Assembly: GCA_022385755.1 (NCBI GenBank)
Contig: MU278349.1
Span: 930,001-994,000, forward strand
From: Trametopsis cervina
Lineage: Eukaryota > Basidiomycota > Agaricomycetes > Polyporales > Irpicaceae
Direction: 5' to 3'
DNA length: 64,000 nt
A program made the position numbers and the translations under genes. This document shows, piece by piece, positions 1 to 64,000 of the stretch. Each line of letters opens with the position of its first letter. The first letter of the stretch is position 1. Below the pieces are notes generated by a model. It was not told the DNA's origin, searched no databases, and saw nothing but the letters and a program-made list of their open reading frames with translations.

Positions 1-176
1 TCGTAAGAGATTTACGGCGTAGGGTGTCTCTGCCTGCCTTCACGTGGAGGGCTTATGGCGCGTAGGGGGTGCAAACCGCTACTGAGTGGTTGAGAACACC
101 CGATTATTCGTGGTATGCAGTGAAGCACACCAGAGCAGCAGTCGCTTGAAGCGAAGTGTTGAGCCTCTGTTGTCCA

Positions 177-389
177 TTACATTCCGCTGAAGAGCCTCTT
201 CAAGCTCGCGGTGATTGACGTCTTCCTCTCCGATCGTTGTCCATTGTAAGGACGAAGGATGTTTCCAAACTCCTCGTATGTCGCATGGGTGTTGCGAGGA
301 GAATGGGAGGCGGCCAGCATGCTGAAACCGTTGGAGGGAGAGGAGGTCGGGAAGAGGACGTATGTGGATGCTGTAACAGAGTAAGACAT
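177..389 (-). CDS. Small Ser/Thr-rich protein, 70 aa, family A copy 1
   Basis: A single-exon 70-residue reading frame. I do not recognise its function. It is kept because a second gene at 61028-61279 encodes a similar protein. Both begin M-S-x-S, then have a PT..PS segment, then a central S-P-R-x-T-H-x-x-Y-E block, and both end in a basic S-L-[KR]-R-L-F tail (ASLKRLFSGM here). No signal peptide, membrane segment or CaaX box is visible, so it is not a mating-pheromone precursor. The shared central block and tail look like short functional motifs in an otherwise disordered protein. The paralogy is the main evidence that it is real; expression is unknown. Confidence 0.55.
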   Translation of the reverse strand: MSYSVTASTYVLFPTSSPSNGFSMLAASHSPRNTHATYEEFGNILRPYNGQRSERKTSITASLKRLFSGM

Positions 390-1897
390 CGTGTCCAGAC
401 GTAGTATGTCTTAAAGAGTGAGGAAGGAGGCTATTGTTTGGGGGAGAGCTGTGAGTAGCGTTGCGAGTGCTGCTGGGGAACTTCCCTCTGTCAATCCTGG
501 CACCTTAAGTAGGGGTCGGAACGGGGTCTATTGCGACGCGGAATTGACAGCGGGAGAAGCAACAATCGACGGGATGGCAACGAGACTGGTTGCGCAGACG
601 AGGACCCACAGATTTCCAAGGAAGGCAGACAGAGGAGGGCGCATGTTTATACCAGAGGAGAGCCATTGTAGAGCCAGAGGATGAGGGACAGTGTACAACG
701 CGGACGGTCAGGAAATTCCCGCGTGTCGCAGTCACTGTCCACTGATCGTGACTTGTCGCGACGCGTTGTGTTGGTGTGTTTGGCTCAAGCATCACCAAAA
801 CAAGTACAAATCAAGCCTCAAGCCCAAATTTTGCTCAAGCACATTTTAGATTCATCGCTCACGCTCACTGTCTCTCACAATGTCTCCATCCACAACATAA
901 CGCGACACATAGGATGTAGCTCGGACGGGCGATGGTAATAGGTGAGGATCTTTTTCATGCTACACATCTATGATGTCAAAATCATTTTCCCAAACATCCG
1001 AACGCTCTGCGTTCTGAGTGACAATCTTTGACTCTACAACGGTATCTGAGTCTATCGATAGCAGCGGCTTTTTACCACTTCGTACTGACTTCAACCTCCT
1101 TTCAGGTCATTACACATTGTGACCTTGCATCCACGACAAAGTGGATGCGAGTTGCCCTCTGTAGCACCAGCTCATCCCGCGGAGAAGGATAGGGTATACG
1201 TATTGGCACGTTGGGACTATCAGCCGAGCATTGGCCGTCATGGTGGGGTGAGTACATTTCTCTTTTAATGGCCATGTCGCACATGTCCTGGCTGTGATGA
1301 CACTTTATTCACACTGTACGAGTGCATACACAACACGTGCATGCAGTATGAGTATACCCTACTACAACGGTATCTGAGCCTCCGCTATGTGACACATGCT
1401 CTGCGAACTTTTGCTGATCTCTTTGCGTCTTCTTAGGTCATGGGTGGTGATGTTCTCACGCATAGAACATCGGAAGTCTTCTTGTCCTTGCGGTGTGGCT
1501 CGCTCACGAGACGTCGCTCCAATGACTCAGCTAGTCTATGCACCTGAGTAAGTACTTTATTACGACCACAATGTAAATTAGTATCATACCCACATCCCAG
1601 TTGAGAGCAATATATTGGTTCGCATTTTACCCTGGAAGACACCAGATTCTTAGTCCGGCTTTAAAATGTGTACATGATTACAAGTGAGCAGCCTTTGACA
1701 CGTCCTGTCTAGCGGTTGCATCAGCATCTCGTCTAAATGCCGATGTGTACGCAATGTGCGTTCATGCGCATTCCTCAATCATCGCAGTAATTGCAGTGCT
1801 CCCATGATTCTCGTCGCGAAGTCTGCAATGTATATAATCGGACCTGTAGCTCCCAGCTTTTCACCACCCGACCTTTCTGCCATCTAGCTCCGGCCCT
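390..1897. other. Intergenic region without a convincing gene
   Basis: Short open frames occur on both strands but none has family resemblance, a splice pattern or a paralog here. The only structure noticed is a 17-base direct repeat (see 1034-1378). Confidence 0.5.
1034..1378. repeat. Direct repeat of a 17-mer, 328 bp apart
   Basis: The word CTACAACGGTATCTGAG occurs at 1034-1050 and again at 1362-1378. Loosely similar sequence follows both copies (GGTCAT after a CT-rich stretch). It may be the remnant of an old tandem duplication or of a decayed element. Confidence 0.4.
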
Positions 1898-4800
1898 ATG
1901 ATGTTTTTGGCCGCTACTCTCGTCTTGATATGTGCTTCGTACGCGTTGGCTGCGCCTGCCGCGACATGGACCTCGGAACCATTCAATCCAGGATCCATCC
2001 CATTAGCAGTCCGCTCCCCATACCTCTCCGCCTGGCTTGACCAAGGTAGTGGGACTGCACTGAACGCAGACTGGCCCCATTTCTGGACAGGCTCTGTGAG
2101 TGCTTTGAGACACACATTGTATACTCTACTCATGTCGACAACAGATTCTCGGATGGGCGGGTTACGTCAATGTTGACGGCACATCGTACAATTTCCTTGG
2201 GGTACCCAACGTCCCTGGTACCAACGGCCAAAAAGCCGTGCAGAAGAGTTTTACGGTCAGAATCATCGTCGCCGTGTTCTGATGCTCACACTAAATCACG
2301 TTGGCGCAGTTTACTTCGACACAGAGTACATTTGTTATGGCCGCTGGACCAATTGATCTTACAGTACAGTTTCTTAGTCCGGTTGAGGTAGGATTCCCGA
2401 GCCGATGCATGCACATGATCTCATCTGACGTTGTACTGCAGCCGAACGATCTCGTCAAACAATCACTTCCGTTCTCGTATCTCTCACTTTCTGCAAGTTC
2501 GACAGATGGCAAAGCGCATTCAGTACAAGTGTACTCCGACATCAGTGCAGAATGGATTACAGGAGATAACAGCCTCACCACAAATTGGACCACCACGATC
2601 GGTGACATAATCGTCCATCAAACTCAGCTAGAGCAGCAGTCGAGCTTTAGTGAGATTAATGACCGTATCCAGCGTGAGTACCCATCGTATTAGACATAGC
2701 GGCAGTGCTAATTACCCTGATATATTTCAGAGGGCGCAGCGTATTTCGCTATAACAAAGGTTCGTAAATGTACGATAGTGATGATCATGCGCCTCAATGT
2801 GTTCTCAGGATGCAGGCACAACCTATCAAACTGGCCAAGATGTAATAGTTCGAGCTCAGTTCATCAATAACGGGAAGCTCGCGAATACGCAGGATACGGA
2901 ATTCAGGGCCGTATCAGATAGATGGCCGGTGTTTGCGTTCGCACAGGATCTTGGTCGTGTGACAACCTCTTCAAGCCCCGTTGTAATCGCAGTAGGCCAT
3001 GTCAGAGACCCCGCTGTCGAGTACATTGTGGCAAAAGGCGCGAGACAAAACAGAAGCCTCTTATTCTGGAGTCAATTCTCGTCAGTTCAAGCCGCGGTGA
3101 GTCGTCCCCAGCATGGTTGAGAAAGTGTCCCTCACATGTACTTTCAGATCACGTCTTTCCTAGGCGATTATTCTGGTGCTCTGAGCAGGGCACAGTCATT
3201 CGACTCCAAAGTGCAATCAGATGCTTCAGTCATCTCCAGTGACTATGCCGCGATTGCGGCTCTGTCTGTTAGACAGGCATTCGGTGCTACTGAACTCACC
3301 ATCTCAAAGAATACGGATGGGAGTTTCAACAGCTCTGATATCATGATGTTCATGAAAGGTGTGTTCATGGGTACACATACGAAACCATATCTGCTCTTCT
3401 CACGTTTATTTCGCAGAGATCTCCAGCGATGGTGTCAGTCTTGCTTTTGGTTTCGGCTTCTTGTTAGCTCACACTGCGGTCTTAGAATGTCAACACTGTT
3501 GATGTCATCTTCCCGTCGTGGCCCGTGCTGTTATACACCAATCCGACACTCGGCAAATATCTCCTGTTACCTCTATTCGCATATCAGGCTACTGGTCAAT
3601 ACCCGAACAAATGGAGTATACACGACATGGGTATGCGCTTCATAGAAGCAAGCAGCATAGCATTGATCAGGTGTATACAGGTGCCCATTACCCCCAAGCT
3701 CTCGGACACAACGACGGTACGGTTGCACGCTGATACCGGTAACATACTTCTTAACAAACCCTGTAGGATCTGATGAGGCTATGCCTGTCGAAGGTGAGTA
3801 CGGTTTGTAAAAGGACAATGTCTTATATTGACAAGTTGACAGAAAGTGGAAACATGCTAATCATGACTTTGAGTCACGCTCAAAAAACAAACGACCATTC
3901 GCTCCTTACAACTTATGTACGTACGACCTCCTGTTGTGCTGAGTCACGTCTGACTATCTTCTCGCTGTAGTTCAATCTCCTTGACCAGTGGACTCAATTC
4001 CTTATCACAGACTCGCTCATCCCTGCCAACCAGATCAGCACGGATGATTTTGCAGGCAGTCTCGCCAACCAAACGAACCTAGCTATCAAAGGCATCGTTG
4101 GTATCAAAGCAATGTCGGTTATTGCTGGTCTCGTTGGCGATAGTGCTCGTAGCTCGAACTACAGCGTATGTGTGAAACGACAAAGCACTTAAGCCACTGA
4201 CTCACAGGCCTTCAACAGAACATCGCTGCCTCATATGTAACACAGTGGCAGAAGTTCGCAACATCCGCTGATCAGAAGCATTTGACGTTGTCTGTAAGTG
4301 ATACCTCGCTACCATATGTCCTAAGCTCATATGTGCACCTGTCACACCACTCATAGTATGGTAATGACTCGAGGTCAGAAGCCATGTTCATGTTCTTCTA
4401 TTTATACTTACCGGAATTGTGCTCTTAGCTGGGGTCTATCGTACAACATGTACGCGGACAAGCTTCTAGGAACTAATGTGTTCCCTCAATCCATCTTCGA
4501 TATGCGTAAGTTGTTCTCTGCATCACATCTCATATTAGACTCTGTTGAAACTCTACGTCCAGAAACTGCCTGGTATAGCACAGTAGTTAGTAAGTCTATG
4601 CGGTATGGTCTTCGAGCGACACTATCTGATACTTCTAATCCAGATAGCTTTGGTGTTCCCCTGGATACCCGGTAAATATACGTAGTCTTCCTGGCGTCAG
4701 GTTACTGATATTAGATGCATATATCAGCCATACATACACAAAATCCGGTAAGGCTATGGATATCCCTTATGAGACTTCTTTCACTTACCGTCCGTAGACT

Positions 4801-5159
4801 GGGAAATATGGACCGCAGCAATGGTCTCGTCCACAGCCGTTCGAGATATGTTCGTAAGCTCCGTAGCAAAATATGCCGCTGATGGAAGCAGCCGTCAGCC
4901 ACTAGGCGACTGGTACGAGACGACCAACGGTGATGTTGAGTCCTTCAGAGCAAGACCTGTGGTGGGGGGTCACTTCGCCTTGGTAAGCTTGCTACTAATC
5001 AGTAATGCTACATCAACGCACTCATTCGAAATCTTGTAGCTTGCACTCGGTAGTAGCTCCACCGTTGACACTCTGGGGTCATCAACAACAAATTCGACAG
5101 AACCCAAACCATCTCCGCAATCCAATAGCGCCTCGAGCTTCCGCCTGCGGTTCTTCTAG
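1898..5159 (+). CDS. Secreted glutaminase-like protein (GtaA/DUF4965 family), multi-exon
   Basis: The start at 1898 opens a hydrophobic signal peptide (MMFLAATLVLICASYALA) directly followed by the family N-terminus (SPYLSAWL...NADWPHFWTGS). Downstream exons carry recognisable GtaA segments: LGWAGYVNVDG and FLGVPNVPGT near 2150-2220, AEWITGD near 2550, WPVFAFAQDLG near 2920, VIFPSWPVLLYTNP near 3510, a His-Asp-Met-Gly-Ala-His-Tyr-Pro block joined across the intron near 3630-3680, GHNDG, then EESGNMLIM near 3850 and SWGLSYNMYADKLL near 4430. Last comes the WYETTNGD...FRARPVVGGHFAL block near 4910. About a dozen short introns interrupt the gene; the last ends just before 5041. A Ser/Thr-rich tail follows, with the stop at 5157-5159. 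In the family these are large extracellular enzymes linked to deamidation of glutamine; substrate here is inferred. Exact exon borders are approximate. Confidence 0.85.
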
Positions 5160-5823
5160 TACTTATAGCTGCACCTTGGTGTACGTTACGCTCACGCGCG
5201 CCATTGCTTGTCAGCTGCGCAATGTATTATCTGTCAAGCTGACTGCACCAGAGATCACCGATGGGTGAACTTCAGTCTGATGGTAGCCCTTCGACTGACA
5301 CGATGTTGCCTTTAGCTCGTATGCTTCGTAGTAAGTAGCCGCCACCACTTTGCGACAGCACGCTTTAAGGAGCTGTTCGATCCAAAGCTGATATGCCACA
5401 TTATCCGCGAGTTATATCTCAGGACGCTAATCATATGCTTCTATGCACAGCCCAGTGGCAACGTGCTGTGTCAGACGGTGTCACCGATGTATTACCAGAT
5501 GAGGATGAGGGTGGCGGGTGTGCCACGGACGCCCAGTCTGCTTGAGTATATGTTCCTGCTCCCAGTACAGCGACTCTTCACAGAGTCTATTCCTGCTGGC
5601 ACTATAAAAAATATAGACCTGGCATGCTGAGACCATAGTCGAGCGAGGCTACTCATAGTACAGTAGTATATTCTTGCGTCGCGGCGCTGACATGGTCACG
5701 TGATCTGACCGATCTACGGCACGAACAGAAGGGAAGGTATCGTCTTGTCAGCCATGACGAGGAAGGTTGTTCGCCTCTCCTACATAATGGCTCAGCACGC
5801 GCACAAAGACTTCTGCTACGTAC
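5160..5823. other. Intergenic region between glutaminase and photolyase
   Basis: No gene supported. It holds the glutaminase 3' UTR and the photolyase promoter. A TATAAAA-like word near 5600 may be incidental. Confidence 0.5.
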
Positions 5824-8055
5824 ATGTTCAGCTCTGTCGCGACTATGGTCAAGCGTTCTCGTAGCCTCACGCCTCTCGCCGCTAGCGCGTTCGAGAGTGG
5901 ACACTCTGCCAAAAGGACCCATCGAGATGTCAAGTTCTTGCCAAACAAGATTGCTACGGCGGAGAATGCAGCACGAGCAGATCGCTCACCTCCTTTCTTG
6001 AAGCTTACAGAGGCACTTAACGTTTCCACCGCACCGCCGGGAGACGCGGTCGTGTATTGGATGCGAATGCAAGATATGAGAGGTATTTCATCGTTTACAA
6101 ATCCGAGGTTGCGACTGTCTGAACGTTGGACTGTATTAACCAGTGCAAGACAACAGAGCTTTGAGTCAAGCTTCATCACAGGCTGTGCAATCAGGCATTC
6201 CCCTGATCGTCTTGTTCGTTATCAGCCCTCAAGACTACATCGCTCATGATCGAAGTGCTCGGAGGATAGACTTCACTCTACGAAACCTCGTTCATATTAA
6301 GGTAACTATGCTTCTGCCGTGTCAGCATCAGACGTGACTGAAACAGCCTACAGCAAAATCTAGCTCAATTACATATTCCTCTCCATGTTGTCTCGCATAC
6401 TCCGCGCGGAACGATCCCTGCCCGGGTTCTATCCATCATGAGGGAGTTGAACGCCGGAAGCCTCTTTGCAAATATTGAGCATGAGGTAGATGAGCTTCGT
6501 CGTGATATACAACTGTGCGAACTCGCCTATCAAGAAGGCAGAGTACGATGCACATTTGTACACGACAAATGCGTTATTACTCCTGGTACTGTCCGTACGA
6601 AGGAAGGGAAAGGCTACACAGTAGGTTCTCCATAAGAAATCAACCGCACGACCTCAATCCCATTTGCAGGTTTACTCGCCGTTTCTGCGTTCCTGGTTAC
6701 CACACTTAACGGCAGTACCCGACCCCCTAGCTCGAGCGACTGATGTCCAACCCAATCAAACAGCAGTGCACAGCCATCCGTCATTCAGCCCTCTGTTCGA
6801 GTGTCATGTGCCGGATCATGTCGAGGGGTTCGAGCTGGCTCCGGAGGACGCTGAAACTATTCATCGGTGTTGGCCTGCCGGTGAGGAAGCTGCTCACGAG
6901 ATTCTACGGCGGTTCCTGTATACGAAAGCACGCTCGTCTCAATTTGGTGCCGTTGATCCACTTTCACTGGGAATCAGCGAGGCAAAAAGTGCTGCAAAGG
7001 ATAGTAGAGTAGGAAAATACAAGGACATGAGGGATCGCGTAGATGCAGATACTACAAGCCGTCTGAGGTGTGCCGCGCTCATGACCAGGCTTTTGGGTGC
7101 CGCTGACCTCTTTCTCTCAGTCCATATCTTGCTGCTGGAATACTTTCCGCCCGAGAATGTCTCCGAGCGACGATGGTTCTATCCCCCAATAAGACCCAGA
7201 AGATAGACGCTAGCCGGGAGACCGGTATCGGCAGGTGGGTGCAGGAAGTTGGTTGGTATGTTTCTGTAGCTATCTCGGTAATCATGCTCAGTTCGCCCTC
7301 ATCAGCATGGAGGGACTTCTATACCCATGTGCTTGCATTGTTTCCCCGGGTGTCGATGGGACGACCATTCCAGGAGAAATTTGCACATGTTTCTTGGGAG
7401 ACGAACGAAGCCCATCTTCAGGCCTGGAAGGATGGCCGGACAGGCGTGCCCATAGTGGATGCCGGGATGAGGCAGGCAAACAAGATGGGTTGGATGCACA
7501 ACCGCGTCCGAATGATTACAGCAATGTACCTCGTCAAAGACCTGATGATTGATTGGAGGCTTGGGGAGAAGGTATGTCTCTGAGAATTGCGAGCTGCGCA
7601 GTCTCTTAACCGGTCGTTGTGTCTCATGGGGCAGTACTACATGGAGACATTGATAGATGGAGACTTAGCATCAAACAACGGCGGATGGCAATGGAGTGCC
7701 AGCACGGGGGTTGATCCCGTTCCTTACTTCAGGATATTCAACCCCTACACTCAGAGCAAGAAGGTTCGTTCATACTCAGGAGTCAACGTTCTATAATTTA
7801 TCAGTGGCACTGCAGGCTGATCCCTCCGGAGACTATATTCGATACTTTGTCCCTGAGCTCTCAAAGGTATACGGCGACGGTGCGTGGTTACAACACCGGA
7901 TCAAATTCTTTCGGTACTCAGGGCTTCCGTGCTCAGACATACATAATCCCTCGGCAAAGCTTGCAGAAAAGTTGGGTTATCCGCTACCGCTGGTTAAACA
8001 CGACGAAGCGCGCCTAATAGCCATCAGGCGCTACAAGAATCCCGGTGACGACTGA
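5824..8055 (+). CDS. PHR1: Class I CPD DNA photolyase
   Basis: Flavin-dependent, light-driven repair of cyclobutane pyrimidine dimers. The N-terminal antenna-binding domain begins with [11 protein letters not shown] near 6048-6088 and continues across an intron into [16 protein letters not shown] and [20 protein letters not shown]. The C-terminal FAD-binding helical domain shows [18 protein letters not shown], the signature [15 protein letters not shown] near 7434-7476, MHNRVRM, then [29 protein letters not shown] and [10 protein letters not shown]. All are classic photolyase motifs, including the WQW..STG.D region near the flavin. About seven short introns. The N-terminal 60-70 residues are basic and disordered (KRSR..., SAKRTHRD) and may hold a nuclear or mitochondrial signal. 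Start chosen at 5824; an in-frame ATG at 5845 is also possible. The domains look intact. Confidence 0.92.
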
Positions 8056-8526
8056 GTGATTGATCGATGTCTCCTGGAGGCGGCAGCGGGCAGTGCATGC
8101 AGTCAGATATCAAACATGTCCTTACATGGAAACCAACATTGTTCATTGCTCATGTCGTATGACCTGATACAGAATTTCGATGGCGCGAGCCTAGCTTCTG
8201 TGACCGATGAATATGACAACCCGAGCTTCAGACCAATAGATGCCTGGCAGTATGCTTCATTTGTGCCGGAGCATCGCTAGCACTGATGTAGAAAGCCGTT
8301 GCAGGGAATGCGAGATACAGACGTCAAGACTCCGCAACCGCCGTCCGGGTTGTTCATGTTACCGCAACGCTAACGCTCATCGTTAAGTGCCTCATATGGA
8401 GATGGTCGTAGCAAGGCCACAGCCCTTATAAACCGTCCTTCGCCTCAATGTTACCGGTGAGCCCTCCGTGTGCCGGTAGCCCACCCTCTGCCATCTGCTC
8501 CTCTAGCCTGGTTCCGTGCTAGCGCG
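8056..8526. other. Intergenic region, promoter of the TPR-CHAT gene
   Basis: No gene supported. It lies between the photolyase stop and the first ATG of the next gene. Confidence 0.5.
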
Positions 8527-11500
8527 ATGTCCACATCACCATCGTCTGCGTACTGGGGGCAGTCGTGGCCACGGAGTCCACACGGGCACAACGAGCTGGA
8601 TGTCGACTCTTTCTCGGACTTCAGCTCAGAGCTCACGTCGCCGGATCAAGATTGGGAGGACGGTACGTCATAACCACCAATAGCAATAAAGGCTCGGCTG
8701 ACGTCTATAATATAGAGGGCGCAGACGAGTTCCACGAGGAGGAGTTCCTCGGCATATTGGCATTGGCGGAACTCGCCCGAGGATCATTCGCATCCTCATC
8801 GCGTGCGGGAGATCTGGAAGAGTACATGGCTTACCTACGGGATGCTCTGACAGTAGCACCACCGGACGGTCCTGCACGCGCGGACGTATTGGATAGGCTC
8901 GCCCATAGTCTTCACATGTCAGTATCTGGAGGATACTTCGCATCCGACGACTCCTTGGAACGGCTGAACGAGTCCATACATCTACATCGTCTCGCGTTAT
9001 ATCATCTTCCGGTGAATAACGAGGTTCGGGCAGAGTATGTGACGCACTTAGCCATCGCACTCCGCACGAGGTTCGCCGTCGCAAATGATGTAGAAGACTT
9101 GCACGAATGCATAGCTCTCCATTCACAAGCCCTCGTACTACGTCCTTCTGGTCATCCTGACCGCATCTCCTCCCTTACCAGTCTCGCCAATGTTCACTGG
9201 ACGCTATTCGAATGCACTGGCACGGACAGCGACCTGGAAAGAGCCGTCTTCTTGGATGAAGAGGCTCTACGTCTTTTACCTCATGGTCACCCTGACCGAC
9301 ACGTCACTTTACTTGGTCTCGCCGCCGACCTGGGCGCGCGTTATGCCAAGCACGCCTCTCAAGATGATCTCCGTCGATCTACCACTCTGTACCAAGAAGC
9401 TTTACAACTTGCTGCCACAGACCGAGACCGCCTTCGGACTACACAATGTCTCGCCTCTCTGTTGTTCATGCACTATGGCGCAACACACGATGTTACGAGC
9501 TTGCACGAGGCCATTGACGTGTGCACAAAGGCCTTAGATGAAGCCTCCGACGCCTCCGCTGGCGATAAGCTTCCTATTCTACGAGTCCTCGCGGACATGA
9601 ACCTTACCCAGCATCTCGATGGCTCCGGCGAAGCACATCATTTAGAAGGCGCCGTCACCTATTGCGCTCGGGCCCTCCAGTATCTGCCAGAGCCTTGCGC
9701 TTTGACAGATAAACTCGACATCTTGATGAATCTGGCCTACGCGTTGGTCGCACGATTTAGTCATGCGAAACAGCAGCAAGATATAGATCAGGCGGTATCC
9801 CTGTGCACCCAGGCTGTCGAAATGTGCCCATTCGAGCATCCCTATTGCTCTCGGTTACTGCGAGCTCTGGCTCGCGGACTTGCTGTTCGCCAGGAAGGCT
9901 CCACATCTTTGGACGATCGGGATATGCAGAAAGCTCTGGAACTCTACGCTGAGGCTGTCAAGAATCCGTATAGCCTTACACGAGAGCGAATCACATACGG
10001 TCTCGAATGGGTGCAATTGCTTTCCCGACGCGACATACAATCGAGGGAGCTTCTTGCGGCCTATAAATCGGTGATCGGTTTATTCCAACATCTCGCTTAC
10101 TTCGAGGATATGTCCGTGGAGGAGCTTACCAAGTTGTCGAGAACTCTCGTGGATGCCGTACAGTGCGCCCTACGCCTGGATGACATCGAGCAAGCCATTG
10201 CACTCGTTGAGCAGAGACAGGAGATCCTATGGTGCCCACGTCGCCTCGACAGCATGATCCAGCCCCCTTTGCGTCAGCGGTTGCACAAGATCGCTCGTGA
10301 GCTGTATGGAACATGTCACATCGAATTCATCCCGACACTACTGCGGAACTCACGGGGCCACAGTTTAGTGAACCTTGATGAATCCGCTGCCCGTCGTCGT
10401 AACCTCGTCGAGGAATTCCATGGTCTGGTCCAACATCTTCGACGATACCCCGGTTTATCCAACCTTCTCCAACCTATCGAATACGTCGACCTCATGAAAG
10501 ACTGGAACCGCAAGCCGTTGGTTTTGCTCGTGGTACAACCTCAGTGTAAGGCCATCATCTGCCGAGGGACCGAACTTGGCGGGATTACCACAGTTTCTCT
10601 TCCTCTTACATCTGAAGAGTTGAAGCGTTTGGCATCCGAATTCCACAGCTTGCGGCAGGATCCTGATGAAGCAAAGTGCATCGAACTATGTCACAAAACA
10701 TGGCAGTCCATAGTAGGGCCGATTCTCGAATCTATGGGCATAGTAAGTCGAGTCAAGTGATTTCTGCTTGGTACACATCTAACCATTATTACTCCAGTCG
10801 ACGCCAGATCAGGATGCCAGGCCCCATGTATGGTGGTGCCCTACCGGACCCTTCACTTTCATTCCTTTACACGCAGCCATTCGTGCGAGTACTAGTCAGC
10901 ACTCAACATGCACGTCAGACTACGTCGTTTCCTCGTACATTCCTTCAATCACCGCAATGCGCAAACCCAAACCCGAGACGCGAGCTCGACTCACCATACT
11001 CACCACTCCTGTCACTCCCACCACTCCTTCGCATTACACCCAAAATTTCTCGCGGAAAGATGATACCCACGTCGTTCAGATTCCTTCTCCCACGGGCACG
11101 GAAGGCTTGTCCTTCTCGTACGACTACGACTACGACGCAGTCCCCAATGGTCGCCGTGCTCCGATTATTCGCTTAAATGGCCCTCTCGATTCCAGTATAC
11201 CCAAGGCCACAGCACACAGAGACTCGTCAAATCCACTGCATTTCAACGGCAATGAGCTGCTCACCGACTTAACTGACGCCGCAACATCTCAAGTTGCGTT
11301 TGCTTTCCTTCATTCTGACGGTTCGTCGTCAGCGACGGAAGAGAATGCTACCGTACTTCCGTGCGAAGCGACTCACTCAGGCTTAGCTCTATGCTCGAGT
11401 GGGTTCCGCTCCGTTGTCAGTACGGTGCCAGGATGGTGAGAATCTATCATGGCCCCATGTCACGGCACTGATCCCTTTTCTATAGGCATAACATGCTCGA

Positions 11501-11675
11501 TGCCAGAGACAGTGCAGCTGTGATAGATCAGATCTGCAAAGACATTGGTTATGACAATGCAACGGACCTACCTCCTAATGTCGTTCCTTACGCTCTTGAC
11601 AAGGCTATCCGCGATCTACGAAGAAGCGGCGTACCAGTCACACGCTGGATACCCTTCATTCATATTGGACAGTAG
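8527..11675 (+). CDS. TPR-repeat protein with a degenerate CHAT domain
   Basis: Exon 1 (8527 to about 8660) joins across a GT-AG intron ending at 8713 or so (GTACGTC...AATATAG) to a long exon. This encodes many degenerate tetratricopeptide repeats of about 50 residues with the recurring form L-HxxAL-L-P-xHPDR (for example HSQALVLRPSGHPDR and EEALRLLPHGHPDR). An intron at about 10744-10798 leads into a CHAT start (WWCPTGPFTFIPLHAA, then SDYVVSSYIPS). After a second intron (about 11437-11485) the protein ends PVTRWIPFIHIGQ, the usual end of fungal TPR-CHAT proteins. CHAT domains are caspase-like cysteine peptidases. By eye, the His and Cys positions are not conserved here (see findings), and the segment between 11050 and 11400 is Asp/Tyr/Ser-rich instead. 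Probably a pseudo-enzyme or scaffold. Confidence 0.8.
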
Positions 11676-11901
11676 TTTATAGATTTTTAGTATTATACCC
11701 TTTGTAGTCTTAGCCCAGCCTCTCTTGTGTACTAAGATGCGTGTATCCACATCTAGAATTGTAGCTTGTTCCGTATTCCATCGAAAGCTGTGATAATAAT
11801 TTGAAGGGATGCAACAGTAGAGGAAACCGGTATTACGAAAGGAAAGACAGAACTGAAACGAAATCGCGTATGGCTGCAACCTCGATAAACCACTGACCGC
11901 T

Positions 11902-12791
11902 TTACAGGTCGAATTCAAAGTCGTCATTGGATGATTGCTGCGTACCGCCTCGAATGTTCTGGCGCACATTCGTCGTTGTGGTACTATACGTGAATTCAGA
12001 TGATTCACCCTGATCCTGTTTAACGACACCTGTCCTAGGAATGAGCAGGTTCACGAGAACATGTGAGGATAAAAATACCAATGTCGAGGAATTTCGACTC
12101 CAGTACCGTGGTTTTGAAGTCGTCTGTGTTGCCCAAATCCTCGAAGCCGACGATCCTAATGTGAGGTAAGAGCGATGTGATCACGCGTGTGTGAACAGAC
12201 ATACCGCGACTTCGCTATGCCCTTCACAAAACAGTATACAGCGGGCAATACTTTGACACCTAATTTCTCAACAAGAAACGGCGCATTCTCCACGCAGACA
12301 CGTAAAAAGCGCGTTCTGAAGTATTTGGGAGCCAAACGCTACTGAACAACGTCGAGCATACGTGGAAACGCCCTAGGAAAGAGCACGTACTGTGAGATGC
12401 TTGTCCATGATCGTGCATCTTCGGAAATTGGGCATGTAGAAGTGTATGACACACAGAGGTTCGTCGCTTTCGGAGACATGATGAGCGGAATGAAAGGTAA
12501 CCGCTCCGTATGCTCTTACATAGTTGTCTGAAGCACTACCTTCTCATCCATCAGTTCATCGTAACGGCCGTGTCCCGAGTCCTTCATTCTCTTCAAGCGT
12601 TCAAGTCTAGTCAAGTTGCATAACAGTAAACGAACGGTCAGGCACTGCTAGCAGGACACTTCTCACTCCTGCCTGTACTGTTCAATTCCGCGTTCCCTTA
12701 CGGCAGAATCCTCGTCGTCCTCGATCTCGGCTTCGAGTTGTGCAAGCAGTTCGTCATCATCAGGTTCACTGTCTGGAGTTCTGCTACGCAT
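11902..12791 (-). CDS. Phosducin-like / TXNDC9-type thioredoxin-fold protein
   Basis: Reconstructed from about six small exons on the minus strand. Segments in order: MRSRTPDSEPDDDELLAQLE and an acidic EDDEDSAVRERGIEQYRQE helix (12791-12660); LERLKRMKDSGHGRYDELMDEK (near 12600-12545); then CVIHFYMPNFRRCTIMDKHL, ending near 12390. Next come LAPKYFRTRFLRV and NAPFLVEKLGVKVLPAVYCF (12345-12210), VGFEDLGNTDDF (near 12160) and an acidic C-terminus ending SSNDDFEFDL with stop at 11902-11904. This is the layout of TXNDC9/Plp1, a co-chaperone that works with the CCT chaperonin in tubulin and actin folding. The usual CxxC redox pair is replaced by FRRCTIMD, as in that family, so it is not a redox enzyme. 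All intron phases fit. A short upstream exon could exist before 12791. Confidence 0.8.
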
Positions 12792-13455
12792 TGTAATGGT
12801 AGAAGTGTGTATGCGTCAGTTCACCCTTGTTTGAGCTGTAGTGTGGTGAATGGATGGAGAAGTGAAGACGTGTGGCTGCAGCACTGACAGTCAGCGCCTG
12901 CGCGAAATGGTGCGCATCAAAAGGGCGGATCAGTACGACAAGAAGAAAGGGTGTACTGGTCAGTTCAAAGTACTCAGATCGAATAGTGTTATGACGGTCG
13001 CACCAAGGTGCTGCTCCAATGGGATAATTATGGGCAAGGAAAAGAAATCAGGTGTGTACCAGTAGTGGAGGACGATCGCGGGCAACACGTGACGGCGTAC
13101 AATAGGCGGGACGGGCGGGATAGAGGCACTCTCTTCACGCTGCCATCACGGTCACTTATTTTACCTGGTGAAGCGCAGCGGGACACTGATGCTCATTCAA
13201 GGCACCAACTATCGCGCATACAATCCCATTACGCGGGCTTAGCCACCGAAGGCCATCTTTTTTTACGGCTTGCCAGGCGCGTGTAATAACACGAACAGGG
13301 GACTATCAGGGCTGTGATGCTCTCGGAATCGCGTGCAGGGTATGTACTGTATCTATCCTCTCTGTTTGGGAATAAAATTCACATTTGCACGTCCTCCCAG
13401 GGTTCATACCCCGTGCTTGCAGACCTCTGACCGCTCGGGAGTCCCTTCTCCGCCC
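12792..13455. other. Intergenic region upstream of both flanking genes
   Basis: A divergent promoter region between the TXNDC9-like gene and the F-box gene. The F-box frame is open back to about 13333, but that leader lacks coding character and a better ATG lies at 13456. Confidence 0.5.
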
Positions 13456-15510
13456 ATGCGCATTAACCCTGAACGACAGGCTCTTCTCCAAAAAGAACAA
13501 GATCTTATCCAGGAAGAACAGAATCTTCTTCAGGAAAAACAAGATCTTCTCCGGAGAGAACAAGATCGCGCGAAGGCTCTCATTTCCACTCGCTACCAGT
13601 TGAACAATACTACAGCCATTGGCAAACTTCCCATTGAGATAATAACAGAGATATTCTATTGGGTTGTCACTCCCAATAAACTGCCCAGTCCGAGCACACT
13701 TACAAGGGCGGCGTGCTATGCGTGGATGGGTCTTCCACGCGTGTGCAGACGGTGGCACGAAGTCGCAATGGCCACACCAGCTTTGTGGTCCTCCATCGTG
13801 GTGACAGGACATCGCAAGGAGATAGTTGCTTGCTTGGCGAAGTCGAAGGACGCGCTGCTAGACGTCGCCACAAACCATGTTCTTTTGGACTATCCCGCGT
13901 CGCTTGACTGGAACACGTTGCAAGTTTTGAGAAGCATCTTACACCATGCTCATCGTATCCGATCCATCGACTTTGCGTTCCGTAACAAAGATTTCGTCGA
14001 CGTCGTGGAAGATCTACCCAAGGTAAACCTGCCTAGGTTGCGCTATCTTTCCATAGCCGCTTGTGACTCCCCCCACCACGTCTTTCCTCCCCACTGGCTG
14101 TGCAGCTTCACCTTCGGAAGTCTGGACTGTCCAGATATGAAAGAGCTGAGTATCTCGCGATGCAACTTTCCATTCGAGAAAATTACCGGCTACACCAAGC
14201 TGACATCGTTGACCATCGAGTTGTCGCCCCATACAGCTACCAAAGCCCTAGCAGAAACGATGGTGTTGGGCATACTTAGAGCAACGTCGGACTTGGTCAC
14301 CCTGCGTCTTCTCGACGCATTTATCCCAGGTGTGCCGGCCGCGGCCGACGATGCGAAAGAAAACACCGGAGTGTCTAACCACGATATCATTCTTCTACCT
14401 CGATTGTCCTGCGCTGAACTGGGTGGAAACGTTGCTGCCATCGCTAGTATCCTCCACTACGTCCATTTCCCAAGTACTGCGCGCCTTTTGCTGCCTTCTA
14501 CGAGCTCGCGCTCCCCGGCGGATATTGAGGCTCTCATTGAGCCTCTTCAAGCTCGACTGGATGGCAATGCAGCGCTTGCCCCCCTTGTACACTTGAAGAC
14601 CATGCACATTCGGGCGAGCACCCGGACACCTATCGGCATTAACTGCTGGGTTAAATCCTCTTATGGCATTGGAATAAGTCCCGATGAGCCTTTCCCATTC
14701 CACGAGGAACCGGACTTCAAAATATGCTACCCTATAGATGGACATGATCTTGATGCGCTATGTATGATGCCGCTACACGAAGTTCAGTCACTTTGGCTAA
14801 GGTCAAAACGAAAGCATTCGCTTCCACCGAACTTCGCCCGGGCGTACAAGGACTTCAAATCGGTACTCGAACTGCGTCTACGTACCTTCCGCCACGGCAC
14901 CATCGTAAAGATGCTTGGTGTATCCACCCCGTCCTCATCCTCCGCACATTCACCGTCGCTTGTACCCGCGGATTTTTACTTCCCAACCCTCGAGGCCCTC
15001 TATATATCAAAAATATACTTTAGGAACTATCTCCACCCAGAGAATGATGTCCCCGACCCCGCAAGTCCTACGAAAGATTTGTGCGAGGTTTTGCAACAGC
15101 GCAAGGAGGTTGGACTGGACTTCCCGCGCTTGATCTTCGACGATTGTTACAATCTGAACAGGGTAGCGGTTAAGGCGTTGCGGCTGATAGGATGTGAGGT
15201 CGACTGGGACGGGTCGTGTACGGCCGAGTCGGATGAGTATGATCGCCCAGACTCAGAGTATGATGATGACACAGACGATTTCGAAGGGGGTTATGAGGAT
15301 TCTGAGGATGAGGATAGTTGCATAGAGTCAGTGTATTCTGACATAGAGGATTCGGAAGAGAGCCACGAGGGCTCAGAGGGCCACGAGGATTCAGAGGATC
15401 TCGAAGATTCAGAGGATTTAGAAGAGAGTACCGAGGATTCTGAGGATGAGATGGAGTACAACGCTGGGTTCGACCCTGATGACTACTACTATGATTACGT
15501 TCTTATGTGA
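13456..15510 (+). CDS. F-box protein with Gln/Glu coiled coil and acidic tail
   Basis: An intronless frame of 684 residues from the ATG at 13456 (MRINPERQ). Residues 5-40 form a charged helix with a repeating LLQ[KE]EQDL pattern, a predicted coiled coil. An F-box-like motif follows (IGKLPIEIITEIFYWVV ... LPRVCRRWHEVAMATPALWSSI), then leucine-rich stretches of the kind seen in mushroom F-box proteins (KELSISRCNF, LRLLDAFIPG). The last 90 residues are very acidic with D/E-S-E-D repeats (EDSEDLEDSEDLEEST). It is probably an SCF ubiquitin-ligase substrate adaptor through Skp1; the substrate is unknown. It is the last host gene before the mobile segment. The reading frame extends upstream to 13333, but that part is probably leader. 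Confidence 0.75.
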   Translation: MRINPERQALLQKEQDLIQEEQNLLQEKQDLLRREQDRAKALISTRYQLNNTTAIGKLPIEIITEIFYWVVTPNKLPSPSTLTRAACYAWMGLPRVCRRWHEVAMATPALWSSIVVTGHRKEIVACLAKSKDALLDVATNHVLLDYPASLDWNTLQVLRSILHHAHRIRSIDFAFRNKDFVDVVEDLPKVNLPRLRYLSIAACDSPHHVFPPHWLCSFTFGSLDCPDMKELSISRCNFPFEKITGYTKLTSLTIELSPHTATKALAETMVLGILRATSDLVTLRLLDAFIPGVPAAADDAKENTGVSNHDIILLPRLSCAELGGNVAAIASILHYVHFPSTARLLLPSTSSRSPADIEALIEPLQARLDGNAALAPLVHLKTMHIRASTRTPIGINCWVKSSYGIGISPDEPFPFHEEPDFKICYPIDGHDLDALCMMPLHEVQSLWLRSKRKHSLPPNFARAYKDFKSVLELRLRTFRHGTIVKMLGVSTPSSSSAHSPSLVPADFYFPTLEALYISKIYFRNYLHPENDVPDPASPTKDLCEVLQQRKEVGLDFPRLIFDDCYNLNRVAVKALRLIGCEVDWDGSCTAESDEYDRPDSEYDDDTDDFEGGYEDSEDEDSCIESVYSDIEDSEESHEGSEGHEDSEDLEDSEDLEESTEDSEDEMEYNAGFDPDDYYYDYVLM

Positions 15511-16292
15511 TTTCGCACTCGATACGTCCTCATGAAGATATATAATACAGTATTATCACACATACTTTGGGATTTATAGGTGATAGGTATAGGCTGGCCG
15601 GCCTCGGCCGGTCATGTACGGTAGGTCGATACTATAACGATGTTGTGCCGGTTATATATTTCGGTAATGAAGTGCGGCAGAATGTAAAATGCCGTAGGTG
15701 TAAAGTGTGCCAATGGTATCATGGCCACAGTGATATTACCACTCGGCGCATGTATGTAGTAGCTTTCTGATATAAAGCGACCGTGTTAGAAATACATTAC
15801 ATTAACGTAGAACAGCCGGAGCCAAATTGTACACATTCATAGACAAGCATACCATCCCTGATATATCGCCTGTATCACCTGGCCGATGTAATCAAATCCG
15901 ACCGGCCGGTCGATATTGGCTCATGAAAATTAGCCGTACTATGTCACCGCTATCGTTGGGCCGATACTTCATGGGAAGCTATCGGTCTGCCGGTTGTGCA
16001 GCTATTCAGTTAGGAGAAGCACATTATCTGTCGGCCGGCCATATACATGAGCAGCCCAAGTAGCACCACTATCGGTCGGCCGCCGGTGCATTTACATAAA
16101 TATGACAACCATAATATCTATCAGCCGGTTATGCACCTCAGCAGCGGGCGCACTGCTTCTATCAGTCGGCTGGATGTGCAGTTACACAGGTAGGAGAACC
16201 ATATTATCTGTCGGCCGACCATGTACGGGAACAGGGCTTGTATCAACCCTATCAGTCGTCCGGCTATGCATCTGAACTACCCAACCACTGCC

Positions 16293-17219
16293 GCCATCTG
16301 CGGGCCGGCCGTGCATGTGACAGGTTCGGTACTCATGTTATCGGTCGGCCGGCTATCCATTTCATCGGTGACATGAAAGCATTATCAGTCGGCCGGCTAA
16401 GCATGGNNNNNNNNNNNNNNNNNNNNNNNNNNNNNNNNNNNNNNNNNNNNNNNNNNNNNNNNNNNNNNNNNNNNNNNNNNNNNNNNNNNNNNNNNNNNNN
16501 NNNNNNNNNNNNNNNNNNNNNNNNNNNNNNNNNNNNNNNNNNNNNNNNNNNNNNNNNNNNNNNNNNNNNNNNNNNNNNNNNNNNNNNNNNNNNNNNNNNN
16601 NNNNNNNNNNNNNNNNNNNNNNNNNNNNNNNNNNNNNNNNNNNNNNNNNNNNNNNNNNNNNNNNNNNNNNNNNNNNNNNNNNNNNNNNNNNNNNNNNNNN
16701 NNNNNNNNNNNNNNNNNNNNNNNNNNNNNNNNNNNNNNNNNNNNNNNNNNNNNNNNNNNNNNNNNNNNNNNNNNNNNNNNNNNNNNNNNNNNNNNNNNNN
16801 NNNNNNNNNNNNNNNNNNNNNNNNNNNNNNNNNNNNNNNNNNNNNNNNNNNNNNNNNNNNNNNNNNNNNNNNNNNNNNNNNNNNNNNNNNNNNNNNNNNN
16901 NNNNNNNNNNNNNNNNNNNNNNNNNNNNNNNNNNNNNNNNNNNNNNNNNNNNAACATTATCAGTCGGCCGGCTATGCATGTGACAGGTTCGGTACTCATG
17001 TTATCGGTCGGCCGGCTATCCATTTCATCGGTGACATGAAAACATTATCAGTCGGCCGGCTATGCATGTGACAGTTCCAGCACCTATGTTATCGGTTGGC
17101 CAGCTATCCATTTCATTGGTGACATGAAAACATTATCAGTCGGCTGATTATGCATGTCGACAGCTCAACAGACACCGCTATTGATCGGCCGGCCATGCAT
17201 GTGACCGCACTGGCACCGT
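16293..17219. repeat. 88-bp tandem repeat within the left array
   Basis: Units start at 16293, 16381, then after the gap at 16956, 17044 and 17132, exactly 88 bases apart on each side of the gap. Each unit is two half-units, one continuing TATGCATGTGACAGGTTCGG and the other TATCCATTTCATCGGTGACA. The units are nearly identical, so they were homogenised or amplified recently. Confidence 0.85.
16407..16952. other. Assembly gap of 546 N
   Basis: Unsequenced bases inside the 88-bp tandem array. The distance between unit starts across it (16381 to 16956, 575 bases) is not a multiple of 88, so the gap length is probably an estimate. Confidence 0.98.
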
Positions 17220-17521
17220 TGCTATCGGTCGTCCGGCCGTGCATTTCATCGGTAAGACACCAATAATATCATTCGGCTGTCTATGCAGGTGTTCGCCTCG
17301 ACTACCACCGTTATCAGTCGGCAGGTTGTGCAGACGAATTGATTAATTGAATGCTATATCGTTAACAAGAATGGAAAGAGATACAATTTGGTACACTACA
17401 GGCCCCACGACCATTGAACGGAAGGCAGCACAACACGAGCAGGCAAGGTTTGCATGGATGTGCCCGTAACTTGGGGCATATCTGTTTGAACGGCTGCAGC
17501 AAATTTATAAGTACACAATCG

Positions 17522-20183
17522 TCATGGCAGAACAAGCACAGGCGCACCTGTGTCCACCATTACTCGCTCGGCGGTTTGCACGGCTGCCTCTGACTCGAAA
17601 TGGCCAGGGGTAGTCTGTATTCCGGCTTGCCGGAGTTCCACATCAGCGGGGGCCGGTCTGATAACGTGGGCGACCTGCGAGCTCTGGCCGGCTTCGTCTT
17701 GCTCGGCTGTACCCAACGGGGTGGCACGGGCTGGTGCTGGTGGCGACGGCACACGGGGGGGCTCCTCCAGAACCGACGTTGTGCCTTCCTGCCCTGTGAC
17801 ATCCAGCCGACGAGGAGTTGGTCCCGGACGAACCTCAGTGTGGGGTGTGGGCCGTGGAGAAGCTTGCCCTGCGGTGGTGGATGTGGCAGTGCCTGCGGGC
17901 GTGGTCCCAGTTTGCTGTGCGCCTGCCAAATGCGTCTCTGTCTCGCTTTCCTGGTCGGCCTGAGGTGGCGGCGGGGATAGCCCTTGATCGACGTGCTGGC
18001 CGGACGGGCCTGGTTCTCCTCCAACATCCCAGTCTGACATTTATATGGTCAGTAGATACACCAAATGCTCGCAGAAAACTGTACCATCACCCTGGGTATC
18101 TTGAAGCTCATCTGGGGAGTTGACTGGGCCATCGCCGTCAGCATACAGTCATCAATTCAACATGAATGAACGTACAAATCTGCCAATCGCTGTCATTAGC
18201 CTCACGCAAACGCATGCGGGGAGGACGACGCACAGAGGGTCGCCGAACAGCGTCCTCCAGCTCCCCACTGCTGACCTCCAAATCGGACGGCAACACAGTC
18301 TTCTTATTTGGCCCACGCGTTTTCATATAAACGACCGGAGGCGGCGGTACATTCCGATGTCTGGCAGCTGGCTTCGACGTGTTTGAGGCCTTTTTTCCAC
18401 GGGCGGCTTGCTTTCCTTTCTTCGCACGTGCAGCAGTCTTTTGAGGGCGCAGTCCACGCTTTCCTTCGGCTGTTGCCCGTGTGCGGCGCCACCACTCCAA
18501 CGTCTCCTCACCATCGGTAAGTTCATAGTCCTCCTCGGGTGGAGCCGGACTGTGTTGGCGTGGGTGACGATCCTCTAGCATCAGAGCTGCTTCTCCGACT
18601 GTTGCGGGCAGTACCAGGTTCTGTTCGGCCCGCTCTTCGGCCACCTTGAGTAGGAAGAGCATGTCGTTGATCATGTCTTCACTGGTCTTTCCGCCCTTGC
18701 CAAAGCGTGATGCGAGGTCGCACTGGACCTTCTGACGAATGCATCGAAGGCACCGCGTGCTGCAGGTGTTGTCCATCGGATTGAGGTAGACAAAGCATCT
18801 ATGACGCCATTTACCCCGGGCGACTTTGCACGTACCGCATGAAATCGCCTTTCCTGTGTATAAGTATGCAATAGCATCTCCATAAGGAATTACTTACCGA
18901 AAGAACCGCATCGTCGTGCCAATCCTCCTCGGATATGTACTCTGCAATGAGTGCGGCGACATTCGTAACGTGCGCACCCAATCCACCAGAGGGCTCCGAG
19001 GACAGAGAACCTCGCGGAAGGTCGGCGTCATCGTCAGATTCTGCATCCAAGTCGGCCGAAGTTGCACGGGCCTTGCCCTTCCCCCGGCTTGCAGCCTGCG
19101 GCTTTGTCGGACGTCGCGAAGATACCCCTGGCCGAGCTAAAGGCCTGCCTGTAAGTGGGGACGAGCGTACAATGCGTGCTCGCTTTTTCGTTTTCTTCAT
19201 CGCGGACTTCAGGGCAGGCCGGTCTTCTTCATCGCTTACATCCGCGGCCACTGTGGATTGCGAGCGGCTACGCTTCCGTGGGGTTGGAACACTACGGCGA
19301 CTGGAGTCTACGTGGGCATTAGTACTGCGACTTTGAAGCAGAAAACGGGGCGTACCACTTGCCATGGCCTCGTCGCCATCGTCATCCACCACCCGCGAAC
19401 GTCGTGCGGACCGTGACCGACCACGCGTGGTGCGCCGTGCCGGCCCGCGACGACTTGTATCTAAGGGATCATTAGACAAATAGATCATGGATTGGAAAAT
19501 TACACATACCAGTTTCCATCCCATCGTCTTCCTCCGGTGACAAGGATCGGGTCCGGGAGCTACCACCTCTGCCCTTCCTTCCGCGACTTGGGTTGCGGGC
19601 AGGTTTCTGCGCCTTCTTGGGGGCCGGAGATCCACGTGTTCGAGATCGGCCGCGACGCAGCACTTGCTCACCCTCCGCCGGCCCAGGGCTGGGTGCGTGT
19701 GCCAGAGGATCATTGGCAGGTTGTGGCCGAAACTCTGCTAATGTGTAAGCGATAAATACCACGCGTTTCCAGGAATGCATACCTTCCCACCATGCATCTC
19801 CCGATGCATTCAAGACCGCCTCGTCCACAAGTGGCCGGGCATCAGTAAGCACCATCCCATAACCTGCCACTCTTTCATCGGTCGTTGTGACCGCTGCCAG
19901 ATCAGGCCATCGTTGCTCTGCATGCGCCTCGCGCATTTCCTCGGCCAGGCTGGCCGCCAATGAATACATGATCGCGCGAGGGTCGGCTCGCCACGCCAAG
20001 ATCATTGCACGCTGGATCCAGTCAGCACAAATATTGCTTGGTAGAACCTACACTCACCGCTTCATCACCCATCTTCTTCCAATACGGCAGCATTTTGTCC
20101 TTGCCAACATTGGCGACCATGTCCAGACCGGTCATCAGGCGAACAGCAGCGACATTGACACGATGTTGGACGGCGGCAGACAT
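17522..20183 (-). CDS. Element gene A: Cys-cluster, basic/Ser-rich protein
   Basis: I do not recognise a named family. Exons join with compatible phases into about 790 residues. MSAAVQHRVNVAAVRLM...LPYWKKMGDEA (20183-20057) leads to a helical LAWRADPRAIMYSLAASLAEEM region. A long Arg/Ser/Lys-rich disordered part follows (RRGRSRTRGSPAPKKAQKPA; RGPARRTTRGRSRSARRSR), then AALIAEYISEEDWHDDAV. Next is a cysteine cluster at about 18840-18715: C-x2-C-x10-C-x10-C-x3-C-x2-C-x6-C (CGTCK, then CSTRCLRCIRQKVQCD), resembling a fungal binuclear zinc cluster. After a helix (MINDMLFLLKVAEERAEQN) come more basic stretches and a Pro/Thr-rich end. A 22-base exon near 18100-18079 links the last two parts and is uncertain; two genes are an alternative. 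Likely nuclear and DNA-binding, by inference. It is transcribed divergently from gene B. Confidence 0.6.
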
Positions 20184-20406
20184 GCTAGATGAAATGAGCA
20201 GGGTAGAGCGATGAGGGATGTTGTGGTTGATTGTGATGGAAGATGAAGAAGAAGACACCGTGGAAGCAACTTAAAGTGAACGCTCAGATCGGCTTCAAGA
20301 GATCGCCGTCTATGACGATACCGGCCGGACACATCACGTGACCGTGAGCATCTCCATTAGGACTGTGTAGTGTAAGATAGAGATCTAACTGTACCACGAC
20401 CACACA
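20184..20406. promoter_or_regulatory. Divergent A/B promoter with array-like motif and CACGTG
   Basis: The 223 bases between the starts of genes A (minus) and B (plus) hold GATACCGGCCGGAC at 20317-20330, matching the core of the right array, and a palindromic CACGTG at 20335-20340. Both genes must be controlled from here. Confidence 0.5.
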
Positions 20407-22189
20407 ATGAAACAAAGTAAGTGTTCCGCACCATTAAATGTAAGCCACTGATGTATTCTGTAGACACAACTCAAGGCCACGAATATAGCCGTATATACGA
20501 CAACACCGGCCGAAAAGAGACCGAATTTGGCCTTGTCTCAGACGGTTCCAATCTTTGGATATCAAAAGGTACGCTTTGTTGTTGCGCATCTAATCCACAT
20601 GCTTAAAATCCATACCGACAGATTTTACACTGCATACACGGAAGCCCGACATGCTTCGGCCGGCCGATCAGCCACCCGAAGGCCCTGCGAGGTCGGATGA
20701 GGCCCATCAGTCGAGAAGCGATTCTTCCATCAACTCCATGCAAGCTGAAGACGAACCAGATACTACGTGGGGAGACCTACCTCCATGGGAAGGACCAGGT
20801 GCTGTACTGTCTGCTCCGGCCGATTTGGAAAGACCGGCAGTCGGCGGTGTTGTCTTTCTCGACTCGCCGCTGCCCTCATTTCGACCGAGCACGTCTGTTG
20901 CTGGCTCCCCAGACTCATCGTCCTATTTCCCCACCTTCCGGACGGGCACGAGTATCAGCCAAGTGGAAGAGCCGATCATCTTCCTCGACACACCATTGCC
21001 CAGGTTCGAAGACAACGGTAGGGCGGGAAATTCACCGGCACCGCCCAGCACTATTCCCGCGAACGTTGGGGACATCCAGCCGAACAGCCCGGCGCTGTTT
21101 CTTCATATACCGTTGCCACCCTTTGGGGGATACAGTAGCGGCAGAAGCTCCCCAGATCGTGGACAGCATCACTCGGCCGTTGAGCGTTCTCCTCATGCAG
21201 AGCCTCATCACGCCTCTGGGAGTGATACATCCGACATTGATGGGCGGGAACCGGTTAGCAGCGTCATTGAAAGTCATCGCGGCAACCAGACCTCTCCAGA
21301 GCCCGATCGACATCCGGACAATGGTGGTAAGTTCGACGACGACCGGAGCGGACAACGCAGCAGTTCTATACCATCTCCGCCGCCTGCCCACTCAGTCCTT
21401 ACATTTGGTCAATCGTCTTCCTTCGAGTTCACATTCAAGGCGACCATTTCCGACAACGATCGGGAAGCTGATGAACACGCGACCGCACTCACATCGACTC
21501 CTCTACCCATGTATTCCGTCCCACCGCTGGCACTATCCAACTCGCCGATTAATCAAGAAGCAATTGGAGACGCTCGGCCACCTTCCAATACAGTATTTGG
21601 CAATGATTCCGAACCGCAGAAGCACCCTCAAGCGAGCCGATCACTGTCTGAGCGAGTGGTGTTTATGCCGAGCCCTCTACCAGCCTTTGGCCACCTGTCG
21701 GATGACGAAGGGACAAGGGCTGTTACTTTCATGTCTGCCGATCTGCCCACATTTGTGGCTGCCTCGGCCGAACATGTGCCCAACGGTTCTGAGTATGAAG
21801 ATCGTCCAAATGTGCATGCAGCTCAGAAAGGAGCAGACGTAGGCTTCCTCTCTTCAGCGCTGCCTAGTTTCGACAAACGGACATCATCCCGGAATACCCC
21901 ATTACATCCACAGCACGCACGTAATTCTGATGATTTCCCCCGCACTTCTTCTGATCGCAGAGCCGTCTCAATGTCCGACGTGGACCCACTCCCCGGGTTT
22001 GGTGACACGCCGTTAAGTGGCGACCATCGCCATACATCAGTGGAATCTGGTGAAGGTAACAATCTATCCTGGCTACGGTGATGATTTTCTGACACTATGA
22101 CACAACAGGAAGCAGGGCGGGTCGTCGCATGGTCACCTTTGCCGGAATTGCGTCTGCCGGGACAGATTCAGAAAGCGATGAAAGGTAGA
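20407..22189 (+). CDS. Element gene B: protein with repeated PLP-x-F motifs
   Basis: I recognise no family. Exons: ATG at 20407 (MKQ), intron to about 20465, exon NTTQGHEYSRIYDNTGRK...GSNLWISK, intron to about 20620, then a long exon in frame with MLRPADQPPEG at 20651. A final intron near 22056 leads to a last exon reading MVTFAGIASAGTDSESDER with stop at 22187-22189. The protein is mostly disordered but contains about eight copies of a short motif, consensus [VIL]F[LM]xxPLPxF: VFLDSPLPSF, IFLDTPLPRF, LFLHIPLPPF, LTSTPLPMY, VFMPSPLPAF, TFMSADLPTF, GFLSSALPSF and DPLPGF (20850-22000). Spacing is 40-120 residues. Conserved motifs in a variable background suggest a multivalent docking protein. 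It is convergent with gene C, whose stop lies 58 bases away. Confidence 0.65.
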
Positions 22190-22246
22190 CTAGCGTGTAT
22201 GATATTTGTGTATGCAACATGATCGATGTACAGTTGGAATTTGGAA

Positions 22247-24988
22247 CTACTTGAGAACAACACTACCCCGGGCACGCTCAGACACAGTCACTTGCCGGCC
22301 GCTGCGTGTAACCTTCTCGGCAAATTCATGACCCTTGGCAACTTTGGACGGTGGCTTTGATACGGCCTTGGTGCCACCGGACGAGCTGCCAGAATTGCTG
22401 GGGTTACTGAAAAAATAGACTTAGTTCTGTGGATGAAGTCAATACAGCTATGCGTACCCTCCTGAAGGACCCGTTTCTGCCCGCTTGCGCTTGCGCAAAG
22501 CTGCCTCAGACGGCTCTAGGTTATCAGTGACGGTCTCTTCAGCTTCGGCAGCCTGCACCGGATCCGTATTCGGTGTGGCAGATACGGCACCGTCCAGGAC
22601 AGGCCCAGGGCTGTTGCGAATATCAGTCCCCGTGGAACCTTCGGCGACAATAGCCTTCTCATTCCCGGCCGAAGATGCCAATGCGTCCTCGGATGGAGGC
22701 GGAAACACAGATAATGATGGGTGGCCTGCACTTCCAACGGGGTTGTTGGATGGAGGCGGGGAAATTGAGAGAATGAACTCCAGCACGTTGTGAATGATAT
22801 CGGTTGCCGAGTTTATGTTCATGTCGGGGGGAAGGATAGATTCACGTTCGATCACATCATCGCTTGGGCTGGAGCGATCGAATGCATGTGTGTGAAGCTC
22901 TCGTAATAGCATTGCCAGACCAAGGGTGAGCTGCTCCAGTTGGCCGGCCTTGTTGTAGAAGACGTCGCCGGTGATGTATCCCCGCTTATCCAACCACGAC
23001 CACATAGCCGGATAATCGAAGATACGTGGGCTCGGCAACTGAAGAAGATCGTAATGCCAAGTCGCCCAGGGTAGCATTTTCAAGGACGGATACTTGATGT
23101 CCTCTAACGTCGTGTCTCTGAAGCCAAAAGCGTGATCGGCCGCCGCTTGGAGCCGACGATCGTCCGGTGCCAATGCCTTCACGTATTTAATATGCCGCTC
23201 GCGCTGGCTGCGAAACTGGTCGGGAGGCTGGTCGGCATAATCAGAAAGTGCAAGAAGACCGTCCTCAATCTCTACCAGCTGCGTCGAGGTGCTAACGCGT
23301 GCGGCGGGGTGACGGCGGCCGGTCGGCCCGGCTGGTGTGGCAGCGGTTTTGGGTTTTGGCCCGATCTTACCATGTTTGAGAATGTCGTTAACACTCAACT
23401 CCTCGTCGTCGGTAAATACCGCCTCTGACTCCTCTGAGGAAGCCTCTCGTGCTCGCCTCTTGCCTTTCGCATTTTTTCCTTGGCCGGACATTTTCGACTT
23501 TTCCGGCCGGCGGGCAGAGCGACCACCGGCTGATAGCGGCTCGGTAGGGATGACCGGCTGGGAAGGATAAAGATTGGTATCGACAAGCTCGCCATTGCGT
23601 TGCACCCCTGTGAATCGGAGGAAGTGATCACCACGTCCACGGTATTGTTGAAGCAAAGCGACCAATGACCGGCGGCGAATGTGAGACGGATCTTCCACGG
23701 GCACACCCTCCAACCACATCCGGTCGACGTCAAAGTACTTATGGGGCTGTGCTCGAATATCTACCCAAGGAACCGAGGCCGACGGTAGGCCTGATGCCAG
23801 CACTGGGAACCCGAGTTAGTTCGTAATATGGCCGATGAGCACCGGTTACATACCATACTCGGCCGTCCATACCTCGCGCAAGGCTCGGCTGAGGTCCTTG
23901 GCATCCATTTTTGCTATGTCCCCATCGGAGGGAATAACACAGTGACCGGAGGCATCCAGGGCTAGCAGCGGCATATCTCTGCCCGTGGAGTCTGCCACCT
24001 TGGCCACAGTTGCGCCGCCGGCCACAGAGCCATTGTCATCGGGCTCAACAGCATCTACATGCAAATGAAACAAAGCCCTGATACAATGCATGGGAATACC
24101 ATACCGGCCATTTCTTGCACATACTTCTGCCATAGCGTTAACATGGTATTGAACTCTTTGTCCTTGGCCTTCGACATTGCAGACACCCGTGGGTCAATAA
24201 TGTCGTTGTTTTCCAGGCTACATATGCTATCAGAACGTCACCAGGAGTGTTATAAACTGTGCGCATACGCGGTAACACTCCACTCCCCTTCTTCGTCCTT
24301 GTAGCCGGTCAGCAAGACCGCAAATGGGATGCCGTAGTTGGTATTCAGTGTTCCCGCGACCGACTTCGCATACTTCAAGAGCTCCTTGCGATTCCTAGGT
24401 ATGTGGGTTATCAGCGATGATACAAAGCACTCTGGTGAGACTGCCTACTTAATCTGCTGGGTAGTGGTGAGACCATCAGAGTCTTTGTGCTGGCGTGCAG
24501 CCTCTCGGTATCGCGCTTTCTCATCTTCGGCCACATCTTCGGTCAGCTCTCTGAGTGCGATGTTTCTTGCCTTCAGGCCATCGCCCTGGCCCAATGCCTT
24601 CAGGCGGGCATGAAGCTCATCTACATGCTCCTCGGCCCACATATCCGTCCACTTTCGAGCCCGTTGCCGAGGAGCCGCCATCTTGGCCGTGGGAGCACTG
24701 CTCGGAGCCGGCTTAAAGTGGTTTTGCACGTAGTTACACGCACTCTGGTTGTCGGATAAGTATCGACATATATGAAGAACCTCTAAGGCACACCTCAGAC
24801 CACGCATGGACAGAGTATGGCGAGTCAGCCGGGCGTAAGGTCGCAACCTCTTCCCCTCCTTGCCGGCGAAGCTGACCACGAACATGGCGGTCGGCCGCAT
24901 CACGAAAGAGAGGGCCGATGCGAGCAATGACAGCCTTCTGTTGATCGCTGTACTGTTCGTAAGAGGGTAGGGATTTAGCTTGAGGCAT
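22247..24988 (-). CDS. Element gene C: large companion protein
   Basis: About 820 residues over roughly seven exons. Order: MPQAKSLPSYEQYSDQQKAV (24988 down); a basic helical segment, AAPRQRARKWTDMWAEEHVDELHARL then ARNIALRELTEDVAEDEKARYREAA (about 24680-24500), whose WxxMWAxxH...DEKxxYxxxA pattern resembles an HMG-box-like helix. Then AVLLTGYKDEEGEW (about 24340-24285), LLALDASGHCVIPSDGDIAK (about 23970-23910), and a central region with PHKYFDVDRMWLEGVPVEDP and LLQQYRGRGDHFLRFTGV. A basic linker follows, then the helical WATWHYDLLQLPSPRIFDY. The last exon begins after an intron at about 22457-22407 and ends SERARGSVVLK with stop at 22247-22249. Proteins of this layout accompany KDZ-type elements in mushroom genomes, from general knowledge; their role is not known to me. 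Probably nuclear. Confidence 0.65.
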
Positions 24989-25700
24989 TGCGAATGTGGT
25001 GAGTGTGCTGTGAGGGTGACGGATGACTTTGCTTCACACATCCAACATAGAGCCCTGTCTTGCACACAGCGTGGTATGTGTACGCCATCGCCTTATGCAT
25101 GCAATCTACGCTAGTTTCGATCACCCTCAAGATATCAACATAGCCCCTGCTATCGGTCGGCCGATGGCCCACACACCCTGCAACCACTGTGCGATCCCTA
25201 CCATGAACTTTGCAATCTCGTGCTCCTCAGCATTTACAGGTATAGCCCAAATAATCCCTCTGGATACGGAAGAAGTGCACAATCCTGTCAGATTAGAATC
25301 GTGGATCGGGATGAATATCTTAGATACATTAAGATCAGCATCGGGGATAAGGTCATGACATCACATCTTGAACAATCAGACCCTTGTGCCTTACGATAGG
25401 TGCCCGCATGATAATCCGTCGCAGTGATCAAATGACGATGCAATCACCGACCGCAAGGCGATGTGCGATGAACCGGGTGCTAACCGCCACAAAGCACGGA
25501 CCGCAGGCCGATGCTATCGTTGGCCCGATCTACGGCCGAAAACGAATCCGAGCGGGTAACACAATGAACCCCGTGATTGATAAGGCATGCTACAAACAGA
25601 TCAGATAAAGCACATGTGGCCGGCGGCAGCCAGCACCGAGCTGGTTCAGCCTCTACACCCTTTACACCCACACCTCTCTTGCGCTCTTCCCTCATCGACG
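24989..25700. promoter_or_regulatory. Divergent C/D promoter with array-like motifs
   Basis: A 712-base region between gene C and the dioxygenase. It contains TATCGGTCGGCCGATGG at 25151-25167 and GCTATCGTTGGCCCGATC at 25513-25530, both close to left-array cores (compare GCTATCGTTGGGCCGATA near 15951). No separate gene is supported. The dioxygenase frame is open upstream to an ATG at 25614. Confidence 0.5.
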
Positions 25701-27084
25701 ATGTGGCCAGAAATTGAAGTTCTCAGCTTTGAAGCAAAACACACGATGGTCCATGTCTGTGAATGGCATGCTGCTCGGTACTCTCAAACTGTGAACAACA
25801 TCTCCATCCCATACCCGAAGCTGCCACCAGATGTTGCCGCGGTAGACGATATGGCGGAACACATGTCCCGGCTCACGCGGATCGCCGACATGTTGGTTAT
25901 CGCGGGTCAAAACACTAGTATGTTCATCCCCGATCTGTGCACAGGCTATACAGCACTTACCAAGAGCAGTTAGACATCGTCGCTTTGATGCCGATGTATA
26001 TGCGACCGCCTTGGAGAACGGCCGAAATATCGAAAATGACCCTGCTCTACGGCAACAGCTCGGCATGACCGGCCAAGGCGAGATTACCAAGGTGATCGAC
26101 TTCCCGTGCATAATCACCGATCGTAAGGGCCGCATTCTCTGCTGGTATTTGCCCGAGGTTCTCGACCAGGCTACACAGGTGAGAGTGCCCCACGTCCAAT
26201 TATAATGGTTCTCATGTGCTCCATTACAGGAATGCACCCTACGGGGCTTCAATCAGCTTCGTCCGGAGCTTCAAAAGGCCTCTGGTATCCCTGTGGACTC
26301 GGTGAGAAAGCCTACCATCACGTGGAGACGCGATGCGCAGTATTTCCGGCCGAAGAACACCTGCCTCATTCCTCCCGGGATTCTGACATTTGCACCGGTG
26401 TGGCACATGCCCGGATTTTCGGTGCGTTATCAGATGTTTGTTGGGCACATGTTCGAACGGTTTACAAATGATATACAGCCACCAAAACATGCACCGGTCG
26501 AGGGTGCCGCATGGCGCGACTTTCGAAAGACAGACCGGTGGCCGAGATGGGTGGATGAGTTGCATGACCTTATGTGGGCGATGTTCACGGTGGCTTCGAT
26601 CTGTCATCCAAGGCAGCTGGCCGCCTACAATGGGTCTTTGAACTCCTTACGCGAATCCGGGCCGACGTTCGAAGAGGCATATGCCAACTGGCAGTGGCCC
26701 GGTCATGGCCTTGCCCTCATCTCCAATAGGCAAACACCATTTCACCGCGATCGGAAGACCGCGATTGGGATGTACGATATTATCGCGACATGTGGAAGAT
26801 ACGCTGACGGCGACTTTGCCATCGAAGAACTGGGTATCCGCCTGAGGTACAAGCCCGGCACACTAATCAACATCGCGGGTGGAATGCTGCGCCATGCGGC
26901 GGAGGTGGGAGAGGGCGAACGGGTGGCAGCCGTGTGTTTCATGCGGGAAGAGCTGATGGAAGCCACAGAAACCGCTATCCCTTTCTTGACCGACATGGAA
27001 CATCGCTTGACAGATATCGAAGGTTGGATCGTCCCCGACACAGAGAGCCAACCCGATGATGGTGCCTCCAATCATTCGCAGTAG
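25701..27084 (+). CDS. Element gene D: TET/JBP-family 2-oxoglutarate/Fe(II) dioxygenase
   Basis: About 420 residues in three exons (introns near 25.9 kb and 26180-26230; the first has an uncertain donor). The jelly-roll catalytic core is complete by eye. An H-x-D iron pair sits in TPFHRDRKTAIGMYDI (His codon 26743, Asp codon 26749), the distal iron His in NIAGGMLRHAAEV (codon 26893), and the 2-oxoglutarate Arg follows in GEGERVAAV (codon 26920). Upstream family-like segments include FDADVYATALENGRNI, VIDFPCIITDRKGRILCWYLP and WPRWVDELHDLMWAMF. The TET/JBP family oxidises 5-methylpyrimidines in DNA; fungal members expand together with KDZ transposons in agaricomycetes. The likely substrate is 5-methylcytosine, perhaps in the element's own CpG-rich arrays (inference). 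It lies just upstream of the transposase on the same strand. Start uncertain between 25614 and 25701. Confidence 0.85.
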
Positions 27085-27156
27085 ATTATGTTTTAAAGTT
27101 GTCCATAGCCATCAATACAAATTGCCTCATCGCTCCATCCTTTACCTCCTCGTCCA

Positions 27157-30100
27157 ATGGCGCGCGCGACAACAAGAAAGATTCGAAGTAAAATACACGT
27201 GTATGCCGCCGTGAAAAAGCCCATGAGGCATGGGCAAGGCACAGTCGAAGTTCTTGATCGAATTGCGTTTTCGCCCAGCCGATCCGAAATGCCGGACCAC
27301 GGGGCGGATGCTCTCCCGACCAACCAGTCACCGGTCGATGAACCTGAAGCCACCGTGCAGAATATCCCTGACCCTGTAGCGCACAACACACGAGTGTGTA
27401 CTTTCCGGTCATGCGTAATTGCTTTTTCAAATAACATAAATGCCTTTGTAGTCACAGAACTACTTCATGCGTCAATGGCTGGAAAATTACCGCTCAGCCT
27501 TTGAGGAGGCCATACTTGCGGGTGAGACTCCGTCATCCTTGAATCCAAAGTGTCCCTGTGGTGCGGTAGGCGATTGGCGGTGTGATGACTGTTTTGGGCA
27601 ACCGGTGCACTGCCTGAAATGTCTCCAACAAACTCACAAACGGCTACCCTGGCACCATATCAGTCAATGGCAGGCCGGCGGGTACTATAGCCGATCATCG
27701 CTAGCAGCGACCGGGATACAATTATTGTGTGGCCATGGTGGGGGAGAATGCCCAAATAATGTTAGGGTAATGCCAATGCACATAGCAAGGCAATATCCGA
27801 CGGAACAACATGCACACAACCGGGTGGGTACGCCGGCCGATCCCAGTGGTGATGAAGACGCCGACGACATCCCTGCTGAGCTATGTATGGAGGAGGTAGT
27901 TGGCAACGACGATGCCACACTACCAGATACACTGGAGGACGAAGCAGACCGTACTGACCCGATCGATATACTTGACGATATGCCCGAAGAAGACGACACA
28001 GAGCTTACCGGTTCGGCCGCGGCGTTTGGCCCCTCACAACGCAAGCCCGGCCAACTCACAGTAATTGATATCACCGGAATACATCACATTACCGTAATAT
28101 TCTGTCAATGCCCTTTTGCACCCGCTCGTTACCGCCAGCTCCTCGATCTTCAACTCTATCCGGCCAGCTGTGACCGGCCGGCTACGGTGTTCACCTTTGC
28201 GGTGTTAGACAACTTCATTCTCCATAATCGCGCATGCAATACACCTGCGCAGAGCTACTTCAATGTTCTACAGCGGATAACCGATCCCATTCAGCCGCAT
28301 TTGACAACGGTACCTCCGGCATCTTATGACCTTGTTCGGCTGCTGACCTGATTACTTAGAACCGCTACAGGGAATTTTTGCGTGTCATACGCCAATGGAG
28401 GCACTTGAAAACACGTCGGCAGAGTGGCGTGTCTCACGAGGGATATCGGTCAGACGTTAAAGGTCAGATGGCGTTGTTCTGCCCCGCCTGCCCTCAACCA
28501 AATATCAACCTACCACCGGATTGGCAAAGTGATGCAGACCGGTATCGTCCTTCCCCATACAGCCTGTATGTGTGCCGTACTAATGTGTAGGATAGATGGA
28601 AGTACCGTATTCAGTTGGTGATGGATGGGAACTTCGCGGCCGAACATCAACGCATGAAGAATCCTGAAGATGATGTCTGGCTGGCCGATGGCGACGGGTT
28701 TTTTGTGGGTCGTGGCCGGTTTCAGGAGCATTGCCGAACGGCTGTAGAGCGTGTACAGGTCAGCCTCTCACACCGCAACAGTTGGTGCACTATCTGACTT
28801 CGCATTAAAGCGATCTTCATGCAATGATCATAAGGCTGTTAATGGTCCTGGCCGGAAAAGCACACTGGATGCAACCGGCATCGGGGCAACCGCTTGTGCG
28901 CGACACGGAGCTATGGTACCGCACTCCGTGGTGAACTTTACCCGTGGGGAGAAGTAAGTTACTGATCGGCAACTTCTCACCTGAGCTAACAAGGTGGTTC
29001 AGGCAGCGTGACATGGACTACTCCTATGTGAACAGTATAGAAAGGCTCATCCATCCATCGATCTCCGAGGCGGTCGTTTATTACGATGTGGTATGCCAAT
29101 GGATGGTTCATCTCGGGTTTCGGATAGAAAACTCCCCCATTCTGAGCGACATGTTGAAGCATCTACCGAACTTGCGCACGGTGAAGGGAATTGGCTTATT
29201 TCATGTTCACGGACACAAGCAGGCCTGTCTGCCCAGGTTTTCCCCCGACTTTATCAAAGGCGTGGGAATGGTGGATGGTGAAATAATTGAAACCCTCTGG
29301 GCCGGCCTCAACGACACCAGTCGAGGAACCCGTGGAATGACATCGGCCCATCGACAAGAAGTCATTGACGATCAAATCGGCTATTCCAACTGGATGAAAA
29401 CCATCCGCATTGGTATGTCGTCAGAGCAGCATACGTCTGGTTCTTTCTGACTGGCAATGCAGTCAATCGAATTCGTGCCAAATACAAGCGAGCGAGGGAA
29501 ATGCTTGCGGAGAGTGAAACCGCCTTTGAATCGGTCGACAGAACCCTTGCCGATGATGACCGGCATGCATGGTCGGTAATGGAGTCGGCGGCATTGTTGG
29601 ACAGAACGGAAAATCCAGAGACGATGGATATTTTCGATGTTGATGAACAATGCGGTATGCAGTAATGCCGTGACCCCGTCAGTTGCACCCTAACACTTCA
29701 CAGCACCTGGCTTGGCCGATCGGCTTGCAGCATTGTTGACGTTGGAGACCGGCCGGGATGCTACCACCATTGGCCGAGCAGCATGGATTGCACACGGCCT
29801 GCGGCTACAGGAGGATCAGTACGTAATATACCAATATGGGATATGCTAGTCCTGACAAACTCCAGGCTTGCACTTGCCTCGGAGGCACGAAAACTAAGTC
29901 GATACGCAGGGAAGGATGAAAAACTAAAGTTCATCCGCAAGGAACAACGGCTTGCGGTTCAGATTGCCTCTCACGAACGTACAGGCAAGATATACGCCTC
30001 CATCATACCCTCGGGGATTGATATGTCGTCAACCAATGTGATAGAAACATTAGCCGATGAACCAGCCTATGACGGTGCGGAATGGGATGCGGCCGATGAA

Positions 30101-30955
30101 GAGGAGGAACATGCCGATCGGGGAGAGATGGTGCCAATAGCGGCCGAGCTAGAACAAGATCAAGTACCTGCGTACAAGCTCCCCATTCTGCTGTTTTCCA
30201 CACTTTCGGTGACCGACGATAGCAATCAGCAGCTCCGAGCGGGTCTGCAAGAGGAGGTTGCCCTACGTCAAGGCCAAGCAGAGGATAAACTTGCCTCTCT
30301 TAGAGTACTCCTTGCTTGGAAGTCTGTAGTCTTCCGCAGGGGCGTGCGCCCAGCCGGTGCATATAGCGAGCAACTGCGAGCTTGGGAGAAGGTGCGATCT
30401 GTTGCCACTAGCGTGCGACAGCAGGCTAGTGCGTATGAACACTCACGGCGAATCATGTATACCATTACCGATGACACAAGCCCTGAAGGCATCGCCATCC
30501 GTACCAGATTTAAACCGCTCACAAAAGCTGATCTAAAGATCAGCACAGAGTTTCTGTCTTCCGATATCCGTGGATTGCGTCATACTCACCAGTCCTGGAT
30601 TTGGAGCGGTGCACATCCATCCGGAATTGATAGTGGAAAACTGCTGGACGAATGTAGGTGTATTTGTGATCTATCATGATCTGTTTCTGATTTCATCGGC
30701 TCAGATCGACGAGTGGTCTGGCTTAGAGCAAAGGCCCGAAGGGATCGATGGAAGGAAGAAACTATTCTGATTCCATTTGAACTAGAGTGCATTGCACGCT
30801 TTTATCAGCATCATCGGATGCTATGGACGGATAGAGCACAGAAGACCCACCAGCGCGGTCAAGGGGCTGGATACACAGCATACGCTCTACGCCAAGCACA
30901 GGTTTGGAAAAGACTGGAAGAGCATGCGACGCAAGCACGATCAACAATTGACTAG
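27157..30955 (+). CDS. Element gene E: KDZ-superfamily transposase with CxC2-like cluster
   Basis: About 1100 residues over roughly ten exons. The N-terminal ATG at 27157 gives MARATTRKIRSKIHVYAAVK. After an intron (donor near 27392, acceptor near 27458) comes RQWLENYRSAFEEAIL and a cysteine cluster, CPCGAVGDWRCDDC / CLKCLQQTHKRLPWHHISQW, with GGYYSRSSL and LLCGHGGGECP: the CxC2 cluster associated with KDZ transposases. The core follows: NRYREFLRVIRQWRHLK, VMDGNFAAEHQRMKNP (Asp codon 28624), NDHKAVNGPG and ATGIGATACARHG, FTRGEK joined to RDMDYSYVNS, VVYYDVVCQW (Asp codon 29085) and VDGEIIETLWAGLND (Glu codons 29280 and 29289). A C-terminal helical region ends RRVVWLRAKARRDRW...STID. The acidic triad is present, so it may be active. 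It cuts and rejoins element ends in the nucleus. The acidic insert DPSGDEDADD...EEDDTELT near 27.9 kb is disordered. Confidence 0.92.
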
Positions 30956-31057
30956 ATAATCAGTGGCCAATAGTCGTCGGCCTGCGGACATGCATAGCTA
31001 TATATATAGTAACCTTGTACAAAGTCCATGCATTGTGTTCGAGTCACGGCTACTGCC

Positions 31058-31708
31058 ATGGACATGCGAGAAATTCCCAACTTCCTTCATGACCAGGACT
31101 GGCGCAGACCGGCGGTGATCAGTAATATGGCCGAGTCATATCTTCGTATTTATGCCGCCCGCTGCCGTCAGGCATTGCAAGCACTTCCGGCCGAGGAGGA
31201 CATACTGAATTGTGCACGGTTCAAACGAGGACTTGTGGAGGAACTGGTCAGTTGCATACATGCGTTATACTCAACTGGCGACTCACCTGTGTACAGAGAG
31301 CGGTCATCTTTCAGGCCGGCATCCTCGCTGCAAAGTGCCGCGAGGACAAGGTGCAGCTGCAGCAGCCACTTGTCTGGCTGCTCAATAAGGTCACAATTAA
31401 CTTCGACAAGGTTGACCTGGACCTCGATGACCTTCGCGCTATTGTGTTTGAGGAGCAACCGGCACCAGATAACATGTGGGGGGATCAGTGGTGGACATAT
31501 CCATTGGTGGGTAGCAGAACCGCCAATATGCAGCCCCCCGCCGATCATTGGTGGTGGAGCTTTGCAAATGTGAGCACATACTTTAACACTGCAAACACGC
31601 CTGCTCAATTGCAATCTGTAGCCTCCCATCGAAATTATCGAGCTTACTGATTCGGAGGATGATGACGATGACACCAAATTGGATTCTGATAGCAACGGCG
31701 GTTTGTAG
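31058..31708 (+). CDS. Element gene F: small protein with SUMO-interaction-like tail
   Basis: Three exons joined in frame: MDMREIPNFLHDQDWRRPAV...RFKRGLVEEL, intron 31247-31300 or so, then RAVIFQAGILAAKCRED...WWTYPLVGSR...DHWWWSFAN, an intron near 31570-31620, and PPIEIIELTDSEDDDDDTKL ending GGL with stop at 31706-31708. About 180 residues. The last exon holds IEIIELTDSEDDDDD, a hydrophobic run with a Leu-Thr and following acids, the form of a canonical SUMO-interaction motif. The Trp-rich middle (WGDQWWTYP, HWWWSF) is unusual. An upstream in-frame ATG lies at 31028. No known family. The longer antisense frame over the same bases is taken as a shadow. Confidence 0.6.
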
Positions 31709-31829
31709 AAGTACATGTATCGTTTACATACCAAGCCGCTGTTTTGCTGGCACGAATATTGCTACGGCATTGCACCGGGCTACCACGATATCTGACCAAT
31801 TGAGAGTAATGCGAAATGATGCCCTTGCC

Positions 31830-33110
31830 TTATAATCGGCAGACCGGCACCGCCACATTCTCCCTGGGCTATGATGATTCATTTGGCCGGCAGATAGTAT
31901 GCCATTCCAACTCAGCCGGTCAATAGTATCATGTACCGACCTACAGCTATTGTATGCAACCAAGCAATAGTATCCTTATACTATTGCTGGCCGGTCGATA
32001 GTATCCTCATATGCTCGGCGGCTGTTGTATCTGGCTGGCCGATAGTATCACGGTATGAATACCGACCGACCAGTGTTATCACGGTTTGCCCAACAGCTAT
32101 CACACCCGGCCGAGCGATAACATCTCTAGGCTATCAATAGCAGGTCGATACTATCATAGTGTACAACGCTACTATCATGTCCGGCCGACAGATAGTATTG
32201 CTATGCTATCACCGGCCGGTTGATGTTATCATGATGTTCGGCGCCAACGTTATGCCTGGCCGGCGAATAGTGTCACAATACTATGGCTGGCCGTTCGATA
32301 CTATCATCATATGCTCAGCTGCTGTTGTATCCGGCCGAACGATAGTAACACGGTATGAATACCGACCGATCAGTACTATCATGGTATGCTCAACAGCTAT
32401 CACACTCGGTCGAGTGATAATATCCTTATGTGATTAAGAGTAAGTCGATATTATCGTGGTGTACAATGCTACTATCATGTCCGGCCGACAGATAGTATCG
32501 CTGTACGGACACCGGCCGGTAAATACTACCATGCAATGCTCTACAGCTATTGCATTCCACCGAGCGATAGTATGCCAATACTAATACCGGCCGGTTGATA
32601 GTATCCGTACATGCCTGGCTGCTATTGTTTCCGGCCGACCAATAGTATCACTATACGATTACTGAACGGCCAGTAATATCCTGGTATGTCCGGCAGCCAT
32701 TGAACTCGGCCGAGAGATAGTATCCCTATGCTATCAATGGCAGGCGGATGTTATCATGGTATTCAATGCCATTATCATGTCCGGTTGGCAGATATTATCA
32801 CGATACAATGACCGGCCGGTGGATATTATCATCATATTTCCGGCTGCTATTGTATCTGGCAGACCGACAGTATCACGGGACGATTACCAACCGGTCGATA
32901 CTGTGATGGTGCGCCCGCTGGCTATTACACTCGGCCGAGTGATAGTGCCCCTATGCTGTCACCGGCCGGTGGATAGCATTGTGATATGTCTGACCACTGA
33001 TGCATCCGGCCCCGTGATAGCATGGCTGTGCCATCTCCGGCCGGTAGATATTGTCGTGCTACAGCAAGTCGTTCCGGAGTCCGGCCAATAGGTATTATCG
33101 TATCGCACAA
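31830..33110. repeat. Right subterminal array: ~75-bp repeats in 300-bp higher-order units
   Basis: Cores of the form CCGGCCGGT-x-GATA-x-TATCAT alternate with CCGGCCGA-xx-GATAGTATCAC. Cores at 32512 and 32587 are 75 bases apart. The block ATCATGTCCGG starts at 32174, 32474 and 32774, exactly 300 bases apart, with weaker matches near 31874 and 33074. So about four 75-bp units make one 300-bp unit, repeated about four times and diverged by point changes. The core in reverse complement (TATC-x-ACCGGCCGG) resembles the left-array core, so the two arrays are roughly inverted relatives. Confidence 0.8.
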
Positions 33111-33664
33111 TCCGTACCCCCTCTGGCCGAATGACCGTACAAGCAACCGATTTAAAGCACAACTGTACGATAGTAATGATACATGTTTTGGATGCTTACC
33201 GGTCGGCCGAACGATATTTGCGGCTACATGTGACATACAAGGCATTCCGCCACACCATACTATCACCCATTTCCTGTTCTAAATCTATGTACAGACTGAT
33301 GATAATATCAAGATAAGTTATATAGAGCTACATGACATATTTGCGATACTATCATGGTATATATACCTGCCACCTGCGTGATACCACCACTATACATAGC
33401 CCGATCGGCCGTGATCCGCTTACCACCACTATCGGCTAAAAGTCCCATTTGTCCACTGATAATATCGTCTACTTAGCTGAACTACCCCTCGATACTCGAT
33501 GAAGCAAAATGGATAGCGACAATACGATTTCGGTGATACTGTACGTGAGACTACGGCTGATATGCGACTACTGTTCTACTACGAGGCGTAATGCAGTACT
33601 TCTTGAAATAGGTGTTATCGGCGCTTATGCATCTTAACCTGACCCACTGACATCACCGAGCGAG
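33111..33664. other. Junction between right array and Pelota gene
   Basis: No gene. Scattered GATAATATC and CGATACTATCATGG words continue to about 33480, so the element probably ends between 33480 and 33660. Pelota regulatory sequence must also lie here. Confidence 0.5.
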
Positions 33665-35358
33665 ATGAAGCTCATTGGCAAACACATCGACAAGAACGGC
33701 GCTGTGTGTGTCGGTTTCACAACTCACAAGTTTCTTGAAACTCACATAGAGATCAGGGACACGTCTCACTCGTCCCTGAAGATGATGAAGATATGTGGCA
33801 TCTGTACAACCTCATACAAGAGGTACGGTGACTCTATCATGAGACTTGTCCTTTACTCACGCAAGGCGGACAGGGAGACCATGTGCGGGCTGCCGCTATC
33901 CGCAGGGTCCAGAACATATCTGCAACTGGCTCGAGCGAATCACATCGTGTGCGACTCAATCTGACGCTAGAAGTTACGCGGGTGGAATGGGCTCCCGCTT
34001 CCTCAGCTGGAGAGGCTGGTGCTGCTGCTGCTGCTGCGGATAGTACGAACGCCACCAATGCTCAGATGTCAACCGCAGGGCTCTCAATCTCCGGCCGCGT
34101 TGTTGCCGAGAATCAACACGTAAGATTGGGAGCATTCCATACTTTGGACATTGAGGTCAATCGTACGGTTCGAATAGAAAAGGTAGATGGGTGGGACAGC
34201 ATTGCTCTAGAACGAGTACAAGAGAGCTGTATTCCCGGACGTGGGGCTGAAGTTGCTGCGGTCGTTTGCAGCGAAGGTAGCTCTCCGATCATGTCGTGTC
34301 TCGTACGAAATTTCACTGATGCTGCGCTACGTTCCAGGAAGCGCAATCTTTTGTCTCTTGTCGCAGCATATGACGGTCATATTGCAGCGCCTGGAAGTGC
34401 CAATACCAAGAAAGCTTGCCGCCAACTCGTCCGTGCATGAAAAGGTGCGTTTTCATCCAAATTTGAATGCAGATGGTCTCACGAACATAACAGGGACTAT
34501 CAAAATTCTACTCATCACTTTATACATCATTTCTTCGGCATATACCCTATGCAAACCCCTCGATACGAGCCATCGTAATCGCTTCTCCAGGATGGGTGCG
34601 CGACGCAGTAACAGACTACATCATGGCAGAAGCAAATAGGACGGGAAACAAGGCCCTTCTCAGTGTTCGCAATAAATTCATCAAGGTTCACATCACGAGT
34701 CCTCATGTGCACAGTCTCACCGAAGTGTTGAAGAGCCCGGAAGTAAGCCATTTGTATCACATGCCCTTCACGGCACGTAGTTTACCTATTTCAACAGATT
34801 ACTTCACAACTCAAGGAGACAAAGTTTGCTCGTGAAGGCATCATGTTGGACAAGTAATCATAATTCGAGTTTCCGCCACGCGCCATGAATGACCCATGAC
34901 CCCAGATTTTTCAAGATGTTGGGAACAGACGAGATGCGTGCTTGGTACGGTCCTCAGCACGTCCGACTGGCGGCAGACCGTGGCGCCATTGGAACCCTCC
35001 TTATCTCGGATGAGCTCTTCAGGTCAGTCTCATGGACTGAGGGGCGGTCTGGGATCCTGACAACCGAATTGTAGGGCAAGCGATCCTGCCGTCCGAAAAC
35101 GATACGTGCAGCTGGTCGAAGACGTACGCCAAAAGAACGCAGAAGTGTTGATCTTCTCCAGCATGCATGAGTCTGGCCAACGTGAGCATTTTTTACCCCA
35201 GAAGGGAACACTCTTCTAATTTAGTCACAGAGCTCAATCAGCTGAGCGGTATCGCCGCTATCCTAACTTTCCCACTAGATGTAGAGGTTGTAGAAGCTGA
35301 AGAGCGTGAAGCGAAAGAAGCGGAGGAAAACAAGGATCAGGAAGGCACGGAAGATTGA
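33665..35358 (+). CDS. DOM34: Pelota/Dom34 ribosome-rescue factor
   Basis: An eRF1-like factor that, with Hbs1, splits stalled ribosomes in no-go and non-stop mRNA decay. Exon 1 ([13 protein letters not shown]) joins past an intron to [20 protein letters not shown] and then to [16 protein letters not shown], the Sm-like N-terminal domain. Later segments are [25 protein letters not shown], the central domain [21 protein letters not shown]...[19 protein letters not shown], and the C-terminal domain [29 protein letters not shown] and [18 protein letters not shown]. An acidic tail ([19 protein letters not shown]) ends the protein. The N-domain loop has an Ala-rich insertion (AGAAAAAAD) from a GCT run near 34018. 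About seven introns; no truncation. Confidence 0.93.
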
Positions 35359-36890
35359 TCCTGATAGCAATCGCCACAGACATCATACTGTATGAGTAAC
35401 TACACTACGAACTATGTCATTGTAAGTCACTGCAATATCTGTTCTTGAAGCACTAATCGGCCTTCCGGATTCTCCTTTGCACAGCGCTGCGCATATATAT
35501 TGTTTCACAAGCACCTCAAAGTTACGTATAGCACATTCGAAGTGCAGGTGTGCTATTTTCAGACGTCTTTGGACTTCTCGCACAACGCACATTATGTTCA
35601 GCCTGAGGTGCGTCGATACATCGAATTAGGCTCTAAACCACGGCCAAATTGCTGTCAAACGAATGCTGCAACCGTAAGTGATAGAGGCCAGTGATACAAG
35701 AGTGGATCCATAGCAGCAATTACCGCTGCAAGCTGTTGCTAATCATTCCAACGATGTCGAAGAGTGTCGAGCTCTCATCACCGTTGATGTAGAGAATCAA
35801 ATCGCCGGAGAGGGCTGTTTCATCGGTGAAGCCCTCTGCCATGTTTGGACTGCGCATGGAGTATCGGCGGTGGCTGTGGATGAAGTCGCGCTCGCAGCTC
35901 AGTGTGTGAAACGGCGAGCGGCTGGTAGAGCGATTGGAGGGGAGAGCGCACATGGCTTGACCGTTCGCCGTCTTTGTCTTGTGCAGGGTCGCAGTCGTCT
36001 GATCGCCAACCGAGGCACGGTCGATCACCGATCATCGACTACGAACGTTGCATCCTCGGCGTCGGGACATCCACTAACAGAGGCGACCTTACTCCCGAGG
36101 AGAAAACACCGCTCAATTTTTTGCGCGACTCGAACCACAGGCACCGGTGCCTCGTGTAGTCAACGGGAAGGCGCACCGCACAAACGAGCACGATAGCGCA
36201 ATGTCGACATCGTTCGGTCAGATGCGTCGATTATACCGTTGGTACGTTGCAGCTGACATAGCAGTTATTCCTTTGCTTACCCCACCCCACGGACGTCCCT
36301 TGAGCCACAGCCGCTCGGGGTGCCAGTGCCAACGTCTACGCTGGCGCTGCATGCTTCACAATCGCCCGAAATCATGGGTCACAGGGTGTGAGGAGTGCAG
36401 AAAACCGATCAACTGCCCACCGCAAGAACTGGTGCACCCGTGTGGTTGCGTTATGGAATGAGACGGATGGCCATCTTATCAGATAACGGCCGAGGAAGGT
36501 CTGATCGACATCATGCTCCTGCCTTTTTGGGAAGTGAAACTTACACGTTCCTCTCCCTAGAAGCCTCCGACAGCGCATGCAAATAGCCTGGTTTATCTTC
36601 CGTACGTCTACTGTCAAAGCCTTGTACGACGGAATTAATGCCTCTAAATCGGCTGATGCTCTACTGCTTTCGCCTGGACAACCAATCTGCCGTGTCTCAC
36701 CTCATTCATGTCACCGTAAAGTTTTCATGCCGGAATGCAGCCGCCAAAAGACGTGTTCGCTGATAACTTCCCCAAGCGAAAGTACAAATACTACTGCCTC
36801 CAAGGCCAGTAGCTGCTTGTGCCCCTCGGCCCGCTTTTCATCCCCCCTACCTCCCTCCTCCCTCTCTCCTTCTCCTTGGTGATCTGTACC
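35359..36890. other. Intergenic region, one weak minus-strand ORF (35720-36028)
   Basis: No gene can be supported with confidence. A 102-codon minus-strand frame at 35720-36028 ends with plausible coding sequence (MAEGFTDETALSGDLILYI and DIVGMISNSLQR) and could be the last exon of a small unknown gene. Nothing upstream of it could be spliced convincingly. Confidence 0.4.
36834..36889 (+). promoter_or_regulatory. Pyrimidine tract before the ferric reductase start
   Basis: An almost unbroken C/T run (CCCCCTACCTCCCTCCTCCC and on) ends about ten bases before the ATG at 36891. CT-rich tracts near the transcription start are common in basidiomycete promoters. A similar tract precedes the membrane-protein gene at 48651. 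Confidence 0.4.
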
Positions 36891-39179
36891 ATGTCCAACC
36901 CTACCTCTCTAGTCTCCAGGGCGGCGGTGGTCGCCGACCACGCCATTAAGCACAAGGGCGAACATGTGCGTCACACTCTTGGCATCCTGATCATACGTAG
37001 AGCTAACGTCGAATTAATCCGAAGGATTATCCCTTTGACCTCTGGTACTTCATCGCAGGCGTCGTCGGAGTCGCAGTAGCCTTCAACGTCATATCCATAG
37101 TATGGGCTTTCATGCGACGACAACACTCCGCGGCCCCGTCCAAAGGGCCACAGCCAATCGGACAGAAGTCGCTGTGGAGGCTGCCCAGTGCCATACTCTC
37201 GGGCATCCGTATCGTCGCATTCCGGTGGAGGTTCCCGTTGATCAAACTGAGTGTACTGGAGGGATGGCTCACCGCTATATACCTCGTAGCCATACTCATC
37301 TGGGAGTTCGCAAACAGTTCGTCTCAGTTACTCATCTACTTCTGAAGTCATATAACGATAAACGCGCCTCATAGCCCAGAACCTGCTCATCAAGGACTGG
37401 TCTGATAGGTCGGGACACATCGCTGCCTGCCAGATCTCACTCATTGTTGGGCTGTCCATGAAGAACAATGTCATTGGATGTGAGCGTCTCTGCAACAACA
37501 TGGACCTCTAGTTTAGCTGACGCCGTACTCAATCTCTTAAAGATCTAACTGGCGTTAGCCATGAAAAGGTAAATTGGATATTGTCATGCATAGGCAGTCT
37601 GTCTCACGGCTACCGGGTGTTCTCAGCTGCAAATCCTGCACCGAACGATTGCACGCTCTCTCTTCGTGATGGTTTTGATCCACGGCTTCTCACGGTATGT
37701 CAGCACCCGACCACTACCGAAGCAACGTCTAATACTTTACTGTCTCACAGGGTCAGCGTCGAGTAAGAGTCAAATTCCTCTATTTGCCTGTAGACGGAAA
37801 CTTATAACCCGTTCGTGCTGGTAGACGCCTTGAGATCACGGAATTCGGATGGACGGAATTGGGTCTGGCAGCTGGAATAATCTATGCGATTATCCTCATT
37901 GTGTCAATTGAACCTATTCGAAGACGTTTCTTCGAGATTTTCTACGCCATGCACGTCGTCCTCGTCTTGTGAGTGGTAATATCGCGGTGTCACATGACTT
38001 CTCACTCAAAACTTCTATGATAGCGCCCTCATCCTGATCACCTACTTGCATGTTGCTGCTTCAAAGTAGGTTATACGCTCTTAGGATTTTTACGTCGCAA
38101 ACTGACTATTGCTGTTAGCTTCGGAATCCTCGTCTGGCCCGCTTTCGTTATTTGGGGCTTTGATCGTGTCGTGCGATACATTCGTTACCTGTACCTCACC
38201 GATCTTCAGTCCCCCTCCAACCCTGATAGCCAAGCTACCCTCGAGCTTCTATCCTCAGACACCATACGCATCACCGCACGCCGTGGGCGCAACGTCCCCG
38301 TGACATGGAGCGCTGGTCAGCACATGTTCCTCGCTTTCCCGTCCGTTGGTCCCGCCGAATCCCATCCCTTCACCATTGCCACGGTCCCGAACGACGACAG
38401 CAGTAGCGCTGAGTCCGGCAAGGAGATGGTATGGGTCATCCGTGCCCGAGACGGGTTCACGAGAAGGATCAAGGAGTACGCACTCGAGAGAAACGGGTCA
38501 TGCAAAGTACCTGTGTTCATGCACGGCCCATACGGTGCCCCTCCGGACATCACACCATACAGCACATGCGTTTTCATTGCCGGAGGGTCGGGTATCACGT
38601 ACACTCTACCTCGTATGCGTGACTTGCTCATGTGAGTTTCTTCCCGTATGGTTGGGATGGAGTCTGACGCATGTTATCCTCAGCCGCGTCGCGGACGGCA
38701 AGGCTTGCGCGCGCCGAATTGTCTTTATCTGGGCCGTAAGACATGCCTCCCACATTGAGTGGCTTTCTTCCGAGTTCACCAAGGCTCTCGCTACGGCATC
38801 GCGCACACCCTCCCTTTCCTTAACCATCGCCGTCCACGTCACTTCTTCAGCAGCATCAACGCCATCGCTGGCCGGTTCTACGGAGGAGGACATTGAAAAA
38901 GACGAATCTGGACCCGCTTCACCCGTCGAGAAATCGAAGGAGCTCTCCGTATTCAGTGCTCAGAGTGGCGTCAAAATAGAAGAGGGACGACCCGACGTCA
39001 GCAAAATTCTTGAGGAGGCGGTAAAAGGCTCAGAAGGCCCCGTCTCCGTTGATGTTTCTGGACCACGTTTGCTTGTGAAGAGCATCAGGGAGACGTTGTC
39101 TGGAGGATTTGCGTCGCCTATCAGCGTGCTAGAAGGCGTCCCCACCGTACAGCTGAATGTTGAAACCTTCTCTATGTAA
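36891..39179 (+). CDS. FRE-type ferric/cupric reductase, transmembrane
   Basis: A plasma-membrane flavocytochrome that moves electrons from cytosolic NADPH through FAD and two hemes to extracellular ferric iron. Segments: DYPFDLWYFIAGVVGVAVAF (TM), LSVLEGWLTAIYLVAILIW (TM), LTGVSHEK, and the first heme His pair in ILHRTIARSLFVMVLIHGF after an intron ending near 37628. GWTELGLAAGIIYAIILIV (TM) and the second His pair in AMHVVLV...LITYLHVAAS follow. The cytosolic half has the FAD motif SHPFTIATVP near 38355-38385, a GPYGAPPD loop near 38525 and the NADPH-binding IAGGSGITYTLP near 38577. A Ser/Glu-rich insert (near 38860-39000) separates the last NAD-domain parts. About nine introns. Some N-terminal exons near 37.4-37.8 kb are uncertain. 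Confidence 0.88.
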
Positions 39180-39386
39180 GCACCAGACAGCCTCCATCAG
39201 TCGTATGACCGTTGGACCCGTCGTTTCGGCTGTTTGCTCTATGACTATGAATCCTACGCATATTTCCCATCGGATACAGACTCGGATGTATTTGTTAGAA
39301 TAGAGGGATTTGTATGCATGTCTACTATGGTTGACTTGTATCTACCTGCGATTTCTGTATTCCACGTACTATCACAAAATAGGCCT

Positions 39387-42300
39387 TCACTCATCGCCAC
39401 CCCCTTCTAATTCGAGTTCTTCCACTTCCTCCTCTTTTCCGACCCTGAACTTCTGGTCGTCGCTCTTCATTGTTAGCGCAGTCTGGTAATGCGAGCTGGT
39501 CTCTGTCTTCGTCACCTCCCGCAACGCCATCGTCGCGTACGCCGCTGTTCCTAACTGAAGCCTGATCTGCAGCGCGGTAAACTTGCCGTTTTCATCGATC
39601 ACAGGAGGATCGAATCCGAGTAACTTGTCTTCGTCTGCCTGCGCGAGGGCAACATCTGGGTCGGTATACCGCATAACGGACCATGTAAGTTCGGAGGGCA
39701 GATGCATGATTTTCCGGTACGATCCGCCGAGACTGTATTCCCTAAGACCAACCATCACGTTAGCACGTCAAATGCAGTCAACAGAAGAGCAAGAACACGC
39801 ACTTCTGTTTGCGCACCCAGTTGTTCGGGTCCAGCCCGTCTGCACGTAGAAATTCTTTGTATCGATCACCGAGTTTTCCCTCAGGGAACGACACATCTTT
39901 CCCAGGCAAAGGCATTATGACATCGAAGATGGTGTACTTATCCAGATCGGCCTCAGTGAGAGCCTTCACTTTGGGAGCTTCCCAAGGTTTTCTGCGCTTA
40001 CGTTGCTTGTCAGTTTGGCCACCATCTGGACCAAAACTTGAATCAGCCACCAAAACGGACATGTGACTGATGCCTACCTGTATGCTTTTCCTGAGCATTG
40101 GGCTTCTCCTCGTCGCCGAGCCCCTCCTCAGCGCCTTCGGCATCCAACTCAGTATCTTCAGCATCGGCACCTGTTTCGAACACAAGGTCACCAACAGCAG
40201 GCTTCTCAGCACCAAATACGCGAATACGCTCCGAAACGATAGCGTTCCAAACATAGGACTGGTAGGCGTGGACATACATGAGGCGCAAATTGCGTGGGAT
40301 CTGTGGGTCCAAGCATTGCTTAACTACATGGAGACAAGTCAAAGTATCGGAAATATCGTACCGTGGATAAGGATCCCATGGCATTCCTTGTGTCTCCACC
40401 TTGCTTTTTGTAGCTCTCCAGAATGCAGCGCTCAGCCACAACACGGCGAGGCATGAGTTCCAATGCGGTGTCGAGATCGCCATCCTCGAGCCAGGCCTTC
40501 CGCGCTGCCACCACATCAGGATGTTCTCCTGGGCGCACTCGTAATATCAGCGATATGGCCTTCTGCCATTCAGACTTCAGGATGGCAAGACCAATGGAGT
40601 GCGTGGGTACGGAAGCAGTTCCGAAGCGCTGCATACCTGCGGTGTATACCGTCAATAACAAAACGAGGAGTTACAAACGTGTACCTACCATAGTAGTTGA
40701 TGAACCCTTTCGTTTTGATGGTACCAAGTGCTCGGTCGATTGTATCTTGAGAGTCCACTTGTACGTTGCGCAACGTTATAACGAATGCATTCCCCTTCAA
40801 CATGCCCAGCTCTAGGCCTGCACGCCTGTAGTTGAAGTCGGCAATCCTGATTCCTCGTTCTCCGCGCTTCGTGACAGCCTCTTCTGCAGTCCGCCTCCCG
40901 CTCAGACCATTGGCCAGACGCCACACGTCCTCAACAGTCTTATTTCCGCGTCTTAACGCGACGCGCTGTGTAGTCACACCGCGCTTATCTTTAGTACCAG
41001 CAACGGACAGGTCCTTCACGTTACAATGTATGGAACGAGAGAGGTGGGCAAGAGCATCCTGTGTGTCCCGGTTTGTCTTTTGAAGCGTAAAGTGGATATA
41101 CGATGGAAAATTCCCTCGTTCTCCGCGATCGCCACGCTCGCCTATATATTGCGTAAGTGAGGTTTTGTATAGAGCCCTAGTACATATATTACCGCGTTCT
41201 GTGCGCCCACCACGCCCGCCTCGGCCACCACCTCCCCGCTTCGACCATTTAATGGCGATTTGTGATCCGTCATCGGTCGTAGGAGCAGTCGTATCCGTTT
41301 CCGACTCCAGCTTTCCACCGAAAAGTGAGCGAATAGCTTGGTGCAAACCAGTTCTAGTCTCCTTCGAAGCTATTGGCTAAAGTTGCGTCCAAAGAAATCA
41401 GATTATATTGGAGGGTAGGTTGAAATACGATACAGACATCAGACAAGACTTTACGATGATCCTCTCGCTCACCAGCACGGCCGGATCTCCCACCTCGGCC
41501 TCCCCTCCCTCCCCTCCCACCCCTTCCACCACGGTCTCTACCCCTTTTCCCCCTGTCTGGTTTGGAGGGCTCAGTTTCCGCGACAGGCGGCGCAGAGGAC
41601 GTGCTTTCAGCTGTCGAGCTTTCGGGTGCCTTAGACGTCCTTCCGCCCCATCCTCCATCACTGACAAATGGTGGTTCTGGCCCTTCGAGATAAAGTGCCT
41701 TCACTTTTGCTAATGCTTCTTCGGACAAGAAAGGCTGTAGTGTGGTTGTAAACCGCTCTGGCCAGGGCTCGCTTTCTTCTACAATTTCCTCACTTGCAGC
41801 CTCCCCTGCGGCTTTGATAGCTTCGGACTGTACAGCTTCAGCAGGAACCTCGGCTGAAGCATCTGCGGCTTCAGGGACTGCTGTCTGTTCTATCGCAACG
41901 CCTTCCGATGGTGCTTCCGTAGTGGATGTCTTATCCTTTTTCGAGGATGACTCGGGCTTGTCCAATGACTTGAGATGAATAACATTACCGTCCAGGTCTA
42001 CCTCGTAAACGAGGAAGTCAGTGAATCTATGAGACGTTATATGCGTGTCCAATTGTCAGTACAGTAATGAGCTACGCACCTCTGTTTTATAATACCCTCT
42101 ATTTTAGGAACGTCATGGCCTACATACTCTGAGATGCCAACGTCTGTCTCCATTATACGAAACATAGAGCCATCAGCGGAAGCAGTAGGTTTCCCAAGGC
42201 CGAGTAATTCATGACTTGGAGGCAGCAGGTTCTCTGGATCGTCCGGCGTATCTTTAGCTTTTACTTGAGGGGCCTCGTCTTCGTTTGATGCTTCAGCCAT

Positions 42301-42402
42301 TTTCACGTCCTCCGGCGCATCAGGCTCTTCGCTCAACTTTGTTCTTTTCGGAGAACGGCCAGCGACTCCCTCCTCATCTTCCCTCGGTCGTGTCGTAGAC
42401 AT
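39387..42402 (-). CDS. PUS7: tRNA/mRNA pseudouridine synthase Pus7 (TruD family) with RGG boxes
   Basis: Converts uridine to pseudouridine in tRNA, U2 snRNA and mRNA. The N-terminus is acidic and disordered, followed by [28 protein letters not shown] across an intron. The core shows [20 protein letters not shown], the catalytic-Asp motif [13 protein letters not shown] (near 40995-40960), [18 protein letters not shown] joined to [12 protein letters not shown], and [22 protein letters not shown]. The C-terminal part has [20 protein letters not shown]. Two Arg/Gly-rich stretches interrupt the catalytic half: [20 protein letters not shown] at about 41550-41490 and [17 protein letters not shown] at about 41245-41190. 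About eight short introns. Confidence 0.93.
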
Positions 42403-42580
42403 CCCAGTGCGATGGAGGCGGTTGTTGTGTTGGGCAAAACAAAGCGAGACGGAAGTGTATTTGAGTACAAGTTTTGCCTATAAACAGGCGGCTCGACAAG
42501 CCCTGGTAGAAGTTAAGTAGAAGATCGGCGGCGAATTTGATACCGATTTTGATTTCAGCCGCGCACCATTTCTCTCCAAA

Positions 42581-43534
42581 ATGTCATCTGAGCAGGTAAA
42601 GATTAAAACATACGCCGAGCGGGCAGCGAAGCATACAAACCCTGCCGCGAAAGCATTACTTCATGCCATCGAACGCAAGAAAAGTAACCTCTGCGTTAGC
42701 GTTGACGTTACTGACCGGGATGATTTCCTTAAAATCATCGATGTCGTGGGTCCATACGTCTGTCTGATCAAGGTGCGCACGAAATTCGCGCCTCCTTCCG
42801 TGGCCCGTCTCACCGTAAGGCTTACAGACTCATGTCGACATCATCGAACGTTTCGATTATTCCCTCATCGAGCACTTACAAGAGCTCAGTGTGACCCATG
42901 ACTTCCTCATTTTCGAGGACCGAAAGTTCGCAGACATCGGTTCGCAGTCGCTCCATGGCTTCTGTTGTGAGATATTAATATCGAATTCTCCATAGGAAAC
43001 ACCGTCGCGTTACAATACTCGAGCGGCGTACATAAAATCGCGTCATGGTCGCACATCACGAATGCCCACCCTGTGCCAGGTCCTTCGATCGTGTCAGGTC
43101 TGGCCTCAGTCGGCAAACCGCTTGGAAGAGGCTTGCTCTTGCTAGCGGAAATGAGTACAAGAGGCAGCTTGGCGACTGGCCAGTATACAGAGGAGGCCGT
43201 GCGTATGGCGCGGACGCACCGCGACTTCGTGATCGGCTTCATCGCGCAGAGGAGGATGGAAGGTGTCGGAGCGTCCGACGGTGCCGCACTGCACGATGAA
43301 GACTTTCTCATTTTATCCCCCGGCGTCGGTCTTGATTCGCAGGGAGATGCTATGGGACAACAGTACCGCACACCGCAAGAGGTTGTCACCGAGTCTGGAT
43401 GCGACGTTATAATCGTTGGCCGCGGGATCTATGGCAAGGGATACGATCTCGACGTGGAAGCTGTGCGAAGGCAAGCGCAAAGATATCGCGACGAAGGGTG
43501 GGCGTCATACGAACGCAGACTACAGCGTGGTTGA
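42581..43534 (+). CDS. URA3: Orotidine 5'-phosphate decarboxylase
   Basis: Last step of de novo UMP synthesis, cytosolic. The start at 42581 gives [16 protein letters not shown]. Exon 1 ends at CLIK, intron about 42773-42830, then [20 protein letters not shown] and the catalytic [13 protein letters not shown] (Asp-x-Lys-x-x-Asp charged network, near 42912-42938). A second intron near 42939-42994 leads to [29 protein letters not shown] [40 protein letters not shown] and IIVGRGIYG, the phosphate-binding end. Length and motifs match functional fungal URA3/pyrG. Confidence 0.95.
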
Positions 43535-43959
43535 AGGGGAGGGCATGCACATAGTAGTGACATTCGGAGTCCTAGGCAAACAAAGACAATAAATGTACAG
43601 CACGAACTTCCTCCCTTGCGTGAGAAGCGTTTGGTATCTCAAATAGTCTAAGGACGAACTCAGGCTCATGCATCGTTCCTTCTACGGACGACCACACTAG
43701 GGATGATATGTAAGTCTCTGCACAAAATTCCAGGTGTGTGCGCATGGCCACCATGTCCTGGCTCGCGTGTTGGATCTCATGACTGAACTCCAGGCAAGTG
43801 CAGTCATACGGGAAACAGTATCGTCAACGCGTATCTGTTCTTTTTTATTATGCATCTGCACCTGTACTCTGTGGAAGAAACCGGATGACCATACATTCAT
43901 ATGTGATGATAGACATACAAAAACGATTTCTTAGTGGTTAAAAGGACGTACCGTCGCCT
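43535..43959. other. Intergenic region after URA3
   Basis: Contains the 3' ends of URA3 and the F-box gene on the other strand. No gene supported. Confidence 0.5.
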
Positions 43960-45384
43960 TCAGGCGGGTATCCGAAACTGTAGAGCACTGCCATCCACCT
44001 CTACCACCGGGAGCCCAATCGCAGCGCATGCAGCGCGGAACAACTCAGCTTCTTCAACCATTCTCTCTCTCCCTAATCCCAGTACATTGCTTCGCGGACT
44101 CATCTCGATCAGAGCACTGAACCGCTCGTCTCGAGCACGAGATGCTAGCATTCTAGCAAAGGGCTCGTAGTCGTCGGGCACGCGAGCAGAGAACTTGACG
44201 GAAAGGAATACCAAGGCAGGACATGATATATCTCCGGTACCTACGCGATCAGAACCCTCTGGTAATGTGAACTGTGTCCAGAAACCCTTTGAGTGGTCGC
44301 GTCCTACGAACGGCTCGGTCAAGTGGAGCCGTTCGAGAGACACCACTCGACTCAATATTCTAGCATCCGAAGCAGCGTCAGATGCGCTCCACTCTTCTAC
44401 CCAAGTGAAGTCCAGGTGTAAGCAAGTGAGTCGGGAAGCGTTGTCTTCAACCGAGAGCCATTGGCACACGGAGAAGAAGGGACTGTCGCCAGTAGCTTTT
44501 ACATGTAGTTCTTGCAATGCAGGAACAATAATGCAGTGTGCAATCCAGCGGACAAAGGACGAAGGGACGCGCCAGGTTATTTCTCTCAGGTGAGGGAGTG
44601 AGGGATACTCTAGAAGATCATTGTATGCCCTACGCATACGCCAATCGACCGTGTGATGGGATACTAGCAGGGTACGCAACTCGGGGGTATGTTGCAGGAC
44701 GGCGATGAGTGATTTTATGGCAGTAGATATCAGGCCAGGGATCCACAGGTCCAGGTATTTCAGACAAGGGAAGACTACGCCATCTCTAGGTTCGAGTGCG
44801 TAAATAGGTACGAGACTGGTCTCGGGCCCTTCGGCGAATAGGGGGCGTTGCGCCCCTTTCACATTGTACCTTACTTCCAGCTTCTCCAGAGTCGGGGTAT
44901 CATGTAGCTTGGCAGTAAATTTCTTCCGGAGACCCGTACTAGTGAAAAGGACCTTGGCTTCGCGCCAGCGAGACTGGCATGCTAGCAGCAACTGCATAAC
45001 ATTGGCCGCGTACGTTTCCCTGCGGCGCGCCTCCTTCTTGTTATTGTTTATGCGACGAGGATCTGCAGAAACGGCGGCGCCATTGAGCGTGTTCGCACAG
45101 AAATGCACAGAGAAGTATAGTGGGCAACTCTTCGACCTGGCCAGCCAGGCTTGCAGGAGCTGTACGCACGGTGCCTGCCGCCACTTGCGGACGTCGACCA
45201 CAAGGTCGAAACGGCTCCAGAGTGCAGCGGTGTTCAATGCAACACGTCGCCATTGTCGACAGGTTTGTGAGGCGCTGATGTGCATTTCATAGTGCGTTGT
45301 GTCGACTTGTGCAGCGTACTCGAAGATGAGGACGATGATGTCGTCGTCCAAAATTGGGCGGTGCAGGTCCACTCGACTGGTCAT
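43960..45384 (-). CDS. F-box protein, tandem copy 1
   Basis: Single exon. The start at 45384 (MTSRVDLHRPILDDDIIVLI) is chosen because it aligns with the start of the next gene (MASQEGPHRAILSEDIITLV); the frame continues upstream to 45405. The F-box is HRPILDDDIIVLIFEYAAQ...SQTCRQWRRVALNTAALWS. A long Leu-rich region follows (LYFSVHFCANTLNGAAV, LEKLEVRYNVKG, LRTLLVSHHTVDW, LVFLSVKFSARVPDDYEP), ending GLPVVEVDGSALQFRIPA. This last motif is identical in both copies. It is probably an SCF adaptor of unknown target. Confidence 0.8.
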   Translation of the reverse strand: MTSRVDLHRPILDDDIIVLIFEYAAQVDTTHYEMHISASQTCRQWRRVALNTAALWSRFDLVVDVRKWRQAPCVQLLQAWLARSKSCPLYFSVHFCANTLNGAAVSADPRRINNNKKEARRRETYAANVMQLLLACQSRWREAKVLFTSTGLRKKFTAKLHDTPTLEKLEVRYNVKGAQRPLFAEGPETSLVPIYALEPRDGVVFPCLKYLDLWIPGLISTAIKSLIAVLQHTPELRTLLVSHHTVDWRMRRAYNDLLEYPSLPHLREITWRVPSSFVRWIAHCIIVPALQELHVKATGDSPFFSVCQWLSVEDNASRLTCLHLDFTWVEEWSASDAASDARILSRVVSLERLHLTEPFVGRDHSKGFWTQFTLPEGSDRVGTGDISCPALVFLSVKFSARVPDDYEPFARMLASRARDERFSALIEMSPRSNVLGLGRERMVEEAELFRAACAAIGLPVVEVDGSALQFRIPA

Positions 45385-45847
45385 ATCTATCTCAGGTAAC
45401 ATCAATATCTGCTATGGGATCAGTCCACTGATCCTCGTATACAGGGCATACATGTTCCGCTTACAATGTGTTTGTGTATAAGTGAAGCACAGATCAGACA
45501 GAGTGGCGGGTTAAATATAAGCCAGCGGACATACACGTCACGTGACGGGCAGTTGTTGGCCATCGAGGAACTTTATCAAGACCTACACTATGCGGCTAAC
45601 GGGATAAAGAGAATAATGCCGATTTGACGATACTAATGTTTCATCTCCTCATTGTGCAGTAATAGAACGAATGATTTCTGACGATAGCAAACTCAAAATG
45701 TTACTTACAACCTGTGGGTTTCGGTGACCACAAATGCTATTCACATGATGATAGATATTTGCTAGGCCTTCCATAGTGGTCAAGAACACTTGGGTGTACC
45801 CAGAGTCTGTCCATTAGTATTGGGCCAAAAAGGTCATATCACCGCCT
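45385..45847. other. Intergenic region between tandem F-box genes
   Basis: Spacer from the start of copy 1 to the stop of copy 2. It should contain the promoter of copy 1 and the terminator of copy 2. No gene seen. Confidence 0.5.
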
Positions 45848-47257
45848 TCAAGCCGGGATCCGAAACTGTAGAGCACTGCCGTCCACCTCTACCACGGGAA
45901 GTCCAACCGCAACGCACTCGGCACGGAACGACTCAGCTTCTTCAACCATACTCTCTCTCACCATTCCCGAAACTTCGCTTTGCAAGGTCAGCTCGACCAA
46001 AGCACGGAAGCGCTCGTCTCGTGCGCGAAATGCGAGCATCTGTACGAAGGGCTTGTAGTCGTTGGGTACGCTGGTAGAGAATTTGACGGAAAGGAATGTC
46101 AAGGCCGGACATACTTCAACTGCATGGCCAGAATGCCCTGGCATTGCAAGCAGTCTCCAGAATGCCTCGGCGCGGTCATATCCCACGAACGGCTCGTTCA
46201 GATACAGCCGTTCGAGGGACATCGTGTCGGTTAAGATTGTCATAGCTTGATAACCAGCGTTACCCCCTTCGAATTCAGATAGCCCATCGAAGTCCATGTG
46301 TAGGCCAGTAAGGCGCCCTATAGTACGTTGCATACGGAGCCAGCGGATACAAACGTCTAAGAGGATGCCGATATCAGGAGATCCCACATGTAGTTCTTGC
46401 AATGCAGGGACGTGGAGACGTGTTAGAAGCAGGGCCATAAAGAACGCGGAGACATTCCAGGTTATCTCTCGCAGGTGGGGGAGTTGGGGCACCACTACGC
46501 GAGCATCGAGATCCATGAACATATCAACCCTGTGGTGGCTTACTAGTAGAGTGCGTATGTCGGGTGTGTGTTGTAAGACAATGAAGAGTGATTGCACGGC
46601 AGTGGCCAGCAGACCAGGGATCCGCAAGACCAGGGATTTCAACCGGGGGAAAGCTACGTCTTTTTCAGGTTGGAGTGCGTAGATGGGTACGAGGCCAATG
46701 TCAGATTCTTCTGCAAACAGGGGGCAACGGGTCCCTTTTACGTCGTAGCTTACTTCCAGCTTCTCGAGGTCCGACGTGTCGTGCAATTTAGCAGTGAAGT
46801 TTCTCGGGAGGCCTGTACTAAAGAAAAGAATCGTAGCTTCCCGCCAACGAGCCTGACATGCCAGCAGCAGTCGCATAACATTTGCCGCGTACGTTTCCCT
46901 GTGGCGCGCCTCCTTCTCGCTTATGCCACCAGGCTCTACAGAGACAGCCACGCCATCGAGCGTGTTCGCGCAGAAATGCAGAGAGAAGTACAGCGGATGG
47001 CTCTTCGACCTGGGCAACAGGGCTTGCAAGAGGTGCACGTACGGTGCCCGCCGCCACTTGCGGACATCGACTACGATGTCGAAGCGACACCAGAGAGCCG
47101 TAATATTCAGCGCAACTTGTCGCCATTGCCGGCACGTTTGTGAGATGCTCATGGGTATTTCGTAGTGCGTCACGTCGGCTTGCGCGGCATACTCGAAGAC
47201 GAGAGTAATGATGTCCTCGGACAAGATCGCGCGATGTGGGCCCTCTTGACTTGCCAT
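45848..47257 (-). CDS. F-box protein, tandem copy 2
   Basis: Single exon, 469 residues, same strand and layout as the gene at 43960-45384. The two share long stretches: QTCRQWR-VALN, LYFSLHFCANTLDGVAVS, RETYAANVMRLLLACQ, FTAKLHD, LFAEES-IGLVPIYALQP and the terminal GLPVVEVDGSALQFRIPA. Divergence is concentrated in the Leu-rich part (for example HLREITWNVSAFFMALL against HLREITWRVPSSFVRWI). This is a tandem duplication whose putative substrate-binding regions are drifting. Confidence 0.82.
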   Translation of the reverse strand: MASQEGPHRAILSEDIITLVFEYAAQADVTHYEIPMSISQTCRQWRQVALNITALWCRFDIVVDVRKWRRAPYVHLLQALLPRSKSHPLYFSLHFCANTLDGVAVSVEPGGISEKEARHRETYAANVMRLLLACQARWREATILFFSTGLPRNFTAKLHDTSDLEKLEVSYDVKGTRCPLFAEESDIGLVPIYALQPEKDVAFPRLKSLVLRIPGLLATAVQSLFIVLQHTPDIRTLLVSHHRVDMFMDLDARVVVPQLPHLREITWNVSAFFMALLLTRLHVPALQELHVGSPDIGILLDVCIRWLRMQRTIGRLTGLHMDFDGLSEFEGGNAGYQAMTILTDTMSLERLYLNEPFVGYDRAEAFWRLLAMPGHSGHAVEVCPALTFLSVKFSTSVPNDYKPFVQMLAFRARDERFRALVELTLQSEVSGMVRESMVEEAESFRAECVAVGLPVVEVDGSALQFRIPA

Positions 47258-48650
47258 ATCTCTTGCAGTGATGTTGCACCTTTTGTGGCATCAGTATTCG
47301 CGTTCCTCGTGCGTAGAACATAACTGTTCCGCTTACTCTGTGTTTGCGTATGGGTGAAGCGCAGGTCAGACAGCGTAGCGCGGCAAGCGGCGAGATCCTT
47401 GTATATATAAACAGATGCAAATAGAATGCGGAGAAGCGCCCCATGTATTTACTCAGTGCCAACATCCTCGTTTGTTCAATGCACGAGTAGAAATCAACAG
47501 TCGAGCAATACGTACTATATATGTCGTACCACGGCGCGGTCGTACCATGGCATGGCTCGCGCCTTCCCGCCGCTCCAAACCGCTAGCCTTTATAGAGGAG
47601 TGTAGTAACTGGACATGAGTCATAGCGAGTGTCAATGCCTTCTGGGTAGCCGTACAATATGTTCGAAAGAACGCATCACAAACTGCTCTGGACCCGGGGA
47701 CAACGCACCGTCGAGCACAGAGGCCGTTCTCCTCGGCAAAGTGACTCGAGCGCGATTCATGCAAAGCTGCGACGCAGGACCTCTGTGAATCAATAATTTT
47801 CGCCAAAAAAAGTATAAACTACGGTGAGCTCACTAAACACGCGATTTTTATCGTTGGTCAAGCAGTTGTGGCGTGGCGCGAGGTGCTTATGAGTATATGT
47901 CAAAAGCCCCTGGCGATCCCTGGCATGTAAGCCGTCATACAACATTGCGATCGGGATATGAGCTTGCTCGAGAGCTGACTGAGCAGGTACGCACCTTGTC
48001 GCCGGCCGACGGAGCGTCGGATGCACACCGCGGATGTTATGTTGTAACGGCCGTTGTCGGTGCTCAAGGAGAGCCTCCTGAGCAGCCGCACAAAACTGTT
48101 TCGTTGTCTCCGTTTCACTCCTGAAGCAGCCGGCAGCAACTACGCGTCGTATTCATGGGGGTGCTGCGGCGTGAAGCAGCTTATGAACTGATCCGGATCG
48201 TGCGAGGCAAAGCACTCGAACCCGGCAGCACCGCGCTCTCTCGCCTCGCAGCGCTGTTGCCGCGGCCGTGTGAGGGTGTGTTCGCACGTTTAGCCGTGTC
48301 CCGCCGGTTGGGACGCCTTCACATCGTCTCAGAGATTCTGTGCAGGCTATGAGGATGGCAAAGAGATCTCACAAGAAAATAAAAGTTGCAACACATACTT
48401 GTTATCACGCAAATGATTGATTTACGACGGGGACGGAGGGAGGAAAGAGTGACGCGGACCGTAATTGTCGTACGGTCTTAGTCAAGCATCATACCAGGCG
48501 CCTGTTCTGCCGAGGTTTGCTACCAACTGTCGCCAAACTGTCGCTGTCCCCGACCTGTCCTTCACTCCTTTCTCTCTCGCCTCACTTAAACCGCTCTCTC
48601 TCCTTTTACCCTGGCCTGTCCCTCTCCTCCTCTTATCTCTCTCCCTCATC
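47258..48650. other. Intergenic region, 1.4 kb
   Basis: Frames on both strands look random, without splice support or family resemblance. A CT-rich tract at about 48550-48650 precedes the next gene. Confidence 0.5.
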
Positions 48651-49946
48651 ATGAAGTCCCGCACACGCAGTCTCTCCCGCAATCCTTTTAGGACTGTTTC
48701 TATCTTTGCCTCCTTCTCTACTGCCGTTCTCAATGTCCTTTGCGCCGCACGCGTCCTGGCCTATGGTGGCTCGCTCAAGTGGGACTTCGACTCCGAAGCG
48801 GATGCGCTCAATGTCGACGGCGTGAAGCTTATGTGGTTTTTGTTCCTCATCTACTTCGCAGCAGCAGCCACAGCGTCGACGATCGGCTTTGTTGGTGTCG
48901 CGAGGGTACGTCTAGCTAGTCCTTGCACGCGAACCTCTTAATCTTACGCCGTCTCTTCTCCTTTCTCCCTTTGCCTCGGTCTACTATGCACATCTGATAC
49001 ATTTCTCCCAACCCGGACGCTTGCAACCTCCCAGAGAAAGCTCAGCCATGTTCGCTTTTTCCGAGACTGGTCAATAGTGGAGCTCGGCCTCATGTTCATC
49101 TCCGCAACCACAATGAGCTATCTGTCCTTTGGGTCATCCTCAATGCTACAAACCAGTGTATGTGAGGAATTAGGCAGGCAGCCGGATCTCATGCGCGACA
49201 TGGCGGAGTCTGGCTTGAACTTGGAAAACTGCGAGTACTGGTTCGAGCGCGTAGTGGTGGCGGTTTTAGGACTCATACTTGTGTCCGCTGTCATTCGGGT
49301 AAGTTGCATTCTTGTCAATTGGGCACGTCAACGCATCACCGTCCTTGTCGGCGATACTCGCCTCCGCGAGAACGCTGGCAGTCGTAATGCGTGGCTGCAA
49401 ATAGATTTCCATATTGACGAACTTTACTAATCATTCGTTGTGCAGGTCCACTTCATCATCGCACTTTCCAAATACTACTCCCAGTTACGACGGGACACGG
49501 CTTACGGCACTGTGGACAGCTGCAACCCTGCAAGCAAACAGGAGCACGGTCTGCAAAGGATATATCTGCTTCCCACGCCAACCTCGACCACCTTCCCTCC
49601 GCCCGATTTCAATGATCACAAGAGCAGTAAAGGTGCCCAGAGCCCCAGTGCATATTACCACGACGACCCCGCTTCAGAAGAAGTCATCGTCTATGCACCG
49701 ATACCGCTCAGTCGTTTATCCCTCGAGGACGCGAAAGAACTGCATGCGACGGAAGCGTGGATCAGCCCTGTACCGCCACCAACGCCTCGGAGTCATAAGC
49801 ATCACAGACACCACTCCCATAGTCATTCGACTGCGCAGCCGGGAACAAGACATCATCACAAACATCGCGCTTGTGCCAGTGTTTCATCAGTACCCATTGC
49901 GCCTTACAGAGACGAGGTCGAGGGCTCGGCAACGGAGAAGGTGTAA
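48651..49946 (+). CDS. Four-TM membrane protein with His-rich cytosolic tail
   Basis: No family recognised beyond a common mushroom membrane-protein layout. The start at 48651 (MKSRTRSLSRNPF) follows a pyrimidine tract. Exon 1 carries two membrane segments (SIFASFSTAVLNVLCAARVL, WFLFLIYFAAAATASTIGFV). An intron at about 48907-49034 leads to a third segment (ELGLMFISATTMSYLSFGSS), a loop with two cysteines (SVCEEL, ENCEYW), and a fourth (VVVAVLGLILVSAV) joined across an intron near 49300-49445 to VHFIIALSKYY. The tail is Pro/Ser-rich and ends with a His cluster (RSHKHHRHHSHSHS, RHHHKH), which could bind metal. Topology suggests both termini cytosolic. Confidence 0.7.
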
Positions 49947-51091
49947 TGCTGTTAGTAACAGCCGATCGAAGGCGACAGACTGTTGGCAGAACCCCTGCGC
50001 TGAACATCCTGATTGTGATGCTGACGGTGGGAGGGGCAGCGCCCAGGCTGTCAACCTTTATGGCTTTGGATCATTATTCGCGTCGCTCGGCACCTCCATC
50101 GTCCGCAGTCAGGACTATTCTCGTATTCATCATCATCTCTCCGCTGACAACATCTGTTCGCAATCCCACACTCGTATACGGTCGAGCTGACCGCCCGCCT
50201 ATCCCAGTTGTAGCACCAACGTTCCTTCGCATCTGTGTTTGAGTTTTGAAACCATCCAGACCAGCTTCTCTAACCCTCCTCTCCGCCGCCGCGTTCCCTC
50301 ATGTCCTGTGACGTACACCCCTCTCAGCCCTCTCACTCCTCCCACCATCATTCGTTGCCTTGCCGATTTTTGGTCCTATCATGTACTATGTTGTTACCAC
50401 TTTTGCCTGGTCTCAGCAGCCTGGCTCCGCCTCCTGCTCGAGTTTCTGTAGTCTTAGTTTCGGCAATGCATGCATCAATAGTTTGTATGCCTGTTGTGTG
50501 TCCTCCACAGGATATCTGCTGCTTTGGAAGGTAAGTCGGGACCCTGGCCACTCCGACGTTATTTCGATTGCAGGGTCCTGAGGTGATGATGACATGTGAC
50601 GGACTGTAAGAGTTCTGTCGGTATCTGAGCAGCGATCTGCTCAAAATCTTACTGCACCAACTGGTGGCTCATCCTACTCGCAGCAGCGATTGCAGTCGCT
50701 CTTTCTTGCAACTCTCAACGGGACACCTTGCGTTGCCTCAGGACCAGCAGTACGCCTATTTTCTCCACATATTCTGCAAAGCTGAAACATCGCTTCCATG
50801 CAGTCTAGAGTCCAAATACTGCCCGGCCTGGCCAGAACGGAACCTGCGTCCAGCACGTTCTCTCTTTCACACACGGCGGTTCCAGGTCCACATAGGCCTT
50901 GACAACCTGTTATACCTCGTCCAGTCCGGTCGAGAATACCCTAAAACTACTCTGTCCGTAAAACTCTCTCATGCAAAGATTCGCGGCGTTCTGATACTTT
51001 CTGCCCTTAGTACGGCCTGAGCAACGTCGCAGTTGCCCAGAAATACGTGAAGTCAAGGATTGTAGCAAACCCCTCCTCTCCCGCTCACACC
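49947..51091. other. Intergenic region, 1.1 kb
   Basis: Several frames of 60-120 codons overlap on both strands, none with coding signatures. It probably holds the 3' UTR and the promoter of the prolyl hydroxylase. Confidence 0.45.
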
Positions 51092-53285
51092 ATGGTCCGC
51101 TCGCGTGCACGCTCGCCCTCACAGTCAAGGGACCCTGCCGACGCACCCTCTGCGAAGAAGCTCAAAAGCAAGCACGTCTCGTCCACCTCCACCCTCAAGA
51201 CCCTCCAAGATCCTATCCCGCATTTCGCGGACGGACTGCTCGGCCCGCAGAATGTACAGAAGCTGCACCAAGAATACGCGACAAGCGAGCCGTACAAGTA
51301 CTGTAAGGTGGAGAAGCTGTTCCAGGATGACCTGCTTGTGGAGGTGAAGGACGAATGTCTGTCTCAGCTGAGCTTTACTGAGAAGGAGACAGACATATAC
51401 AAGGTGCGTCCACTGTGCTACCCTTGCCGATCTGGAGTACTCAAATTTTGTCTGTGATCGCACAGGTCAACCAAACAGGCGACCTCGCCTCACTCAACTA
51501 CCTCACCGCAGACCAGATCGCGCTGTTCCCCAATCTGCTCACCCTGCGCGACGCCCTCTACTCCCCCAACTTCCGATCCTTTCTCCAATCAGTCACAGGC
51601 TGCGGCGCGCTCTCGGGCACAAAACAAGACATGTCTGTCAACAGCTACACTAAGGGCTGCCACCTCCTCAACCACGACGACGTCATCGGCTCTCGCCGCG
51701 TCTCATACATCCTCTACATGCCACTGCCGTACACCGAGGGCTGGAAGGCAGAATGGGGCGGCGCGCTCGAGCTGTACCCGATCAAAATTGCGGCGGATGG
51801 GATCCCGGAGCCTGAGCCTGTTCCGAGCAAGTCGATACCGCCGAGCTGGAACCAGTTTATATTCTTCGAGGTGCAGCCTGGGAGGAGCTTCCATTCGGTG
51901 GAGGAGGTTGTCGTTGGGGATGAAGAGGATGGCAGGCAGAGGCTTAGTATCAGCGGGTGGTTCCATGCGGCTCAGCCTGGTGAAGAAGGATACGATCCGG
52001 ATGAGAAGGCCGGCGAGTTTAAGAGTTCACGCGAGCAACTCGTGAGTGGCCTCTTATATGCTATGCGGTCACATTCTAATTTGTCGACCTCCAACAGGCC
52101 TCAACGTCGACCGACTTCAAAACATACTCAGACGACGACGAGCCTCCCCTCCCTTCCGAATCGCTCTCAGCCGAACACACCTCCTTCCTCTCCGAATTCC
52201 TCAACCCCATCTACCTCCAGCCACGCACGATGCAGTCCCTCGGCAAACGCTTTGTCGACGAAAGTTCCCTCGAACTGCATTCCTTCCTCTCCGAACCTCT
52301 CGCAACAAAACTCGCGCAAGGCCTTGTAGCCAGCGATGCGCGCGACGGCCTAGGGCCCAACCGTGCTAAGCACATCCCCGCGCATACAGCCGGGACGAAT
52401 TTGGACGAGTCGACTCCGGGCATACCATGGACTATAAAGGGCCCGCCACACAAGTGGCGCTACTGCACGCTGGGGTCGCAACCCGGGGACGAGGCGGCCG
52501 TTCCGCTGTCCGCCCAGACATCGCCGGACGCGATCATCCGCACGCTGCAAGACGAGCTCTTCCCGTCCTCTGCATTCCGCGCGTGGCTCGCCAACGTGAG
52601 CTCGATGCTCCCTCTGAGGTGGGACGCCCAGGCGAGGCGATTCAGACCCGGTCTGGACTACACGCTCGCGACGAGCGAGGAGAACGAGGCGCGGTTGGAT
52701 GTCGTGCTGGGGCTGACGCCTGATGTGACCGCTGAGGAGACGGACAAGAAGAGCGGAAAGCGGAAGAAGGTCGAACCTGAAGAGGCCGGGGAGGGTGGAT
52801 GGCAGAGCGGGGAGTGGGGTGGATGGGAGTGTTATATGGCGCCGCATGAGGGGGAGGATGATCCTGCTGTATATCGGTCTGGGTCGAGCAAGAAGCGTGC
52901 AGACCCGCCGCCTCCGCCTGCGAAAGATGCTAAAGGGCGTGCAAATAAGGACGAGGCGCGGGCGAGTGGTAGCGGGGACGGTAAAGGGAAAGGCAGGAGG
53001 GCAGCGAGTACAAGTTCGGACGAGACTATGCATACCGAAGAGGATGGGGACGAGGGTGAGGGCGAAAACGAGGGCGACGATGATGATGAGGAGGAAGATG
53101 ATGATGATGACGACGAAGACGACGGGACTCTACTGACAGTGCAGCCGGGGTTCAACAGGCTGTTGCTTGTGCTGAGAGACGAAGGCGTAATGCGGTTCGT
53201 GAAGTATGTATCGGCTGCAGCGCAGGGCAGTCGATGGGACGTGTGTGCTGAATATGAAGTGGGGATGATTGAGGAAGACGAGTAA
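51092..53285 (+). CDS. TPA1: Tpa1/Ofd1/OGFOD1-type prolyl hydroxylase
   Basis: A 2-oxoglutarate/Fe(II) dioxygenase that hydroxylates a proline of ribosomal protein uS12 (Rps23) and affects translation termination. The start at 51092 gives MVRSRARSPSQSRD, a basic leader. The catalytic domain shows YKYCKVEKLFQDDLL, LPNLLTLRDALYS-like segments, and the iron HxD in GCHLLNHDDVIGSRRVSYIL (near 51657-51716). The distal His is in VQPGRSFHSVEEV (near 51875-51910) and a following Arg in RLSISGWFHA. Introns lie at 51403-51464 and 52041-52096. The second, non-catalytic jelly roll follows (FLNPIYLQPRTMQSLGKRFV, KWRYCTLGS, GGWECYMAPHE, PGFNRLLLVLRDEGVMRFVK). A long Lys/Glu then Asp/Glu run (52880-53125) interrupts this half. 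Probably nuclear or cytosolic. Confidence 0.92.
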
Positions 53286-53445
53286 ATGACGGTGTATGTG
53301 GGTGGTTACTGTAGCGTTATTGATGTAGTGAGCCGTTGTACTCTTGTTTGTTGTGTGCACGCATAATTGACACATTACTCTCCCGACGTGCAAGTATCAG
53401 AAAGGTAGCTATTCAACGCATATAATGTGCGATAGAGCCCTAAGA

Positions 53446-55038
53446 TTAAAACACGATCTTTGTTCCCTGACTTGGGACTATCGACACATCCTCCCTCTTG
53501 GCATTCGCAAGAGCCGCACCAGGTTTCGCCCGCACCCTGGGTGCTCTCGCGTTCCCCTCCCTCCTCTCTCTTGTTCTATGTACCCGGGTGCCCTCAGCCT
53601 CAGCTTCCCCATCGTCATCCTTCCTTCTCCTCTTAGTAGGCTGCTCTTCCTCCCCATCCTCTCCGGCACGTTTCCGCACCGGCCTCACACGCTCTCTTCG
53701 CGGCTTGTCACCAGTCTCGTCGTGACCTCCAGCGGCGGGCGGTCTGCCTTTGCCCTTGTCACCGCGCGATCCTGCGCCACCCCTGCGGACGGCCTCGGGC
53801 GAAGCATACTCGACGACGAGTTTCCTACCATCCAAGAAGTGGTTGCGCTGGTTCGTGAGCGCAGCGGTGGCTTGCTCTGTAGTTTTGAAATCCACGAACG
53901 CCCATCTTCGCATAAGAATTAGCCTCATCGCATGGAGAGGTATGACATGTAAAGTGCTCACCCTTTGCACTTTCCGGTGTCCTCAAACGTGCCCAAACGG
54001 ATCTTGCGTATCCAGGATGTATCCCGCTTTTTCTTCTCATCTGTAGGCTGCGTCTGCTCTTCGACCTCCGCAGGTGGCTCATCGGCAGCCTCTACCTTCT
54101 TTTCGCGGTGGCTCTCGAGCATCTCGCGGATAGACTGCTCGGTAGTTTCGAACCCGAGGTTACCCATGAAGAGTGTAGGGCCCGGAGGCTGCTTTTGAGT
54201 TGCGAGAATCTTTTGGGCTGTTTTAGAATGACCAGTTGGCTTTTTGTCCGCCGCGGCTGTCCCGTCTGCGGCTTCTGGTTGGGTCGAAGTCGAGGGCCTA
54301 CCAGCGAAATCATCTCCTGAGGGTGTCGATAGTAGTGAGTAGTGGGCTATACTGATGAAGAACACTAAGACGGACCGTCTTTGATCAAGAGCCGTCTACC
54401 CTCTAAGGGATTCTCGGTCAAAGTGATTGCTAGAGTTTTGGCGTCGGGCGTTGCAAAGTCGACATACGCAAATCTGTTTCAGGTGAGCACATACGTGGAT
54501 ACGCGTCGAGCCATATGGGATGAGAATATCGAATGGAGGTAATGCAGAGAGTCACTAACCCGCGATTCTCCTTCACAGTACCGCGTCCTCCTGGTCCTGC
54601 GCTCGCCAGCTTCATAGGCATATGTAGACGAGTGATCTCCCCGACACCATCGAAGAAAGAGCGCAATGCTTCTGCTGTAGTTTTGAAGGCTAGATTGCCA
54701 ACCCATACTGAATTTTGTCGTTTGGGTACCTTGGACGGTGGGAGTTCAGCAGTGTTCTTAACTTTGGCAGACTTGTCTTTAGATGCATCAGTTCCGGTTG
54801 CTTTGGCTTTTTCTGCTTTCAACTCTTTCCGTTTTGCCCTTCGCTGCTCGGCATGAGATAGGACTGGAGCATCATCTTCTGCGGGCTGCGCTTCGTCCTC
54901 CTCGTTCTCGGAATCACTGGAATCAGAAGATTCATCAGAATCAGGCTCGCTTTCGTGTTTCTTTTGAACAAGCTTTCGTTTTGTCCCCTTCGTGGGCTCG
55001 GAGTCGGAAGAGGACGAGGAGGTTGCGGTCGAAGCCAT
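53446..55038 (-). CDS. NOP13: Nop13-like nucleolar RNA-binding protein, two RRMs
   Basis: The start at 55038 gives MASTATSSSSSDSEPTKGTK, a Ser/acidic leader. RRM1: SVWVGNLAFKTTAEALRSFF (RNP2-type), then across an intron near 54560-54475 RFAYVDFATPDAKTLAITL (RNP1-type) and NPLEGRRLLIKDG. RRM2: TLFMGNLGFETTEQSIREML, SWIRKIRLGTFEDTGKCKG joined across an intron near 53962-53908 to WAFVDFKTTEQATAALTN, then LDGRKLVVEYAS. The C-terminus is Arg/Lys/Gly-rich with KPRRERVRPVRKRAGEDG and KRRRKDDD nuclear-signal-like runs. Family role: pre-60S ribosome assembly in the nucleolus. Three introns; complete. Confidence 0.88.
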
Positions 55039-55685
55039 GGTTTTCCTGGAGGCAATATTTTCGAATCTCGATCACAGAATGAGTCGCGGACTGTGCCGAG
55101 CCAGATCGCGATTTGCTGGACATCAGTGATCTGTGAAAGCAAGCGTTGAGTTGGTCCTTGCAGCCGTCTATACGGTCCTTCTCGGTGCAGATTACGATGC
55201 ATCAGCTACACCCAGAGCTACAGTTCGTTGACGACAGGGTCAAAATCGCAAGAGATGAACAAACTACCCCCTCGGCAGGACGGGGAGCTGCGCAGGCGGT
55301 GCTTGGGAATCATCGCGATAGTTCTATGATAGTCCGTAACAATGAACCCAGGTGCCGTGACAATGAGCTCAGAGATATTGTTCAACACGACCCTGCAACG
55401 TTGCAGGTCCATTCCGCTCGTGGTTCTCCAAGTCATCTTGCCTCCTCCGCTTTATCTCTCCCTTCGCCACCATCTCTCTCTCGAGCCCACTTTGGATTGC
55501 CCTGTACCCACGCAGCGGTATATTAGTATAGTCATCGCTTGTGCACGGTCAGCTGGCCGACATACTTGCATCTCGTCCCCTCCGCCCAGGGTTAGCAAGA
55601 GGACATCGTACAGCCTCCAACGAAGGTACAAATCGGCCCTAACAGCACACGGCGTCCATTCTATCTTGTGTTATCCCTCCCATAA
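55039..55685. other. Divergent promoter region between NOP13 and the 14-3-3 gene
   Basis: No gene seen. Frames over it are short and without support. Confidence 0.5.
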
Positions 55686-56592
55686 ATGCCCTCGGTGAGT
55701 CCGACGATTACAACAAGTCTTGGTGTATCAATTCTCATCCTTAAGCACAGGCGGAAGTCACGATATCTCGGCTGGACAAACTATACCTTGCAAAGGTAGC
55801 TGATCAAGCGGAACGATATCGAGGTGCGCCTGCCCGGATATACATCCCGTATGACTGGAGCCCTAACCCAGCGCTGTGCTCAGATGTTGTTACATCCATC
55901 AAGTCACTCATAACTTCACCGGACGAGCAACTAACCGTCGAAGAACGCAACCTCTTATCTATAGCCTTCAAGAACCTCACCGCACAACTTCGGAATCAAT
56001 GGCGTACTATTGACACGTTGGAGAAGAAAACAGCGTCGCGGTCGGCGCCACAGCAAGTTGCACTTATGCACCTGCAGAAAGAGCGAATACGGAGGGAGCT
56101 TGACAGCGCCTGCATGGAGATCGTTGAGCTTCTCGAGAAGTACCTGATCCCTTCAGCTAGTGCTGGAGAAGAGAAAGTCTTCTATAGCAAAATGTAAGCC
56201 ACTTCATCCTGACATGGCGATGCGCATCCTTACACCATTACTCCTACAGGAGAGGCGACTACTACCGGTACCTTGCCGAGTTCACAAAGGACCAACCCGA
56301 CGACAAGAACGCCTCCTCTTCTCTCGACGCCTACAAATTTGCATACAAACATGCCCTCACGACTCTCGATCCCACTCATCCCACGCGGTTGGGGTTGGCA
56401 CTCAACTTTGCTGTCTTCTATCACGATATCTGGGATAGCCCTGAACGGGCATGTTATCTCGCAAAGCATGCGTTCGACGAAGCAATCGCAGCTGCTTCGG
56501 AGATGTCTGCTGGACAGGCATTGGAGGATTCACTGACTATATTACAACTACTGCGCGATGATATGTTACTGTGGAAGGGAGAGATACAATAG
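55686..56592 (+). CDS. Divergent 14-3-3 protein
   Basis: A phosphopeptide-binding dimeric adaptor. Exon 1 is only MPS (55686-55694); an intron follows to about 55748. Then comes AEVTISRLDKLYLAKVADQAERYR. A 60-base GT-AG intron with CCCTAAC near its end (GTGCGCC...GCTCAG, about 55822-55881) is divisible by three and open, but removing it restores the family spacing (AERYRDVVTSIKSLI then LTVEERNLLSIAFKN). A third intron near 56190-56250 joins FYSKM to RGDYYRYLAEF. The pocket residues equivalent to Lys49, Arg56, Arg127 and Tyr128 are kept (FKNLTAQLRNQWR, DYYRYLAE). The residue equivalent to Asn226 is Asp (LQLLRDDMLLW), and the usual acidic C-terminal tail is missing. The dimer helix is short. 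Likely a lineage-specific paralog. Confidence 0.88.
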
Positions 56593-56800
56593 GTACAGTA
56601 GGATTAGCAATTCATATTCAGACTTCATCTTTACGAGTGGGTTGAAGCACTGCACGCAATGGCTAAGATTTCTCTACGGTTTGATCAGATTGTGGATATC
56701 AGTGAGAATTGAGTGACCCTGAGGAGACGCAATTGGGCGGAAGCACATTAAGCTGTCCCTGACAGTAAATAGGCAACAGAGAAATCACAAGACAATGAGG

Positions 56801-56807
56801 GAAAAAA
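56801..56807 (-). terminator. Pol III terminator of tRNA-Arg
   Basis: A run of T on the minus strand (AAAAAA on plus) directly after the 3' end of the tRNA. Confidence 0.7.
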
Positions 56808-56886
56808 TGACCACCGCAGGGGTCGAACCTGCAATCTCCTGATTACACAATCGTAGTCAGACGCGATGCCATTTCGCCAGGCGGCC
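56808..56886 (-). tRNA. tRNA-Arg (anticodon ACG) with 7-base intron
   Basis: On the minus strand the acceptor arms GGCCGCC and GGTGGTC pair with two wobbles. The D arm is TGGCGAAATGGCATCGCG and the T arm is GCAGGTTCGACCCCTGC. The anticodon stem TCTGA/TCAGG encloses 14 bases, seven more than a normal loop. The extra TTGTGTA after position 37 fits the usual tRNA intron site, leaving loop CTACGA-A and anticodon ACG. The sequence body matches eukaryotic Arg(ACG) tRNAs. Confidence 0.88.
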
Positions 56887-57364
56887 TGAGCAGAAAAGCC
56901 TTCTGGTTAACATATCAGTTGTCTGTGTGGACTCCGTCATAGCACAATGAGAAGTTGTTCTTCATGTAGTCATTTCAGAAAACCTTGCAAAGTGCCAGTA
57001 TTTTCCTAAGCGTTTCCAGTATGGAAATTTCCATATTTGGAATGTTCCTTGATGGGCACTTTGACTTCCTGCAGGTGGTTGTGCACTATAGTTTGCATAT
57101 AGACCAGTCTGTTTGCATACTACAGCTTTGATTTTGCGGATGAAAATGCTCCTTCCACAATTGAGCATGATGAGAAGTTGTATTCACCCAAGTAGAGTAT
57201 AGTCCCAAGTGTGATTGACCAATGTCAAAACTTAATTACATATAAAACTGAGTAATGTACTGTGTATCCAGTAAATTCACTCTGTTTGAAGTGCAAAAAT
57301 CACTATGGATAATGAACTCATGTGCGTTACATATATAGTTACTTCTATTTGTGCTTCAACATGT

Positions 57365-57447
57365 GGCTCAATGGTCTAGTCGTATGATTCCTGCTTTGGG
57401 TGTTACGCCGTTGCAGGAGGTCTCGGGTTCAATTCCCGATTGAGCCC
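57365..57447 (+). tRNA. tRNA-Pro (anticodon TGG) with ~11-base intron
   Basis: Acceptor GGCTCAA pairs with TTGAGCC, and the T arm CTCGGGTTCAATTCCCGAT carries a perfect B box. The anticodon stem CCTGC/GCAGG encloses TTTGGG plus TGTTACGCCGT and T. Removing the 11 bases after position 37 leaves a 7-base loop with anticodon TGG. A discriminator C and a T run follow. Confidence 0.92.
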
Positions 57448-57453
57448 TTTTTT
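57448..57453 (+). terminator. Pol III terminator of tRNA-Pro
   Basis: Six T directly after the tRNA 3' end. Confidence 0.8.
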
Positions 57454-57840
57454 GTTTACGTTGTGAAACTCTCTACGGCACACATGGATACCCGGGCAAA
57501 CCACAAAACATAGATACAAGAGTAATCATGTCTTTATAGTTACTTTCAGGTGTACATCGATCTACATTCAAGTTGTGGATTCCGAGACAGGCCCACAAAG
57601 GACCAGTGCCAAGAACAAGCCGTATTCACCTTTCGGTGTGCCTTACTGCAGATCCGATGGTATGCTGTCTTAGCGGCAATCTGCCTTTCTGCACAATTAG
57701 CTGTCTATCTGCTGTCGTTGACATCTGGGACCACCCGCCTGTCGGAAGTTGGGAGGTAATGAATACATCGACAATCGCATAAGAGAAGCATGACTCGCCC
57801 TCAATCGCCGTCCAGCATCCCATCGTGTCTATCGTCCAGT
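57454..57840. other. Intergenic region upstream of the secreted protein
   Basis: No gene. The next coding frame is open upstream to about 57790, but the ATG at 57841 gives the signal peptide directly. Confidence 0.45.
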
Positions 57841-58567
57841 ATGGATAGTCGAAACAGCGTCCTTTCGACTCTTCTCGTCGTAGTGGTTGCGTTCTCCACT
57901 GTGGCAAGGGCAGATACAGTCCCAGTTCAAAACTGCGCGGCGATATGCCCTGCTCTCGACATCGAGAATAACCGGCTCTTTGCGACTTACCACGACACCC
58001 CGCACGGTTCGATTGACTGTTACTACACCTACACGGCCTGCGAGGATCAAGAGCACATATGCACATATGCGGTTCGTGTAGCAGTCCGACCTCGATGTTG
58101 GCGCTATTGCTGACCATCGTGTTGACACAATAGCTGAACGGCACTTTCGTCCGTGCTGCCGATGAAAGTGAATGCGAGCTCGGCTCGTTCGCGTGTCCGA
58201 CAGGTGCACCTGTCCAATGTACGCTGCCACCACAAGTCACCTGCCAAGTAACATGTCCCGCGGTCGACGGCAACGGCAAGGCGTTAGGATATAATGTCTC
58301 TTATCCTAATTCGGGGCCACCAGGTGGTATTTTGGATTGTGTATACCCGACCTACCTGGGAGATGGGAGCCACGACTGCCAATATTATCTCGTGAGTCAG
58401 CTGGCTACGTCGGGAGGTGAGATTCACTCACCATGTACTGGGGGCACTTCTACCAGACCGACGGGAACCTATACTGGCCTGCAGGCTATTACGCATGCCC
58501 TAATGCTGCAAACGTTGTGTGCACGACCAGTAGCGTATCTTCTCCTGAGGCGGTGAAGACGGCTTGA
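57841..58567 (+). CDS. Secreted cysteine-rich protein
   Basis: No family recognised. The start at 57841 (MDSRNSVLST) opens a signal peptide (LLVVVVAFSTVARA). The mature part has CAAICPALDIENNRLFATYH, CYYTYTACEDQEHICTYA, then after an intron (about 58071-58132) LNGTFVRAADESECELGSFA, CPTGAPVQCTLPPQVTCQ, CPAVDGNGKALGYNVSYP and DCVYPTYLGDGSHDCQYYL. A second intron (about 58392-58456) leads to TDGNLYWPAGYYACPNAANV and the end SSPEAVKTA with stop at 58565-58567. Roughly 200 residues with about 17 cysteines. Repeated C-P and C-x-Y spacing suggests two related disulfide-bonded halves. A small secreted fungal protein with unknown role. Confidence 0.75.
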
Positions 58568-59171
58568 AGAATCTTTGGGACTTTACTGTAATTAAGATCT
58601 TAAGGGTGAGAGCGGTCTTACTGCGTATTCCATAGAAAGAACAAATGTACTTACAGTGCGAAACACTTGCTTCAAAGAAGGCGAAAGTATGACGGAGAAC
58701 GAATGCCACTACAGGACTGGGTATAATGGATGATAGGCTAACGATACACAGCGGAATGGGGAGAGATAATACTACAGAGACTAGGTCCTTGAGCGAGCCT
58801 TAGATTTAGTGTTCATGGATGATGGGGGAGGAACAACAGTACATGTGAGTAAGAGTGCGGGGAAGAAGTTGGAAAGAGCCCATGAGTGATCATCTGGAAG
58901 ACGAGCGGCAATACAACAGCTTTAGTAGATAAGAGAAAGACGATGTGGAATAGATATACACGATACGGTTCAACAGAGCAGTACGACAGTGCGGGATATA
59001 GAGATATATGATACAACTGTGAAGTCAAATGAGGCGTCAGTTTAGTTATGATATGCAGAAGTCGGGAGAGAGACGTGACGTACCGTATAAAGTAGATGGA
59101 CCGTACGCGCACAGAAAACCCTTTGCAACGGTGACCACCGAAAGAAAAGTAGAAGGGAAAACGAGATGACC
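58568..59171. other. Intergenic region between convergent genes
   Basis: Contains 3' UTRs of the secreted protein and the coiled-coil gene. Pyrimidine- and AT-rich frames give no coding signal. Confidence 0.5.
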
Positions 59172-60433
59172 TCAAAGCCCCATACGCTCAGCCAACGTCC
59201 GGTCAGCGCTGGAATACGAGTTAGCATTGCTCCCACGGCGAGGTCGACGATTGCCTCCGCCACCTCCGCCACCACCTCCAGGCCCTGACCCGCCGGTGCC
59301 ACCAGAACCTCCATACGCACCATTTCGTTTTGAAGACCGATCGGGATCGCGTGCGCGGTCACGATCTCTGTCGCGTTCTCGGTGTCTGTCGCGCTCACGG
59401 TCTCTGGGACGCGCATGCTCACGGTCGCGATCGACGTTCCTTTCTTTCTCTCGGTCCCGATCGAAGTCACGTTTACGTTCGGGTGGAGGTGGTGGTGTAC
59501 GTGCGCGGTCGTCTTCGTCAATGTCCATCTTGCCTCTCCGTTCGGGGGGCACGCTTGGCGAATGATCTGGCGTATCGCGACGTCTCGTAGCATTGCTCTG
59601 AGAGCGACCGCCTTTCGAGTGCTGCGGAGCGGGTGTAGATGAAGGCGCCTCGGACAACCGCGGCTTCTTGTGAGCACGAGGAGCTGTTGGCGGGGGCTTA
59701 CCACCACCATTGCCGTTGGTAGGTGAGTGATGTTGCACAGGGAGTTGATGGTTTGTTCGCAGTGTAGGCGAGTGAGAATGTGCACGGAAATCATCGTGCG
59801 GGTTCGCACGTCCGCTAGCAAGAATCGTAGCTTGTGACTTGTCTAATTCCTCACTAGAAAGCCATGAGCACACGGATATAAGAGCTAGAATGATAAACGT
59901 ACGACAGTGACTCTATGACCTGATGCGCCTCTGCAGAAAACGGTGTCATTAGACTTGCACCATGGAATATGTGAGCGTCTTGACACACCTTTGAGCGCTC
60001 CCTCCAACTTCTGCGAAACTCTGCGCAAAGAACGAATATCCTCTTTCAGTCTTCCGGTTTCGCCAGACTTCAAAAGCTCATAGAGTTCATCGTTCTCTTC
60101 TTGAAGGACTTTCACTCTTTGGGTCAGAGCTGCCGCGACCGTGTTGGATGACGATGTGGCTGTAGAGGAGCGGTTGCTGATATGTGGGAGTAGCAACGAC
60201 ACCAGCGGAGGTGGAAGGGAAATGGGTTCCGCAACAGAAGGTGTAGCTTGTGTGGGTAGATACTGTCGCAGATGTGCGACTTCATCCTGTCACACAATGA
60301 AGAAGTGGCTCGTCAGTCTGCACAACGTCGTACGCACGTAGTAGTTGGTACTCACAGTTAATTCGGCTACCTGCGCGTCGCGCTGTCTTAGGAGGGTTTC
60401 TAGCTCAATTTCTCTGGACGTCGGGAGTTCCAT
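59172..60433 (-). CDS. WTAP/Mum2-like coiled-coil protein with Arg/Asp-rich tail
   Basis: Exon 1 from 60433 is MELPTSREIELETLLRQRDA, ending AELT, intron to about 60289. Exon 2 has DEVAHLRQYL, SLPPPLVSLLLPHIS and a coiled coil (LTQRVKVLQEENDELYELL, GETGRLKEDIRSLRRVSQKL, EGALK). An intron to about 59930 joins a small exon EAHQVIESL, and another joins SEELDKSQATILASGRA. The helix order and spacing resemble the conserved coiled coil of WTAP and yeast Mum2, regulatory partners of the mRNA m6A writer; this is by eye and moderate. The C-terminal 200 residues are disordered: Pro/Ser, then alternating Arg-Asp/Glu (DRDREHARPRDRERDRHRER), then Gly run and ADRTLAERMGL. The RD/RE tail is typical of nuclear RNA-processing proteins. 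Confidence 0.6.
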
Positions 60434-61027
60434 AGCGAGCAAGATGAGTGGCACGCCTCCGCCGACGTCGCGGTAGGATGAATTGGAGCAGTCAGTTCCA
60501 ACTACTCTGCACGCGAATTGCCGAAGCTGAAGCCGACATGTACCACGTGGTCAAGCTCCGTGCCATGTACGGATTAAGAAAGTGTCGCGCTCTGGGGTAA
60601 CAGCTGGCAATCTTTTGACACTGAGAAATGTGTGCGTTGGATGTTCCACCGAGTACAGGGAGTGAGTCTTGATACAAATACACGTAAAATAGTAAAGATA
60701 CAGCGGTAGAGTTAAAGAAAATTATGGGTAATCTATGGAGACTTGTACGGGAAGATATAAGAGAGAGATACTGCAGTCGTGGATGGAAAGAGTGCAAAGG
60801 AGTGTTGCTGAAGGAGTGTTTGCTGGCAGGGCAGTGTGCGCTGAGACATGATGGAAATGAATTTGAGGAGTCCGTGATGAATGAGGTCCACCATGCGTGG
60901 TATGTTCGCCGTACTGGCATATTCGCGTCTCGGATGTGTTGAGTCCGTAATCTGTCATCGGCTGTGTTAGAGGAATACAGCAGGACCAGGATCCGCAGTG
61001 CTCACATAGTAGCAGGTCACTGCATAT
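60434..61027. other. Intergenic region upstream of the WTAP-like gene
   Basis: No gene supported. Confidence 0.5.
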
Positions 61028-61279
61028 TCATCGCAAGCGGAACAGCCTCCTTAAGCTGTCCTTCAACGATGGCATACTAACGCTCTTCTTCAAACCCTTG
61101 CTTATAACCCCAAATTCCGCATCATCGCTCTCTTCAGGCGAGGATCTGAATGCATTTTGCAGATCCTCGTAGAGGTTGTGTGTCTCGCGTGGGGACTGTG
61201 ACAGAGAGAATATGTTGAAGGCGTGAGGGGCCGAGGGGGCAGTCGGGAAGAAACCGAAGGCCTGCGTTGAGTGGGACAT
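61028..61279 (-). CDS. Small Ser-rich protein, 83 aa, family A copy 2
   Basis: Single exon of unknown function. It begins MSHSTQAFGFFPTAPSAP, has the shared block SLSQSPRETHNLYEDLQNAF, an acidic stretch (SPEESDDAEF) and ends MPSLKDSLRRLFRLR. The first, middle and last blocks match the protein at 177-389 in order and spacing, while the parts between differ. No signal peptide or TM. The basic amphipathic tail could bind a membrane or partner (inference). Confidence 0.6.
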   Translation of the reverse strand: MSHSTQAFGFFPTAPSAPHAFNIFSLSQSPRETHNLYEDLQNAFRSSPEESDDAEFGVISKGLKKSVSMPSLKDSLRRLFRLR

Positions 61280-62021
61280 TATGGGCGAGCAGGTTGAGCA
61301 ATGACGGTGATGGAGAGTGGTATAAGTGTGTGAGAATCAATCAGCCCTGGGTAGTATGAGAGAAATCTCGTGACAGGCAGCAGATAAGCCGATGAGGGGT
61401 TAAGTTCTGGTGCGTTTCGCCTGCAGATGAGGGGTGTGATGTTGGACGGAGTCCATTTACTTATGTATCTTTGCTCAACCCCGAGGAAATGGCACACATC
61501 GGCAACGTGGAGAAGTCATCTACAAGGACTTCTGCTCGAGCCTCGGTAGCACTGAGTAGCGCATGAAAACGCAGCACGTAAAGCGACTATCCGTTGTACC
61601 AAGAAAGGCAAAAGGTCACGGTGGTGAGAGCGATGCAGTCCTATCCTTTTTGGGTACAAGGCAGCTGCAGAACACGGAAGAAGTCTCACGGTGTCCGCAT
61701 CAAACCTTGATCACACCCGTTTTCGGCGACTTCAGCCTGCGCCGACGCTCCTGTTGCAATGAGTCCGGGCTGGGTTGATAAATATGGGCTGCATGACGGA
61801 GAATAATGGTGTGTTTGGTATATCTATGCTCAAATTGTGTATCTCCGGCTGCTTCACATCGGTCCCCACGAGCCTGTTAGTACTACACATTAGAGCACCA
61901 TAGCGACTCACCGACAGCCGGATTACACGTGTGCAGATAGCGAGGATGGATGTCATGAGAAGTACAACGTTCATATAAGAATATTAGTAGCAACACCTGG
62001 GGAGTGCAACCATACAAGTCA
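61280..62021. other. Intergenic region, 0.74 kb
   Basis: No gene supported; two frames of 70-80 codons lack signals. Confidence 0.5.
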
Positions 62022-62720
62022 CTATGGCACCACACGTACAAGATTCTCGTCCTCAAATGCATCTGGAGGAACCTGGCCTTGTACTTGACTTAGTGCACCT
62101 TTAAGGACGTATAGAAATGGACCAGATTTAACAGGAGGGGGCGTGGCCTGATAGCCAATCACTAGATCGCACCGCGGGCAGTGAAACCTGTACTGTCGTT
62201 CATGCCCATTTTGCCTGTCAAAACATCAGACAACCTTGATGTGAGAAATGCGGATTAAGCTTTGCTCGGGGTAAGACTGACCTTTCGACCAAAACCGGTT
62301 CCTTTACCGTCGCGTTCAGCTTGAAGATCCTCGCTTTCCCTGCTTCGCTGTCCTGAGAGCGGATGACTGTTGATCCATCTACCGGCCTCTTTGGAAGACT
62401 AGCTAGAGTTTTATCTATGACAAGCTGCCAGGGACGTCAACCATGCCTGAAAGTCGAGTTGTTCAGGCCAATGAACACTGTGAATAGGACGCACGATGAA
62501 CTCTCCGCAAATGCAATCTGTCCCCAAGACGTTTCATCAGCGCTGCGCGGTAATCGGAGGAAGGAGAAGGCTGTACAGTAAACGCGCAGCGCCGCCGTGG
62601 AAGATGCTGTTGGTTGGGCTGACGGGAACCCGAGGTCAGTCCAAGCAAATGCGGGTAGAGAGGTCGGAACTAACCATCTGTGGACGAGGATACGGCAGAG
62701 CGGGAGACGACCTTCGGCAT
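62022..62720 (-). CDS. STEEP1-family protein (UPF0428)
   Basis: Rebuilt from five minus-strand exons with matching phases. They are MPKVVSRSAVSSSTD (62720), AQPTASSTAALRVY (near 62620), YCICGEFI (near 62510), LVIDKTLASLPKRPVDGSTV...RIFKLNATVKEPVLVER (62425-62285), and QNGHERQYRFHCPRCDLVIG, YQATPPPVKSGPFLYVLKGA, LSQVQGQVPPDAF, ending VRVVP with stop at 62022-62024. Cys pairs CICG and CPRC could form a zinc site. The family includes human STEEP1/CXorf56, known for promoting STING exit from the ER. Fungi lack that pathway, so the ancestral role must differ. About 148 residues, shorter than the human protein. Confidence 0.85.
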
Positions 62721-63030
62721 GGTTCAGTCCGCAAATTTCGCTAATGCTAAGAACTGAGAGAGCACAGAAATCCAGAGATGCGAAGTTCGTTGCTTGTGAT
62801 ACGGAAATGCCAGTTATAACATAGATAGGTGTGAGACTCGGCAGTTAACGTGGGAGTTGAAGTCAAGGTTGTGTCGAACGACGCGCTGCTGCCGAGGACG
62901 CGTAGCCGCTCTAATTGAAAGCACGTGGTTATCCGTAAGTAGGTTCTTATTATTCCTCCATCTACCTCCCAGCGTCACTTATTACAGCCTCATTCAGGTC
63001 CTTCCTGTCCGTCTTTCTCCCTCATCCGCC
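62721..63030. promoter_or_regulatory. Divergent promoter between STEEP1-like and AVO2-like genes
   Basis: 310 bases between two divergent starts. A CT-rich stretch near 62955-63028 precedes the ATG at 63031. No separate gene. Confidence 0.4.
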
Positions 63031-64000
63031 ATGGCAGAGAAGGATGCTACTGTGCGCCTCCGGCGCGCTGTCCAAGGTGCGAATGCAGTCCAGTCACGGT
63101 TCGACTTTGCCCTAATGTCGATTTCCTCTAGAGAACAACCTCTTTCTGGTCAAGCGACTGATCAAGAGGACTGGCGACATGAGGAATCCGGACCCAACGA
63201 ACAAGCGACTCACTTCTCTTGCTTGGGCTGCAATACTTGGTAACGAGGAGACGTTTGAATATTTGCTGAGCGTGGGACACGACGACGACGAAGTCAGCCG
63301 GGTGCGTCAGACGATCGTATATTTTAATGCCACAGTCCCTAACACGTCTCACGCTGCCACAGGACTCGGAGGATAGTACGATACTCATCCTTCTCGCAGA
63401 GGCCAAGCCTCCAGTCAGTGGAAATTATAGCGCTGGCCCTTCGGAGCAAGAGTTCTACGGTGCTACATTACGGATGGCGCGCCTTTACTATGACCGCTAT
63501 CCAGACACTCTCGACTGGGCTAACGCGGATGGGAAGACTGCTTTGCACATAGCTTCCCAGCGGGGGAATGAGGAGCTCGTACGGGTACGTTTGCCACAGC
63601 CCTGAAGTGTTCCTGGATTGTTCATGTTGTCCGCACCAGATGCTGTGCGATCTGGGCGCTGATGTAGACTTGTCAGATAATGAGGGAAACACACCGCTGC
63701 ACTAGTAAGTTGGATTTGCATTGTGATTAATAGACAGGATGAATTTACTACCGTCATACCTTATCCCAGCGCAAGTGCTTGGGGACACATACCTGTGGGT
63801 TTATCTTACACTTTTCGACGCTGGTAGTTACTAATACACCTTTAGCTTGTCCAGCTACTGATTGAACGAGGGTGCCAATACAACGTGCGAAATAACGACG
63901 GCTTTACACCCTCGGATTACGCTTACTCGTGCGTGGCGACCAAGTAAAGGATGCTTGCGGACACTGATGACACTAATGATTCACAGGACGAATACGAAAG
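63031..64000 (+). CDS. AVO2-like ankyrin-repeat protein (partial, runs off window)
   Basis: The start at 63031 gives MAEKDATVRLRRAVQ. An intron (about 63080-63131) joins ENNLFLVKRLIKRTGDMRNP, then KRLTSLAWAAILGNEETFEYLL and HDDDEVSR. A second intron ends at about 63362 before DSEDSTILILLAEAK. Ankyrin repeats follow: NADGKTALHIASQRGNEELV, and across introns MLCDLGADVDLSDNEGNTPL, HYASAWGHIP, LVQLLIERGCQYNVRNNDGF and TPSDYAYS. The N-terminal VRLRxAV...LxLVKRLIKR matches yeast Avo2, a non-essential TORC2 subunit. The 3' end lies beyond the window, so length and C-terminus are unknown. Confidence 0.85.

Follow-up and report, generated by a model that had tools for sequence, protein, structure and literature searches.

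Here we describe an 18-kb DNA transposon of the KDZ superfamily from Trametopsis cervina which, judged from its sequence, is autonomous, carries a TET/JBP dioxygenase gene and is Kyakuja-like by its 7-bp target-site duplication (TSD). The complete element occupies positions 15526-33488 of the window, the whole stretch of 64,000 nucleotides that was analysed, and measures 17,963 bp between two copies of the TSD TCGATAC. Arrays of a directional site lie at both of its ends, and the core word of that site, TCGGCC/CGGCCG, is enriched at synonymous positions of the element's coding sequences. We give roughly even odds (about 0.5) to the reading that the element is self-tagged, such that one of its own proteins, sitting on the word, would bring the dioxygenase to the element and allow escape from host silencing. 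This kind of element is already known; in the literature searched, we found no account of inward arrays of directional sites or of an array core word within coding sequences.

Structure and copies of the element

The preliminary description had treated the gene block as one mobile unit. This is borne out by eight copies in this one genome that all keep its gene order, found by a whole-element DNA search with protein and profile searches, and by exact 7-bp TSDs at all 11 insertions for which both ends were recovered. Scattered genes, the outcome named there as speaking against a unit, were not seen within this genome, and the proposed span of 15546..33543 gives way to real ends at 15526 and 33488. 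Genome-wide, genes C and E were searched by protein and gene D by PF12851; genes A, B and F were sought through the whole-element DNA search and inside the copies. The features are listed in the table.

Features of the element in the window
Feature	Coordinates	Strand	Basis
Left TSD, TCGATAC	15519..15525	.	same letters as 33489-33495
Left end and left subterminal array; period ~44 bp; directional TCGGCCGG sites; N run inside	15526..17360	+	copy alignment; repeats
ORF A', 172 aa, low complexity, without support from other copies	17522..18040	-	ORF; copy comparison
Gene A, 6 exons, 623 aa, charged	18041..20183	-	model; homologues in 7/7 other long copies
Gene B, 3 exons, 500 aa	20451..22081	+	model; copy comparison
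Gene C, 7 exons, 805 aa, without Pfam family; conserved N-terminal helical region	22247..24988	-	model
Gene D, TET/JBP dioxygenase, 426 aa; exons 25701-25917, 25970-26178, 26230-27084	25701..27084	+	models; PF12851; CcTet 7vpn
Gene E, KDZ transposase with CxC2 cluster, 10 exons, 1112 aa	27157..30955	+	model; PF18758, PF18803
Gene F, 182 aa; exons 31058-31246, 31297-31569, 31622-31708	31058..31708	+	models in 8/8 copies; 31297 read by eye and model
Right subterminal array; 75/150/300-bp periods; sites mostly in mirror orientation; right end ...TTAGCTGAACTACCCC-3'	31709..33488	-	repeats; copy alignment
Right TSD, TCGATAC	33489..33495	.	same letters as 15519-15525

The left end (5'-GTCCTCATGAAGATATATAA) occurs at 13 places in the genome with at most one mismatch (control 0) and was aligned in other copies. 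The window copy is alignable with these over its outermost 87-156 bp on the left and 85-293 bp on the right. There is no outer terminal inverted repeat (TIR): the outer ~24 nt of the two ends are unlike, and inside them lies a stretch that is similar, and in register, on the two sides (TATTATCA...TGGGATTAATAG, by eye). According to the main text of PMC12730594, TSDs are 7 bp in Kyakuja and 8 bp in Zisupton and in the Dileera example, and two L. bicolor Kyakuja families end in 5'-CA..TG-3'. The present termini are GTCC...CCCC, and we therefore use the label Kyakuja-like rather than that of a strict member.

Gene models were built from codon usage, splice signals and homology. The model finder always gives an open frame and may splice round a lesion, so that "intact" means that such a model exists. 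Read in this way, the loss-of-function mutations in D and E that had been considered as a counter-indication did not appear in this genome, both genes having spliced models in 8/8 copies, though lesions could be spliced round. Purifying selection acts on five genes, as judged from dN/dS between copies (28 pairs, stop codons in homology columns excluded, many dS >2 and unreliable): 0.14-0.39 for A (17/28 pairs computable), 0.10-0.32 for C (10/28), 0.10-0.36 for D (15/28), 0.08-0.49 for E (8/28) and 0.04-0.15 for F (in 27/28 pairs). The excluded stops number, by copy, C28 1 and C6m 1 in gene A; C28 1 in B; C28 2 and C17 1 in C; C15 4, C17 2, C3 4, C38 4, C6p 1 and C6m 1 in D; and C2 1, C15 3, C6p 2, C28 1, C17 1, C38 1 and C3 1 in E. 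Such stops can stem from alignments overrunning exon ends, since the window copy's own E column has them. Copies C38 and C3 are close relatives among the eight; C3 has an N-filled gap at 74528-74876, and its right part is truncated at 86700.

Transposase, dioxygenase and companion genes

The KDZ transposase with its acidic triad and CxC2 cluster had been recognised correctly. Gene E matches PF18758 (E 1.6e-44, residues 429-657) and the CxC2 family PF18803 (E 3.5e-22, residues 277-358), and the triad D436/D556/E624 is kept in 8/8 copies. Eight cysteines at residues 113-179, upstream of CxC2 and separate from it, are likewise present in 8/8.

The TET/JBP gene with a complete H-D-H-R set is equally real. 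Gene D matches PF12851 (E 2e-9; 37.3 bits, the cut-off being 34.9) and the PDB entry 7vpn, CcTet of Coprinopsis cinerea (E 1.1e-18), and its Fe- and 2-oxoglutarate-binding residues (HxD...H...R) occur in 8/8 copies. Following the account of CcTet in PMC11040006, the residues critical in that enzyme are kept, those binding Fe, 2-oxoglutarate and the base being shared, including Asp337 (Asp in 8/8). The equivalent of R205 is found in 6/8 by columns, and in the remaining two copies the D models likewise read WRRDAQYF. Position 331 is Thr in 8/8, in contrast to Gly in CcTet (PMC11040006) and to Gly/Ser in the TET-carrying Kyakuja of the main text of PMC12730594. D is predicted to prefer 5mC over 6mA because Thr here replaces the Gly331 that gives 6mA room in CcTet. 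Three methyltransferase loci with PF00145 matches in the genome make this substrate plausible. All 8 TET/JBP matches of the genome sit inside copies of this element family; viral relatives of D were sought and none was confirmed. In the window copy the N-terminal extension of D is doubtful, and the C38 model omits a stretch present in C3.

The four companions described earlier, A, B, C and F, can likewise be modelled as open spliced genes, whose GT-AG introns measure 46-75 bp. Gene A has six invariant cysteines (6 rows aligned), spaced C-x2-C-x10-C-x14-C-x2-C-x6-C in the window, which form a candidate DNA-binding zinc cluster. It has no Pfam family, no PDB match and no homology to a known DNA-binding family. 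The spacing, taken by itself, resembles that of Zn2Cys6; this assignment was rejected, there being no zinc-cluster match in the Pfam listings to E 10 and none in PDB. Its structure model is unusable (pLDDT 52).

Gene C is found in this genome, by protein search, only in the eight TET-carrying copies and as a fragment in the C18 copy; the model of copy C28 holds an odd stretch. The single-sequence structure model of its helical region has three helices (pLDDT 69, pTM 0.34), suggestive of an HMG box. Work by Iyer in 2014 is said to have linked HMG to KDZ. For gene C, neither a sequence nor a fold match to an HMG box was obtained: Foldseek gave none, Pfam gave no HMG in 7 rows, and the gene is absent among the genome's PF00505 matches.

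The product of gene B is probably disordered; its exon 1 is present in 7/7 other copies, the remainder aligns poorly, and an xFxxxPLPxF-like motif is repeated in the window copy, C38 and C3. Gene F ends in a SUMO-interaction-like tail, IEIIELTDSEDDDDD, in 8/8 copies, and its best PDB match (E 0.11) is at chance level. The small ORF A' has no relative in the other copies among the matches listed.

Directional sites and the core word

The flanking arrays of the preliminary description stand, and its statement that they are CpG-rich does not. In the window, CpG observed/expected is 1.07 in the left array and 1.10 in the right, against 0.98-1.00 in the host flanks, and the arrays are lower in G+C. 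What abounds in them is a single word, CGGCCG, which occurs 111 + 172 times in the arrays of the eight copies against 2.2 + 3.5 expected from shuffles. The eight copies and the shuffles together rule out a chance origin of the repeats. One directional site (~RTAnTATcgGTCGGCCGR) is found in both arrays, with a consensus alike across the eight copies, and it points inward in 8/8 left and 7/8 right arrays, the exception being the right array of C38 (5 forward, 4 reverse). Over the eight copies, GTCGGCCG occurs 50 times forward and 7 reverse in left arrays, and 15 forward and 58 reverse in right ones. Repeat periods vary between copies, and in the window the left array is interrupted by a 546-base N run (16407-16952).

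The same core is in excess at synonymous positions of the genes. In 40 coding sequences from automatic models, a few of them with doubtful stretches, CGGCCG was counted 143 times against 68.6 expected (z 12.0) and GGCCGA 238 times against 128 (z 11.1); with strands pooled, these two words rank 1 and 2 of 2080 6-mers in the genes and again 1 and 2 in the arrays. The word lies above the shuffle mean in all eight copies (z 2.3-8.9), though weakly in C6m (z 2.3); gene F shows no enrichment (z 1.0). Its density is 1.00/kb in introns and 3.10/kb in exons, and its positions mostly turn over between copies. The palindrome as such is unexceptional in the interior under the highest-order Markov model (rank 362), which places the excess in overlapping shorter words, a word family around TCGGCC.

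Under a looser shuffle, no excess was found in two small controls, one of host ORFs (7 ORFs, 10.3 kb) and one of ORFs from other transposons (11 ORFs, 24.9 kb); the stricter null was applied to the element's coding sequences. The second control comprised 10 loci, L001-L005, L089 and L091-L094; L006 and L007 overlap them, and L090, with L089's match score, was omitted. The core may thus be an element-wide self-recognition word that guides the transposase or the dioxygenase.

Proposed self-recognition and its alternatives

In the scheme that we propose, RTAnTATcgGTCGGCCGR in the arrays would be bound either by the transposase or by a companion of the zinc-cluster type (the candidates being gene A and the cysteine clusters of E), and the same protein would also contact the weaker TCGGCC words along the element, which would then carry its own sequence tag. 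The bound protein would bring D to the element, where D would oxidise 5mC at CpGs both within the word and close to it, leaving host methyltransferases unable to keep up silencing; the gene F product may link the complex to SUMO-modified partners in host chromatin or repair. Several observations speak against the scheme: the right array of C38 lacks orientation, the word is not enriched in gene F and only weakly so in C6m, introns hold it more sparsely than exons, and gene A has no homology to a known DNA-binding family. A stronger version is tentative and, in our view, rather doubtful: the CpG-bearing TCGGCC/CGGCCG, dense in the arrays and selected at synonymous sites, would be a distributed address, read by an element protein that brings TET to element DNA only, a sequence-addressed and self-encoded demethylation kept in parallel in eight copies.

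An unlikely alternative, the best placed of three, is that the word serves transposition only, array sites acting in synapsis and weaker internal sites loading protein and blocking self-insertion (target immunity), with D independent. Inward subterminal sites and alignable outer ends, both observed here, are usual for subterminal regions bound by a transposase; this account, however, leaves unexplained the two CpGs in the core of an element with a 5mC-type oxidase.

Slightly less probable is that D oxidises methylcytosine genome-wide to the benefit of every transposon and is unrelated to the arrays or the word. The main text of PMC12730594 cites oxidised 5mC on retrotransposons and on further transposons of both C. 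cinerea and L. bicolor, which speaks for untargeted action and against self-targeting. Nor do TET-carrying copies have a CpG advantage: their ratios (0.92-1.01) do not differ from those of TET-less transposons (KDZ loci 0.85-1.12, reverse-transcriptase loci 0.96-1.15); protection from CpG decay by TET was rejected, and these ratios lend no backing to the self-demethylation suggested earlier. On the other side, the confinement of the genome's TET/JBP matches to one family and the purifying selection on D between copies favour a benefit to the own element.

Least probable is that the word in genes is a by-product of context-dependent mutation or repair bias (e.g. at oxidised cytosines) or of array exchange, without selection for recognition: the rank of CGGCCG in the interior and a mosaic divergence that suggests exchange between copies (for C15-C17, dS is 0.17 in F and reaches 1.80 in A) agree with it, whereas other G+C-rich CpG palindromes (CCGCGG, GGCGCC) are fewer than expected, genes and arrays have the same top words, and array exchange would break proteins that are conserved.

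The self-tagging scheme, in which the word offers a concrete and testable answer to how a TET/JBP enzyme might be directed to the element that encodes it, has precedents in part. In En/Spm, the element protein TnpA reads subterminal repeats; these are shared here, with a putative reader. TET/JBP genes in fungal transposons, TET-carrying Kyakuja and the idea of escape from methylation reportedly go back to Iyer in 2014. The suggestion of an undescribed system was set aside on published grounds: Kojima 2025 (PMC12730594) presents complete TET-carrying Kyakuja elements (Kyakuja-1_LB, -2_LB and others) and proposes escape from methylation silencing. These share with the present element the KDZ transposase, an AG-like TET/JBP, the 7-bp TSD and the lack of an outer TIR; arrays, companion set and word are absent from the portions of that paper's main text that were searched, and "subterminal" and "HMG" give 0 matches in the main text.

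The scheme also resembles plant VANC/VANDAL anti-silencing, with an own dioxygenase added. As described in the relevant parts of PMC10398659, VANDAL21 of Arabidopsis likewise has non-coding tandem repeats with a short motif and copy-variable periods. In anti-silencing of the VANC type, a protein of the element attaches to this repeat motif and demethylates its own family only. Here, arrays and motif are known from sequence, the core word is common to eight copies and reaches into genes, and the likeness is by description rather than by VANC sequences. The word is a defined sequence usable in binding, oxidation and methylation assays; if a transposon may write its identity into synonymous sites of its own genes, this would generalise to self-recognition in mobile DNA. 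The Cryptococcus elements KDZ1-3, in the account given in PMC12810828, share a KDZ transposase with a cysteine cluster, but have CxC1, TSDs of 8 bp (KDZ1) or 4-8 bp, TIRs of 139-241 bp, lengths of ~9-11 kb and no TET.

Borders and gene content of the element

The KDZ DNA transposon carrying a TET/JBP dioxygenase gene was delimited by setting the block against the rest of the genome searched (29.4 Mb, 59 contigs), in which the window is positions 930001-994000 of contig C2 and whose gene structure and transposons point to a fungus. Its borders are sharp, it spans 17,963 bp, begins with GTCCTCATGAAGATATATAA and ends with TTAGCTGAACTACCCC, and TCGATAC is directly repeated just outside both ends. 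The stop of an F-box-like frame lies 15 bp before the element; on the other side, a gene whose product carries eRF1 domain 1 (PF03463), which we take to be pelota/Dom34, presumably begins at an ATG.

Splice-aware models of genes A to F have introns of 46-75 bp with GT-AG borders. In the Pfam search no family was found for the A, C and F proteins, nor for the frames of gene B. Six cysteines are invariant in gene A (6 rows aligned). Gal4-type zinc clusters recognise CGG triplets as half-sites, and gene A might encode a cluster of this kind, but searches of Pfam and PDB gave no family match to back it. Gene B can be aligned between copies mainly in its first exon; an xFxxxPLPxF-like motif is repeated in the window copy (C2) and in those on contigs C38 and C3, three of eight copies, the rest being mostly unalignable. 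The gene F tail IEIIELTDSEDDDDD is present in all eight copies and resembles a SUMO-interaction motif.

Table. Features of the element, its neighbours and related loci (window positions unless a contig of the searched genome, G000, is named)
Feature	Position	Strand	Size	Remark
F-box-like frame	13318-15510			PF12937
Element	15526-33488		17,963 bp	
N run	16407-16952		546 bases	within left array
Gene A		-	623 aa	
Gene B	20451-22081	+	500 aa	
Gene C		-	805 aa	
Gene D		+	426 aa	TET/JBP dioxygenase
Gene E		+	1112 aa	KDZ transposase, CxC2 match
Gene F		+	176 aa	182 aa with another acceptor
Gene F tail	31622-31708			
ATG, 3' of element	33665			gene with PF03463
Short copy (L042)	G000:C14:37392-40825		3.4 kb	TSD CTTGCTT
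C18 copy	G000:C18:419770-449046			TSD ATTCTGC
Gene C fragment in C18 copy	G000:C18:441925-442661			
Methyltransferase locus (L085)	G000:C1:1465-1466 kb			

Copies, insertions and selection

PF12851 has eight matches in the genome, all within copies of the element, and the 24 exon matches to PF18758 group into 18 places, the same eight and ten without a TET match. The genome search placed gene C in the eight TET-positive copies; a ninth copy (C18) holds part of it, and the ten other KDZ places gave no match. Among the matches listed, gene order and orientation are the same in eight long copies (C2, C15, C28, two on C6, C38, C3 and C17). The preliminary description of a KDZ transposase, a TET/JBP dioxygenase and companion genes as one block is borne out by Pfam matches, splice-aware models and residues kept in all eight copies, and the proposed search for further copies in the same genome recovered the block in the same order.

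The left end word occurs at 13 places with at most one mismatch (control 0) and the right at 11; with at most two mismatches the right word occurs at 13 places, one being the C20 end, versus 4 in the control. All 11 insertions with both ends have an exact 7-bp target-site duplication (TSD), one of them split over contigs C12 and C20; three more ends remain without a partner. The first 1.2 kb of C12 and C20 carry the left and right ends of one element with the common TSD GCCCAAT, so both contigs seem to start at an assembly break within this copy. The short copy L042 has both ends; gene remnants were looked for and not found in it, 1.7 kb of its interior being N, and it is possibly non-autonomous. 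The C18 copy also has both ends, and N makes up 427/501 and 301/301 of two sampled interior stretches.

Synonymous sites are near saturation for most copy pairs, C38-C3 being the close pair, and dN/dS is below 0.5 in every computable pair (A 17, C 10, D 15, E 8 and F 27, each of 28). Between C15 and C17, dS runs along the element from 0.17 in F through 0.65 in E, 1.33 in D and 1.38 in C to 1.80 in A; synonymous divergence is likewise smallest at the F end in C28-C6m and C28-C6p, and C28, C6p and C18 share an identical terminal 66 bp at the right end. This shift in divergence and the shared right end suggest exchange between copies or lineages of the element.

Arrays and an element-wide word

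The subterminal tandem arrays, first described as CpG-rich, are by composition not so overall. Their periods vary from copy to copy, and their lengths are uncertain because N runs lie in the arrays of the window copy and several others. Window-copy arrays barely align with others beyond the outermost 87-156 bp (left) and 85-293 bp (right); in the closer pairs C15-C17, C28-C6p and C6p-C6m the right array is alignable over most of its length. A consensus of about RTAnTATcgGTCGGCCGR is common to 206 inward-read TCGGCC sites in the eight copies, C15 and C17 carrying the variant ATAATAGT.GTCGGCCG. Left arrays hold 50 forward and 7 reverse occurrences of GTCGGCCG, with a forward excess in 8/8 copies; right arrays hold 15 and 58, with a reverse excess in 7/8 (C38, 5 to 4). 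CGGCCG density per kb is 8-14 in arrays (1.35 in the right part of C3), 1.5-2.5 in the element interior, 0.23-0.26 in host flanks and 0-0.57 in 12 other loci tested.

The word (TCGGCC/CGGCCG core) is also enriched in 77.8 kb of coding sequence, the 40 CDS that the eight copies contribute for genes A, C, D, E and F: CGGCCG was observed 143 times versus 44.3 in synonymous shuffles (z 14.8) and TCGGCCG 119 times versus 23.7. Under a stricter null also keeping codon-junction dinucleotides (40 shuffles), 68.6 CGGCCG are expected (z 12.0). Among 2080 strand-pooled 6-mers, CGGCCG and GGCCGA take ranks 1 and 2 in genes and arrays alike; CCGCGG, GGCGCC and GGGCCC fall under expectation; genes and arrays share 7 of their top 20, an overlap whose p-value is only indicative because overlapping words are not independent. 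All eight copies lie above the shuffle mean (z 2.3-8.9, 60 shuffles), and by gene z is 5.9 in A, 7.7 in C, 4.8 in D, 14.5 in E and 1.0 in F. In small controls under a looser shuffle, no CGGCC excess was found in 7 host ORFs (10.3 kb; 18 versus 21.3 expected) or in 11 ORFs of other transposons (24.9 kb; 44 versus 56.7). Against this excess weigh the introns, with only 1.00 word per kb, and the highest-order Markov model, under which CGGCCG itself is unexceptional in the interior (rank 362), so that the interior signal comes from several shorter words, overlapping one another and centred on TCGGC and CGGCC. What is kept is word density and not place, since most of the 123 codon columns with TCGGCC/GGCCGA are used by few copies (one 67, two 32, three 12, four 5, five 7, more 0).

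The dioxygenase and a possible role for the word

In 2014 Iyer and colleagues reportedly described KDZ transposons associated with TET/JBP genes and with further proteins, among them one with a divergent HMG domain. Complete TET-positive Kyakuja elements with 7-bp TSDs are characterised, with escape from methylation proposed, by Kojima (2025, PMC12730594). On both accounts this kind of element is already known; the interpretation as a mobile conserved unit holds (eight copies, 11/11 TSDs, dN/dS below 0.5), that as an undescribed system does not. From the Kyakuja described there the element stands apart by its ends, T331, companion set, arrays and word. No report of the word and arrays was found in the open-access literature searched, and the element-wide word is a new, testable feature.

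D aligns to CcTet and keeps R321, T323, H326, D328, D337, Y361, H376, R385 and F391 (CcTet numbering) in 8/8 copies, residues that the CcTet structure paper names (PMC11040006), H376 being assigned from the alignment. Position 331 is Thr in D of all eight copies; CcTet has Gly there, and other Kyakuja have Gly or Ser (PMC12730594). Because in other TETs, as PMC11040006 describes, a side chain here clashes with 6mA and holds 5mC, D is predicted to be a 5mC specialist.

With a mobile, conserved gene set including a TET-type dioxygenase, host methyltransferase matches, oriented arrays and the word observed, a mechanism may be proposed: an element protein would bind the word and recruit the transposase, D or both, and D would remove or change 5mC of the element, leaving the host unable to silence it. 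The nearest parallel to such word-guided demethylation is plant VANDAL/VANC (PMC10398659), in which a protein encoded by the element recognises quickly diverging tandem repeats that contain a short motif, and strips methylation from its own family. The genome search gave three host loci with DNA methyltransferase matches. Among the loci compared for CpG decay, the methyltransferase locus L085 stands lowest in CpG o/e (0.71) and highest in TpG+CpA (1.38).
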